Of a DNA stretch of 64,000 bases, positions 1 through 64,000 are shown in pieces. The stretch covers positions 40,906,501-40,970,500 of the forward strand of contig NC_134013.1 of the NCBI RefSeq assembly GCF_040712315.1, written 5' to 3'. The notes below the pieces were generated by a model. It saw only the letters and a program-made list of their open reading frames with translations, searched no databases and had not been told where the DNA came from. This DNA is from Castanea sativa (Eukaryota; Streptophyta; Magnoliopsida; Fagales; Fagaceae). The number at the start of each line of letters is the position of its first letter. The first letter of the stretch is position 1. Position numbers and translations under genes: made by a program.

Positions 1-801
1 TTGTAGCATTTTTCAAAGATTTTTTAATCTTTTGTTTGAGCTTCATTTTCTCATTCATCTTGCACCCCTCATGCATCTTTTCCCTTGTTCATATCTTTTT
101 TTTCTTTCCCTCCTTCCTCTTGATTCATTTGTCTATTTGTGACAAAAAGAGGGAGAGTATACTAGAGAGTATAACAGAGTGTACCGTTATTTCTATATAA
201 CTCTTGTGCACACTCTTAGGGGGAGAAATTCTATTTTGTGCACATTCGTAGGGGGAGAAAGCCATAGGGGAGATGCATATACCAATGGGGAGAAGACATT
301 TCTTTTCAAGAAAACCTTGCTTTGTTTGTTTTATTCTTTGTTTGTTTTTTCTTGTTTTGCTTTATGGTGCTTTGAGTTATGTTTAATATCTATATTTTGT
401 TACTCTCATTGCATCGTGCTTATGTGTTGGACATGCATACAACCTTATGACCTTGTGTTTTATTGGTTGCATGTTCGGATGATCATTTGCTTTGCTATAT
501 GATCATTGTAGTCATTTCCATATGACTGTTTAGTGTTTGATCAAGTTGCTCATATGTTTCACATTTTGTTTACTTGATCGCATTTTACTTGTTACATTAT
601 GCTTGTCCTTTTATTACTTACTTTACCTTGAGGGTCTAATGCATTTTGTGCAAGTGTTTCAGAATACATGTATATATGTTCCAAGTTCATCACAGGTTTT
701 AGATTTAGGCGTGTGTGAGTTTTGCTATTGTTTTCAAACTCTTGTTTAAGTCTAGAGTCTGTTATAGGGTGTTTTTGTCACAGAATAGCTAGAGGGGGAG
801 A
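1..801 (+). mobile_element. 3' internal end of a Sirevirus-like Copia retrotransposon
   Basis: No coding domain is visible; the stretch is T-rich and carries repeated purine tracts of the AGGGGGAGA type near 146-158, 218-226, 250-260, 266-272 and 284-292, with the last (791-801) directly before the LTR. Multiple polypurine tracts upstream of the 3' LTR are a known signature of plant Sireviruses. The short hydrophobic ORFs here look like chance frames in T-rich DNA. The 5' part of the element lies outside the window. The Sirevirus call rests on the tract pattern and on the LTR that follows, not on pol. Confidence 0.65.
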
Positions 802-1888
802 TAGTAAAGTTGAAATTTACAACTTTGTTTTATGTTGGTTTTATTCCATGATAAAAAGTGTTGTAATTGCATTAATTTATTTCTTTGTACTTTGTGGGAT
901 TTGATTGTGTTGGGTTTAGTATTAAGTTGGTGAAGAATTGAGCATGAAATGAAGATCAGTGCAGTTTCGCGACTAGCTCGCAAGAAGTTCGCGAGAAAGG
1001 TTCCCGTGAAAAAGGGCACGTGAGAAGCACATGCTGGAAGCTTAAGAGTCAAGTGTCAGGCTGCATTTCGCAAGTACTTTGCGAGACAGGCCATCTCGCG
1101 AGGTACCCGAGAAACTCTCTACTTAAAGGATTTTAAGTGTGACTTTCTTACCATTCACCCATACTATATATACCCTTATTACCCACAAAAGTAAAGAAGG
1201 ATATATTCAGATAGAAAAACTCTAGAAAAGTTTTCTACAACACAACACACCTATCTTTTAGAGAGAGAGCTACTCATCCTTAGTGAAAAATCATTGTAGC
1301 CTCTTCTCCTTCCCTCTCCCATTGTCAAACCTTGAGATGAGATTTGTACCCAATCACAACCCACACCTATTCAGAGTGGAGAGAGTATTTTGAAGCTTGG
1401 GAAGTTTTGGAGATTTGCCAAAAGAAGTTGGTGAGGCTTGGCAGATGCAATCGGGCGGTATTGCGGGATCCGGAAAGCTAGTGAAGACAAGACTCCAAGA
1501 AGTCCATTGGTAGCAGGAGTTTGGAGGGCTCGAGTACATTGGGTAGACTAGACTTGGAAGGTCTTTTGTTATTCGTGTACTCAAACTTATTCACTAGTGG
1601 ATCAATTTTGACTTGGAGGGTCGTGGTGAGGTTTTTTGCGGAGTTCTTCGGTTTCCTCTTCGATAACATGTCTTGGTGTTATCTTGTGTTTACATCTCTC
1701 TTCCCTTACTCTTGTACTTTACTTTTATTGTTTATTGTTCACGTGTATGCACTAGAGTAGATCCAGTAATTGCGCTTCACTTACTCTTATTCCGTATTTA
1801 GATAAGTTAGAGTAAAAACAATCTAACCGTAATTTTTAATTTGTGGTCTAAACAAGCTCTGGTGTTTTAGCACAAATCCAAGCTTTTA
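802..1888 (+). repeat. 3' LTR of the Sirevirus-like element
   Basis: Starts right after the polypurine tract at about 802-804 and ends near 1888. It is confirmed by a second copy on the minus strand at 53002-54095: the stretch 1616-1700 (around TTTCCTCTTCGATAAC) matches the reverse complement of about 53190-53290, and the starts match too (TAGTAAAGTTG against TGTAAAGTTG). A TATA box (CTATATATA) lies at 1164-1172. Direct CG-rich motifs (TCGCGA, GCGAG) recur at 965-1115. The exact last base is uncertain because the terminal CA is mutated. Confidence 0.75.
1164..1172 (+). promoter_or_regulatory. TATA box of the Sirevirus-like LTR
   Basis: CTATATATA inside the LTR, about 360 bp from its start, where the U3/R boundary of such an LTR is expected. 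Position and sequence only; no start site can be confirmed. Confidence 0.4.
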
Positions 1889-2112
1889 GAGTTGATATAT
1901 TTTATGGTTAGTTCTAATAAAAATTGTTAATAATAAATCTATGTGAAAATCATGTTGTTCAAATTACAATTTGTCATGTCAATAGTTATGAAAAAAAATT
2001 GTGTGGCCCAATGATTACTCTTCTTAATTTTCTTAATAAAGGTCTAAAATTTATGGAGCAGAGGTTCTGTAAATTTGGATTTAGTTTTGAAAGAAAGAGA
2101 TGTACTTGCAAT

Positions 2113-2616
2113 CATAGTTGTCAAAATTTCGATTTAGATTTTACGATTTTACGATCCCATCTGCCCAAAACGATCTAGATCTTTCAAGGATCTTTCAATT
2201 GTTCAGGATCGGTAGGATCGTACGATTCTGACGATCCTAAAAGACCTTGGTTTCTTGTAATCTTCTTTAACTTAATAGAAGGCTCAGTTGGATCTAAATG
2301 AAATATAAAATCTCAATAAACCAAGTTTTTCCACTCTAATGTATAGAGGTGTCAGTTGGACCCAAATAAAAAAATATCCCCATAGAGTGTCATATTTTGC
2401 GATTTGTGGCATCTTTAAATGATGTTTACAAATGGATGTAGTGATGCATGGTAATTATATTAATAAATGTATAATGTATGTGATTATTTGACATACCAAT
2501 GTGTATTTTTTTTTCTCAAATAATATAGAAACTTACGATCTACGATCCGATCCTACGATCTACGATCCTATCTGCCTCCCACGATCCTACATAGGATCCT
2601 AATTTTGATAACCTTG
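2113..2616. mobile_element. hAT-type MITE with perfect 8-bp TSD
   Basis: The direct repeat CTTGCAAT is found at 2105-2112 and 2617-2624. The ends are imperfect inverted repeats, CATAGTTGTCAAAATT at the left and the complement of AATTTTGATAACCTTG at the right. The interior is rich in GATC-containing motifs (CGATC, GGATCG) in both orientations and has no coding capacity. An 8-bp TSD with CA-starting TIRs is typical of the hAT superfamily. Confidence 0.85.
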
Positions 2617-2624
2617 CTTGCAAT

Positions 2625-5215
2625 ACAACATTACATAATGACATACGAATAATCTGAGAAGTTAGTTAAGCCAAACAAAGCCTAAACTAAAACATGTGAA
2701 GACCTTCAGGTAAGGGATAGGAAGGAGACAGCATGAATCTTCAAAATAGCACTTCCCTGACCCCATGCAGGATTTGATTAAACATCAGGACGAGAGCTAG
2801 GAATCATACATACATAGCTTCTTTTTTTAACTCACAAAATAGACCGTCATCATCATGGCCCCGTATGAATAATACCACATCTGCACATCAGACACACTTA
2901 ATCAGGGGGCTATGGACCCCACCACCATTTTTTATTTTTGGCCATACCCCACCATTTACAATTATAGATTACTAGCTAGCTTCTTAAAATGTGTTCTTCT
3001 TGCTCAAAATTAATCAAGGTAAATTTGTCACAAATAAACTCCTGACCACACAATTCTGTTTTAACTGTTTGTATTATGATAGATGAAAACAATCCTTATA
3101 CTTTCAATAATTCTAGAGACACACTTAATCACTCATTCCAATTTTAATATTTGCTGAGTTATATAATTGTAAATGGTGGATATTTTTAGTTATATGGATT
3201 TATTATTTTTTATAAATCACTCATAATTGTGCAAATTATAAAATTTGGTGTGAAAATAGTTGTGTTTGGAGTATTCATGATGTTATCCTTTACAAACCTG
3301 ATGTCCTAGAAAATTCTTGTGTTGATATTAATATCTCATTCTCCTCCATAGAAAAAGGGTAAAAGTTACCTTTGTTCTCCTTGAGATCCAAAAGTAAATA
3401 ATGTTTTGTCTTTCTAGTCAATCAGAAGTCATGTTCTTTCCTTCTTCTTTTTTTTCTTAGAGTCGAATCAAAAGTCACGTTCTTAGTTGAGTAGCATCTT
3501 GAATTAACCCAACAACTTAAAAGCACCCTATTATTATTATTATTATTATTATTATTTATGGTAATGGGTTACAAATGGAAGAAGGAGGTCGCTAGGAAGG
3601 ACTATCTATCAAAAACTTTTTACACATACTAGACAAAAGCATCTCAATTGCATGCGAGGCTCTCTAGCTAGCAAAGTGGATTTGGCTTTGCATTAAGTGG
3701 GGTTTCATTTATTTATTGACAATTGTGAGATGGACATGCATGCCATGTGTCAATCTTTGCATACACGGTATGTTTCAGTAGTGCACGTTGAGTGCGCAAG
3801 GCATTGGATGCAAACCCAGACCCATCCTTATGTCACATATAATACGTCATATACATGTTAGTTATTCAGTCATTAATTGCTTGATTAGTCCATTATATAT
3901 ATTATTAACTGTTAAGCAATTTCAGTAGGTATGATAAAGACCTTTAAAATAACTGAGGAAGTCATACATATATATATGCATAAGGAAAACTACATCCATA
4001 TATTTTTAATTAGGTTCTTCTATGGACAGAAACTAACGAACTAGAAGAAGGGCATATATAAGCATGTGTTAATTTTTTACAAAATCCAGCCTAGCCCATC
4101 TGACTAAGGTGCTTAGTTAAAAGTTAGTTAATTAGTTCCACTGCCACTAAACAACCTTGTTTTCAGTCACCAAGCTTGAGTTGAGAATCAACTTTTTCTG
4201 TTCCTTTCTCATGTCGTGGAATTCCACAAGCGGCTAACATGTTTGTTTGTAAGAACTTAAATTTAAGAGTACCAATTAACCCTTAAATGATCCTCAACTC
4301 TAAATGAGAGAAAATACATTTTACGGTTAAAATTTTGTGTGTATTATATTTATCAATGCACGTGATTCCAAATAATCAATGGATATTAACTACAAAGTGT
4401 CCTGTGACTGTGAGGCCCTGATGGTACTCTCTCAAGTTCATTCCAACTCCTCTATGTAATTGTTACACACATGGACATGGTATGTTTTTATAAACTGAAA
4501 ACGTGAGTTTAACTTACAGGCAGGAATTGATCGGTGTAGCTAGATGAGTCAAAAGCTTTTATGAAGACAAGGATTTTTAGATCCAAGCACAACTACGTAC
4601 GTTAATTCAGATCCAACATAAAGTCAGCAGGTTCATAGCTAGCTAGTACTGCCACTTACACATCCACTAATGGGTCCATGAATTATTGGAATTCAGAATG
4701 CCTGAATTCTCACCTTACGTACGTACTAGCTAGCAATCAGTACACTACTCGATCGTTGGAATTGTGAAGGCTAAGTCACATGCTGGAAGCCACAGGCAAG
4801 GCATGCTATTGCTATGTAAAGCTGAGGGACAATTGACACAACTTTTACAACTTATTCCTGTTTACCATAATCAATAATGTAAACCTAATGAGCATGGACA
4901 TTTCAAAATCCTTCTTATGTTCAGGACAATTTTTGTATGTGTTAACTTCCCCGATCTTAACGTGTTTGGGAAATATATATAATTTAATTTTAAAAAAATT
5001 ATCTGATTTTAGATATGTTTTTAAAGATTTTAATTTATGTTATATATTTTGAAAAACTTAAACTAAACATAAAATATGTTCAAAATAGAAAAAATATACC
5101 TAAAGATATAGAATTATTAATTAATTATTATATCATATCATATCTTCATTTCACTCTATTTCAAGGTTAAGATTTAAAATATTTTTTTTTTCTCATGTCT
5201 TTAAAATTTTAAGAT
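2625..5215. other. AT-rich intergenic spacer
   Basis: No gene, RNA or coding domain recognised on either strand. It contains an ATT microsatellite at about 3530-3556 and short ATAT runs near 3968-3978. Nothing here looks like an exon with supported splice sites. Confidence 0.6.
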
Positions 5216-5585
5216 GAAATTACACTTTCTCTCCTAAACTATACCCAAAATTACATTTTGTACCTAAACTTTTTGAATGCACGTTTTGCACCCTAGACTA
5301 TCACCATTGTTACACTTTGTATCCCGACGTTAAGTTTGCCGTTAACTTGAATGGAAAATTATGACATCACGTGAAAAGATTAAATTGCCCATCTATTAAA
5401 TCTTTAAAAAAGAAGAAGAGAATTTACACTTTATCACCCTAAACTCTAAGTTAATGGAAAACTTAACATCAGGGTGCAAAGTATAACAGAGGTAATAGTT
5501 TAGGGTAAAAAATGTACATTCGAAAAGTTTAAGGTGCAAAGTGTAATATGAAGTATAGTTTGAGGGGGTAAAATATAATTTCCCC
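5216..5585. mobile_element. Fold-back MITE with long terminal inverted repeats
   Basis: The left arm (about 5216-5335) and right arm (about 5465-5585) are inverted copies of each other, each about 115-120 bp, built from AAACTATA and TTACACTTTGCACC-like blocks. The loop between them is about 130 bp and AT-rich. Long TIRs of this kind suggest a Mutator-like or fold-back MITE. I could not find a clean target duplication, so the superfamily is open. A short minus-strand ORF at 5396-5587 is a by-product of the repeat. Confidence 0.7.
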
Positions 5586-6248
5586 AAATTCTTTAAATGA
5601 TATGATAATATGCATACTCTTAAATATGTAATATTTATGTGTTTTAATTAGCCCAACTAATAAAATCTCTGATGGTTAAATAAGAGATCTGAGGTATAAT
5701 ACTTGCTCACACCAGAAACCGATTAGTGTCTTGATCTGATAATAAAGAATTGTTATTAGAAATAGACGCTATATATTGAAATTCTCTAAAAAAGAAAAAA
5801 ATAAGAAGTAAATATGTAATATTTAATATGCTTGGGAGTGTAAATTCAACAGACCGCTCAGTAGATTACTTCTTCTAGAAATCCTGCAAGTTTACCATGA
5901 AAGTACACCAGCAAGTTTAATTAGTATATATATGTCCTTTTCTAAGAAATTACGGACTCAACTTTAAGCTTGTAGTAATTTTTTTGATTATGTTGATTGA
6001 CTTTATTAGCAAGAAAGATAAAATTTCATGAGCAAATTTCAACCATTAATTAATGAACTGGAGAAAACATAGAATCACAGATGATGATGATATAAAGTAA
6101 AATGCGTTTAGTGTAGAAGTTCAAACAGGTATGAAACACTTTGAAAAAAACAATTGTCTAGTGGTGCAAAGTGGAAATATTAATTATATAGGAGTACTAA
6201 TAACACCAACTCAATACATCATATGATTGAGTTGGAAATAGACCATTA

Positions 6249-6388
6249 GGGCCCATTTGGTAGAGGAGTTTAAGTAATGTTGTTTGGGTGTTTTTGATAT
6301 ACGTGTAGGTAAAAAAATGTGTTGAAATGTGTGTAAGATATTTTAAAATGTGAAAATGTGTGTTAGAACCACACAACCAAACAGGGCC
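6249..6388. mobile_element. Tourist-like (PIF/Harbinger) MITE
   Basis: A 140-bp element flanked by TTA (6246-6248 and 6389-6391), with inverted ends GGGCCCATTTGG and CCAAACAGGGCC. A 3-bp TTA TSD and GGGCC ends are typical of Tourist/PIF-Harbinger MITEs. A diverged relative in opposite orientation lies at 23306-23736. Confidence 0.85.
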
Positions 6389-6469
6389 TTAATATCCTGT
6401 CAATTAATCTTTGGCATAAGTATGTTATTTTAAAATAGATTTTAGAGTGCAAAGAGAAAAAGGGTTTAA

Positions 6470-6553
6470 GAAAATAATAATAATAATAATAATAATAATT
6501 ATTATTATTATATATATACATATATATTAAATATATATATATATATATATATA
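6470..6553. repeat. AAT/ATT then AT microsatellite
   Basis: Runs of AAT and then ATT (about 6470-6510) followed by an almost pure AT tract to 6553. Simple sequence only. Confidence 0.85.
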
Positions 6554-6642
6554 ACCGAAACCTCTAAAACTTTCACAATTTTTCACGACAGTATAATATT
6601 TAAATAAAATGATAATTTTATTTAAATAAAATGATTTTTTTT

Positions 6643-6801
6643 TAGTCCAAACTTAATAAGGAGTGAAACTTTATCTCTCTAACAAGTCTAACTTAAACTC
6701 AAACTCATCATTTTTTTTAACAAAATTATTTATGTTTAATCCAAATTTCATAAGGAGTGAACTCTATCTCTCTAACAAGTCCAACTTAGACTCAAACTCA
6801 A
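6643..6801. repeat. Imperfect direct duplication, period about 95 bp
   Basis: The block around AAGGAGTGAA and TCTCTCTAACAAGTC, followed by an AACTTAAACTCAAACTCA-like tail, occurs at about 6643-6705 and again at 6737-6801. It is followed by an ATT/GTT microsatellite at about 6807-6849. No coding meaning; the ORF across it reads simple sequence. Confidence 0.7.
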
Positions 6802-6849
6802 ACAACATTATTATTATTATTGTTGTTGTTGTTGTTGTTGTTGTTATTA

Positions 6850-7889
6850 TCTCTTTACTTCACTAATGTGATATTTTATCATAGAGTGCAAACTTATAAC
6901 CATGGATTATTCTTTTGAATGTAACCCAATCTTTTTTCTTATATTTTTCTATTTTTTAGTCATATATATATATTTTGTTTTGTTTTAATAATTTTTAAGC
7001 CGTGAATCATTTGATTCTTTAATATTTTTTGGTTTTTCAGAAGTTTTAATATCTAAATTTTTAAGTTATTTTTTGTAGTATCTGAAATTGTTTGATAAAT
7101 TTTTTGTAAACCATTGCACGTTCAAGCAATGGCTTCTTCATCAAATTGTAACTCAAATTGAAGTCATACAAGAGTAAATTATGTAACGGTGTAGTTTCTT
7201 AATCAATTTAAGATTTTATAAAATTATTTTAGTTTACCTTACAAATAGGTAGGTTCCCGTGCATAGCACGGATTAGGGACTAGCTATTATTATTATTATT
7301 ATTAAAAAAGAGCTACCTTAAAAAGCCAATCACAGTGGTGGGTGCCTGATGTTTGCCTTAATTCCAAGATCCTAACGAAAAAAGTCTTTCACAACAGAAG
7401 AACCCCCATTTGTAGTTGAATGTTGATGAATAATGACTGATAAAGCCAATGCAGCAACTCAACTTGGAGAGTGGGTAATAATAATTAGGCTTCTCTGAAC
7501 AAGCATTTAGATTCTGTTTTTGACATAAATTTTAGTTAACTCTTTGAAGGCAGGAGAACAGAATTTTATCAATGTGATAATGGGTATCCTATAGCCAAAG
7601 ATAAAAAATTGACTTACATTTCTCAATCCCAGGGGGATATTTTCAAATGCCTCATGAGTCATGTCATGTCATAGAACAATTAATGAAGTCAAATAATTGC
7701 AATTCATAACCTTGATGGGAATCCTCACTGCCTGATCACTAGGACAATATTGTACGCAAGAAGATGCCATGTTAGATTTAGACAATCATCAAGGTCACAT
7801 TATCTTCTTTGAATATGGTTTAATTTGTATCAATTTTGAAGGAATTCTTTCAGAATAATTTAAGGTAATATTAAGTGAACAATTCTTTT
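6850..7889. other. AT-rich spacer
   Basis: No gene or repeat family recognised apart from a short ATT run at about 7286-7303. The last few bases abut the target duplication of the next solo LTR. Confidence 0.5.
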
Positions 7890-8385
7890 TGATGATGTGA
7901 AAATTGTCAGTAGTGTAGGTTCGTCCAGATGAAGTAGGAACCTTGTCGTTGTACCTGCAGGTGTGGTGAAAAGCCTTCCTCAGGTGGTCACTTGTGTAGT
8001 GCCTGCCACAGAGTCTCCGATGATAAAGTTAGCGTATAGAAGCTTTTTAGGAAGTAAGAAAGTTTGGAATATCATAGTAACGTGTACTATTATATTTTGG
8101 TTGTGTATATATGTACTTTGTCTGGTTCTGATGAGCGTGTATATATAGCTTCATAGTTTCTAGCCGTTGGGGTCTTAATTGTGGCTATAGTGCTCCCTTC
8201 GTAATGCCTCAGGGCTTATTAATGCAGGTTTTGATGACCTACCAATGGTTTGATATCTAATTGGTAATTATCCGAGACATTGAAACTTCTTATTAATGAC
8301 TTGTCTTCTCTCGTCCATGCTGTGACTAGGTGGACGAAAGTGTTTGATGAGGTCGTTTGGGCAAGAGAGTTTGTTGGTCCCATCA
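7890..8385 (-). repeat. Solo LTR of the Tat-type Gypsy family
   Basis: On the minus strand it starts TGATGGGACC and ends ACATCATCA, like the LTRs at 10544-11029 and 20922-21406. It shares the GGACGAACCTACAC block near its end and the AACGGCTAGAAACTATGAA block before the TATA box. It is flanked by a perfect 5-bp duplication CTTTT (7885-7889 and 8386-8390). No internal region is present, so it is a recombination product. It is more diverged than the LTRs of the full element nearby. Confidence 0.9.
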
Positions 8386-8390
8386 CTTTT

Positions 8391-9078
8391 CTTCAAAACG
8401 AAAGCCTCTTCCAACACACCAGCTTAATTGGTAAATCTATAGTGGAGGTTATAGTTGGATCCTTCAGGTGCAAGTGCAACAATTGACACACTGATTTGAC
8501 GTTTGAGAGCCTAGAGTATACAAAAATTCAATCTTCCTATGATAAGAAACACCACGAGTCCACACATACTAGAAGAATTGGAGCAGCTAATCACTTTGAA
8601 GATGGCAGCTTTTGCAAGTGCTTTGCATTGAAAAACATGGTGGGATTTGACTTTTTACTCAATCTATATACCTAAACGCGATTGTTAATTACACTTTTGC
8701 TGGAGAAATCTAATTACATGAAGCAGCTTTGTAACAAAAGAACCAAATTATGGAAGGCCGAATCATGCAATGACAGTGGAAAGGACTTACAAGTTGGAAC
8801 TTGGAAGTAATTCTTCCAATCATGGGTTTAGAAATTTAAAAGAAAAAAAAAACGAAAAGGTAAATGATGGGTGCAATTTCAATGGATGATTCATGAAAAA
8901 TCTAAAAACACATGAGAAGATAAACAATATATAGCTTTGCCTCCACTATCTTTATAATTATAATTATAATTATAATAATAATTATTATTATTATTATTTT
9001 TTCATGCCAAGTATGGCATACCGTACTTGCTACAAATGAGTGAAAAGAGTAACATGCAAAGTGCGGCATACCAAATTC
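8391..9078. other. Spacer with TTA/TAA microsatellite
   Basis: No coding region recognised. An imperfect TAATTA/ATT microsatellite occupies about 8952-9000. Confidence 0.5.
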
Positions 9079-9081
9079 TAA

Positions 9082-10304
9082 GAGCATTCTTATCAAGCAT
9101 TCTAAAAAATTTAGTATTTACCATCTCAAAACCCAAGTTTTTAACATATAACACACCACTTTACAATACTACCTATATCAAAACTTCTATTTTTTTTACC
9201 ATTTCATTTAAATATTGTTTTTTTAAAATTATTTTTCAATAATTTTTTATTTTTTCTCTCTCCTTTGTCTTTCTCTTTCTCACAGCATCGCTGGCGCCAC
9301 ACTACCAACAGTCACCACAAAACCCACCACCTACAACCACCACAAAATCCAATAGCAACAGTCACAGCCACCTCTGCCACAGCACTACCAGCATCAACCT
9401 CCACCGTAGCAACCAAAATCCACCACACTAAAAAAAAAAAAAAAAAAAAAAAACGGCCCAACCACTACCTTCCTCTTCCAAATTACAAATCAACCACCAT
9501 TACAATCACAAAACCCAGATCGGCGAGAAGAAAGAAGACAATCACAAAACCCAGATCGGTGAGAAGAAAGAAGAAAGACAAAGAGGCAAACCCATCACGC
9601 CGACGAGCAAAAACACACACACACAAACCCACCATGGCAAACCTCCACCAAAGCAAACCCATCACGCTGATCCACTGCATCACGACCCACTATGATCCAG
9701 ACCCATAACCTTGAGACCCACGCTGATCGCAATCCGAAGTCATAAACCCACAACCCATAGACCTACGCCCACACCGATCACAATATGAAATCACAAACCC
9801 ACAACCTAGAGACCCACGCCCACATTGATCACAATCCAAAACCACAAACCCATAACCAGACCCACGCCGATCACAATTCGAAATCAGAAATTTACAACCC
9901 ACAAAATCAAATCACCTTGCCGTCAAGCTCTACCTCCATATCGCTGGCAACACTTGAAGGCGTTTGGGCTTTGATGTTCCTGACTGACGAAACCGTGGAG
10001 GGGAGGAGCTCAAACCGTGAACCTGAGACAAAGAAGCTACGGGAAAGAGAGAAGAGGAAAGTGAGAGAGAAGAGAGAAGAAATAAGGGAAAAATAAAAAA
10101 CAAATACACGCACAGTACCGTTGGAATAAAAAAAATATTTTTTGGTTTAAAATTTGTGCTACAGTGAGGTTGTATTGATACAATCTCACTGTAGCAGTAT
10201 CTCAAAATTTTTGAGATTTGAAATGTTTGATGGAGTTAGTTTTTTGGTGTTTTGGGGTTAAATTTTAGCATTTATACCATTTGCCCATCTTGATAAGAAT
10301 GCTC
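9082..10304. mobile_element. 1.2 kb non-autonomous PIF/Harbinger-like element
   Basis: A perfect 16-bp terminal inverted repeat GAGCATTCTTATCAAG bounds 9082-10304, flanked by TAA at 9079-9081 and 10305-10307. The interior holds a C/A-rich low-complexity block (9300-9900) with repeated ACCCACGCC and CACAACC motifs, an A tract at 9430-9452, and a purine-rich tail (10020-10095). ORFs through this block (for example 9265-9708) are His/Thr/Pro-rich or Lys/Arg-rich and match no domain I know. There is no transposase, so it is non-autonomous. Confidence 0.85.
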
Positions 10305-10543
10305 TAAATGAATTGCAACTTTCAAAGTTGTTAAGAGCAAAGTGAAGGGTAAGGTGACATATATATTTCATAGAACATACTTGAATGATTCAACTCAAAG
10401 TGTTTTCTTCATTCCTATCAATATAATTAATGGCTATCTCCAAAAAGTTAACAACGATGACTCTAATTTTGTACAATGGAATCTATGGTTTCATTTCAAG
10501 ATGTTACATTTTGAGATTTAATTTGTTCTTTTTAAATATTGCA

Positions 10544-11029
10544 TGAAGGGACCGACGAACCTTCTTGCCCATACGACATCACCAAACGCCTTCGTCCATC
10601 TTGCCACGTCATGGACGAAGGCAAGTAAGTCATTAATAAGAACCTTCAATGCCCTAGACGGTTACCAATTAGCTGTCAGATTGTTGGGAGCTCATAAAAG
10701 CCCACATTGATAAACCCAGAGGCATTATGAAAATCCATAATTAAGGTCCCAATGGCTAGAAACTATGAAACCATATATATGCCCCCATCAGAACCAAACT
10801 AGGTACATACACACACACCCAAAATACTAGCATACGTAATTTTGCTATTTTAAGTTTTCTTATTTCCTCAAAAGCTTATGGGCATTGACTTAATCATCGG
10901 AGGTGTGGTGGCTGGCATCACACAGGTGACCATTTTAGAGAAGCTCTTGCATCACGTTTGCAGGTACAGTGACGAAGACTCAACTCCATCTGGACGAACC
11001 TACACAACTGATGATTTTCACATCATCAG
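10544..11029 (+). repeat. 5' LTR of the Tat Gypsy element
   Basis: 486 bp, TGAAGGGACC to CATCATCA, paired with 20922-21406. The TATA box CCATATATATG lies at about 10771-10781. The initial TG is preceded by the TSD copy TTGCA. Confidence 0.92.
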
Positions 11030-11030
11030 T

Positions 11031-11050
11031 TTGGCGCCGTCTATGGGGAC
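11031..11050 (+). promoter_or_regulatory. Primer binding site of the Gypsy element
   Basis: TTTGGCGCCGTCTATGGGGA lies one base after the LTR end. TGGCGCCGT followed by GGGGA resembles the complement of the 3' end of a tRNA, closest from memory to tRNA-Asp, with mismatches in the middle. The position is convincing; the tRNA identity is tentative. Confidence 0.6.
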
Positions 11051-11399
11051 GGCATTTTCACACTTAGGTTCGAAAGCGTAGTTCCAGTCAATTCTCAAAT
11101 TCAGATGGAGTCCAACTAAGATTCTGTAGCATTGGCCCTGTAAATCTAGACACTCACAGCTAGTGTGGAAGAGCTTACTAGACAAAATCAGGAGGATGAG
11201 GTTGTGGCTTTAACGAGAAGAAAACTGGTCTAGGACTAACCAGGAGGATGATGGAGACAGTCATAGAAGGAATGACCGTTAAAGACCCATAACTCCAGAA
11301 GGACCAAGCTTGGATCTTATCTGGGAAATGAGAAAGGAGATGGACAAGCTAAGGAGCACCATTAAGGGAAAGACGGACCGAAGCTTGGATAGAATGGTC

Positions 11400-12430
11400 A
11401 GGATGGCGGATTCACCCTTCACAACGGCAGCCTTAGAATGCCTGGTGCCGTCCAAGTTTTGCCTACCTTAGCTTGAACCGTTCGACGGACTGAAAGACCC
11501 CATGGACCATCTCAACACTTTCAAGATGACCCTAGGCCTTTAGCAACCTTCTGACTAGATACTGTGCCACTCTTTCCCCACCACTCTCAAAGGAGTTGCG
11601 AGGGAGTGGTTCACAAAGTTACCAACGTCATCCATCAACAACTTTGAGCAGTTGAGCAATTCCTTCTTACGCCACTTCGTTGGGGGACAGCCCCCGAGAA
11701 GGCCAGCGGACCACTTGCTTACCATCAGACAGGGAGAAAAGGAGACCCTGAGGTCGTATGTGAAGCTTTTCACTCGAGAAACCTTAGAGGTTAACGAAGT
11801 TGATGACAAGGTGCAGCTGACGACCTTTAAAGCCGGATTGAAGTCCAGGGAATTCGTGGTCTCACTTGCAAAGAATCCCCTAAAGAGGTGGCAGAGAAGT
11901 ATATGAACGTTGAAGACGCCCTAGCAGTGATAAAAGACGTTGAAAAGTCCAATGAGAAGGGACAGAAGGAAGACGATTGGAAAGGGCGAAAAACTGAGCG
12001 TACAGATCATCAGAACAACAACAGGAGTAAAAATAAAGACGATAAAGCTCCTCGGATAGTAAAATTCACTCCCTTAGTAATGCCTATTGACAAGATTTTA
12101 GCACAGATTAAAGACGAGCATTACCTCAGATGGCCAAGGCCATTACATCCGTCACCTAATGTACGTGACAAGAAGAAATATTGCCGTTTCCACAACGATC
12201 ACGACCACTACACAGAAGATTGCAGGGACTTGAAGGAGCAGATAGAGTAACTCATACGAAAAGGAAAGTTGTAGAGGTTTATGAAGAAGGGAGAGCCCAG
12301 CAGGTCCAGGGATGATAATAAGGATAAACGCGAAGCCTCTCCAAGGGACGAAGATCACTCGTCCCAACGAACACCAAGTGTGATTGGGGAAATAAAGATG
12401 ATCACAAGAGAGCCGCCAACAGGTGGATTG
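11400..12430 (+). pseudogene. Gag of the Tat Gypsy element
   Basis: Encodes the structural Gag that would package element RNA. Readable in pieces at 11652-11906 and 11888-12250. The capsid (retrotransposon gag) domain shows a GVAREWFTKLP block followed by FLRHFVGG and IRQGEKETLRSYV. A zinc-knuckle-like CRFH...DHYTEDC motif lies at about 12183-12225, in the form usual for Tat elements. The two ORFs overlap in different frames and stops are scattered upstream (for example near 11466 and 11540), so no full Gag can be made. Confidence 0.85.
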
Positions 12431-12463
12431 TTCAGATCCCTCAAGAAATCATATTAGAGGCAG

Positions 12464-13173
12464 GTGAACAGCATCCATAGGACACCACCCTTGAAACAAA
12501 GACAGACGGACAGGGATATGTTTTTCTCGGAAGAAGATGCTAGAGGAGTGAAGCAGCCACATGATGACCCCTTGGTCATAATGCTTATGATAGAAGGGTT
12601 TAACACCAGGAGAGTCCTTGTGGACAATGGCAGCTCCGCAGACATCATCTACCTCTCCGCTTTCCAACAGCTCAAGTTGGATCCAGGAAGACTATACCCC
12701 TTTGAGTCACCTCTCGTCAGCTTCAGTGGGGACAGGCTATATCCCAAAGGCATAATGACGCCGACGGTCACAGTGGGGTCTTATCCGCAACAATTGACTC
12801 GTTAGTTAGACTTCCTCATGGTAGATTGTCCCTCTTCCTACAATGTGATCATCAGGAGGCCTACACTCAATCGTTGGAAGGCATCCACGTCCACTTACTG
12901 CCTGAAGGTAAAGTTTCCAATGGAAAATGGTGTAGGTGAAGTGAAAGGAGATCAAGTATTGGCTAGGGAGTGCTACCAAGCAATGTTGGCTGCAAAGGAA
13001 AACCACACATGGATGATCGAGGAAAAAGAAAAGGAGAAGGTGAAAGCCCTGGAAACTGTGGAAATGGTAGACGGAGAGCCAGCAAAGACCACAAGAGTAG
13101 GGACGACCATGAGTACAGACATGAAGAAGAAACTAGTCCAATTCCTTAAGAAGAACCTGAACATCTTCGCCTA
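12464..13173 (+). pseudogene. Aspartic protease region of the Gypsy polyprotein
   Basis: The protease would cut the polyprotein. [12 protein letters not shown] at about 12616-12651 is the active-site block, with D-N-G in place of the usual D-T/S-G. The stretch 12818-13173 continues the linker to RT ([16 protein letters not shown] block). The ORF is interrupted by a TAG at about 12805, where the Gypsy frame should continue. Inactive by truncation. Confidence 0.8.
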
Positions 13174-13259
13174 GAGCCATGAGGACATGCTAGGCATATC
13201 CACGAAGATCATCTAATACAAGTTAAATGTTGACCCCGAGAAAAAGCCCATCCAGTAGA

Positions 13260-13800
13260 GATGACGAGTGTTCGCTCTAGAACGAAACCAGGCGATCATG
13301 GACGAAGTAAAAACTGCTAACAGTGGGCTTCATTTGTGAAGTCTACTACCTAGACTGGCTGGCCAACGTCATCCTTATAAAGAAGGCAAATGAGAAATGG
13401 AGGATGTGTGTGGACTTCACAGACCTGAACAAGGCCTACCCAAAGGATAGCTTCCCCTTACCAAGAATAGATCAGTTGGTAGATTCCACAGTAGGACATA
13501 AGCTCTTGACTTTTATGGATGCATTCTTGGGGTACAACCAGATAAAAATGGTAGAGGAGGACCAAGAGAAAACTGCCTTCATCACAAGCCAAGGGCTCTA
13601 CTACTATAAGGTGATGCCCTTCGGGCTGAAAAATGTAGAAGCAACTTACCAGAGGTTAGTGAACAAAATGTTCAGTAAATAGATCGGGAGGAACATGGAA
13701 GTGTACGTGGAAGACATGCTTGTTAAGAGCAAAGAAGAGTCTGCTCACCTGGACGACCTCCAAGAGATGTTCGCGGCTCTCAGGTAGTATCAAATGAAGT
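13260..13800 (+). pseudogene. Reverse transcriptase of the Gypsy element
   Basis: The core readable frame is 13323-13682, with RMCVDFTDLNKAYPKD, the TFMDAFLGYNQI catalytic block and VMPFGLKN. The frame stops at TAG 13680-13682, then reopens with VYVEDMLVKSK: the second catalytic box reads Y-V-E-D instead of Y-V-D-D, replacing an essential Asp. Another TAG follows at 13786-13788. The domain order and the KAYPKD motif are typical Ty3/Gypsy. The enzyme cannot be active as it stands. Confidence 0.88.
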
Positions 13801-14049
13801 TGAACCCCAGTGAAATGCACCTTTGGGGTGGCGTTAGGGAAGTTCTTAGGGTTTATGGTGTCCTAGAGAGGGATAAAAGAAAACCCAGAGAAGGTACAAG
13901 CCATACTAGAGATGGCGTTGCCCAAGACTGTGAAGGAAGTCCGAAAACTTACAGGGAGGATAGCAATGCTCAACAGGTTCGTCTCGAAAGCAATGGACAA
14001 GTGCCTGCCCTTCTTCAAGACGCTGAAGTAGGCCTTTGCTTGGACAAAT

Positions 14050-14460
14050 GAGTGTGAGAAAGCTTTCTAGGAGGGAGAAAACCTGTATTTATACTTGGTG
14101 GTGTCAGTAATAGTTGTGAGTGCAACTTTGATTCGAGAAGAGGACAGTAGACAACTCCCAGTTTACTACGTCAGTTAAGCCTTCCAAGGGGTAGAAGCCA
14201 AATACCCACAGATTGAGAAGCTCTCATTTTCCTTGGTTGTACCTTCGCACAAGCTGCGCCCTTACTTCCAGGCGAACCTTATTTTGGTAATGACGGACCA
14301 ACCGATAAAAAAGTCAATGAACAAGCCCGAGGCTGCAGGAAAGATCATTCAGTGGGCCATCAAACTTAGCCAATTCGACATTGAGTACCACCCTAGGACA
14401 ACTATTAAGGTGTAGGCATTGACAGATTTTATTGCCGAATTTACAATCCTAGACGAGGAG
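14050..14460 (+). pseudogene. RNase H domain 1 of the Gypsy element
   Basis: Shows the RT-connected RNase H: the LPVYYVS block near 14157, then a region ending in IIQWAIKLSQFDIEYHPRT at about 14344-14400, which is the normal end of the Gypsy RNase H. The longest open piece is 14233-14415. A TAA at about 14176 and a TAG at about 14413 break the frame. Confidence 0.75.
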
Positions 14461-14730
14461 GGAGCAATTGTCGAAGCGGAAAGATAGACGATCCAGACTG
14501 ATGGTTTGTTAGCCCAAAAAAGGGGTGAAGTAGGGGTCATTATCATCACTCCTGAAGGAGAAACGCTTAAATACGGAGTTCGACTAACATTCCTGGCCAC
14601 TAACAATGAAGCTGCATATGAAGGAGTATTAACGGGACTAAGGGTCGGGAAAGCGTTGGGAGTCAAAAACTTGCTCCTCTAGAGCGATTCAAAGCTCGTT
14701 GTAGGTCAAATATAGGGGGAGTTTAAGGCA
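14461..14730 (+). pseudogene. Second, archaeal-type RNase H (aRNH)
   Basis: After the first RNase H comes a second one: T-D-G near 14500, GVIIITPEGE, then NNEAAYEG (catalytic Glu) at about 14602 and SDSKLVVGQ (catalytic Asp) at about 14683. This tandem arrangement is known from the Tat lineage. TAG codons at about 14485 and at 14680-14682 interrupt it; the latter sits where Gln is usual. Confidence 0.75.
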
Positions 14731-15089
14731 AAGGAGGAAATGATGCAAAAATACCTAAGGCTGATGAAACTATTAACGCAAGAGTTTGATCAGGTGGAGT
14801 TCACATAGATCCCCACCTTGGGGATGAGCTAGTAAAGTAGGCGTCGTCAGAAGCAGGATCAACAAATACAGATTTGAAGATTGAAGTCTAGAATCGTCCT
14901 AGCATCGAAGAAGTCCCCACCTTCACAATCCAAAGCGAAAGCAACTGGATGACCCTGATCCTGTCCTTCCTTCAGGACGGACGACTTCCATAGAATGTCG
15001 AAGAGGCCATTAAGGTTAGAAAAAGGGTAGCAAGATTCACAATCCTAAATGACGCCCTGTACAAAAGAGGTTTCTTCATGCCTTACCTG

Positions 15090-16160
15090 AAGTGCGTCAA
15101 CAAGAAGGAAGCCAAGTATATTTGGAAGAGATCCATGAAGGAATTTGCAAAGACCACATAGGTCTGAGGTCCCTAGTTAGCAAGGTAATCAGGACATGTA
15201 ACTTCTGGCCAATGATGCAGAAGGATGCGAAGGAGTTCGTCAAGAGGTGCGACAAATGTTAAAGGCTTGGGACCGTCCAACGCCTACCAGCAGAGAAACT
15301 AACACCAACCACCTCCCTATGGATGTTTGCCCAGTGGGGACTTGACATTGTCGGCCCGTTACCCCAAGGAAAGAGACAGGTAAAAATTTTACTGGTTGCT
15401 ATTAACTATTTTACAAAATGGGTCGAAGCAGAAGCACTTTCCACCATAACAGAGGCGAAGATCCAGAACTTCGTGTGGAAGAACATAATTTGCCGATTCG
15501 GGATTCCATGAACGATCATATAAGACAACGGGCGACAGTTTGACAGTCAAGGATTCAAGGACTTCTACTTGGGATTAGGAATCAAGAACCAATTCTCGTA
15601 ACCTGGTCACCCTAAGCCAACGGCCAGACGGAAGTGACGAATCGAAAATTACTCAAGATCATCAAAGCTCGGTTAGACGAGGCGAAGGGCGCATGGCCAG
15701 AAGAGTTGCCCAACGTCCTGTGGGCGTATAGGACTACAGCAAAAACCCTGACGGGAGAGACCCCCTTCAGCCTTACCTACGGCACCAAGGTAGTAGTCCT
15801 AGTCGAAGTGGGAATCACCAGCATGAGACGAGAAGTCTTCCACGAAGGTAGCAATGACGATCAATTAAGAGTCAACTTGGACTACTTGGACGAATTGAGA
15901 GACGGGGCATCCAGGAAGATGGCAAAGTACCAGCAAAAGATGGCCGAATACTACAACAAGAGACTGAAGCTTAGACGACTTAACATAGGAGATCTCGTCC
16001 TACGTAAAGTTACACCTGCTACCAAGGACCCGACCTAGGGGAAGCTGGGCCCAACCTGGGAGGGACCTTAAAAAATTACCCATTATTCTAGACAAGGCAG
16101 CTATCACCTAGAAACGTTGGACGAAAGGAGACTACCCCGACCATTGAATATTAAGCATTT
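15090..16160 (+). pseudogene. Integrase of the Gypsy element
   Basis: The HHCC zinc region is degraded (FVKRCDKC followed by a TAA at about 15235-15262). The catalytic core begins WGLDIVGPLP at about 15338-15367 (first Asp), continues NYFTKWVEAEAL, and reaches the DNG block near 15526. The C-terminal half is open at 15634-16038 (PEELPNVLWAYRTT, ETPFSLTYGT). TGA at 15509-15511 replaces a probable Arg codon (CGA to TGA). Cuts and joins DNA in intact elements; dead here. Confidence 0.87.
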
Positions 16161-16280
16161 GAAGAAATACTATCAATAAATGTAATGGACGATTGTATTC
16201 ATACTTGAAATAAAGCAATGAAAGAATTATTTAGCCAATGTGATGTGTGTAAATATAGGAGCCAAAAAAAAAAAAAAAAA

Positions 16281-16790
16281 ATTGGCTAAGTAACAAGATT
16301 TCACTTAGACGAATGTAAGTTATTAATGAAACCAAATGAAAAATCCATTCAATGGGTGTAAGTCACAAAAATTGGCTAAGTAACAAGATTCCGCTTAGAC
16401 GGATGTAAGTTATTGATGAAGCCAAATTATAGATCCCTTCAATGGGTGTAAGTCACAAAAATTGGCTAAGTAATAAGATTCTGCTTAGACGGATGTAAGT
16501 TACCGACGAAGCCAAATGACAGATCCCTTCAATGGGTGTAAGTCACAAAAATTGGCTAAGTAACAAGATTCTGCTTAGAAGGATGTAAGTTACTGACGAA
16601 GCCAAATGACAAGATTCCTTCAATAGTTGTAAGTCACAAAAATTGGCTAAGTAACAAAAGTCCGCTTAGACGGATGTATCTTACTGACAAAGCCAAATGA
16701 CAAACCCCTTCAATTGGTGTAAATCAAGAAAATTGGCTAAATAACAAGATTCCGCCTAGACGGATGTAAGTTATTGATGAGGTAGACAAA
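16281..16790. repeat. Six 90-bp tandem repeats between pol and antisense ORF
   Basis: Units start with ATTGGCTAAGTAA at 16281, 16371, 16461, 16551, 16642 and 16732. Each carries GCTTAGACGGATGTAAGTTA in the middle and CAATGGGTGTAAGTCAC at the end. The period is 90-91 bp. The array is preceded by an A tract (16264-16281). Tandem repeats at this place are common in Tat/Ogre-type elements. The direct, contiguous units without unique spacers exclude CRISPR. Confidence 0.92.
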
Positions 16791-17040
16791 GTTCACATAC
16801 AGGCAAAAAGTATCATCACATAACAATGCAGGTAAGCATAAATATTTAATAGAATTGAAAGCCCCAAAAACATCAGGCAACCAGTATTGTTCCAACATTA
16901 GAATTAAAAGCCCAAAAACACTGGGCAAAAGACACTGTTCTTAAATTTTAAAAATTTATACTGTTCTGAAAATAGAATCAAAGAGCCCAGAAAACACACT
17001 GGACACCTAAAAAAAGAAGAAGATGTAGAGCAGGGACATG

Positions 17041-20000
17041 AATAGGTTCAAGCGGTGGCCTTGTCATCACCAGCAGGAGGAGGTAGAGGAGCATTCTTTG
17101 GAGCATCACCTTCAGGAGCTGCAGACTGAGAGGCCTCGTCAACTACCATTTCCTTATCCACCACTTCAAGATCCAAGTTTTCCAAATCCACTCCGGTGGG
17201 GTGCTTAACGAGATACCGTTTCAGGAGCTCAAAGCCTTTATAGTACCAACTGAAGAGCACGGTATTGTACTCCTCCGTTTGCTAGAAGGCCTCGACGATC
17301 TTGGCAGAAATCGTCTTAATCTTCTTTTTCGCGGCCAAAAACTGCTCGTCCTTCTCCAAAGTCAGCTGCCTCTTCGCCCTCAAGTCATCAGACAAGACCT
17401 TAGTTTTCTCCTTGCTGGTATTGGTCTCATCCATAGCAGCAATGAGGTCCTTCCTCAACCTTGAGTTCTTAGCCTCCAAGGCCACCACTCGGGACCCTGC
17501 TGAAGAAGCCTTCGCCTCGTGGTTTAGGTACTTCGAGGTAATGTGGATGGTCTCCCCCTGAAAAGAAGATCCAATGTTCAAGACTATACGAGAGAGGATA
17601 AAGGTAAAGGAGAAGTGCACAAGTACGTTACCTGGACGAGTTTATGGATATGACGACCCACAACCTCATTAGAAGGCACGCAAGAGAAGACCTTGAGCTC
17701 CTCAGCTATAATGACGTATTGCGCCCTCGTCAGCGCAAGGTCTGTGACATCCCAGAGGCTGGACGAGTGGGAATCCTGCTTGCTCACTCCCAAGTGCAGG
17801 AGATCGTAGCAATATAATTCTAGGAGTACCAAGGTCGAACCACAAGGAGCAGGGTAAATTCAAAGACAATATAATTAAATAAAAATTTGGGTGAAGAAGA
17901 AAAGTACTTTTGCTTGGTGATTGTTAACAAAAATAATAATAAAAGCCGATTTAAATCAATAATGTAAATACTAGGGCATCGGGGTGTTTCCCTATATCAA
18001 TATGAAATTCTTTGTGATCTAAGAAATTATATATTTCATAATTGATTGTTTTTATACAATTAAATACTTATGATTCGGTTGAACTAAGACAATTCAAGAA
18101 TGCATGATAACCTAGATTGATAATGCGATTAGAAAAGTTTTCAGAAAAACCCATTCACTTTAAAACTTGATTTCTATTTGAAACTATTAGAAATTTATCT
18201 AAAAAATAAGAAAAACATGATTGAACTTATTGAAAGCATGGAAGAACTAATACATCAAAAGAAATCTAATTGAACAATCAAATATGTTGTTGATAAAATC
18301 CTAGAAAGAATCACATTGAATATTCATACCGTATAGAAGAAACATAACCCCTAGCCCTAGCAAAGAGTTTAGACTGCCATTAGAGAAAGAAAAATACAAG
18401 GTTTTCTCTGTCAAAATTTGTTCTACACAGCCTCCCTTCCAAAACCCTACGTCTAAGTGTCCAAAGAATAAAAAACTTTTTCTATTTTAATTTCCACCCA
18501 AGGTTACAGCAGTAATTTGTGAGTTAATTTCGGCCTTCAAAAATTGAGAATTTTGAAAACGGTTCCAACCGATCCAACCTTGTGTCAATTGGATTTTTGA
18601 GGAGAGAGATACGCCCAAAATATAGATCCATGCTCAAATCAGATTTTTCCTTTTCAGATTTTGCCTCTTTGATTTCTTTCCTTATTTGAAGCTTCTAATC
18701 ATGGTAAACGATCCAAGCACTCCAGCTGCACCTCCTTAGACATTTAAGCATGGTCCTTTAGCTCCACTTTAATTCTTGTTTGGCTTCCATTCTCTCACAA
18801 ATTCCTATAAACTCATCTTTCTCACATGATTTCCTGAAAGTAGAAAATTACAAACAATGAATGACATCTTATTCAAGAAATTATGTAAAGATAAATAATA
18901 GGGGCTAATGCAAATCATGGCTTAATTATACAAATTAAGCATAGTAATATGGAGATAACGCCCACATAAATATATAACAAGTATACATTTTAAGGCATTA
19001 TCAAATCTGCCTTCTCCTTCCATTTGTTAGCCACGCGCGGCTTCTTCGAGCGTGGGGTAATTTCTTCCACCAAGGTAGCCTGGGATGATGTCCTCGTCGT
19101 CTCAGTGACTGGGGTAGAGGGAGTGACGGAGACTCCTTTCTCCACCACGCGCACCACCCTTTTCCTGAGGTTGGAAAGGGGCTCGTTCTTCTTGGCCCTC
19201 ATCTTCGCGTACATCCCCTAGTTAAATTTCGTCATCATCTTTGCGAAAGAAACACTTGTAAAAAAAACAAACACAAAAAAGGAAAAAAGGAGTAGCAACG
19301 ACGAGATAAGTAAAACACTTACTCTTCTTCTCCTCTATTTCTATAGTGCGTAGGACGTAAGCAGAAGGCTTTGGACCAAGGCAGTGAAGAGCAAGGGTTT
19401 GTGGGTCGACCAGATCATCAAAATCGTTGATCGTCCTCGCGTACTCAATAGCTGCCTCAACGCGTTGTTTGTACTTGCTCTTGAGCTTCGACTACTTCTT
19501 AGTTGTGCACAAGATAACGAACAGGAGAGTTAGCAAAGATAAAATGTGCAAAAGAATGAATGACGAAGGACTAGCAGAGAAATGACGCACCTAGACTCGG
19601 GGATCTCCACCGATGGAGCAACCTAGGGACGCCCCCCCAAACTTCATCAGAAGGAGTCTTCCACTCATCCCTAGGGACAAAGAAGAACCGAGACTTTTAG
19701 TAGTGGAATGACGAGGGCAAGTCCTTGATGATCCTCGCCTCCCTGACCCAAGGTACGAGCTTATAGTACCTGCCCTCCTTGGACTCCTTCAGATGGTACA
19801 AGTAGGTGAACTCATCCACCTTGATCATATCTCCCTCAGTGGCAGCCAACCATATCTCCGTATAGCTAATCACTATCCTTTACGAGTTGGGCATAAGTTG
19901 CCTAGGAGCAATATTGAAGTGACTTAAAAGCTCCATGATAAAGGAATGGACGGGGAATCTAAGCCTATATAGGAAGGTAGCCTTGTAGAAGCACACCTCC

Positions 20001-20240
20001 CCGGGTGAAAAGTGACAGGCCCGTTCCTACTTATGAAGAAGATGAACCCTAACCCTCTCGGGAAACTGAAACCTATCGCTAAACCTAGAGAGGGTCTCAA
20101 TATCCATCCCACACTCCTCCCCAAGAGTAGAGAAGGCTCTAACCTCCCTGGGACCAGAGGTCGTAGTATCTTCCTCCACGGTATCATTGCTAGACGACAA
20201 CCTCGTCTCGAGCTCACTAGATCTCACCTCTAACATCCCT
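17041..20240 (-). pseudogene. Antisense ORF of the Tat element, with introns
   Basis: Reads opposite to gag-pol. From its N-terminal side the frame shows ETLSRFSDRFQFPERVRVHL (about 20030-20110), then pieces of a domain seen in many plant transposon-annotated proteins (GDMIKVDEFTYLYHLKESKE around 19770-19840), then a KKPRVANKWKEKA block (about 19012-19050) and a coiled-coil-like Lys/Glu-rich stretch (17282-17620) ending in an acidic, Pro/Ala-rich tail at 17041-17150. A GT-AG intron is visible at 17558-17631 (CAG before GTAACG, TTTTCAG at its end); others are likely near 19240-19320. Function unknown. Broken by stops and by the insertion at 17777-19003. Confidence 0.7.
17777..19003. mobile_element. 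1.2 kb insertion in the antisense ORF, probably a solo LTR or TRIM-like element
   Basis: Begins TGCTTGCTCA and ends GCATTATCA, with 4/5 matching flanks AATCC (17772-17776) and AATCT (19004-19008). Removing it rejoins the antisense frame, with WKEKAD before it and SHSSSLWDVTD after it. The interior is AT-rich with no ORF of note, which fits an LTR-like or non-autonomous element. Strand and superfamily are not determined. Confidence 0.7.
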
Positions 20241-20904
20241 CTTCGCTCACCTACCAAATCTTCAAACCAATTAACAGATTGACAAAGCAAGGGGACCAGA
20301 CCAGCTAATGCCATGCCTAAACTATTACCCTTACACACAAAACCCTCAACTAAAGGAGAGAAATTGCGAGAAATTCGCAGAGAAGCCTCTAAATGCGCAA
20401 AAAGGAATGAAACAGAAGGGAAAGGGCAAGATCCTAAGAAGACCCAAAAAACAAAAACAAAAACAAAAAAGGGGGAAATCCAAATCCTTTGCGAAATTGC
20501 TATGGCAAGAGAAATAGAAAGAAAAGGAAGAAGACTTACCTCAGAAACGCAACCCCAAAAGAACAAAATGCAGGTAATCGCAAGAGAAGCAGCTCGGAGA
20601 AGAAGATGGCAGAACAACAATGGCATAAGAGAGATGAAAAGTGAAGTAGAAAGAGAAAAGGAAGGGAGTTTAAAAACTAAGCACAAAAAACTGAAAACCA
20701 GCGGGAAACCCAAAAAGTCACACAAGTGGAGCATTAACTCCGCCAGCCATAACTCGCCACGTGGCCACGATGTGTGTAGCGCAGTCACGACACATTAATG
20801 CGCCGCCACTTCGCATCAAATGCGGAACGGAACCCTAAGAGTCATGTCTGGGCAAAAGACCTTTCACCTCTTGGTGGTCGTTAGGAAATGCAATAACGAC
20901 TATA

Positions 20905-20921
20905 GGGCTTGGGGGGGCATC
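20905..20921 (+). promoter_or_regulatory. Polypurine tract of the Gypsy element
   Basis: GGGCTTGGGGGGGCATC lies immediately before the 3' LTR start at 20922, where second-strand synthesis would be primed. Confidence 0.75.
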
Positions 20922-21406
20922 TGATGGGACCGACGAACCTTCTTGCCCAGACGACATTACCAAACACCTTCGTCCATCTTGCCACGTAATGGACGAAGGC
21001 AGGTTAGTCATTAATAAGAAGCTTCAATGCCCTGGACGGCTACCAATTAGTTGTCAGACTATTGGGAGCTCTTAAAAGCTCACGTTGATAAACCCAGAGG
21101 CGTTACAAAAATCCTCAATTAAGGTCCCAACGGCTAGAAACTATGAAACCATATATATGCGCCCATCAGAACCAAACCAGGTACATACACACACACCCAA
21201 AATACTAGCATATGTAATTTTACTATTTTAAGTTTTCTTATTTCCTCAAAAGCTTTTGGGCACTGACTTAATCATCGGAGGTGTTGTGGCAGGTACCACA
21301 CCAGTGACTATCTGAGGGAAGCTCTTGCATCACGTTTGTAGGTACAGTGATGAAGGCTCAACTCCATCTGGACGAACCTACACAATTGACGATTTTTGCA
21401 TCATCA
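20922..21406 (+). repeat. 3' LTR of the Tat Gypsy element
   Basis: 485 bp, TGATGGGACC to TGCATCATCA, followed by the TSD copy TTGCA (21407-21411). Contains the same CATATATATG TATA box as the 5' LTR. Confidence 0.92.
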
Positions 21407-21411
21407 TTGCA

Positions 21412-22908
21412 CAATTTCAAATTCCAACTTAATTGTATTCTTCCTCGAATGAATAGTTTCATTTAGATTGCACTACTTTTTAAATGCACATCTTCTTAGT
21501 TTCTTTATTTCAGTTATGCACACTTTTGTATGTTATTATTGTCACATAGTTTTGTTGTGAACAGTGTGTCCAAAGGTTAAACTAGTGCGTCCAGAGGTTT
21601 ATTACTTAATGCTATTGTCACATATTATGCTATTTCCATTGTATGCTATTGTCACATATTTACTTTTGCATGCACCTTGGGATACTGAATCACTGATCCG
21701 TTAGTTAAACTAGTGAGTCCAAAGGTTTATTGCTACGGTATTTATGCTTAACATTGGTATGCCAAAAATTTTAAGAACGACAAAAGCAACTCTGCCAGAG
21801 GATGGTCCACTTTAATCCATACCATCCAAGTCAGCATCTCCCCACCGCGCTTTCTATAGATACTAATATTGTTGGGCAATTGGCTCTTCTGAGAATTTGC
21901 TAAATAAGCTTACAACTCAGATCATGAGCAGTCTCATTGTTTCCCTATAGCTTTGTTGCACAAATCATCAATTTTTGCAAATGAGCTTCAAAAATCCAGA
22001 GTTCCACACGTATTTTTCACCTTCAAATTTTGAAAAGGCATAAGCAGGTAAAGAGTACATATGTTGAGCTAGTAAGGAAATAATAACCGCTAAAGAGGCT
22101 ACAACAAGACCTAATTAAAAATGAATCGAATTATTTATTGTGTCAAAGACTATTATGTCCATGCCCTAATTGCCCGCCTAAAGGGGTATATGTGCTTCTA
22201 AAAGATCTATTATTCTGTTCCCAATATCGAAGTTCGTTCTATACAAACGATCAGTAACGAGAAAAATTAATGCAATAGCTAAATGATGATATATCAGTCA
22301 ACCATAAACTCTACGTTTGCAGATTTAATCCCCTGTGAAAGGTTAGAATGGTAGTTCTTGCGCCTTGGGAGGTACCAAATAAATGATTACTTGAATCGGG
22401 GTTTTGAGCATAAAGATTCCATTAACCTGTAAAAAGTGGGCCTAATCCTTGGGGATGCAGCAATACTTATTCCATTGAATGTATTCCCCCCTGGATCCAG
22501 GAATAGTGACATGGACTAAATGTTCTGTCCAAGCCAAGAAATTTACTCCTAATAGGCCTAACAAATGATGACTATATTCTCAAGTCAAGACTGCAAATTC
22601 AATGATCTGAACCAGATCAAATTTCTAAATGATCTAAACAGTAAAGAAAAAAGAGAAGGTTTTGATCACCACTAACTTTAGTTCAATAATTTTCCAAGAT
22701 TTTGTATATTACAATCTCAGCAACCATCATGACTTCATGTAATTCTAAGTAATTAACTACTCTCTCGAGATTGTGTATGTGATGTTGCTCCAGCATTTCA
22801 GTGCATACAATGGAAATGAGCTGGTAGTTGACATGCAAATGATAGGTCAGTTTAACGGACAGCTGAACTTCCTAAGTCAGCAGCAAAATGAGAAGGTAAG
22901 AAGAATGA
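21412..22908. other. Spacer downstream of the Gypsy element
   Basis: No gene recognised. A loosely repeated motif (GTTAAACTAGTG followed by GTCC and AGAGGTTTATT or AAAGGTTTATT) occurs near 21575-21605 and 21705-21735. An exon-like stretch at about 22797-22895 reads open on the plus strand between an AG and GGTAAG, but I know no family for it. Confidence 0.4.
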
Positions 22909-22989
22909 ATTCCTCTATAATTTTTTTGGCCCAAAAGAATTCATGGCTCAAACGTGATGCTCAACAGGGCATTCCAACAGGAAAAATAA

Positions 22990-23258
22990 TGAATTCCTCT
23001 CCATAATTTTTCTTTATTCTATTTTCTGTGATACAAAAGGGGAAGGGGGGGGGGGGGGGGGGAAGGTTTGGGAAGAGACTATTCAAGCAAGAGAAAAAAA
23101 AAAATCCCTACGACAAGGGAAATAATGAATTCCTCTCCATAATTTTTCTTTATTCTATTTTCTGTGATACAAAAGGGGAAGGGGGGGGGGGGGGAAGGTT
23201 TGGGAAGAGACTATTCAAGCAAGAGAAAAAAAAAAAAAAAAATCCCTACGACAAGGGT
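22990..23258. repeat. Tandem duplication with poly-G and poly-A tracts
   Basis: The block starting GAATTCCTCTCCATAATTTTTC occurs at about 22989 and again at 23128. Each copy has a long G run (about 23044-23062 and 23180-23194), then AAGGTTTGGGAAGAGACTAT, an A run and ATCCCTACGACAAGGG. The copies are nearly identical apart from homopolymer lengths. They lie just downstream of the MFDR-like last exon. Confidence 0.88.
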
Positions 23259-23305
23259 GTTGATTTATTCCCTTGCAGCTTTGAGTACCCCTCCCACGTA
23301 GTTAA

Positions 23306-23736
23306 GAGGCTATTTGACAGTGTATTTTAAACAACAGTTTTCAGTGTTTAAATAATATTACACGCATTTTTACATACTTTTTTACCCATACGTATTTAAA
23401 AAAAAATACAAATAATGTTATTAAGAACGAATTCAGATCCTTTAGAATTCCTAGGGTACTCTACCAAGTAGAGTTCATTAAATCCTAACCACTCTTTAAT
23501 GATTTAATGGTCTAGATTCTGCCATGTCAGCATTTCATTAACAATCATCTTAATTGTTTTGTTTAAGAATATTATTTTATTATTTTAAGAATATTATTAA
23601 TGAAATGCTGACATGGCAGAATCTAAACCATTAAATCATTAAAGAGTGGTTAGGATTTAATGAACTCTACTTGGTAGAGTACCTAGGAACTCTAGAGGAT
23701 CTGAATCCTATTAGAACAACATTACCAGATGAACCC
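23306..23736. mobile_element. Tourist-like MITE carrying a second MITE
   Basis: Flanked by TAA (23303-23305 and 23737-23739). Its ends (GAGGCTATTTGACAGTG and the complement of CATTACCAGATGAACCC) and its body around TTTTTTACCCATACGTATTT match the reversed 6249-6388 MITE. A 280-bp fold-back MITE (23429-23708) is inserted inside it. Confidence 0.75.
23429..23708. mobile_element. Fold-back MITE nested inside the Tourist-like MITE
   Basis: Two nearly perfect inverted arms of about 120 bp (for example GCTGACATGGCAGAATCTAA at right, its complement at left) around a short AT loop. Ends are GAATTCAGATCC and GGATCTGAATCC. The flanks TATTAAGAAC and TATTAGAAC form an imperfect 9-10 bp duplication, which suggests a Mutator-like MITE. 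Confidence 0.82.
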
Positions 23737-24072
23737 TAATTTATCCCTGGGTTTGTTTTCAAGATTCCCAAGCCTATTTTCTATAGAGTCTAATCTTTTC
23801 CCAGGCCAAACTGCACAAATTTGACTTTCCGGTTATCTAATAAATGGAGTAGACCCTCTCTGCCAGGCTTGGGCAAGCTGGCTTTTGATGCCAATAGATT
23901 AAGATCTTCAAATATACTCACAACCTACCATATCAATAGGCCAGATTAGCAGACCTCTAAAAAGATAATGATAGACAAAATTTAAATTCTCATAAAAGTT
24001 TGCACTTTGTTTTTGTTGATAAGTAAATAAAAATTTGTACTTTCATTCTATGTAACACAATAGATCACTTAC

Positions 24073-24218
24073 GGTTTCCTCGGCACAATAGAGGTTTGTA
24101 GCAATTATCCCAGTTGGTCCTCTTTTCAACCATCCACATACATTCAATCCCTCCTCAAGCAGAGTTGGATCTCCTGAAGTATCATGTAGAACTCGACCTC
24201 TGATGTTGGGAACCACAC
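24073..24218 (-). pseudogene. MFDR: MFDR-like exon d
   Basis: 146 bp. Acceptor TTTGTATTCAG, donor GAAACC then GTAAGT. Encodes VVPNIRGRVLHDTSG followed by LNVCGWLKRGPTGIIATNLY and CAEET, the strongly conserved C-terminal signature of the family. Intact reading frame. Confidence 0.9.
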
Positions 24219-24446
24219 CTGAATACAAAGTCATTGCATGGGTTAGCGTATAAATTCATTTGTGAAGTTGTGCAGCAGGTGACCTACAAGCTAAGAGGCA
24301 CGGACACTTTCTCAGGTGTGTCCAAAGACACTTCTGAATGCATGTTGGAAAGCTTTTTGGTAAATTCCTTTGATTTTAGACATGTTTAAAGATTTTGATA
24401 GTTTGTTTTTTATTTTAAAACTTAAATAAAATATACTTAAAGATAT

Positions 24447-25262
24447 ATATTTTGAGAAGTAACAGAGTTTTACTAAAACTCAAAGCTTTTATACAGGAAG
24501 TATACAACACAAAAACAAGGAAAGAAATATATACAGGACGAGAATTTGTTGGCTAATAAGTATCTACGAAATCCAAAAAAAGAATTCATAAAGTATAGGG
24601 CGTGAGCCACCACTCATAGAGTCGTTAGAAATAGGAACTTAAGATTTGGCAATTCGAATGATTCCTCTCTTTCCAAATGCACCACCTGAGACACATAGGA
24701 GCAGCATAGCAAGAACAGAATTGGGAATTTCCCAATTGAGTCCAACTAGGCAAAGTAAATAAACCCACAAATCTCTAGCAATAGTGCAGTGTAAAAGGAG
24801 ATGGTTCATTGATTCTCCATTAGCCTTACACATACAACACCAGTCCATAATGAGAATGCCCTCTTTCGTAAATTATCCGTTGTCAAGATTTTCCCTAAAT
24901 CTACTTATCAAAAACCATTTCTAGGGAAAATCGGTGGAACATACATATCCTTCTTGGAGCTCTCTCTATAAAACCTTTTAACCTGGAATCCTTTTGTTGG
25001 TGATGGAAGCCACACCAATTTATCACCTCCTGTGGGGGTGACCTACTGTATATTAATCATCAAAGATATGTGCCAAGGATTCTCTCTTCCAATCTTGAGC
25101 TTCTCTGATAAACACTGGCTTCCAATGTTGCTGACCGTTAACCTACTCCGTATAATCCAAAATCAAGGCCTTGTATCTCTAGAAAATCCGAATAACTCAA
25201 GGTACTTGCAAATGAAAATTCAATTGCTATTTACGCTTGCCATCACCCACCTCAAAGTGTGT
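24447..25262 (-). pseudogene. 3' end of an L1-type LINE (RT zinc-binding region)
   Basis: Minus strand. The best piece, 24639-24848, reads DWCCMCKANGESMNHLLLHC, the C-C-H-C zinc-binding region found after RT in plant L1 LINEs. Upstream on the same strand are remnants around REAQDWKRESLAHI and KILTTDNLRKR, in several frames with stops. The RT core itself is missing. It lies in the MFDR intron next to the viral cluster and is a dead fragment. Confidence 0.8.
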
Positions 25263-25508
25263 ATATGAAGCAAATTTAGCCCAACCATTTCTAATGTTTT
25301 TTCACAAATCCACCCTGTAAGGTCCTTTAACAGTTCCAAAGCACCAACCACCACTACTAATACAAAATATACCTAAACCTCTCTCTCTATATATAGAATT
25401 AATAAAAGCTATATTGGAAAAGTACATTGTGTTCACCATAGTGAACAAATTGTTCTTGAAACAGTTACAACAAATCAAGAAGGAGGACCAGCCAAGCAGA
25501 AAATTTCT

Positions 25509-26119
25509 GATATTTTCATCACAGAAGAATCCAGAGAGTCTATTAAACATGCTGTTAAGAGAGATAATGATGGTATGCCCATTTTTGATGAAAATATTAA
25601 TCAAGGAATTCCTGATGGTGTTAATACCTTGGTTTATACTACTCTTAAACATTTTGTTGGTACTCCATCTAATATTTCATCTAGGATTTCTGATTATTTG
25701 AATAATTTGAGATGTCCTACTATGCCTGATTACAAATGGTACCAAGATGTGTTTATTTCCAGAGTAATGCTCCGGAAAGATTCCGAGAAGCCTTATTGGA
25801 AAGAGAGGTTTATTGATGGTCTGCCTCCTATCTTTGCTCATAAGGTAAAAAATGAATTAATAGGAAAAAATGATTCTATTGACTATGATAATTTAACTTA
25901 TGGTGATATTTTCAGTACTATTAAAAAACTTGGAATTAACATGTGTAATGATGAAAAACTGTTAAAGCAACAATTAAAAAACAAGAAAAAAGCTAAATAT
26001 GAAATGGGTAATTTCTGTGAACAATATAGTTTACCTCCTATTGCCCCTTCCAGGCAAAAAGAAAAAAGTAAACATGATAAAGTTTACAAAAGTTATTCCC
26101 ATAAAAAGCATAAAAGATA
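25509..26119 (+). pseudogene. EPRV copy A: coat protein fragment
   Basis: Endogenous pararetrovirus (Caulimoviridae) coat-protein sequence. The open part is 25575-26168, with the conserved blocks VNTLVYTTLKHFVGTPSNI, YLNNLRCPTM and YWKERFIDGLPPIFAHK. It begins abruptly at about 25509 and stops before the zinc knuckle, at a junction with a minus-strand promoter module at about 26120. Nearly identical blocks occur in copies B, C and G. Both ends of the protein are missing. Confidence 0.88.
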
Positions 26120-26700
26120 CACAAGGAAGGATGACAGCGCAGAAGGTGGAAGCACAACATATATATAATAATTCAAAATATTTATAATTGAAAGTAAGGT
26201 AGTAGAACCAGCCAAGCAGTTATATTAAAATAGATCAAAGATATTAAAACATAAGTGTTTATTGAAAGTAATTCAAAACACTTATAGTAGTTAAAGGGTT
26301 GCAGTAGTTACAAGATTACAATAATCAACAGGGATAGTAGTACAAGGCTTGAAAGTTAGTCCTGGTTCTAGTTACAAGCTTTGTGGAAATAGTGAGATAT
26401 TCTGATCTAAGGGAAGTCCTAAAGATAGTTTTAAAGGAGATCCTAAGAAAGAATTCTGAATTGCAATAAGGGACAACCCCCCTTATATAGGTAAATAAAA
26501 CAGTGAATAGTGATATTTTTTACTATTCATATCAGGACCCGTGAGGGGCAACAAGAACGCATAATTAGGACCCATGTAGGGCAGCAGGGGCATATAAACC
26601 AGAAGCTTATCAGGTTGGCTTTTGTGCCAAAAGTAGTTTGGCATGTTGTGCCGAAAGCATCAGTAGTAGGAAGTAAAGCAGTGGGAAAATGATTTAACTT
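26120..26700 (-). promoter_or_regulatory. EPRV copy B 3' module: TATA, poly(A) signal
   Basis: On the minus strand, CTATATAAGG at 26481-26490 is followed 220-230 bases on by AATAAA (26258-26263) and then by a GCTTGGCTGGTTCTAC motif. The same module occurs at 38740-39310 (+) and 43741-44557 (-). This order fits the pregenomic RNA promoter and poly(A) region of a pararetrovirus. It follows the type 1 downstream ORF and ends at a junction with copy A. Confidence 0.8.
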
Positions 26701-26910
26701 GGGTAAATATTGTAGCAGTATTGCCCGTTATGCAAGCCAGACAAACAGTAAGATCATCATCATGCTCCTAGATCAGGAGTATTTTCTTCATCATATTCTT
26801 TATCATGTCCAAACCAATCTTTTGGATAAGGTTGGGGGTATGGATAATAAGGACTTTTTGCAACAAAGCCTTCTTCATCAGAATTTCTAATAGCAGCATC
26901 CTTTTCTTCT

Positions 26911-28006
26911 CTAATATTTTTTTTCGAGAAGAGTATATAAAGCTTCCTTGCATAGATCATCATAAGAATCCTTAATCACCTTGGAGGATGAAGTAGATGG
27001 TGTAATGTCAGCATGAGCCAAATGCGCCAGAGAAAGCTGCGTGGGCAGAGGCTTAGGAGACATTCTTTTGTAACCATTATCTATGATTTGTAGAACATAA
27101 CCAAATTTATGCCACCATTTAACACACCAATGTCTGGTAAGGATATCATCTTCTTTTTCGTATTGCCATTTTAAAATCCAAGGGATTCTGACGTGTTTAA
27201 CAAAATGGAGAAGGGATGGAAACTTGGCATTATGAGCATTTGTCTTAAGGTTTTTTTCAAAAGACTTGAAGCAGTTTGAAAGAGGTTTGGCGAAAATATC
27301 AGTACCAGGACCATATTGATTCCACCAACTAGTAAACCAAAGAGGCAAATTAACAGTTTCTTCAAATTCTTTATCAAAGTTAATAAACCATGAATGAGTC
27401 ATTGTGTCATTCTGATGAAGCATGAATCGGAACCAAGTAGTAATATAATCATAATATAAGTACGAAATAGGGTGCTTTGGAAGTCTTCTTGATGTGGCAA
27501 GGGAGTGTCCCCATTTGGCTTCAGAAATAATATTTTTCAAATAAACACTGTGGTAAATAATTTTGGACTTATCATTTTGATACTAAATAGTTTGAATAAC
27601 AATGGATACTTCCTAGCGCAAAATATCTAAATAATATTCTAACTTTTTATCACCATGTTCTGGAATGCAGTGAAACAACGGAGGGAAGTAGCTTTTTGCA
27701 ATCTGAAGAGGATTCCTGATTGCAGACCGGTTTGGTTCAATAAAAAACAGGTTTTGGAAATATTGCTTTTTAATATATTAGGAAGCATTGGGTTTTCTTG
27801 GGTAAATAGTTTTAACCGGTTGGTTAACAGGGGTCAAGGCATAAGGATCATAGGCCGAGGCCAAAACAGATGAGTAATTGGGCTTAGGAATTGTTCCTAG
27901 AGGGGGTGAAACAGTTAACAATGTCATTGGGAGAAATAGGTTCTTTTTTCACAATTTGATTAGGTGGTTCAACAGGGTTTTTGTCTTTGGATATTTTACT
28001 TGCCAT
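26911..28006 (-). pseudogene. Type 1 downstream ORF (tryptophan-rich), function unknown
   Basis: Lies between RNase H and the promoter module of copy B. A start ATG (MASK...) is at 28004-28006; the first third is broken, and 26911-27540 is open for 209 residues. It is rich in Trp and aromatics (WFTSWWNQYGPG, then KWWHKFGYVL) and has a short Ser/Thr-rich stretch near the end. The very end of the same ORF recurs in front of the module at 44400-44557 (DDLRKEALYALLEKK). I recognise no domain. It is specific to the RT-carrying genome type here. Confidence 0.7.
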
Positions 28007-28103
28007 TGTGGTACTGCAAGAATTCACGAGTGAGGAAATCAGGAACAGTATTTTGAGAACCTTTTATATATTCAATAGTAAAATAAAAAACACTTAAAAT
28101 AGC

Positions 28104-29600
28104 TTACCATCTGGCAAATATATGTTTTGAAGCAATATTTTCGACATCTTTTTCAATGACATATTTTGCGCTTTTGCAATCAATTCTCAATAAAAACTTT
28201 TGGTTTAATAGATCACTTTGAAACTTTGAAATACATAATACTATGGCTAAAATCTCTTTCTTTATAGTACTATAATTTAATTGTGCAGCATTCCAGACCC
28301 CAGAGTAGAAGCGAACAATTTGTTCGGATGAGTCTGATGAAACTTTCTGTTTCAGAATACCTCCATAACCAATGTCAAAGGCATCAGTTTCAACAATCAT
28401 GAAAGCATTAACAGTAGGGATATGAAGACAAGACAAAGTTTTGACATGAGATTTGATTTGCTTAACAAGAGAAGTGTGAATGTCAATCCAAGGAGGAGGA
28501 TTACTTTGCAACCGATCAAAGAGTGGTTTGCATTGTTTCCTCAGATCTTTGTAGAAATCAGCAACATAGTTTAGGGAACCAAGAAATCTTTGAAGTTGGG
28601 TTTTGTCAATAATTTCATCAGGAAATTTGTCAGCAAATTGAATAGCTTTGTCAATAGGATGGATTTGTCCTTCAAAAATATCATAGCCAAGAAATCTTAC
28701 TTTGGTTTGGAAAAGTTTGATTTTCTTGGCAGAGACAACAAGGCCATTTCTTTTGATAGTATCTAGAAACGAGTACAAATGTTTCTAGTGTTCATCAATA
28801 GAATTGGAGAAGATCAAAACATTATCAATGTAAACAATAGTAAAATGACTGAAAGAATTGAAAATATCATTCATAATATTTTGGAATTCACTTGGAGCAT
28901 TTTTAAGACCAAAAGGCATAACATTCCACTCATAGTGACCAAAAGGTGTGGTGAAAGCAGTCTTATACCTATCCTTTTCACTAACCTAGACTTGCCAAAA
29001 TCCAGATTTCATATCAAACTTGGAAAAAACTACAACATCACTCAACCTATGAACTAAATCATTTTTATTGGGGACAGGATACCTAATCCATTCTAAGACT
29101 TTTTTCAAAGGCTTGTAGTTAATCACAAGGCGAGGGGTTTCTCTCTCAAGCTCAGCATTTTTTTGGACATAGAAAGCAGCACAAGACCAAGGGGACTTGC
29201 TATTCCTAATCCGTTTTTTCTTAAGTAAATCATTTATTTCATTTTTACAAAATTCAACAGTTTCAGCATTCATTTGAATAGGGCGAGCTTTAGTAGGAAT
29301 ATTCTTTTCACTAAAATCTTTAATATAAGGCAGGTCAACAATATGTTTCTTCCTATGCCAAAAAACATTAGGAATATCAGAACAAACATCATTCATCAGG
29401 ATTTTCTGAAAATTATCAATTTTAGATTTTAATAATTTATTAAAAAGTTGTTCAACAATTTTTTTGTATCTAATTTCTTGCTTAAGGAAGTCGAGATGTT
29501 TAACTTTAGCATGAATTAGATTAAAGGCATCATTATTTTCAAATTTTGAACAGAATTTAAACTTTACTTTTTGTCCAAAAGGATCAGTAGTAATTCCATC
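28104..29600 (-). pseudogene. EPRV copy B: reverse transcriptase and RNase H
   Basis: Copies pregenomic RNA into DNA in intact viruses. The RT N-terminal box KARPIQMNAE, then ERETPRLVINYKPL and the catalytic FSKFDMKSGF block, are in 28986-30362. After a stop at about 28985, MPFGLKN and a YIDN box follow (28821-28832); the second catalytic Asp of YIDD is replaced. RNase H is open at 28104-28778, with VETDAFDIGYGG, a Glu in KKEILAIV and RIDCKSAKYV. No integrase follows, which separates this from LTR retrotransposons. Dead: two stops plus the active-site change. Confidence 0.9.
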
Positions 29601-29800
29601 ATCTTCAACAAAGAAAGGATACAAGATAGCAATAAAAGGTAGACCAAGAATTAATTTATTAGTCATGTTTTCAACAAGCACAGAGGGTATCTTAAAACAA
29701 ACATTATCATGGCAAACATGAGCATTATTCAATTCATACTTGATTTTCATTTGAGTTCCATTAGCAGAAACCAATCTTTCAGTAGATTTTTCAAAGTATT
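29600..29800 (-). pseudogene. EPRV copy B: protease remnant with active site deleted
   Basis: Retains the C-terminal half of the aspartic protease (KYFEKSTERLV, ILGLPFIAILYPF). Compared with copies C and G, about 0.6 kb is missing just upstream, removing the coat-protein C-terminal linker and the D-S-G active site. The reading frame joins KSEEQE directly to a short novel stretch before KYFEKS. Confidence 0.8.
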
Positions 29801-31990
29801 TAAAAGGAAAGATAGGAATAGTTAAGAAACCTAGAATTTCTTGTTCTTCACTTTTAGTTAACATATTTCCTTTGGTTAACATATTAATAGATTTAATAAC
29901 ATTACAACAAGAATCTCTACAACCAAATTTAACATTAGGAGAATTGGAAGTATCACTACAAGAGTGATAAGCCGAATCAAATGAGGAGGAGAAATCCTCT
30001 TCAAAGGAATCAATTAAAGTAGTAGAATCAAGAATTTGAAATAATTCTTTTTGATCATCATCATTAATGTTCAACATGTTCAATTTATTCTTTAATTTAC
30101 CAAGCTTTTGGTTACAGTCTTTACTGAAATGGTCAAATTTGCCACAGTTAAAGCATTTACCATTACCTGATCTTTGTTTATCATGCTTTTTAAATGCAGA
30201 TTTCTTTTTAGCATAAAAATCATTAGGTTTAACAAAATTGGTTCTGTATCTTTTATGCTTTTTATGGGAATAACTTCTGTAAACTTTATCATGTTTACTT
30301 TTTCCTTTTTGCCTGGAAGGGGCAATAGAAAGTAAACCATATTGTTCACAGAAATTACCCATTTCAGATTTAGATTTCTTTTTATTTTTAATTGTTGTTT
30401 TAACAGTTTTTCATCATTACACACACTAATTCCAAGTTTTTTAATAGTACTGAAAATATCACCATAGGTTAAATTATCATAGTCAATAGAATCACTTTTA
30501 CCAATTAATTCATTTTTTTCCTTATGAGCAAAGATAGGAGGCAGACCATCAATAAACCTCTCTTTCCAATAAGGCTTCGTGGAATCTTTTCGGAGCATCA
30601 CTCTAGAAATAAACACATCTTGGTACCATCTGTAACCAGACATAGTAGGACATCTCAAATTATTCAGATAATCAGAAATTCGAGATGAAATATTAGATGG
30701 AGTACCAACAAAATGTTTAAGAATAGTATAAACCAAAGTATTAACACCATCAAGAATACCTCGATTAATATTTTCATAAAAAATGGGCATACCATCATTA
30801 TCTCTCTTAACAACATGTTTAATAGATTCTCTGGATTCTTCTGTGAGATGCGAATCCCACCATCCTCGAAGAGTATTAGAAAAACCAGTAGCAAGCAAGT
30901 CAACAATATCAGGGTGATCAAGATCATTATGGTTGTTCATGTATGCAATATCAACCATAGACATGTGAGCCATTTTGTTAATAATTTCTTGTTCAGACAA
31001 ACCATCAATATTCCATTCATAAAGTTTTTTAGTAGAAACAGAAAATTGAGTTTGAAAAGATCTTTCTTCAAACTGTATATCAGGAGGAGTAGGTCTAGAA
31101 TACTAATTTTTTGTAAAAGACACGGGATTGGGTTTTCCAACAAATCTTTTAACTTCTGGTAAACCATCATCAAAAATATTTTTGTAAGAAACAGAAGATA
31201 TTGAGTCAGAATTTGTGTCTTCTTCAGAAACAATTTCTTTCTCATTTCTTGAAATAGCACAAGTAGCATTTTTTGAAGTAGAAGTCTCTTCAGGTTTGAC
31301 TTTCAAATCAGTTTTGGCATTTAAATCAACAAGAATTTTTTCAACCTTGTCAAGAGTTTTACTCTGAGAATTTTTAAAAGTAATTTTTTCTCTTTGACTG
31401 GGTAGATCAATCAAAGGTTTCTCAGGTTTTGAGGCAGTAGGTTTTTTAACAATTTTTTCTTCAATATGATCAAGCTGTTGACCAATAACATGCAAAGATT
31501 CATTAGTAAAATTTTTTTGTTCACTAACAATAGGAGTTTTATCATTAGCAATTTTGAAAGGGGAGGCCTTCACCTCAGCATTTTGGTGAGATATCAAAAC
31601 AGTTTCAAGGGGTGGATGACTAGACCGAACAACGGTTTTGTCTTCCTTTTTGAAATTTGATTTTTTTATTACATTCAAATGATTAGTATGAACATCATTT
31701 TTTGAAACATAATAATTTTCAAGATAATCAAAAAACAAAATATGTTTTCCCAACAAATTCATTTTTTCTTTCCATTTCCTCTTAACTTTATCTTTTTCAG
31801 ACTGAGCAAAAGTACTTTGGTAATATTTCCTTTTACTTCTATTTTTTGGAAGCATAAACTTATTATACAAAGCAACCATATCAATTTCAAAATCATTATT
31901 GACACGAGTTAAAACTCTGAATTGATTTTGGTAAGGAGGAGTTTCAATAGGAGGAAAATCAGATCCAGAAGGAGCATCAGAGTTTGCATC
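29800..31990 (-). pseudogene. EPRV copy B: coat protein, zinc knuckle and upstream linker
   Basis: The coat protein forms the particle and binds RNA. The upstream Lys/Glu/Ser-rich linker is at 31103-31879, the coat core at 30092-31000 and 30092-30362 in two frames, with LRGWWDSHLTEESRES and HFVGTPSNISSRISDYL. An intact CCHC knuckle, CFNCGKFDHFSKDC, lies at about 30112-30156. A stop after SRPTPPD at about 31101 and a frameshift near 30370 break it. The movement-protein part is missing: the copy ends near 31990-32013, head-to-head with copy C. Confidence 0.88.
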
Positions 31991-32026
31991 ATTTTCTTCT
32001 TCATTAGCATTCTTTCCTTGGCTAAT

Positions 32027-32274
32027 AGTGTTGTTGTGTCTTTCATATTCTGTCTGTGTCTATCTGACCTTGTGATACTTCGTTGTTATGTTCCTTCTTA
32101 CCGTCATTGGCGCCACCATAGCCGTAAATTGAAGTCCTAGATCCGAACAGTAAGGCCTATGAAGCCAGGAGAGCGTGAGGGCATGAGAGGAATAAGGTTG
32201 GTTGCGGTATGTGTTACGAAATGCAACGGTTGTGAGACAAAACATGATAATTGAGTGTTATAACTAAGATAGCT
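32027..32274 (+). promoter_or_regulatory. EPRV copy C: untranslated leader end
   Basis: Shared with the start of copy G (50275-50530 on the minus strand): both carry the GACCTTGTGATACTTC block and TGAAGTCC upstream of the first ORF. It contains TTGGCGCCACCATAGCC at about 32108-32124 (TTGGTGCCACC in G). No TGGTATCAGAGC-type tRNA-Met site is present in either copy. It ends at ATG 32275. Confidence 0.6.
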
Positions 32275-33294
32275 ATGGATAGGATGTGGAGATCCAAGTC
32301 CTCTATTAGCTCTAGGACTGGTTGTTCTCCTGATATTGTGAATGAAGAAGATCACACTATAGAAGAAAGTGAGTACCCTGATTTCAGAAAATGGAATATT
32401 CCAAAAGTTTCTACTAAATCTGTTTACAAACTCAGTTGGAAAGAAAATAATGTTTTCTCCGAATATATAGTTAGAACTATTGAACAAACTTTTTCTATCT
32501 CTAGAACTCATGAAAAATGTTGCTTATTTTCCTAAAAAGATATTAATGATTTCATGACTAAGAAACTTAAATATTTACATATTGGTATTGTTCAAGTTGC
32601 TGTTAAACCTTTAACTAGAAAAGGTATTAATGCATCTGTTCTCATGTGTTTACGTGATGCTAGATTTAAAAGATTTAAAAGATTTAATGATAGCATTCTT
32701 GGTATGATTACTGCTTCTTTATATGATGATCCTGTTTTCTTTGATTGTTATCTTGATCTCACTCTTGCTTTGGATGATCCTAATATTGTTAAAGCTTTGA
32801 CATTGAACATATTGACATCTGGTTATGATATGGTTGAAGGTAGTAAGCCTTTTACTCTTATTTACCGTATTTATTACCGATTGCTTGATTCTCAGTTAAT
32901 TCCTCGTGCTAGAGGAAGAGATCCTGCAGGTAAGATTATGTTAATTCAATGTTCAACCCCTGATGCTAAGATCCAAGTCCACAAAATGATTCAATGGCAA
33001 GATATAATTCTTCCCAAAGAATGGACGGTGGAACGTGAAACTCCACCTGTTAAATCTGTTTTTGATGAACTCAATCTTACTAATATTCAACAATATGCTG
33101 ATGGTACTGTTAAAATTTGTTTTGGTGAAAATAAACCTTTGAGGATCAACGAAGGAAGACCTTCCTTTGCTGGATCTAAAAGTTTTAGAGATCATGATAT
33201 TGACGAGTTTTTGAAAAAGAATTTTGAAAAACCAGACTTAAGGCTAAAAGGAGTTGCGAGCAACAACTCTCAAGTTAGCACTGCTTTTTATTGA
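32275..33294 (+). pseudogene. EPRV copy C: 30K-type movement protein
   Basis: Would modify plasmodesmata for cell-to-cell movement. The first ORF starts at ATG 32275 (a frame open from 32251) and stops at 32535. The second, 32554-33294, carries the family core: LHIGIVQVAVKPLTRKG, then CLRDARF, DSILGMITASLYDDPVFFDC and LTLNILTSGYDM. These match the caulimovirid movement protein of the 30K superfamily. One stop (TAA near 32535) separates the parts and a TGA ends it at 33294. The copy cannot make a full protein. Confidence 0.85.
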
Positions 33295-34240
33295 ACTAGA
33301 GCTGAATCTCCCTCTAATATTAGCAAAAATGCTAATGAAGAAGAAGATGATGCAAAATCTGATGCTCATTCTAGATCTGACTTTCCACCTATTGAAACCC
33401 CTATTCACTACAATCAATTACGAGTTTTAACTCGTGTCAATAATGATTTTGAAATTGATATGGTTGCTTTGTATAATGAGTTTATGCTTGCAAAAAATAG
33501 AATTAAAAGGAAATATTACCAAAGTACTTTTGCTTAGTTTGAAAAAGATAGAGTTAAGAGGAAATGGAAAGAAAAAATGATTTTGATGGGAAAACATATT
33601 TTGTTTTTTGATTACCTTGAAAATTATTATGTTTCAAAAGATAAAGTTCATACTAATCATTTGAACGTAATAAAAAAATCAAATTTTGAAAAGGAAGACA
33701 AAACCATTGTTCGGTCTAGTCATCCTCCCCTTGAAACTGTTTTGATAACTCACCAAAAGGCTGAGGTGAAGGCCTCCCCTTTCAAAATTGCTGATGAAAA
33801 ACTCCTATTGTTAGTATTATTGAACAAAACAATTTTACTAATGAATCTTTGCATATTATTGGCCAACAGCTTTACCGTATTGAAGAAAAGGTTGTTGAAA
33901 ACCCTGTTGTTTTAAAACCTAAGAAGCCTTTGATTGATCTACCCAGTCAAAGAGAAAAACTAGTTTTCAAAACCTCTCAGAGTAAGACTCTTGATAAGGT
34001 TGAAAAGATGCTTGCTGATTTGAATGCTAAAACTGATTCAAAAATCAGAACTGAAGAAACTTCTAGTTCAAAAAATGCTGCTTGTGCTATTTCAAGAAAT
34101 GAGAAAGAAATTGTTTCTGAAGAAAACACATATTCTGACTCATTATCTTCTGTTTCTTACAAAAATTTTTTTGATGATAGTCTACCAGAAGTTAAGAGAT
34201 TTGTTGGAAAACCCAATCCTATGTCTTTTACAAAAAACTA
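33295..34240 (+). pseudogene. EPRV copy C: linker between movement and coat protein
   Basis: A Lys/Glu/Ser-rich, probably disordered stretch in the polyprotein. Open pieces are 33577-33915 and 33849-34241. Stops at 33292-33294, 33536-33538 and 34239-34241, and a frameshift near 33800, break it. The same region is in B (31103-31879) and G (48450-49300). Confidence 0.75.
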
Positions 34241-35300
34241 GTATTCAAAACCTACTTCTCTTGATATACAGTTTGAAGAAAGATCTTTTCAAACTCAATT
34301 TTCTGTTTCCGCTGAAAAACTTTATGAATGGAATATTGATGGTTTGTCTGAACAAGAAATTATTAACAAAATGGCTCATATGTCTATGGTTGCTATTGCT
34401 TACTTGCATAATCATAATGACCTTGATCACCCTGTTATTGTTGATTTTCTTTCTACTGGGTTTTCTAGTACTCTTCGAGGATGGTGGGACTCACATCTCA
34501 CAGAAGAATCTAGAGAATCTATTAAACATGCTGTTAAAAGAGATAATGATGGTATGCCTATTTTTGATGAAAATATTAATCAAGGTATTCCTGATGGTGT
34601 TAATACTTTGGTTTATATTATTCTTAAACATTTTGTTGGTACTCCATCTAATATTCCATCTCAAATTTCTGATTATTTGAATAATTTGAGATGTCCTACT
34701 GTGTCTGATTACAGATGGTACCAAGATGTGTTTATTTCTAGAGTAATGCTCTGGAAAGATTCTACGAAGCCTTATTGGAAAGAGAGGTTTATTGATAGTT
34801 TGCCTCCTATCTTTGCTCATAAGGTAAAACAAGAATTAATTGGTAAAAATGATTCTATTGATTATGATAATTTAACATATGGTGATATTTTCAGCACTAT
34901 TAAAAAACTTGGAATCAACATGTGTAATGATGAAAAATTGTTAAAACAACAATTAAAAAATAAAAAGAAAGCTAAATATGAAATGGGTAATTTCTGTGAA
35001 CAATATGGTTTACCTCCTATTGCCTCTTCTAGGCAAAAAGGAAAAAGCAAACATGATAAAGTTTCCAAAAGTTATTCCCATAAAAAACATAAAAGATACA
35101 AAAACAACTTTTTTAAACCCAATGATTTTTATGCTAAAAAGAAATCTGCTTTTAAGAAGCATGATAAACAAAGATCAGGTAAAGGTAAGTGCTTTTACTG
35201 TGGCAAATTTGGCCATTTCAGTAAAGACTATAACCAAAAGCTTGGTAAATTGAAAGATAAATTGAATTTGTTAAACATTAATGATGATGATCAAAATGAA
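34241..35300 (+). pseudogene. EPRV copy C: coat protein and zinc knuckle
   Basis: Part of the longest viral ORF of the window (34344-36344, 666 residues). The coat core shows GFSSTLRGWWDSHLTEES, VNTLVYIILKHFVGTPSNI and YWKERFIDSLPPIFAHK. The knuckle reads CFYCGKFGHFSKDY: the fourth metal ligand is Tyr instead of Cys, so it is defective. It is followed by an acidic Ser/Asp tail (about residues 330-350) and a coiled-coil-like Lys/Glu stretch. Confidence 0.9.
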
Positions 35301-36344
35301 CTGTTTCAAATACTTGATTCTACTCCTTTGTCTAATTCATTTGAAGAGGATTTCTCCTCTTCATCTGACTCTGATTATCACTCTTTCAGTGATACTTTTA
35401 AACTTGGATGTAGAAACTCATGTTGTAATATTATAAAATCTGTTAATATGTTAACCAAAGGAAATATGTTAACTAAAAGTGAAGAACAAGAAAATTTGTT
35501 GTTAACCATAATCAGTAAAATTAGTAACCCTGAGTTGCAAAAAGAATATCATGACAAGTTTAAGAAAAACTTAACAAAAGATGAAAAGTCTAAAAAACTT
35601 AAATCTAAAATAAGTTTTGAAGAAACTTTGGAAAGATTTAATAAAAATAAATCCAAAGAAGTAACTGTTATCGACCTTCAACATGAAATTACTATTGTTA
35701 AACAAGAAATAATCCAGCTGAAAAATGATATGAAAACTGTTAAACATGATAATCTTGATCTTAAACAAGAAGTGTTAATTCTCAAACTTGATAAAAAAAT
35801 GGATAAACATCAGTCTGATAGTGATGAGCAACAAGATGGAGATGAATCCACTCAACAAGCTCCTCCTTCTGGTAATGTTTCTGATAATGATTTGATTAAT
35901 TCGATTGATAATCAACTTGCTCTTGTTAAACATATTATGCCTCCAAAATGTTTCACTAAAGTCAAGATTGTTGTTTCACATGATTATGCTTTCAAAATTG
36001 TTGCTATGATTGATTCTGGTGTTGATGTTAACTGTATCCAAGAAGGATTGATCCTTTCTAAATATTTTGAAAAATCAACTGAAAGATTGGTTTATGCTAA
36101 TGGTACTCAAATGAAAATTAAATATGAGTTGAGCAATGCTCATGTTTGCCATGATAATGTTTGCTTTAAAATACCTTCCGTGCTTGTTGAAAATATGACT
36201 GATAAAGTGATACTTGGTTTGCCTTTTATTGCTACTCTGTATCCCTTCCTTGCTGAGGATGATGGAATTACGACTGATCCTTTTGGACATAAAGTAAAAT
36301 TTAAATTCTGTTCAAAATATGAAACCATATTGATGATGCTTTAG
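35301..36344 (+). pseudogene. EPRV copy C: coat C-terminal coil and aspartic protease
   Basis: Same frame as the coat protein. 35620-35830 encodes a heptad-like coil (Lys/Glu/Gln/Leu-rich). The protease has VAMIDSGVDVNC at about 36001-36036 (D-S-G active site present) and VILGLPFIATLYPF at about 36207-36248 (the usual G-L-P-F block). A frameshift near 36330 ends the ORF. Its role in the virus would be polyprotein cleavage. Confidence 0.87.
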
Positions 36345-36828
36345 TTAAACATCTTAACTTCCTTAAGCAAGAAGTTAGATACAAGAAAATTATTGAACGA
36401 CTTTCTGATAAATTATTGCAATCCAAAATTGATAGATTTCTGAAAATCTTGATGGATGATGATTGCTCTGATATTCCTAATACCTTTTGGTATAGGAAGA
36501 AACACATTGTTGACTTACCTCATGTAAAAGATTTAGTAAAAAGAATATCTTCACTAAAGACGATCCTATCCAAACGAATGCTGAATTTCAACAAGAAATT
36601 CTTCATATTAATCATAAACTTTTGACCGAGTCCTTAGAATGGACCAGATACCCTATCACCAATGACCAGGTCAAGTCTTTTCTCTACCCCAGTACTTTCG
36701 AAATTGATCATTACCATTCTAGAGTCTGTCACCTAGCACAACTAATACATATACTATGGATTTTGGAAAGGAATTTTCAAAATACTTTCATCACAAGATA
36801 TTTTATTATCTTTTTTCGTGCTTGGTAG
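36345..36828 (+). pseudogene. Type 2 junction region in copy C: RT first box then new sequence
   Basis: After the protease the RNA-type region begins as in type 1 (DIPNTFWYRKKHIVDLPH), up to a weak match to the first RT box (PIQTNAE). It then changes to sequence without RT motifs: KLLTESLEWTRYPITN and YHSRVCHLAQLIHILWILE. Copies E, F and G carry the same replacement. The frame ends at TAG 36826-36828, which in F is CAG and in G also TAG. Confidence 0.8.
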
Positions 36829-36867
36829 GCAAAAGAAAATATTAATACCACTAATAAGTGGAATATA

Positions 36868-38346
36868 ATGCCTTCTTTGGCAAAGAAGAAGAACAAGGGA
36901 AAAGTACCAGCAGAGGGCTATCCTCAAGACAAAAGGCGCCCAGCAGGTCAACCTTTTGTAATGCATGAAGGCGCGTCTTTTGGAACAAAATCCAATGGTG
37001 CAACATCCCTTCAGGAATTTTTCCCGGCAGAGGAGACATATTCTAGTGGTGATATCATAATTGCTTTACATGAAGTTTTGTCCAGAGAACTGCAATTCCA
37101 TAATGGAATCTTTTGTAAACTGCCAGATTCCATTAAATTCATTCTTGACAACCTTCAAGCTGCCTTCCTATTAAACCGTCATAAACTTTTCAAAAGAAGT
37201 ATGAGAGCACTTGAAATTCACCTTGTTAACCTAACTACTCAAAATGAAGCCTGCACAAGTCATCCTGCTGACCTTAGTGCTCAAATTGAGGCTTATGCCA
37301 ACTACCTTGTTGACTACCTTATTAACTCCAAGAGCCATCCTAATAAACCAAATATTGCAACCCTCATTAGTCAACTCTTTGGCAAAGAGGAAATCCATTC
37401 AATGGATTAAAAGACTATAATGGGTACTGATTATGCTAGACTGAGTCTTAAGACCCAATCTTTGCTAAGAAGTGTTGTTGCCAACTTGCCCCCAGAAGTA
37501 CAATCATGTATTTTTGAAAGCAAGGCTATGACCAATGATCTTAATCTTTGGCTCAAATATTTCAAAACTCTTGTTACAATCACTCCTGATCTTATTGAAC
37601 CTGATGGCCCCAGTAGTGCTTACATAAAAAAGAAGTGCGGAAAGTACTTTGGGAGTAGTCTTAGAGTTCATGAAATGGGCCATCCTTTCCCTGGCCTTTT
37701 GATCAATTATGAAGACGGCTCAGATGATGATCCCTCCTGGCTATCTCAAATGTTTGAATTTGGCTTTATTAGACTCATAAGATTAACGAGTCAGGCCCAG
37801 ATTAGCTAATTTCCTGATATTATTCAAAAAGCTGTTACAAATATTGAAAGTCCTTATGTTTCCATCCAATGTTGAAGCACTTTACCTAAATGGGAAAAGA
37901 ATAATTGGATGAATGTTCAACCTTCTAAGCATATTGTTCTCATTAATGGTTATACTCACCAAGGACAATGGTATGAAGGTCATTCTTATGTTTCATATAA
38001 ACGTCCTTAAACACTTGCTGAATGTTGGAGAAGTTATTTCAATAATCAGATTCTAGATGTCAGCCAAGAATTATGGAAAGATTACCACTTCTTTGGATGT
38101 ACAGATAGAATTTCTATTTTTGTAAATAAACTGTATGCTTCAGCTGTCCACCATCTTCAATGGACAAAACATGATGACCTAAGAATATTTCTCACAAGAG
38201 ATCCTGTTTATGAACCATTGTTTTATTGTGGCTTTTGCAACCAGTATGTTACTTATCATGAACATGATTGTGATGATGAATGGGATCCTTATCCAGCACG
38301 AGATCCCAATAATGGTTACCCATCTGATGCTTCCTCTACTAATTAA
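36868..38346 (+). pseudogene. Type 2 ORF, copy C (unassigned protein replacing RT-RNase H)
   Basis: Begins KKKNKGKVPAEG, basic and Pro-rich. Open at 36868-37410 and 37420-37809; later parts are broken by stops (about 37408, 37807, 38008). It contains a helical region (LPDSIKFILDNLQAAFLLN) followed by a repeat of about 12 residues built on LVNLTTQNEACTSH. The C-terminal half has HEMGHPFPGLLINYEDGSDD and ends with a Cys/His cluster and an acidic tail. A full-length counterpart is at 41990-43489. I know no matching family. Conservation in three copies suggests it was a real viral gene. Confidence 0.75.
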
Positions 38347-38739
38347 AGACCTCTATTTTTCCAGTCTGCATAAAGGCCAATTCCAAAAAATCTTTTCCCA
38401 AGAGAAATAATTACTATTTCTTTACCCCCTATTTCACTTCCTATTTCACCCATCAATGATGCTCTGGTTGACTACTTACTACAATATTCTACTTCTTTTT
38501 GACTTCTTTGGCTCCACTGACACTCCATCAATAACTATTGAAGTTCCTACTTTAATGATATATGATATATTCATGTCATGCCAAACTTTACAATATTCAC
38601 CTAAGGTGAAAATGTTCACTATTGCCTTACCTGTTACCTTTAATGATGTTCCTAAGACCCCTTTGTTGACTGCTTTTGGCAAGAATCGCCAAACTACTTT
38701 TGGCTTAAAAGTATGTTTTTTTTTGGGATAAGCTTCCTA

Positions 38740-39310
38740 TTTATGCACCCCTCACGAGTCTGGATTATGCGCCTCTGTTGCCCCTCACGGGTCCTGATAT
38801 GAAGAGTGAAAAATGTCACTATTCACTACTTTATTTACCTATATAAGGGGGTTGTCCCTTATTACAATTCAGAATTCTCTCTTAGAATCTCCTTTAGAAC
38901 TCTCTCTAGGACTTTCCTTAGATCAGAATATCTCACTGCTTCTTACAAAGCTTGTAACTAGAACCAGGACTAGCCTTCAATCCTTGTACTACTACCCCTT
39001 GCTATTGTTGTGCTCCTGTAACTACTGCAATCCTGTAACTACTGTAAGTGTTTTGAATCACTTTCAATAAACAATTCTGTTTTTAATATCTTTTGATCTA
39101 TTTTGATATAACTGCTTGGCTGGTTCTACCGCCTTATTTTCAATTACATTTACTTTGAATTATTTTGATATAACTGCTTGGCTGGTTCTACCACCTTACT
39201 TTCAATCATTATTTTGATATAACTGCTTGGCTGGGTCTACCACCATACTTTCAATCATAACTATTATATCTGTTGTGCTTCTGCCTTCTGCACTTTTGTC
39301 CGTCCCACAT
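38740..39310 (+). promoter_or_regulatory. EPRV copy C 3' module: promoter, poly(A) signal, tandem motif
   Basis: TATATAAGG at 38840-38848 and AATAAA at 39066-39071, 226 bp apart, bound a likely terminally redundant region. Upstream, the CCCCTCACG block is repeated (about 38747 and 38776). Downstream of AATAAA the block ATAACTGCTTGGCTGG followed by TCTACC repeats three times (about 39107, 39169, 39216), ending in a CTTCTGCCTTCTGC stretch. The same order occurs in the two minus-strand modules. Confidence 0.82.
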
Positions 39311-40016
39311 TAAAAATCTTTTGAAAATCGTTTTCCAAAAACCATAATATAGCAAAAGTTTGTGCAAGATAACAGACTCTAGAATAGTACTAATCAATCT
39401 TGGAGGTATTGAGATAGTGGAAAAGCTTGGTTAGGACATTGGTGGTAGGGTACCTAGCCCACTCAAAGGAGTTGGTCAAAAGTTTATGATGAATGAGAGG
39501 ACTAGGAATTCTTATTTGAAGTGCAACATACGTAGGACAATTTGTTGTAGAAATATTTTCACTAAAGTCTTTAACATAAGGTAAGTCAACAATATATTTC
39601 TTTCTATGCCAAAAAGCATTGGAAATATCAGAACAATCATCATTCCTCAAGATTTTCTGAAAATTATCAATTTTGGACCTTAATAATTTATTAGAAAGTT
39701 GTCCAACAATTTTCTTGTATCTAACTTCTTGCTTAAGGAAGTTGAGATGTTTAACTTTGGTATGAATAAGATTAAAAGCATCATAAGTTTCATACTTTGA
39801 ACAAAATTTAAATTTCACTTTCTGTCCAAAAGGATCAGTAGTAATACCATCATTTTCAACAAAGGAAGGATACAGAATAGCAATAAAAGGCAGACCAAGA
39901 ATCACTTTATCACTCATATTTTTAACAAGAACAGAAGGAATCTTGAAACAAACATCTTCATGGCAAATATGAGCATTACTTAATTCATATTTAATCTTCA
40001 TTTGAGTTCTGTCCGT
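39309..40016 (-). pseudogene. EPRV fragment E1: type 2 protease to junction region
   Basis: Minus strand; open at 39390-40001. Starts inside the protease (MKIKYELSNAHICHEDVC, ILGLPFIAILYPS) and continues into the type 2 sequence (LLTNSFEWARYPTTN). It is cut off before the type 2 ORF, where it meets the 3' end of copy C at about 39309. Its 5' end is fused to a type 1 fragment at about 40016. Confidence 0.82.
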
Positions 40017-41130
40017 GTAACTACAAGGCGAGGGGTTCCTCTCTCAAGTTCAGCATTTTTCTATACATAAAAAGCAGCACAAGACCAAGGGGACTTGCTA
40101 TTCCTAATCAGTTTTTTTCTTAAGTAAATCATTTATTTCATTTTTACAAAATTCAACAGTTTCAGCATTCATTTGAATAGGGCGAGCTTTAGTAGGAATA
40201 TCTGTTTCACTAAAATCTTTAATATAAGGCAAGTCAAACAATGTGCTTCTGCCTATGCCAAAAAGCGTTAGGTATATCAGAACAAACATCATTCATCAAT
40301 ATTTTCTGAAAATTATCGATTTTGGATTTTAATAATTTATCAGAAAGTTGTTCAACAATTTTCTTGTATCTAACTTCTTGCTTAAGGAAGATGAGATGTT
40401 TAACTTTAGCATGAATCAGATTAAAAGCATCATCATTATGGAATTCAAACTTTGAACAAAATTTAAACTTTACTTTCTGTCCAAAAGGATTAGTAGTAAT
40501 TCCATCATCTTCAACAAAGAAAGGATACAATGTAGCAATGAAGGGAAGTCCCAGTATCACTTTATCAGTCATGTTTTCAACAAGCACAGAGGGTATCTTA
40601 AAACAAACATTATCATGACAAATAGTAGCACTATTCAATTCATACTTGATTTTCATTTTAGTTCCATTAGCAGAAACCAATCTTTTAGTTGATTATTCAA
40701 AATATTTAGAAGGGATTAATCCTTCTTGAATACAATTAACATCAGCACTAGAATCTATCATAGTAACAGTTTTGAAAGCATAATCATGAGAAACAACAAT
40801 TTTGACTTTAGTAAACTATTTTGGAGGCACAATCTGTTTAACAAGAGAAAGTTGATTATCAATTAAATTGATCAAATCATTGTTAGAAACATTACCAGAA
40901 GGAGGAGCTTGTTGAGTGGATTCATCTCCATCTTGATGCTCATCACTATCAGACTAATGTTTATCCATTTTTTTTTATCAAGTTTAAGAAATAACACTTC
41001 TTGTTTAAGATCTAGATTATCATGTTTAACAGTTTTCATATCGTTTTTTAACTGGATTATTTCTTGTTTAATAGTAGCAATTTCATGTTGAAGGTCGTTA
41101 ATAGTTACTTCTTTGGATTTATTTTTATTA
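40017..41130 (-). pseudogene. EPRV fragment E2: type 1 coat tail, protease and RT start
   Basis: Minus strand. Covers the coiled coat tail (about 40900-41130), the protease with its active-site region (about 40700-40800), 40234-40680 (ILGLPFIATLYPF) and the start of RT (KARPIQMNAE and RNSKSPWSCAAFYV at about 40060-40200). Here RT continues past the point where type 2 diverges, so it is type 1. It breaks off within RT at 40017 and is joined to E1. Frameshifts occur near 40245 and 40110. Confidence 0.82.
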
Positions 41131-41212
41131 AATCCCTTTGGTAATTCAAAAATATTTCCTTGGCTGTTTTGAATTATTTTGAAATTAAGACTTTAGTTAC
41201 CTCGGAGAAACA

Positions 41213-41957
41213 TATTTGCCATGAATATGTTTGTTTCAAGATTCCTTCTATGCTTGTTAAAAATATGAGTGATAAAGTGATTCTTGGTTTGCCTTTTATT
41301 GCTACTCTGTATCCTTTCTTTGTTGAAAATGATGGTATTACTACTGATCCTTTTGGACAGAAAGTGAAATTTAAATTTTGTTCAAAGTATGAAACTTATG
41401 ATGCTTTTACTCTTATTCATACCAAAGTTAAACATCTCAACTTCCTTAAGCAAGAAGTTAGATACAAGAAAATTGTTGGACAATTTTCTGATAAATTATT
41501 AAGATCCAAAATTGATAATTTTCAAAAAATCTTGAGGAATGATGATTGTTCTGATATTTCCAATGCTTTTTGGCATAGAAAGAAATATATTTTTGACTTA
41601 CCTTATGTTAAAGACTTTAGTGAAAATATTTCTACAGCAAATTGTCCTACGTATGTTGCACTTCAAATAAGAATTCCTAGTCCTCTCATTCATCATAAAC
41701 TTTTGACCAACTCCTTCGAGTGGGCCAGGTACCCTACCACCAATGTCCTAACCAAGCATTTCCACTATCTCAATACCTCCAAGATTGATTATTACCATTT
41801 TAGAGTCTGTTATCTTGCACAAACAATTGCTATATTATGGTTTTTGGAAAACAATTTTCAAAAGATTTTTAATGTTTATCCTTACCCTATTAAATTACCC
41901 AATACTAATAAATTATTCACCATTGCAACCTGTTTTACTATCTTCCCTTTTGCATGG
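41213..41957 (+). pseudogene. EPRV copy F: protease and type 2 junction region
   Basis: Starts abruptly inside the protease at about 41213 (HEYVCFKIPSMLVKN, VILGLPFIATLYPF), without the D-S-G site. It runs open through DISNAFWHRKKYIFDLPYVK and the type 2 replacement (LLTNSFEWARYPTTN, YLAQTIAILWFLE) to AW-Q at 41958-41960. Part of the 483-residue ORF 41160-42611. This copy shows that the type 2 ORF is in the same frame as the protease region. Confidence 0.85.
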
Positions 41958-43489
41958 CAGGAAAGAGAAAATATTATTAATACCACTAGTAAGTGGAATA
42001 AAACGCCTTCTTCAGCAGAGAAGAAGAACAAGGGGAAAGTACCGGCAGAGGGCTATCCTCAAGACAAAAGGCTCCCAGTGGGACAACCTTTTGTAATGCA
42101 TGAAGGCGCATCTTCTGGAACAAAATCTAGTGGTGCAACATCCCTTCAGGAATTTGTCTCGACAGAGGTGACATATTCCAATGGTGATATAATAATAACC
42201 TTACAGGAAGTATTGTCCAGAGAATTGCAATTCCATAATGGAATCTATAGTGAATTACCAGATTCCATCAAATTCATTCTTGATAACCTGCAAGCTGCTT
42301 TCTTATTAAACCGCAATACCCTTCTCAAGAAGACTATGAGAGCACTCAAAACTCACCTTGTTAACCTTACTGCTCAAAATGAGGCTTGCACAAGTCATCT
42401 TGCTGACCTTACTACTCAAAATGAGGCTTATGCCGACTGCCTTGTTGACTACTTTGTTAACTCCAAGGCCCATAGGAGCCAACCTAATAAACCAAATATT
42501 GCAACCCTCATTAGTCAACTCTTTGGCAAAGAGGAAATCCATTCAATGGATAAAAAGACTATAATGGGTACTGAGTATGCCAGATTGAGTCTTAAGCCCA
42601 ATCTTTGCTAAAAAGTGTTGTTGCCAACTTGCCTACAGAAGTACAATCTTGTATTTTTGAAAGCAACGCTATGACCAAAGATTCGGACCTTTGGTTCAGA
42701 TGTTTCAAAACTCTTGTTACAATCGCCCCTGATCTTGTTCACTTAAATGGTCCTGATAATGCTCAATACAGGGCAGAATGGGGAAAACACTTTGGGAGTA
42801 GTTTTAGAGTTCATGAAATAGGCCATCCTTTCCCCGGCCTTTTGATCAACTATGAAGATGGTTCAGATGATGATCCCTCCTAGCTATCTCAAATGTTTGA
42901 ATTTGGCTTTATTAGATTAATAAGATTAACGAATTATGCCCAGATCAGCCAATTTCCTGATATTATTCAAAAAGCTATTACAAATGTTGAAAGTCCTTAT
43001 GTTTCCATCCGATGTTGGAGCACTTTACCTAAATGGGAAAAGAATAATTGGATGAATGGTCAACCCTCTAAGCAACTTGTTCTCATTAATGGTTATACCC
43101 ACCAAGGACAATGGTATGAAGGTAACTCTTATGTTTCCTATAAATGTCCTTATGCACTTGCTGGATGCTGGAGAAGTTATTTCAATAATCAAATTCTAGA
43201 TGTCAGCCAAGAATTTCGGAAAGATTACCACTTCTTTGGATGTATAGATAGAATTACTCTTTTTGTAAATAAACCGTATGCTTCAGCTGTTTGCCATCTA
43301 CAATGGACAAAACATGATGACCCAAGAATATTTCTCACAAGAGATCCGGTTTATGAACCATTGTTTTATTGTGATTTTTGCAACTAGTATGCCACTTATC
43401 ATGAACATGACTGTGATGATGAATGGGATCCTTATCCGGCAGGAGATCCCAATGATGGTTACCCATCTGATGCTCCCTCTACTAATTAA
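41958..43489 (+). pseudogene. Type 2 ORF, copy F (best preserved)
   Basis: About 500 residues from QERENIINTTSKWN to the TAA at 43487-43489. Parts: a basic Pro/Lys stretch (EKKNKGKVPAEG), a helical LPDSIKFILDNLQAAFLLN block, the AQNEACTSHLADLTTQNEA repeat, HEIGHPFPGLLINYEDGSDD, then an aromatic-rich half (WSTLPKWEKNNWMN, GQWYEGNSYVSYKCPY) and a C-terminal FYCDFC...H.H.C cluster with an acidic Asp/Pro tail. One frameshift near 42600 and two stops (about 42882 and 43387) break it. No family recognised; the cluster may bind zinc. It is in the place of RT and RNase H. Confidence 0.78.
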
Positions 43490-43740
43490 AGATATTCTAT
43501 TTGTCCGGTCTGCAAAACTTTCCTCGGGTGAAAATAGTTACTATTTCTTCACTCCCTATTTTTACTTATCAATGATGATTCCTTGACTACTTTTGATATC
43601 ACCATACGGCTTCCTTTATTGACTTCTTTCAATGTTGGAATATTTTCTCTATGGTGACTACCATTATCCTACATAAGAATAATGTCTCATTTATTGACCA
43701 CTTTCCACAACGGCCAATACTGCTACAGTATTTACCCAAG
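43490..43740 (+). other. EPRV copy F: 3' untranslated region, cut off
   Basis: Follows the type 2 ORF and shares a CTATTTCTTC-type stretch with the region after 38346 and the AACGGCCAATACTGC...ACCCAAGTTAAATC stretch with the minus module at 43741-44557. It ends before the TATA box, at a junction with an inverted module. Confidence 0.6.
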
Positions 43741-44557
43741 TTAAATCAAAATAATTATAATTGAAAGTAAGGCGATAGAACCAGTCAAACAGTTATATCA
43801 AAATAATTCAAAGTAAATGATAATTGAAATTAAGGTGGTAGAACCAGCCAAGCAGTTATATCAAAATAGATCAAAGATATTAAAACAAAAGTGTTTATTG
43901 AAAGTAATTCAAAACACTTACAGTAGTTACAGGGTTGCAGTAGTTACAAGATTACAATAATCAACAGGGATAGTAGTACAAGGCTTGAAGACTAGTCCTG
44001 GTTCTAGTTACAAGCTTTGTGGAAATAGTGAGATATTTTGATCTAAGGGAGGTCCTAAAGAGAGTTCTAAAGGAGATCCTAAGAGAGAATTCTGAATTGC
44101 AATAAGGGACAACTCCCCTTATATAGGTATAAAGTAGTGAATAGTGACATTTTTCACTATTCATATCAGGACCCGTGAGGGGCAACAGGGGCGCATAATT
44201 AGGACCCTTGTGGGGCAGCAGGGGTGCATAACCCGGAAGCTTATTAGGTTGGCTTTTGTGCCAAAAGTAGTTTGGAATGTTGTGCCAAAAGCATCAGCAG
44301 TAGCAAGTAAAGCAGTGGGAAAATGATTTAACTTGGGTGAATATTGTAGTAGTATTGGCCGTTATGCAAGCTAGACAAATAGTAAGACCATCATCATGCT
44401 CCTAGATTAGGAGTATTTTCTTCATCATGTCCAAACCAATCTTTTGGATAAGGTTAGGGGTATGGATCATAAGGACTTTCTGCAATAGAGCCTTCTTCTC
44501 TAATCTTTTTTTCGAGAAGAGCATACAGAGCTTCCTTGCGTAGATCATCATAAGAGG
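43741..44557 (-). promoter_or_regulatory. EPRV 3' module of a type 1 copy, with end of the type 1 ORF
   Basis: Minus strand: end of the type 1 downstream ORF (DDLRKEALYALLEKK, about 44510-44557), then the CCCCTCACGGGTCC block, CTATATAAGG at 44115-44124, AATAAA at about 43890-43895, and two copies of the GCTTGGCTGG or GTTTGACTGG motif. The upstream part of its genome is missing; a junction at about 44557 follows. Confidence 0.78.
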
Positions 44558-44706
44558 GGGAAGAAAAGGGGGAAGGACGACGGCGCAGAAGGCGGAAGCA
44601 CAACAGATATAATAGTTATGATTGAAAGTAAGGCGGTAGATTCAGCCAAGCAGTTATATCAAAATAATGATTGAAAGTAAGACGGTAGAACTAGCCAAGC
44701 AGTTAT
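44558..44706 (-). promoter_or_regulatory. EPRV copy G: truncated tail of a 3' module
   Basis: Only the part downstream of the poly(A) signal: two GCTTGGCTRGTTCTACC-like or GCTTGGCTGAATCTACC repeats and the CTTCCGCCTTCTGCGCC stretch. Joined directly to the middle of the type 2 ORF of copy G, so TATA box and poly(A) signal are lost. Confidence 0.65.
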
Positions 44707-45470
44707 ACTCTCATAGTCTTCTTGAGAAGGGTATTGCAGTTTAATAAGAAAGCAGCTTGCAGGTTATCAAGAATGAATTTGATGGAATCTGGTAATTCAT
44801 TATAGATTCCCTATATGGAATTGCAATTCTCTGGACAATACTTCCTGTGAGGTTATTATTATATCACCACTAGAATATGTCACCTCTGTCGGGACAAATT
44901 CCTGAAGGGATGTTACACCACTGGATTTTGTTCCAGAAGATGCGCCTTCATGCATTACAAAAGGTTGTCCTGCTGTGAGCCTTTTGTCTTGAGGATTGCC
45001 CTCTGCCGGTGCTTTCCCCTTGTTCTTCTTCACTGCTGAAGAAGGCATTTTATTCCACTTACTAGTGGTATTAATAATATTTTCTCTTTCCTACCATGCA
45101 AAAGGGAAGATAGTAAAACAGGTTGCAATGGTGACTAATTTATTAGCATAGGGTAATTTAATAGGGTAAGGATAAACATTAAAAATCGTTTGAAAATCGT
45201 ATTCCAAAAACCATAATATGGCAATAGTTTGTGCAAGATAACAGACTCTAGAATGGTAATAATCAATCTTGGAGGTATTGAGATAGTGGAAAAGCTTGGT
45301 TAGGACATTGGTGGTAGGGTACCTGGCCCACTTGAAGGAGTTGGTCAAAATTTTATGATGAATGAAAGGACTAGGAATTCTTATTTGAAGTGCAACATAC
45401 ATAGGAAAATTTGTTGTAGAAATATTTTCACTAAAGTCTTTAACATAAGGTAAGTCAACAATATATTTCT
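44707..45470 (-). pseudogene. EPRV copy G: type 2 junction region and start of type 2 ORF
   Basis: Minus strand. The type 2 ORF starts at 45048 (MPSSAVKKNKGK) and is open to 44800; it is cut at about 44707 after the LLKKTMRA block. Upstream, the replacement sequence (LLTNSFKWARYPTTN, YLAQTIAILWFLE) is in the protease ORF 45091-46044, which ends at TAG 45091-45093, the site that is CAG in F. Confidence 0.82.
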
Positions 45471-46700
45471 TTCTAAGCCAAAAAGCATTGGAAATATCAG
45501 AACAATCATCATTCCTCAAGATTTTTTGAAAATTATCAATTTTGGATCTTAATAATTTATCCGAAAGTTGTCCAACAATTTTCTTGTATCTAACTTCTTT
45601 CTTAAGGAAGTTGAGATGTTTAACTTTGGCATGAATAAGATTAAAAGCATCATAAGTTTCATATATTGAACAAAATTTAAATTTCACTTTCTGTCCAAAA
45701 GGATCAGTAGTAATACCATCATTTTCAACAAAGAAAGGATACAGAGTAGCAATAAAAGGCAGACCAAGAATCACTTTATCAGTCATATTTTTAATAAGCA
45801 CAGAAGGAATCTTGAAACAAACATCTTCATTGAGAATATGAGCATTACTTAATTCATATTTAATCTTCATTTGAGTTCCATTAGCAAAAACCAATCTTTT
45901 AGTGGATTTTTTAAAATATTTGGAAAGAATCAAGTCTTCCCGGATACAATTTACATCAGTACCAGAATCAATCATAGCAACAGTTTTGAAAGCATAATCA
46001 TGTGAAACAACAATTTTGACTTTAGTAAACCATTTTGGAGGCATAATCTATTTAACAAGAGAAAGTTGATTATCAATTAAATTGATCAAATCATTGTCGA
46101 AAACATTACCAGAAGGAGGAGCTTGGTGAGTGGATTCATCTCCATCTTGATGCTTATCACTATCAGACTGATGTTTATCCTTTTTTTTTATCAAGTTTGG
46201 GAATTAACACTTCTTGTTTAAGATCAAGATTATCATGTTTAACAGTTTTCATATCATTTTTTAATTGGATTATTTCTTGTTTAACAGTAGCAATTTCATG
46301 TTGAAGGTCGTTAATAGTTACTTCTTTGGATTTATTTTTGTTAAATCTTTCCAAAGTTTCTTCAAAACTTATCTTAGATTTAGGGTCATATACCATTTCA
46401 TCTTTTGTTAAGTTTTGCTTAAACTTGTCAAGATATTCTTTTTGTAATTCAGGGTTACTAATTTTACTGATTATGGTTAACAACAAATTTTCTTGTTCTT
46501 CACTTTTAGTTAACATATTACCTTTGGTTAACATGTTAACAGATTTTATGGCATTATAACATGAGTTTCTACAATTAAGTTTAACATTAGGAGAATTGGA
46601 AGTATCACTACAGGAGTGATAAGCCGAATTAGATGAGGAGGAGAAATCCTCTTCAAATGAATCAGTTAAAGCAGTAGAATCAAGAATTTGAAATAATTCT
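45471..46700 (-). pseudogene. EPRV copy G: protease and coat-protein tail
   Basis: Minus strand. ORF 45091-46044 holds VAMIDSGTDVNC (active D-S-G, about 45950-45985) and VILGLPFIATLYPF. ORF 46175-46534 is the coiled coat tail (ATVKQEIIQLKNDMKTVKH). A frameshift in a T run near 46185 and a TAG near 46048 separate them. The part nearest the coat protein is interrupted by a solo LTR. Confidence 0.85.
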
Positions 46701-46710
46701 TTTTTATCAT

Positions 46711-47375
46711 TGATGGGGTACTGATTTTGCCTATCTCCAAGTCGTCCATAAAGGTCGTCCGTGGCCGGTTGGGAATTGTAAACACCCTTCGAAACCTACT
46801 TGCAGCTACCTCGTCCAGGTAAGAAGAGCTCTGGACGAGGTAGGCACCACCAGAAAATAGACACTCATCCAAAGCGCGGATAACCTCGTCCTGAAGGTGT
46901 GACTGTTAGACGAGGTAGCCTCTGCGCCTGTGCCGAAACATACTCGACTAAGGAATCCTAGGACGAGAGTATCATACTTAGAAAAATCTCCGAATATAAT
47001 GCGGTAATTCCTTATCCCACGCATAACTGCCAGGTATCCGTTGTGGAGACAAAAGCATAACTTCTAAACGGTTATGCAAGTTACGTTTGATTTCTACCTC
47101 TCCTTAAATCCAGGAGAAGTTCCAATTTTGGTAACCGCCTATAAGAACACTATATAAAGGCTGTTTCAGACAAGGCCAAGGTATGTTCATTTTACTCCAA
47201 AAAAGTGGGAACTCAGATAACATAGAGAGAAAAACTAACTTTGCCATCGGAGGGTTTTTGGCCGGCAGCCCCGGTCGCCTTTGATTCGCTTTTCTTTCTT
47301 TTTCAGGCCGCAGAGAGAACCAGTAGTCCTTTGAAGTCCGAAGCATCCAGCCTATTGATCTTCTTTGCATCATCA
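46711..47375 (+). repeat. Solo Gypsy LTR inserted in EPRV copy G
   Basis: 665 bp from TGATGGGGTACTG to TTTGCATCATCA, with perfect duplication ATCAT (46706-46710 and 47376-47380). Ends and the CTCGTCC/GGACGAG motifs relate it to the Tat LTRs at 10544 and 20922, but it is a different subfamily. TATA box CTATATAAAGG at about 47150-47160. It splits the sequence encoding the region after the zinc knuckle, so it postdates the virus insertion. Confidence 0.92.
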
Positions 47376-47380
47376 ATCAT

Positions 47381-48450
47381 CATCATTAATGTTCAACATG
47401 TTCAATTTATTCTTTAATTCACCAGGCTTTGGTTACAGTCTTTACTGAAATGGCCAAATTTGCCACAGTTAAAGCATTTACCTTTACCTGATCTTTGTTT
47501 ATCATGCTTTTTAAAAGCAGATTTCTTTTTAGCATAAAAATCATTAGGTTTAACAAAGTTTTTTCTGTATCTTTTATGCTTTTTATGGGAATGACTTTTG
47601 TAAACTTTATCATGTTTACTTTTTCCTTTTTGCTTGGAAGGGGCAATAGGAAGTAAACCATATTGTTCATAGAAATTATCCATTTCATATTTAGCTTTCT
47701 TTTTATTTTTTAATTGTTGTTTTAATAGTTTTTCATCATTAAACATGTTGATTCGAAATTTTTTAATAGTAATGAAAATATCTCCATAGGTTAAATTATC
47801 ATAGTCAATAGAATCATTTTTACCAATTAGTTCTTGTTTTATGTTATGAGCAAAGATAGGAGGCAGACCATCAATAAACCTCTCTTTCCAATAAGGCTTC
47901 ATGGAATCTTTTCGGAGCATTACTCTGGAAATAAACACATCTTGGTACCATCTGTAATCAGACATAGTAGGGCATCTCAATTTATTCAAATAATCAGAAA
48001 TTCGGGATGAAATATTAGATGGAGTACCAACAAAATGTTTGAGAATAGTATAAACCAAAGTATTAACACCATCAGGAATGCCACGATTAATATTTTCATA
48101 AAAAATAGGCATACCATCATTATCTCTTTTAACAGCATGTTTAATAGACTCTCTGGATTCTTCTATGAGATGTGAGTCCCACCAACCTTGAAGAGTACCA
48201 GAAAAACCAGTAGCAATCAAATCAACAACATCAGGGTGATCAAGATCATTATGGTTGTTCATGTAGGCAATACCAACCACAGACATGTGAGCCATTTTGT
48301 TAATAATTTCTTGTTCAGACATGCCATCAATATTCCATTCATAAAGTTTTTCAGCAGAAATAGAAAGTTGAGTTTGAAAAGATCTTTCTTCAAATTGTAT
48401 ATTGGGAGGAGTAGGTCTAGAATACCAGTTTTTTGTAAAAGACATGGGAT
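47381..48450 (-). pseudogene. EPRV copy G: coat protein and zinc knuckle
   Basis: Minus strand, within ORF 47414-48658. Coat core blocks TGFSGTLQGWWDSHLIEES, VNTLVYTILKHFVGTPSNI and YWKERFIDGLPPIFAH, then an intact knuckle CFNCGKFGHFSKDC at about 47432-47475. The frame runs out near 47414. It is among the least damaged coat genes of the cluster. Confidence 0.9.
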
Positions 48451-49300
48451 TTGGTTTTCCAACAAATCTTTTAACTTCTGGTAAACCATCGTCAAAAACA
48501 TTTTTGTAAGAAACAGAAGATAATGAGTCAGAATCTGTGTCTTCTTCAGAAACAATTTCTTTCTCATTTCTTAAAATAATACAAGCAACATTTGTTGAAG
48601 TAGAAGTCTCTTCAGGTTTGACTTTCAAATCAGTTTTGGCATTTAAATCAGCAAGCATTTTTTCAACCTTATCAAGAGTTTTACTCTAAGAGGATTTGAA
48701 AATTATTTTTTCTCTTGACTGGGTAAATCAATCAAAGGTTTCTCAGGTTTCGAAACAGCAGTTTTTTCAACAATTGTTTCTTCAATACAGTCAAGCTGTT
48801 GACCAATAATATGCAAAGATTCATTAGTAAAATTGTTTTGTTCAATAATACTAACAATGGGAGTTTTGTCATCATCAATTTTAAAAGGGGAGGCCTTCAC
48901 CTCAGCCTTTTGGTGAGTTATCAAAACAGTTTCAAGGGGAGGATGACTAGACCGAACAATGGTTTTGTCTTCCTTTTTAAAATTTGATTTTTTTTATTAT
49001 GTTCAAATGATTTGTATGAACTTCATCTTTTGAAATATAATAAATTTTAAGGTAATCAAAAAACAAAATATGTTTTCCCATCAAATTCATTTTTTCTTTC
49101 CATTTCCTCTTAACTCTGTCTTTTTCAGACTGAGCAAAAGTACTTTGGTAATATTTCCTTTTACTTTTGTTTTTTGCAAGCATAAAATCATTATACAAAG
49201 CAACCATATCAATTTCCAAATCATTATTGACGCGAGTTAAAACTCTTAATTGATTGTAGTGAATAGGGGTTTCAATAGGTGGAAAGTCAGATCTAGAAGG
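48451..49300 (-). pseudogene. EPRV copy G: linker between movement and coat protein
   Basis: Minus strand: open pieces 48703-48924 and the ends of 47414-48658 and 48977-49729. Lys/Glu/Ser-rich, with KPEKPLIDLPSQ as in B and C. Broken by a stop near 48690 and a frameshift in an A/T run near 48985. Confidence 0.75.
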
Positions 49301-50269
49301 AGCATCAGATTTTGTAGCATCTTCTTCTTCATTAGGATTTTTGCTAATATCAGAGGGAGATTCTGCTCTAGTTGAATAAAAAGCAGTGCTAACTTGAGAG
49401 TTGTTGCTTGCAACTCCTTTTTGCCTTAATTCAGGTTTTTCAAAATTCTTTTTCAAAAACTCGTCAATATCATGATCTCTAAAACTTTTAGATCCAGCAA
49501 AGGAAGGTCTTCCTTCGTTGATCCTCAAAGGTTTATTTTCACCAAAACAAATTTTAACAGTACCCTCAACATATTGTTGAATATTAGTAAGATCGAGTTC
49601 ATCAAAAACAGGTTTAACAGGTGGAGTTTCACGTTCCAAAGTCCATTCTTTGGGAAGAATTATATTTTTCCATTGAATCATTTTAGGGACTTGGATCTTA
49701 GCATCAGGGGTTGAACATTGAATTAACATTGTCTTACCTGCAGGATCTCGTCCTCTAGCACGAGGAGTTAACTAAGAATCAAGCAATCGGTAATAAATAC
49801 GGTAAATAAGGGTAAAAGGCTTACTGCGTTCATCCATATCATAACCAGATGTCAATATGTTCAATGTCAAAGCTTTAACAATATTAGGATCATCCAAAGC
49901 AAGAGTGAGACCAGGATAACAATCAAAGAAAACAGGACCATCATATAAAGAAGCAGTAATCATACCAAGAATGCTATCATTAAATCTTTTCTTAGTCATG
50001 AAATCACTAATATTTTTTCTGGAAAATAAGCAACATTTTTCATGAGTTCTAGAGATAGAAAAAGTTTGTTCAACAGTTCTAACTCTATATTCAGAGAAAA
50101 CATTATTTTCTTTCCAACTGAGTTCGTAAATAGATTTAGTAGAAACTTTTGGAATATTCTATTTTTTGAAATCAGGGTACTCACTTTCTTCTACAGTGTG
50201 ATCTTCTTCATTCACAATATCAGGAGGACAGCCAGTCCTAGAGCTAACAGAGGAGTTGGATCTCCACAT
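49301..50269 (-). pseudogene. EPRV copy G: 30K-type movement protein
   Basis: Minus strand: pieces 48977-49729 (C-terminal part, MLIQCSTPDAKIQVPK, LRINEGRPSFAGSK), 49772-49999 (FNDSILGMITASLYDGPVFF, LTLNILTSGYDM) and an N-terminal region to about 50269. The LHIGIVQV core present in C is missing here: a deletion joins MTKK to RFNDS at about 49990. Stops near 49770 and 50160. Non-functional. Confidence 0.83.
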
Positions 50270-50545
50270 CCTATCCATAGCTCTCTTAGTTATAACACTC
50301 AATTATCATGTTTTTCTCACAACTGTTGCATTTCGTAACACATATCGCAACCAACCCTATTCCTCTCATGCCCTCAAGCTCTCCTGGCTTCACGGGCCTT
50401 ACTGTTCGGATCTGGGACTTCAATTTACGACTACGGTGGCACCAACGACGGTAAGAAGGAACACAACAATGAAGTATCACAAGGTCAGATAGCCTCAGAT
50501 AGAATATAAAAGACACAACAACACTAAACAGTATGTAAGAAATCA
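50270..50545 (-). promoter_or_regulatory. EPRV copy G: leader end and right border of the viral cluster
   Basis: Minus strand leader related to 32027-32274. Similarity to copy C ends near 50530-50545; beyond it lies host-type DNA with a GATATATATTAATTAATTAA run at about 50591-50610. No target duplication is seen, as expected for capture without integrase. Confidence 0.55.
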
Positions 50546-50697
50546 AAAATGGAAAAACATTGTGTAAAACCCCAAATCCGAAACCTAAAAGATATATATT
50601 AATTAATTAATTAATCAATTGTTTTATCCTCACCATGTTGTATCCTAATTTTACAAGACTTGAAATGTTACTCATGTCATGTTGTGTTTGTGGCCGT

Positions 50698-51023
50698 TGT
50701 TAAAGTTGAGGAAGTGAACAATAGTAGCATGTGTAAAGTAAGGAAGAAAATAATAGAAAGTAGCAAAGGCATTGCATATGCCAGTGAAAGAAGAAAGAAG
50801 AAGTTAGTGACAGCTGTCAAGCATTGATTGGAGGAAACAAGTGTCAAGCATTGATTGGTTGTATTGTTGAAAGTTTGTTAGTTAGTTATTTAGGTGGGAA
50901 ACTAGCCTCAGTTCTCAATGTATATATATAATAGGTGCTAATTATTTTGTAACTGTTTTTCATATCAGAAACTCTTAGTAATCAATAAGATCTTTCTACT
51001 TTCTTCTAGGATTTTCTTTTACA
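50698..51023 (+). repeat. 5' LTR of the Copia element
   Basis: 326 bp, TGTTAAAGTTGAG to TTTTCTTTTACA. A TATATATATAA run at about 50921-50931 is the likely TATA box, and AATCAATAAGATC near the end is a possible poly(A) region. Confidence 0.93.
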
Positions 51024-51035
51024 TGGTATCAGAGC
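51024..51035 (+). promoter_or_regulatory. Primer binding site, tRNA-Met type
   Basis: TGGTATCAGAGC directly follows the 5' LTR. This is the usual initiator tRNA-Met complementary site of plant Copia elements. Confidence 0.92.
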
Positions 51036-51114
51036 AATTTCCCTTTGTTTCAGAGATTTTTCTTTTGATTTCTTAGTTTCCAAACAAAGCTTGTTGAGAT
51101 TTTCTTTCTCGTTC

Positions 51115-52400
51115 ATGGCTTCTGATTCCACAAACAATACTCAATCTCCAACTGCACATTCAGTGCCTTCTTCAAGTGCAGTAATGGCAGATGTATTTGC
51201 GAATAATCCTTTCTTACTTCTAGAAAATGAGAATCTTGGTCTTGTTCTCACATCACAGCCTCTAATTGGCCCTGAGAACTATATGAGTTGGGCAAGATCT
51301 GTGTTCTTGGCTTCGAGTGCCAGAAACAAGTTTGGCTTCTTGAATGGAACAATTCCTGAGCTTGATCCATCTTCTCCATTGTTTAATTCTTGGAGTAGGT
51401 GTAACACTACAGTGCTTTCATGGTTAACAAATTCACTTAGCATGGATTTGAAAGCAAGTGTCATGTACATCAATATTGCGAAGGATTTATGGATTATCCT
51501 CAAGGACAGGCTTTCTCAAGGTAATACTCCAAGGTTTTTTGAGCTTCAAAAGGAGATCTCTCATCTTTCACAAGGATCACTCTCGGTGCGTTCATATTTC
51601 ACAAAATTTAATACCTTGTGGGATGAATTTACCAATTATCAACCTATCATAGTTTGTACTTGTGCTTGTACTTGTGGATCCAAGTCTTCTTAACTAGATG
51701 CTCAGCACAAGGAGCACATATTTTATTTTTTGATGGGGTTGAATGATAGCTATGGGAATATTATTGGTCAAATTCTGTTACTTGAGCCGTTTCCCTTTCT
51801 TAGCAAAGTGTGTTCTTTAATTTTGCAAGAAGAGAAAAGGAGGAGTATTGGTCATGGTTTCAATCTGCAGATGCGTTGCTATGTATGTGAATAATAGCAA
51901 AGGTTTTCATGGTAATCAAAGTCATGATCATGGTGGAAAAAGGGGTAATTCTAAGAAAGAAAGGCATGTATGTAATTATTGTGGTCTCACTGATCATATA
52001 GCAAATAAATGCTATAAGCTTCATGGTTATCCTCCAGGTTATAAACCAAAAGGAGGTAACAAGGCTATGGCAAATCAGGTTTCTGCAGTATTTCTGTTGG
52101 GAAATTCTAGAAATTTTGGAGTGGATGTTTTTCCTTCACTACTGAGTCCTAGCTTAATGATTGCTGGTGCTTTGCCTACTAGTGTTTTACCCAATGTTGG
52201 TGTTCAATCAAACATAGTTCCTACCTTACAGAACTTTATTGGTCATTTTTTTGTAGGTTCTCATTTGCAAGCTAGTCCACAAACTCCTTTGTCTCAATGC
52301 CCTCTTTCTCAAGCCCAATGAGAGAAATGCCTCAACTTTCTGAAGAATTATATGGCTTCTGGATCAGGTAATGGTGCTTAGACTTCCCATTAGGTTGCTT
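51115..52400 (+). pseudogene. Copia Gag
   Basis: Start ATG 51115 (MASDSTNN), open to 51693. Shows the plant Copia gag domain: LTSQPLIGPENYMSWARSVF, LNGTIPELD, then LWIILKDRLSQGN. After a stop at 51691-51693, the second piece 51848-52321 has the zinc knuckle CNYCGLTDHIANKC followed by YKLHGYPPGYK. Would form particles and bind RNA. Confidence 0.87.
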
Positions 52401-52530
52401 CTGTCATGGCACCAAATCCTTCCATTCCACAAATCTCACCTTCTACCTCTATTTCACCTTCTTGCTCATCCAATTTTTCAGGTAATCCATATTGGATTCC
52501 ACCTAATTTTTCTCATTCCATTTTTTTTTT

Positions 52531-53001
52531 TTGCTCAAAGTTGTTGATAGGCATGCATATAAATCTAATACTTGGATCATTGATACTGGAGCAACTGATC
52601 ATATGGTTCATTCCATTACTCAATTCACTACAATTACTTCTATAGTCCAAACTTGCGTCTATTTGCCAAATGGGGAACAAGTTTTAGTCACACATGTAGG
52701 CACAGTGCAAGTTTCTTCCACACTCACACTCACTGATGTTTTGTGTGTACCTTCTTTTAGTTTCAATTTGATATCAGTTAGCAAACTCACCAAGAGTCTT
52801 TCTTGTTGCCTCATTTTTCTTGGTGGTTGTTGTTTCATTTAGGACCTTGCTCAATGGAGCACGATTGGTCTGGGTAAAGAAAACAATGGATTGTTTTTGC
52901 TGCAAGATTCAGATCCTAGAACTACTTCATCTGCTCTTGCTGCTACTGTTAGTCACATCTCTCCTTCAAATTTATGGCACAATAGGCTAGGACATCCCTC
53001 T
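52531..53001 (+). pseudogene. Copia protease and start of the pre-integrase region
   Basis: 52531-52842 reads WIIDTGATDHMVHS, the D-T-G active site of a Copia protease, then the rest of the domain to VPSFSFNLISVSKL. A TAG near 52842 breaks the frame; LWHNRLGHPS (about 52973-53000) then starts the pre-integrase domain, cut by the solo LTR. Confidence 0.85.
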
Positions 53002-54095
53002 TGAAAGTTCAAATAGCTTATAAAACACCAATGAATGTTTAGAATCCCAAATACAAAATTACCAACACAAGCTTATACACAAACAATATATGTGCAAAAA
53101 AATAAATATGAGCTATTCTAGATTGGTAAAACACTCTAAACCAAAATTAATTACAAACACAACAGTAATTAAATGGTAAAGAGTAAGGGAAGAGAGATGC
53201 AAACACAAAGATAACATGGTGATAAGTTATCGAAGAGGAAACCAAAGTACTCGGTGAAAAACCTCTTCGCCGCCCTCCAAGTGGTCAAATAATCCACTAG
53301 AGAATGAAGTTGGGATACATGAATAGCAATAGACCCACCAAGCCTAATCTACCTGATGCACCTAAGCCCTCCAAGCTTCTTGCTCCAATAGGGTTACGCC
53401 AAACCTTGTCTTCTCTAACTTACTGGATCTCGTAATAAGCCCATTACATCAACCAAGCGAATTGATCCTCTCTGAACTGCTTCCCAAGTACCAAAGTACC
53501 TTCTCACTGATATGGGTATGGTGAGATAAGGATTTGGCAAATGAACCTCTTAAGGGTATGTCAGTGGAGAGGGTGGGAGTAGAGGAATTTGGAGAATCAA
53601 AAGATTAAGATTGTGGATGAGTTAATCTTGTTTTTCTCTAGGGTTTCTCTCTTAAAATTCTCTCTAGAAGCTCTCTACATTCTGTGGGTATAAGAGGATT
53701 TATAGTAGGGAACGTGAGAAATATGAAAAGACATTTTTCATCCAAACAAGGCATTCTAGTGACTTGGCCTCTCAATTGGAACTAGTCGTGAGTCTGAGTC
53801 GCGAGATAACTGCCAAGCCAGACTGTACTTTTTGTCCTGTAGTGCTCCAGCTGTCGTGACCCTTTATCTCCTTGTATGCTTCACACGTGTGTCACTTTGG
53901 CGACTTGCCAGTCATGAGCCAGTTGCGAGATCCAGTTGCGAGACTCCTTTGAGTGCACACAGAGTTTTCTTCACACTTTCCTGCACACAACCCTTACATA
54001 ATTTCCACCTAAATATAGGGTATCTAATCGCTAAATTACAGGCAAATTTGGCATGGAATAAAGCCAACACATGATGGAATAAATTCAACTTTACA
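53002..54095 (-). repeat. Solo LTR of the Sirevirus-like family inside the Copia element
   Basis: On the minus strand, from TGTAAAGTTGAATTT to TTTGAACTTTCA, 1094 bp, with perfect duplication CCTCT (52997-53001, 54096-54100). Matches the 3' LTR at 802-1888. It separates LGHPS from the rest of the pre-integrase domain, so it inserted after the Copia element. Confidence 0.92.
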
Positions 54096-54100
54096 CCTCT

Positions 54101-54840
54101 CATTCAAAACTTCATTTGTTGAAGCAAATTGTACCTTTTAATGTTTCAAATAAAACACTTTGTTGTGATTTTTGTCATTTTTCAAAGCAAAAGAGGCTTC
54201 CTTTTGCTTCTAGTACTCATGTATCATCTAAACCTTTTGATTTGATTCATTGTGACCTCTGGTGCCATTTTGCTACTAGTATTGTTGATGGTTTTAAGCA
54301 CTTCTTGACAATCGTGGATGATTTTACTAGATGCACTTGGGTTCACCTTCTTAAACATAAGTCTAAAACTCAAAATTTTCTTCCTCAATTTGCTTCTTTG
54401 GTGAATACTCAATTCAATATCAAAATTAAAACCATTAGGAGCGATAATTGTACTGAATTTTACTTAAAAGATTTCTTTCACTCTCATGGCATTTTGCATC
54501 AATTGTCATGTGTTGATACTCCTCAACAAAATGCTGTTGTTGAGAGGAAGCATCAACACATTCTTAATGTTGCAAGAGCTTTGAAGTTTCAATCCAAAGT
54601 TCCTTTATATTTCTGGGGTGATTGTTTCTTAACAGCAGTCCATTTAATCAACAGAATTCCCTCCAAATCATTGGGAAATAAAAGTCCTTATGAGCTTCTT
54701 TTTCACTCTCGACCTTCCTATAATCATCTTAGATGTTTTGGATGCTTGTGTTTCATTTCTACCCTACCTCATAATAGGAATAAATTAGAAAGTGTGTGTT
54801 CTTAGGCTATCCCTATGGCATAAAAGGATACAAAGTTTTG
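54101..54840 (+). pseudogene. Copia integrase
   Basis: Open at 54116-54805. CDFCHFSKQKRLPF completes the zinc region; HCDLWCHF (first Asp), IRSDNCTEF (second Asp) and NAVVERKHQHIL (Glu) give the D-D-E triad. Then NRIPSKSLGNKSPYELLF. The expected GHPS part lies before the solo LTR. A frameshift near 54800 moves the frame to 54796-55017 (FLGYPYGIKGYKV). Confidence 0.88.
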
Positions 54841-55085
54841 GATCTTGAATCAAATATTGTTCATATTTCCATAAATATAATTTTTTTTGAGCGTATCTTT
54901 CCATATGTTCTTTCATCTCAACCTTCAGCTTCCTATCTAGATGATTTTTTTATTGTACCTCAAACACTACTTCCATTCCTACCTCATACTCATCTTTACC
55001 ATCAATTCCTCCTTTAGTTGCTCCTTCCTTACCTAGTTTACCCACTGAACCTAGTACTGATCTCCTAGGTACCTCCCTTGCACTT

Positions 55086-56160
55086 TTGACAGAACCCACT
55101 GCTTCCACTGATTCAATTCCCTTTATTCCAATCTATGACCTTATTCCATTTGATTCTTCCTCATCTATTACTCTTTTACCCATCTTAAGAAGGTCTACTA
55201 GACCTCATAATCCTCCACCTTATCTTTCTGACTATTCTTGCAAGTCTGTTAGTACCAAGCCTGTTTCTGGTTTGCCTTATGATATTTCAGATTGTTTGGA
55301 TTACTTTCATCTTGGTCCTACCTTTCATTCTTTTGTCATGGCAATCACCACTTCTCCATTAGAACCTGTCTCTTTTCATCAGGCAGTTCAATATCCTGAA
55401 TGGAGGGTTGCCATGGACAAAGAAATTGAGGCCTTGGAAGTTAGTGATACTTGGACTTTGACTCAATTACCACCTGGTAAGTCCCCAATTGGTTGTAAAT
55501 GGGTATACAGAATCAAATACCTTCCAGATGACACCATTGAAAGGTATACGACTCGTTTAGTTGTTAAGGGATTCACATAAAAGCATGGTTTAGACTATTT
55601 TGAGACTTTTTCCCCAGTAGCTAAATTTGTTTATGTCAGAATTGTCTTTTTGTTGGCTGTTGTGAAAGGGTGGTTCCTCCACCAAATGGATGTCAATAAC
55701 GACTTTTTACATGGTGATTTGGTTGAGGATGTCTACATGTGCTTACCACCTAGCTTTCACAGCAAGGGGGAGAATATGATTTGCAAATTGAACAAGAGTC
55801 TTTATGGTCTTAAGCAGGCTTCAAGGCAATGGTTTAAGAAATTTTCAAACACTATTTTGCAGATGGGTTTTGTTCAATCTAAATCTGATTATTCTTTGTT
55901 CACTTGCACTCAAGGGTTTTCTTTTACAGTGTTGCTAGTGTATGTGGATGACATATTGCTCATTAGGAATAACCGTGCATATGTTGATAGTTTAAAGAAG
56001 TTGCTTGATGACAGGTTTGGGTTGAAAGATCTTGGTTCATTAAGGTATTTCTTAGGACTTGAGGTAGCCAGAGCTGATGAAGACATAAGCTTGAACTAGA
56101 GAAAGTATGCCTTTGAGATTATGAAGGACACTGGTTTCATTGGTTCTAAACTAGTAAAGT
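55086..56160 (+). pseudogene. Copia reverse transcriptase
   Basis: 55086-55580 contains the region before RT and WRVAMDKEIEALEVSDTWTL, GCKWVYRIKY. After TAA 55578-55580 the frame continues at 55650-56099 with [30 protein letters not shown] and [11 protein letters not shown]: the catalytic Y-V-D-D is intact. A TAG at 56097-56099 ends the piece. Inactive because of stops. Confidence 0.9.
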
Positions 56161-56246
56161 TTCCTATGGAGTAGAATTTAAGGCTTTCCAAATATGAAGG
56201 CAAGCCACTTGCAGACCTTGGTCAGTTTAGAAGGTCAATTGGAAGG

Positions 56247-57063
56247 TTGTTGTACTTAACTTTAATAAGACTTGACATTACCTATGATGTGCATAGGTTA
56301 AGCCAGTTTGTATCACAACCAAGGGAACCTCACCTGCTTACAGCTCATAGAGTGCTTCAGTACATAAAAGGGTCACAAGGAAAGGGAATTTTCTTCTCAA
56401 GGAACTCTGATTTGCACATTAAATCATTTTGTGATGCAAACTGGTTTGATTGCCCTGACACAAGAAGATCATTGACAGGTTATGCAGTCTATTTAGGAGA
56501 ATCCTTGATATCATGGAGATCAAAGAAGCATGGGGTGGTCTCAAGGTCCTCAGTAGAAGCTGAATATAGAGCAATGGCTAGTGTAGTATGTGAGATAACT
56601 TATGTTCTGCAATTGCTCAAAAACTTGAAGATTGAGCATCCGTGGTCTTAAGGTCCTCAGCAGAAGTTGAGTATAGAGCAATAACCAGTGTAGCATATGA
56701 GATAACTTGGGTGCTGCAATTGCTCAAAGACTTGAAGATCGAACATCCTAAACCAGCTATGCTATTCTGTGACAATCAAGTAGCGCTATATATAGCTGCT
56801 AATCCAGTCTTCCATGAGAGGACTAAACATATTGAAGTAGATTGCCACCTGGCTCGAGACAAGATTTTGGAAGGGATGATTAAGACTTTTCATGTGGCCA
56901 CAAATGCTCAAGTAGCTGACTTTTTTACTAAAGCCTTCAGTTTTAGTTCTTTTACAAGACTTTCAGAAAAGCTAGGATTTAAAGATATATTTGTACCAAG
57001 ACAATTGAAGGGAAATGCTTCAATTCAAGTCATTGATCTTAAAGCTCAGGACTTGAGGGGGAG
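56247..57063 (+). pseudogene. Copia RNase H, with internal tandem duplication
   Basis: 56247-56651 covers the RT-RNase H link and RNase H: FCDANWFDCPDTRRSLTGY (Asp), SRSSVEAEYRAMAS (Glu). A 107-bp tandem duplication (56535-56641 and 56642-56748) repeats the SSVEAEYRAM region and shifts the frame. 56642-57190 then gives [19 protein letters not shown] (Asp) and the conserved [13 protein letters not shown] end. The polypurine tract GAGGGGGAG is at 57055-57063. Confidence 0.88.
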
Positions 57064-57382
57064 TGTTAAAGTTGAGAAAGTGAACAATAGTAGCACGTGT
57101 AAAGTAAAGAAGAAAATAACAGAAAGTAGCAAAGGCATTGCATGTGCCAGTGAAAGAAGAAAGAAGTTAGTGACAGCTGTCAAGCATTGATTGGAGGAAA
57201 CAAGTGTCAAGCATTGATTGGTTGTATTGTTGAAAGTTTGTTAGTTATTTAGGCGGGAAACTAGCCTCTGTTCTCAATGTATATATAAGATAGTTTGTAA
57301 TTATTTTGTAACTGTTTTTCATATCAGAAACTCTTAGTAATCAATAAGATCTTTCTACTTTCTTTCAGAATTTTCTTTTACA
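57064..57382 (+). repeat. 3' LTR of the Copia element
   Basis: 319 bp, TGTTAAAGTTGAG to TTTTCTTTTACA, followed by GCCGT (57383-57387). Preceded by the purine tract at 57055-57063. Confidence 0.94.
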
Positions 57383-57387
57383 GCCGT

Positions 57388-57838
57388 ACTTCTTAAGTCT
57401 ACAAGACCTTTTTTTATTTATTTATTTTCAATATGACTATTTTAGTCTTATTATTGAGGTTCTATTCATATTTTATTTTTTTTAAGGTTCAAAAAATTCA
57501 ATATGTTAGGTACAGAAAAAACTGGTGAAAAAGTTAACAAAAACTCCACAAAATATGTACTAACTCGAGAATTACCGATCCAAGGAAGGGTTTGGATTGG
57601 CCACACACACATTCAATTGGCAAATGCTTTTGGAATAATAAAAATTGAATTCAATGAATAAATTCAAAGTAATTATCAGGTACTCAACTTTTGAATCTCC
57701 CTCCCTCCTCTCGCCCTAAGGTTTTACATACATGTTTTAATTAAATTTTTTATCAAGTATATTTTGGGAAAAAATTAAGAGCAAGTCTGGAGAACTTTGC
57801 ACTTAATATAACGACATTTATGTTTGGGCTAAGTGGAT
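57388..57838. other. Spacer in the MFDR-like intron
   Basis: AT-rich DNA between the Copia and hAT elements. I see no exon, ORF or repeat family in it. Confidence 0.5.
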
Positions 57839-57846
57839 TCTAGTAA

Positions 57847-58771
57847 CAATGTTGTTAAAAGCGTGTTTAAGCGCAAAACGCACAACCCTTGGGGCTTTTT
57901 CCCTCTAAAGCGAGGCACCCTTACAAAAGCGTGCTTTAGGCGCACCTTTTTAAGCTTTTTTTATTAAGCGCAATGTGTGATTTAAAAAAAAAAATCCTTA
58001 TTTGATTTTTAGCCATTAGATCTAAATATGTTTGATATAAGCCATTGATTTAATATATAAAAACGAATAGTGTGGTGTGCTACCATACACCTAATAGATG
58101 ATAGCAATGAGTGGTTGACTGGAAGAGTAAAAGAAGATGAACTAGATGAATTTGCTGAAGATGATCTTGTGTTTGATGATGATATTTTGACATGGGGTAG
58201 TGTTGCTAGAGCTTCTGAAGTTGAAGAAGAAAGATTGAACTTAAGATCAAGAATGGTGCCCCTAGGGCAAGCAACAAGTTCAAGTTCTGGTTCACAACAT
58301 GCTTGTCATGATGGAGACGAAGGTGATGAGGGCTACAAATCTTGTGATGACAATGATGATGGTCCCTTGCTTAATGAGGATGATGATAACATAGGTTAGG
58401 ATTGCATTGCATATTTGCATTGATTTTGTTTGGCAAAGATAACATCACTTTACATTCTAGTACTTTCTAGCCTTTGCCTTTTTGGTTCTATACTTCTATT
58501 TTGATGCAACCATGTTTTGTAATCATGGCCATCAAATATCATGGTTACATATATTTTGTAAAGTACAAGAGAATTATATAAATGTTATATAAATTATATA
58601 ACATGTTTTATTGTAATTTATATGATTAATTGATCACTTGATTGTTGTATTGACCATTAATAATTTTTTTAACTTTATTAATTTTTTTTAAAAAAAATGT
58701 GCGCTTCACATCGATCAAGCGTGCACTTGAGTTTTGCACTTAAGTGCATTCAACGCTTTTAACAACACTGG
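57847..58771. mobile_element. Non-autonomous hAT element
   Basis: Ends CAATGTTGTTAAAAGCG and, inverted, CCAGTGTTGTTAAAAGCG; flanks TCTAGTAA (57839-57846) and TCTAGTTT (58772-58779) match at 6 of 8 bases, an aged 8-bp duplication. It has subterminal GCGC-containing motifs in both orientations (GCGCAAAACGC, GTGCGCTTCAC). Carries a transposase C-terminal remnant. Confidence 0.8.
58070..58399 (+). pseudogene. hAT transposase C-terminal remnant
   Basis: A 109-residue ORF with NEWLTGRV, LVFDDDILTWGSVARAS and a long acidic tail (DGDEGDEGYKSCDDNDD). The DDxLTW block followed by an acidic end is what plant hAT-family proteins show after the dimerisation domain. The catalytic core and the zinc finger are absent, so this is a leftover of internal deletion. 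Family link from memory, moderate certainty. Confidence 0.55.
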
Positions 58772-58779
58772 TCTAGTTT

Positions 58780-59205
58780 GTGTTTGATTTGGATTATGAC
58801 CCAACCCGATATAAAAGTATTATGATTTTTAATGAGAGATTTTTTGAGGCTTAGTCCATTAACGCTTTGGCTTTTTGGCCTCCTTTTTTAGCCCATTGTG
58901 AATCCGCTATGTGGGATATAAATACCGTTGTTTCAAATCAGTGTTAGTAATGGTCGTGTTGTTTTAGAGAGAAAACTGTATTGCCGCACTTTTCGTATAA
59001 TTTCCCTGAAATTAGTAAAATCACTGCACTTCGTGGATGTAGGAAAATTGTGGAACCATGTAATTTCTTGTGTTGTTTGATTGCCTTTGTGTGTGTGTTA
59101 TTTTTCTTTCTTTTTTTGCATCTCACAAATTTGGGAATTTATGTAAGCAATGAGAATTGAGAAGAATGAGAAGACCAACTAGGTGCATCCATCCTTTTGT
59201 TTTAC
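58780..59205. other. Intron sequence before MFDR-like exon c
   Basis: The 5' part of the large intron on the minus strand. AT-rich, with no further exon or element recognised. Confidence 0.5.
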
Positions 59206-59273
59206 CTTTCTGATTATCAAAGGGTAACCCATCAACTGGAAATGATTTGTAACCAATGCTCTTTAGCACCATC
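59206..59273 (-). pseudogene. MFDR: MFDR-like exon c, one base short
   Basis: 68 bp. Acceptor TTTATGTAG, donor CAGAAAG then GTAAAA. Encodes MVLKSIGYKSFPVDGLP; one T is missing before GATAATCAG, so the FDNQK end is out of frame. The donor opens the roughly 35 kb intron. Confidence 0.82.
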
Positions 59274-59603
59274 CTACATAAAGAGAGGGCACATTGCCAT
59301 AGAGTTAGTACCTTAATTCAATGACTTGGACAGAAGATATAGTAGGCACAATTTAGTTTGTTTATTCTTTATGTTGGTTTCACTGATCATCACCAAGAAT
59401 AAAGGAATTCATTCATCTTCTAGTAATTTAGATGGTTTTCCTTTCTAACCATGACATGGCATGGCATGATCTAGAATTATATATATTTTTTTTATTAAAA
59501 AAGTTGTAATATTTACAATTAAACCTCAATAGAGTATTAGTAAAATTATTAATAGCTTACTATGTTAACTATATGAAGATTCAAAGCTTCTAGCAGAAAT
59601 TAC

Positions 59604-59666
59604 CCGCATTCAAGGTCTTTTCAAATTGTCCAGTACCAACTGCAATGCGTTTTCCACCGCCAACAT
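59604..59666 (-). pseudogene. MFDR: MFDR-like exon b, frameshifted
   Basis: 63 bp. Acceptor TTATTTGTAG, donor GCGG then GTAATT. Encodes GGGKRIAVGTGQFE; the expected DLECG ending is only reached after skipping two bases in the GAAAAG run, so this copy is out of frame at its end. Confidence 0.8.
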
Positions 59667-59730
59667 CTACAAATAATATTGAATAAATTCCATGTAATTA
59701 TGCACACCTGGACAAACTAAGGCTTACTAC

Positions 59731-59863
59731 CTTTAAGAACTGTGTTCTCAAAGTGCATGCCAAAAATATGGCCTCTTCTTTCATCCGACTCTAGAAACCT
59801 ATATGGTTTCCGGAAGAAAACGGAGTGGAGTTCATGTTGACCGGATCTTGGAAGGGAAGGTCC
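59731..59863 (-). pseudogene. MFDR: MFDR-like exon a
   Basis: 133 bp. Acceptor CCACCACAG, donor AAAG then GTAGTA. Encodes the GQHELHSVFFRKPYRF...SDERRG...HFENTVLKG stretch of the enzyme and is open throughout in the right frame. It is the most 5' exon I can see. Confidence 0.85.
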
Positions 59864-60202
59864 CTGTGGTGGCTGCCTTAGAGTGCATAGCATTTATTTT
59901 TAGCTGAAGCATAGCATTTATTTTTGCTACGCTCCAGTTGAGCCACATCAGCGTTCCCGTCATTATCATTTTTCTATAATTTTTTTTCTAACATTTACTC
60001 TTTTTATTTATTTATTTAATATTTACACTTTCTTTAATCTTTCTTTATCCCTTACGTTTTCATCTTCCCACTACTCTCTACCTTAATATCATTTTTCATC
60101 TTTCCTTTCATCTTTCTTTTTTTGTCCTTTCTTATTTACACTCTTACTATAATTTTGTCATTTTCTCTTCCATTTTTTACATACTTTTCCCTCACAAAAA
60201 AG

Positions 60203-60247
<45 letters not shown>

Positions 60248-61421
60248 CTTGGTGAATTTTTATTTTTTTTATTTTTCTTGCATTTCTGCTTTAGGTTGAT
60301 AAATTTTTGTGTTCTTTAGAACTTTATATTGAGTTGATGTAATTTAGTTTTGTGATTTAAGTTTTTTTTTTCTTCTCTCTTTAATTGTTAATTTTATCAC
60401 ATGTGTTTTTCTTTAAATTCTTAGTTTGGGTTGCTTCGAATCCACCTATTTAGTTGTTCTATATATGTTATTTTTGGACAACATGACATTTGTTCAATGA
60501 AATTCCTTTTAGACTTGATACGTTATCTTTTGTTTTGATTTTTTTCCCTCCTATTGTGTAGTGATTGACTTCTATCAAAAAAAATATTCTATTTATATAT
60601 TTAGAAATCTATTTCTTCTTAATTCCAACCGTTTAAATTTTGCATGGGCCATGGATTCCATTGAGCAATTAATATGAAAAATAAAATAAAAGCAAAATAA
60701 ATTCTACAATAATTTGCTTTATAGGGATTGGCTTCTCTAAGTTATACATTGTTCCCTAAAAGTAGTGTGAGAGAAACTAATGTTTAGTCTGTCTATGTAA
60801 CTAATGTTTCTAATCTTTTGAAAGTTTGTGGAGCATATACCCTACTAATTAGGCCATCTAAATCATTTGAATTAAAAATCAACTGTAACATAAGGAACAA
60901 AGGGGTCATTATACATTAATGTTCTCCTCATATCGTGATAAATCTGAGTAGTTGAATAGTATTGTTGTTTAATTTACCACTACTACATATTTTTTCTTGA
61001 AAGCTACATACCATCGATCGTAACACCAAATGGATATTTCAAAGTTCATTTGCATGATTACTTTGCTGTGTGGTGAGTTGAAACATTGTTGGGTAATGAT
61101 GTACGTTAGATTGTATGTATAGCCTTTTGACTTGCAAATAATAAGTATTGATTTATACTAAGTTTTTCTTATTGATGTTCTTTAGAGCTATAATGGTTGA
61201 TAGGTCTATTGAGGCTTCATTAATTTATATGAGGCTTCAATTTCACCCAAATGACAAGCAATAAAGCAAAACAATTAATGTTTAGCTTTCAGGTTTATTC
61301 TTTTTTTATTTATTTATTTAAATGCTTAGCTTTTGGGTAACCACCAATTCATTTTGTTAACCCAACATCATAAAGTAACTTTAATTTAGTTATATGGATA
61401 GGGTTTATCATTTTTCATGTT

Positions 61422-61457
<36 letters not shown>

Positions 61458-61560
61458 AGATTAATAGCATTACTACCATTGACCATTTAAATTTAGCCAT
61501 ATCTTTTATATCATTAAATTATTAATATTTTATTTTACAAGAGGATTAGAAGCATATTAG
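59864..61560. other. AT-rich spacer upstream of the visible MFDR-like exons
   Basis: A CT microsatellite at about 60205-60242 and an A run at about 61423-61453. I did not find earlier MFDR exons here on the minus strand. ORF 60122-60319 reads through the CT repeat and is not a gene. Confidence 0.5.
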
Positions 61561-61624
61561 ATTGTTGTTAGTTTTCTCTGTCGCTCAGAGAGGGGGAAAG
61601 CCTTGTCCCTTATTGTAAGGTGTC

Positions 61625-62619
61625 GTGTCCCCTAGGGTAACCCAGTTACCAGTAGAGCTAGTGGGTTTTTTTGTTTGTGGGGTTTGGGAAACACAGGCAA
61701 ACGGAATGGACAACCTCATGAAGCATTGGAGCACTCTTTCTTTGAATGAGAGGGAGGGTGGGAAAATGGCAGTGACGAGAGGCAGAGGCTCAAAGGGATT
61801 CACTATTGTGGCGAAGTTTCTTACCAAAATATCACTAAATAAAGATGCGATAATCAGGACTTTCAGTCCATTATGGCGGTCAAAAAATGGTTTCAAGGTT
61901 GACATGGCGGTGGATCACACAATGCTGTTTGTTTTTGACAATGAAGATGAAGTGGAAAATTTTTGGCTGGTGAACCATGGAGCTTTGATAGGCACCTAGT
62001 TGTTCTTCAAAAAATGGACAACACAACTCCAGTGCAGGATCTAGCCCTCAATAAAGTCTCTTTATGGGTCCAAGTTCACAATATCCCATTTAGTTTCTTA
62101 AACAAGGGGGTCGCGGAGGAGTTGTGTGAAGTAGTAAGAGAAGTGAACCGGTCCTCGGAAGATGCAGATGTCGAAGGTGGTAGTTATATCAAGGTGTGTG
62201 TCTGGGTTGATATATCATTGCCCCTATGTAGGGGTCGAGTATTGTCAATTGAAGGTGGTGAAGATGTTTGGATTTCATTCAAATATGAACACCTCCCTAA
62301 CATATGCTACTGGTGTGGATGCCTGGACCATTCCAATAGGGATTGTGATCTATGGATTGAAAGTGATGGATCTTTAGACAGAAGTGCTCAAGAATATGGG
62401 GCCTGGATTCGAGCAAGTATAACTTCAGCGAGTAAAAAATCTATGGTAACAGTGCCAGTATTCTATGAGACCAGGAAGAAGGGAGGGCTGAAGCCAAAAA
62501 CCACAATGCCTCGGTCATCCATACCAGTGGCGAGGGTGGCTCCGGTAACGGCTACTAGGGAAGTAAGCACATCAGATAAGGAAATTGTGAGTGTGGGGAG
62601 CATATCGTGGAAAACTTAA
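61625..62619 (+). pseudogene. LINE (L1) ORF1: DUF4283 and zinc knuckle
   Basis: RNA-binding ORF1 of a plant L1 element. 61625-61999 holds the DUF4283-type domain (FTIVAKFLTKISLNKDAI, then VDMAVDHTMLFVF); its likely start is ATG 61706. A frameshift near 61980 moves to 61963-62619, with LNKVSLWVQVHNIPF and the zinc knuckle CYWCGCLDHSNRDC. The domain order is the usual one for plant LINE ORF1. Broken by the frameshift and truncated by a stop near 62619; 62709-63029 is a low-complexity continuation. Confidence 0.85.
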
Positions 62620-63163
62620 ATGCCTCAGAGTCATCCGTTTAAAAAACGCCTTCCCTTTCAAATATTAAAAATCCAAAAAATCAGGGAGAGTTAACTAACA
62701 GCCAGATTTTGGAGATTAATAGGGAGCTAAATAAATGCGATATCTCCAAGAACGAAAAAAGGGGTGAGACTAGGAGTCCTAATAAGGTAAGGGTGGACGA
62801 CCACTATGTGGATACGTTGCAAAAGTCTCCTCCTCGGTTTGAATCAAATTCTAAAGCACGTGCTAGTCAAGTAAGTAAACCACGTGCCCCTCACGTTGAG
62901 TCTGAAGTTGAATTGCTATCTGACTTCCTCGTTAAAAATCTGGCAAAAAAGGCAAGGGGGGCTCTTCACCAAAAACTTAGAAGCGGACTGACAGAATTGT
63001 TAACAAAAATCAGGTGGTTCTTCGACTGAGGTCTGTTATTCCTCTGAACAATCTCACATGGACATGGACTGCTATGAATTACCAACTAAAAGAAGACAGG
63101 TTTTTCATGACAGTAAGGAAGAGGGTCGAGTGGTGGAGGCTGGTTCCCAGCCCGCCATAATCA

Positions 63164-64000
63164 ATGAATGTCCTATGTTGGAATTGCCGGGAGCTTGGGA
63201 ACTTTTCAACAGAACAGGAGCTTAGAGACTTAATCCGGGCACAAGATCCCTCAGTTGTGTACTTAGCCGAAACATGGCTAGATAAGGCAAGGCTAGAAGA
63301 TATTTGGATTAGATTGAATTTTGGTGGTATGATAGAGGTTGGTTGAGAAACGAGAGGGGGAGGTATTGCTATTTTTTGGAAAATGGATGTCGACTTCTCC
63401 TTAGGCACCTTTTCTCCAAGTCACATAAATGGTATTTTGAACAAAGGAAAGGAAGATGAATGGAGGTTTATGGGGTTTTATGGGAAGCCGAATACAAGCA
63501 ATCATCATCTTTCGTGGTCATGTTTGCGCAAGTTAAAAACTTGAAATTCCATACCTTGGCTTTGTGTCGGGGATTTTAATGAGATTGTTAGACGCCATGA
63601 GAAACTCAGGGGACGGTTAAGACCCAGTAGACAAATGCAAGAGTTTAGAGACGTGTTGGATGAGTGTGGCTTTTGAGACCTTAGTTTTGAGGGAGGAAAG
63701 TTCACATGGTGTAATGGACACCTCGATGGATTTACCATATGGGAAAGATTGGATAGAACGGTTGCCACTATAGATTGGCTTGACAAGTTTCCTGCAACCA
63801 AGGTAGTTCACTTAGAGTGTGGTTCTTTGGATCACAAGACGATTGTCATCTGCCTCAATGGAATACCTTTGCGTCGACAAAAACTGTGGCATTTTGAATA
63901 CATGTGGTTGGAAGAGGATGGGTGTATAGAAATTGTAGAGTCAGCTTGGCGTTACAATGCAACTGGTCATGCAATGGCTCGGGTTGAAAGGAAGATTACT
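63164..64000 (+). pseudogene. LINE (L1) ORF2: endonuclease, cut by the window end
   Basis: Starts at ATG 63164 with MNVLCWNCRELGN, the first catalytic region of the AP-type endonuclease that nicks target DNA. AETWLD follows (catalytic Glu). TGA at 63344-63346 interrupts it; in the same frame GGGIAIFWK, then WLCVGDFNEI (Asp, Asn) and a changed S-L-D-H block (usually S-D-H) near 63828. Further stops at about 63542 and 63675. RT would lie beyond 64000. Confidence 0.88.

What the first reader, a model, noticed from the sequence alone, without database searches (positions are those of the whole stretch)
36345..45470. Two pararetrovirus genome types share both ends but differ in the middle
Type 1 (B, E2) has protease, RT, RNase H and a Trp-rich ORF. 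Type 2 (C, F, G, E1) is the same up to the first RT box, then changes to an unrelated conserved sequence and ORF with no RT or RNase H. The change lies at the same place in at least three copies, so it is not a private deletion. Both types end in the same promoter and poly(A) module. This is what a bipartite or helper-dependent virus would leave behind. Bipartite organisation has been proposed for some endogenous florendoviruses; whether this is that group is inference.
Basis: partly seen in the sequence, partly recalled or inferred. Interest (0 to 1): 0.88.

Follow-up and report, generated by a model that had tools for sequence, protein, structure and literature searches.

The report
Polymerase-lacking partner of a plant pararetrovirus
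A cluster of ancient virus copies in a plant chromosome holds two forms of the same virus, one with and one without the copying enzyme; the form without it shows signs of having been kept by selection, so it was probably copied by its partner, as was proposed in 2014 for other plant viruses of this family.

Summary
The two-type observation is mostly right. Six caulimovirid copies in this nest cross the first RT box: B and D are type 1 (RT continues), C, E1, F and G type 2. The 3' module (TATA, AATAAA signal 224 bp on) is shared by B, E2 and C. Corrections: type 2 sequence after the box contains an RT remnant, so is not unrelated; B has lost its protease active site by a private deletion; E2 holds only the tail of the Trp-rich ORF.

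Evidence favours a replicating, helper-dependent or bipartite component over a dead rearrangement. Between type 2 lineages C and E1/G, protease and type 2 ORF show purifying selection; the RT remnant drifted at amino-acid level yet kept its frame (no stops, four of four internal indels in threes). Synonymous divergence of C and G rises from 0.06 (MP) to 0.44 (PR), suggesting recombination; MP shows no selection.

This resembles component B of bipartite florendoviruses (Geering 2014), but type 1 keeps its coat gene and the type 2 protein shows no similarity to the type 1 3' ORF.

The parts
26160..32014 (-). Copy B, type 1: CP, PR without active site, RT, RNase H, Trp-rich 3' ORF, 3' module; cut before MP
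   Evidence: self-comparison; Pfam; map
28788..29300 (-). RT region of copy B
   Evidence: RVT_1 2.3e-15 on 28788-28985; 28989-29300 only 0.11
28107..28784 (-). End of RT and RNase H of copy B
   Evidence: RT_RNaseH_2 9.7e-22
26914..27582 (-). Trp-rich 3' ORF of type 1 (223-codon open piece)
   Evidence: no Pfam match, no PDB match
26160..26660 (-). 3' module of B: TATATAAG from 26489, AATAAA signal from 26265
40023..41134 (-). Copy D, type 1: PR plus start of RT; fused at its 3' side to F
   Evidence: 94% to B over 197 bp in the RT window
32026..39224 (+). Copy C, type 2, the only one running from leader and MP to the 3' module
32275..33291 (+). MP of copy C (interrupted)
   Evidence: PF01107, 6.8e-18 on 32536-33291
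33295..36341 (+). CP (DUF7746, coat domain, zinc knuckle) and PR of copy C, with a frameshift in CP
   Evidence: on 34344-36344: PF24925 6.5e-13, PF22909 4.3e-08, zf-CCHC 0.0014 (below cut-off), RVP 0.021 (below cut-off); pieces
36514..36825 (+). First RT box and RT remnant of copy C; open, neutral in amino acids, in phase with the type 2 ORF (but out of phase with PR in this copy)
36829..38343 (+). Type 2 ORF of copy C (open pieces 36829-37407, 37411-37806, 38011-38343)
   Evidence: purifying selection versus E1
38671..39224 (+). 3' module of C: TATATAAG at 38840, AATAAA signal at 39064
39307..40009 (-). Copy F, type 2 fragment (PR to RT remnant)
41211..43586 (+). Copy E1, type 2: one frame open from PR through remnant into the type 2 ORF (41145-42608), then its rest
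43739..44660 (-). E2: end of type 1 3' ORF plus 3' module (TATATAAG from 44125, AATAAA signal from 43901)
44708..50526 (-). Copy G, type 2: leader, MP, CP, PR, RT remnant, start of type 2 ORF
46711..47375 (-). Insert inside copy G
   Evidence: no match of 100 bp or more to other copies
25519..26124 (+). Copy A: CP fragment, type unknown
   Evidence: 92.2-93.6% to B, C and G

Best explanation
Type 2 is the fossil of a caulimovirid genome component that lost its reverse transcriptase and RNase H and was copied in trans by a type 1 partner. It kept a leader, MP-CP-PR and the promoter/poly(A) module. A deletion inside RT left a remnant that joins the polyprotein to a type 2-specific C-terminal protein. 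Shown here: the two structures, the RT remnant, purifying selection on CP, PR and the type 2 ORF but not on the remnant's amino acids, an open frame across the remnant, and unequal divergence along the genome. Inferred: that type 1 RT copied the type 2 RNA through the shared ends, that template switching homogenised the 5' part, and that the type 2 ORF was made as a C-terminal extension (one codon is TAG in C and G, CAG in E1).
For: Junction shared by 4 of 4 type 2 copies crossing it. RT remnant: 0 of 1000 shuffles reach the score in C, G, E1 or F (the last three near-identical). Type 2 ORF, C versus E1, 474 aligned codons (4 left out for stops): dN/dS 0.38, 0 of 500 neutral simulations as low (simulation mean 0.67); in each of its three pieces the reading frame has a lower dN/dS than the other two frames. 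PR, C versus G: 0.18, 0 of 500. CP 0.28-0.30, 1-2 of 500 (0.28-0.48). RT remnant: dN/dS 0.74 and 0.69, as neutral (353 and 290 of 500 as low), but 0 stops in 84-85 codons (17 of 500 simulations in each comparison) and, in the three-way alignment, 4 of 4 internal indels between C and E1/G are multiples of three (3, 6, 51, 3). The type 2 ORF is in phase with the remnant in 3 of 3 copies that hold both, and E1 reads through. dS between C and G: MP 0.058 (0.024-0.099), PR 0.435 (0.265-0.680). CP, 1.9 kb: B-C 91.6, B-G 91.9, C-G 91.8%, so type 1 is no further from type 2 than the type 2 copies from each other. Module spacing identical in B, E2, C. D (type 1) and F (type 2) lie fused on one strand.
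Against: One locus only; genome-wide counts missing. Only C links MP to the 3' module in type 2; G, E1 and F are cut. No type 1 copy here retains MP, and B lacks the protease active site. MP shows no detectable selection between C and G (dN/dS 1.10 over 86 codons; 0.67, interval 0.35-1.43). The third type 2 piece has dN/dS 0.46 with an interval to 1.04, and stops in the type 2 ORF (4) are not significantly fewer than simulated (mean 6.7; 90 of 500 as few). In C the remnant is out of phase with PR (two frameshifts), and in C and G a TAG lies between remnant and type 2 ORF, so the extension is not proven. The remnant indels are one lineage comparison. No tRNA-Met primer site was found in the copies.
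Confidence: 0.7

Rival explanations
1. Type 2 is a passive defective genome: a deletion derivative copied by type 1 for a while, with no role of its own.
For: It shares the 3' module with type 1 and carries an RT remnant, which is how a defective derivative would look; MP shows no selection between C and G.
Against: Purifying selection on PR, CP and the type 2-specific ORF and an open frame across the remnant suggest that its proteins mattered; the type 2 ORF is not a leftover of the type 1 3' ORF by the comparisons made.
Confidence: 0.14
2. Type 2 copies descend from one rearranged chromosomal locus by later host duplication.
For: All copies lie in one nest; E1, F and G are 95-97% alike and show dN/dS of 0.68-1.61, as decaying duplicates would.
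Against: C against E1 has dN/dS 0.38 over the type 2 ORF, which decay after duplication does not give; C and E1/F/G are 81-82% alike at the PR end.
Confidence: 0.07
3. Type 2 is a self-sufficient virus whose RT lies in the stretch that copy C lacks (between 3' module and leader).
For: The circular genome of type 2 is not covered there.
Against: That place would be leader, and C already measures about 7.2 kb; the remnant shows that RT was lost at its usual place.
Confidence: 0.05
4. Assembly error or chance private deletions.
For: The nest is rearranged (head-to-head B/C, fusions D/F and G/E2).
Against: Same junction in 4 of 4 copies although C differs from the others by 18-19% at the PR end.
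Confidence: 0.04

Closest known systems
Bipartite florendoviruses, component B (Vitis vinifera B and D virus, Oryza sativa B virus, Sorghum bicolor virus; Geering 2014, PMC4241990)
   Same: MP, CP and AP present, RT missing, an extra C-terminal part, ends shared with an RT-bearing component (paper: intergenic >90% identity; here 90.3 and 92.8% for B-C and E2-C), mixed A/B insertions.
   Different: The paper's extension is homologous to ORF2 of component A; here no similarity was found between type 2 ORF pieces and type 1 3' ORF pieces (best of 12 pairs: 12 of 300 shuffles). Here C and G have a stop between remnant and extension. The paper's MP criterion (>87%) is untestable, as type 1 has no MP here.
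Bipartite florendoviruses, component A
   Same: RT, RNase H and a separate downstream ORF.
   Different: Component A in Vitis has CP partly or wholly deleted; type 1 copy B keeps CP.
Monopartite florendoviruses (7.2-8.5 kb; ORF1 MP-CP-AP-RT-RH1, ORF2 45-58 kDa; Geering 2014)
   Same: CP-PR-RT-RNase H order of type 1 with a downstream ORF in another frame.
   Different: No MP is left in type 1 here; ORF2 homology untested.
Wendovirus (de Tomas and Vicient 2022, PMC9794742, passages)
   Same: A 3' ORF without known homologues.
   Different: Wendoviruses have four ORFs, coat zinc finger before MP, and two protease domains; here MP comes before CP and one protease region was seen.

Membership tests
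Caulimoviridae (endogenous) | 30K movement protein, caulimovirid coat domain, RT and RNase H | tested here: met
   Pfam MP 6.8e-18, Caulimovir_coat_dom 4.3e-08 (C), RVT_1 2.3e-15, RNase H 9.7e-22 (B); spread over two copies
Florendovirus | RT-RH1 within the florendovirus clade | not testable with these tools
Florendovirus | ORF1 order MP-CP-AP-RT-RH1 in one polyprotein | tested here: inconclusive
   MP-CP-PR in C and G, CP-PR-RT-RH in B, in open pieces broken by stops and frameshifts; no copy has all
Florendovirus | ORF2 homologous to florendovirus ORF2 | not tested
   no ORF2 reference; no Pfam match for the Trp-rich ORF
Bipartite florendovirus | component B lacks RT and carries MP, CP, AP | tested here: met
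   copies C and G; protease by weak Pfam matches and homology between copies
Bipartite florendovirus | component B C-terminal extension homologous to ORF2 of component A | tested here: not met
   no significant similarity in 12 piece-by-piece comparisons or one BLASTP; remote homology not excluded, both AlphaFold models unusable
Bipartite florendovirus | component A lacks CP | tested here: not met
   B keeps CP, 91.6% to C over 1.9 kb
Bipartite florendovirus | near-identical intergenic regions and compound insertions | tested here: met
   90.3 and 92.8%; D-F fusion
Bipartite florendovirus | many independent copies of each component in the genome | not testable with these tools
   The genome search not answered (16 tries)
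Wendovirus | two aspartic protease domains | tested here: inconclusive
   only one weak retropepsin region per copy, below cut-off

The most novel reading that the evidence does not exclude
Type 2 was a satellite pararetrovirus rather than half of a divided genome: its helper (type 1) kept CP, PR, RT and RNase H and needed nothing from it, while type 2 had lost RT, carried a selected gene of its own unrelated to the helper's 3' ORF, and kept an RT remnant only as an open linker. That would be a helper-dependent retroelement virus with a private gene.
Probability: 0.25. Interest if true: 0.75.

Novelty: new variant of a known kind. Interest (0 to 1): 0.52.

Why it matters
Geering 2014 calls bipartite genomes unique among viral retroelements and argues for them from domain complementarity, shared ends and compound insertions. 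Codon-level selection, free drift of the RT remnant under a kept frame, and a gradient of synonymous divergence along the genome are further tests that can be applied to other such fossils. They bear on whether the RT-less form was a living component; whether its partner was complete would separate a bipartite virus from a virus-satellite pair.

Tried and rejected
PDB by sequence: three pieces, nothing convincing (best 0.04, a glucanase). AlphaFold: type 2 C-terminal piece pLDDT 29, Trp-rich ORF 42; too poor for a fold search.

RNase H remnant at the end of the RT remnant: suggested by C only (9, 38 and 49 of 1000 shuffles with the end fixed, under three scorings), not by G or E1 (722-952 of 1000); not claimed. 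One search tested the same by DNA and protein and gave nothing firm; its E1 protein stretch was in the wrong frame. Type 2 ORF as diverged type 1 3' ORF: best of 12 pairs 12 of 300 shuffles, not significant after 12 tests. tRNA-Met primer site (motif recalled): none in the copies; the exact match lies in the neighbouring LTR element. TA repeats of 5 or more units: none within 25.5-50.5 kb; one at 50921, about 400 bp beyond G. A PR C-B comparison was in the wrong frame (dN/dS 1.02) and is replaced (0.06). Pairwise indel counts gave 4 of 5 (C/G) and 3 of 4 (C/E1) for the remnant; I put the odd 1- and 4-base gaps down to stretches that I cut out of phase; the three-way alignment gave 4 of 4 internal.

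Papers: Geering 2014 PMC4241990 (abstract, sections 6, 7, 10, 24 and part 1 of 12); Vassilieff 2023 PMC10377300 (abstract, sections 5, 7, 24, passages); CAULIFINDER PMC9719215 (abstract, section 23, passages); Diop 2018 PMC5766536 (abstract, section 5, passages); de Tomas 2022 PMC9794742 (passages). The sugar beet report of bipartite florendoviruses is known only from Vassilieff 2023; PMC8389469, tried for it, is not held.
Full report
What is there. Between about 25.5 and 50.5 kb the window holds a nest of decayed caulimovirid copies, beside what looks like a copia-type LTR element (51-57 kb, named by eye), so the DNA is a plant chromosome (inference). Self-comparison and window-by-window BLAST give: A (+, CP fragment), B (-, type 1), C (+, type 2), F (-, type 2 fragment), D (-, type 1 fragment), E1 (+, type 2), E2 (-, type 1 tail) and G (-, type 2, with an insert). 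Pfam names MP, coat, RT and RNase H; the zinc knuckle passes its cut-off in B and the protease matches stay below theirs. The type 2 ORF pieces and the Trp-rich ORF match no Pfam family.

The junction. Six copies cross the first RT box. B and D go on as RT (D for about 200 bp); C, E1, F and G do not. The type 2 sequence is not foreign from there on: it holds a short stretch similar to type 1 RT about 40 residues further on. In C the score is 63 against a best of 41 in 1000 shuffles; in G, E1 and F it also beats all 1000, narrowly (49-55 against 46-51), and these three are near-identical. So type 2 most likely arose from an RT-bearing ancestor by loss inside RT. Beyond that stretch similarity to type 1 fades; an RNase H remnant is hinted at in C only and not claimed.

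Was type 2 alive? C and E1/F/G are separate type 2 lineages (81-82% at the PR end; 85-92% in the type 2 ORF). Between them PR (dN/dS 0.18, C-G) and type 2 ORF (0.38, C-E1) changed less in protein than neutral simulations (0 of 500 each; CP 1-2 of 500). The RT remnant changed as neutral sequence does (0.69-0.74; 290-353 of 500 simulations as low), yet it has no stop in its frame (17 of 500 simulations) and its four internal indels are all in threes, while the type 2 ORF downstream lies in the same phase in three of three copies that hold both. The simple reading is a linker that must stay open so that the type 2 protein is made as the end of the polyprotein. E1 is open through the join (488 codons); C and G have TAG where E1 has CAG. 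C-to-T change at a CHG site after integration could explain this, but that is inference. In C two frameshifts separate PR from the remnant, so the phase PR-remnant is seen in E1, F and G but not in C. E1 against G shows no selection in the type 2 ORF (0.97, 94 codons), as expected of post-integration decay, and these two with F may be host duplicates.

Ends and recombination. The 3' module is shared by B, E2 and C, with a 224-bp distance from TATA to AATAAA signal in all three. Between the type 2 copies C and G, dS rises from 0.058 in MP through 0.18-0.24 in CP and the stretch before PR to 0.435 in PR (bootstrap intervals of MP and PR do not overlap); between C and E1 it is 0.28, 0.32 and 0.14 in the three type 2 ORF pieces. 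In CP, B is as close to C and G as these are to each other. One time of divergence explains this poorly; exchange of the 5' part among genomes that replicated together explains it, though stronger constraint on synonymous sites in MP is not excluded. D and F, one type 1 and one type 2, lie fused on one strand, as compound insertions would.

Against. All this is one locus. Type 2 has one copy that reaches from leader to module. B lacks MP and, by a private deletion, the protease active site; D has that region. MP gives no sign of selection between C and G (1.10; 0.67, 0.35-1.43), which a recently shared MP that then decayed would explain, but which is no support. The third type 2 ORF piece alone is not significantly below 1 (0.46, 0.24-1.04), and stops in the whole type 2 ORF are not significantly fewer than simulated (4 against a mean of 6.7, 90 of 500 as few).

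What is known. Geering et al. 2014 (PMC4241990) describe components A and B of florendoviruses with a closely similar layout, and the 2023 review (PMC10377300) adds sugar beet. Type 2 corresponds to component B. Two stated features were tested and not met: component A lacks CP, and the B extension is homologous to ORF2. The second could fail through divergence, which the paper itself notes for rice and sorghum. Florendovirus membership by RT tree could not be tested. Literature searches that answered: (20 listed of 15,760); none of the listed titles and abstract starts showed an RT-less caulimovirid outside florendoviruses, which is weak evidence since most subscription papers are not held.

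Verdict. A real two-type system; most likely an RT-less, trans-replicated component of a florendovirus-like virus; a variant of a known kind. Whether it was bipartite or a satellite turns on whether type 1 was complete, which this window cannot say.

Noticed in passing
29809-29836 (-): Copy B lacks about 0.56 kb (equivalent of C 35494-36051), taking away the protease active site; D, C and G retain that region.
   Followed up: yes
36826-36828 (+), 45091-45093 (-), 41958-41960 (+): TAG, TAG and CAG at the same codon between RT remnant and type 2 ORF in C, G and E1.
   Followed up: partly
38011-38343 (+): The end of the type 2 ORF has a possible zinc-binding pattern C-x2-C-x6-H-x-H-x-C (seen by eye).
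   Followed up: no
40005-40045 (-): Type 1 copy D ends inside RT and is joined on the same strand to type 2 copy F inside PR.
   Followed up: partly
44570-44800 (-): Copy G stops in the type 2 ORF at 44708 and E2 (repeats of the stretch after the poly(A) signal, type 1 tail, module) follows on the same strand.
   Followed up: partly
46711-47375: Insert in copy G with no match of 100 bp or more to other copies.
   Followed up: no
13554-13748 (+): RT-like match (38% to the RT of B), probably a Ty3/gypsy element.
   Followed up: no
51024-57190 (+): What looks like a Ty1/copia-type element (named by eye) with a tRNA-Met primer site at 51024.
   Followed up: no
16251-16780: Tandem array of about 90-bp units, 65-93% alike to the reference copy.
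   Followed up: no
23413-23724: Fold-back (85% identical to its own reverse complement), perhaps a small transposon.
   Followed up: no
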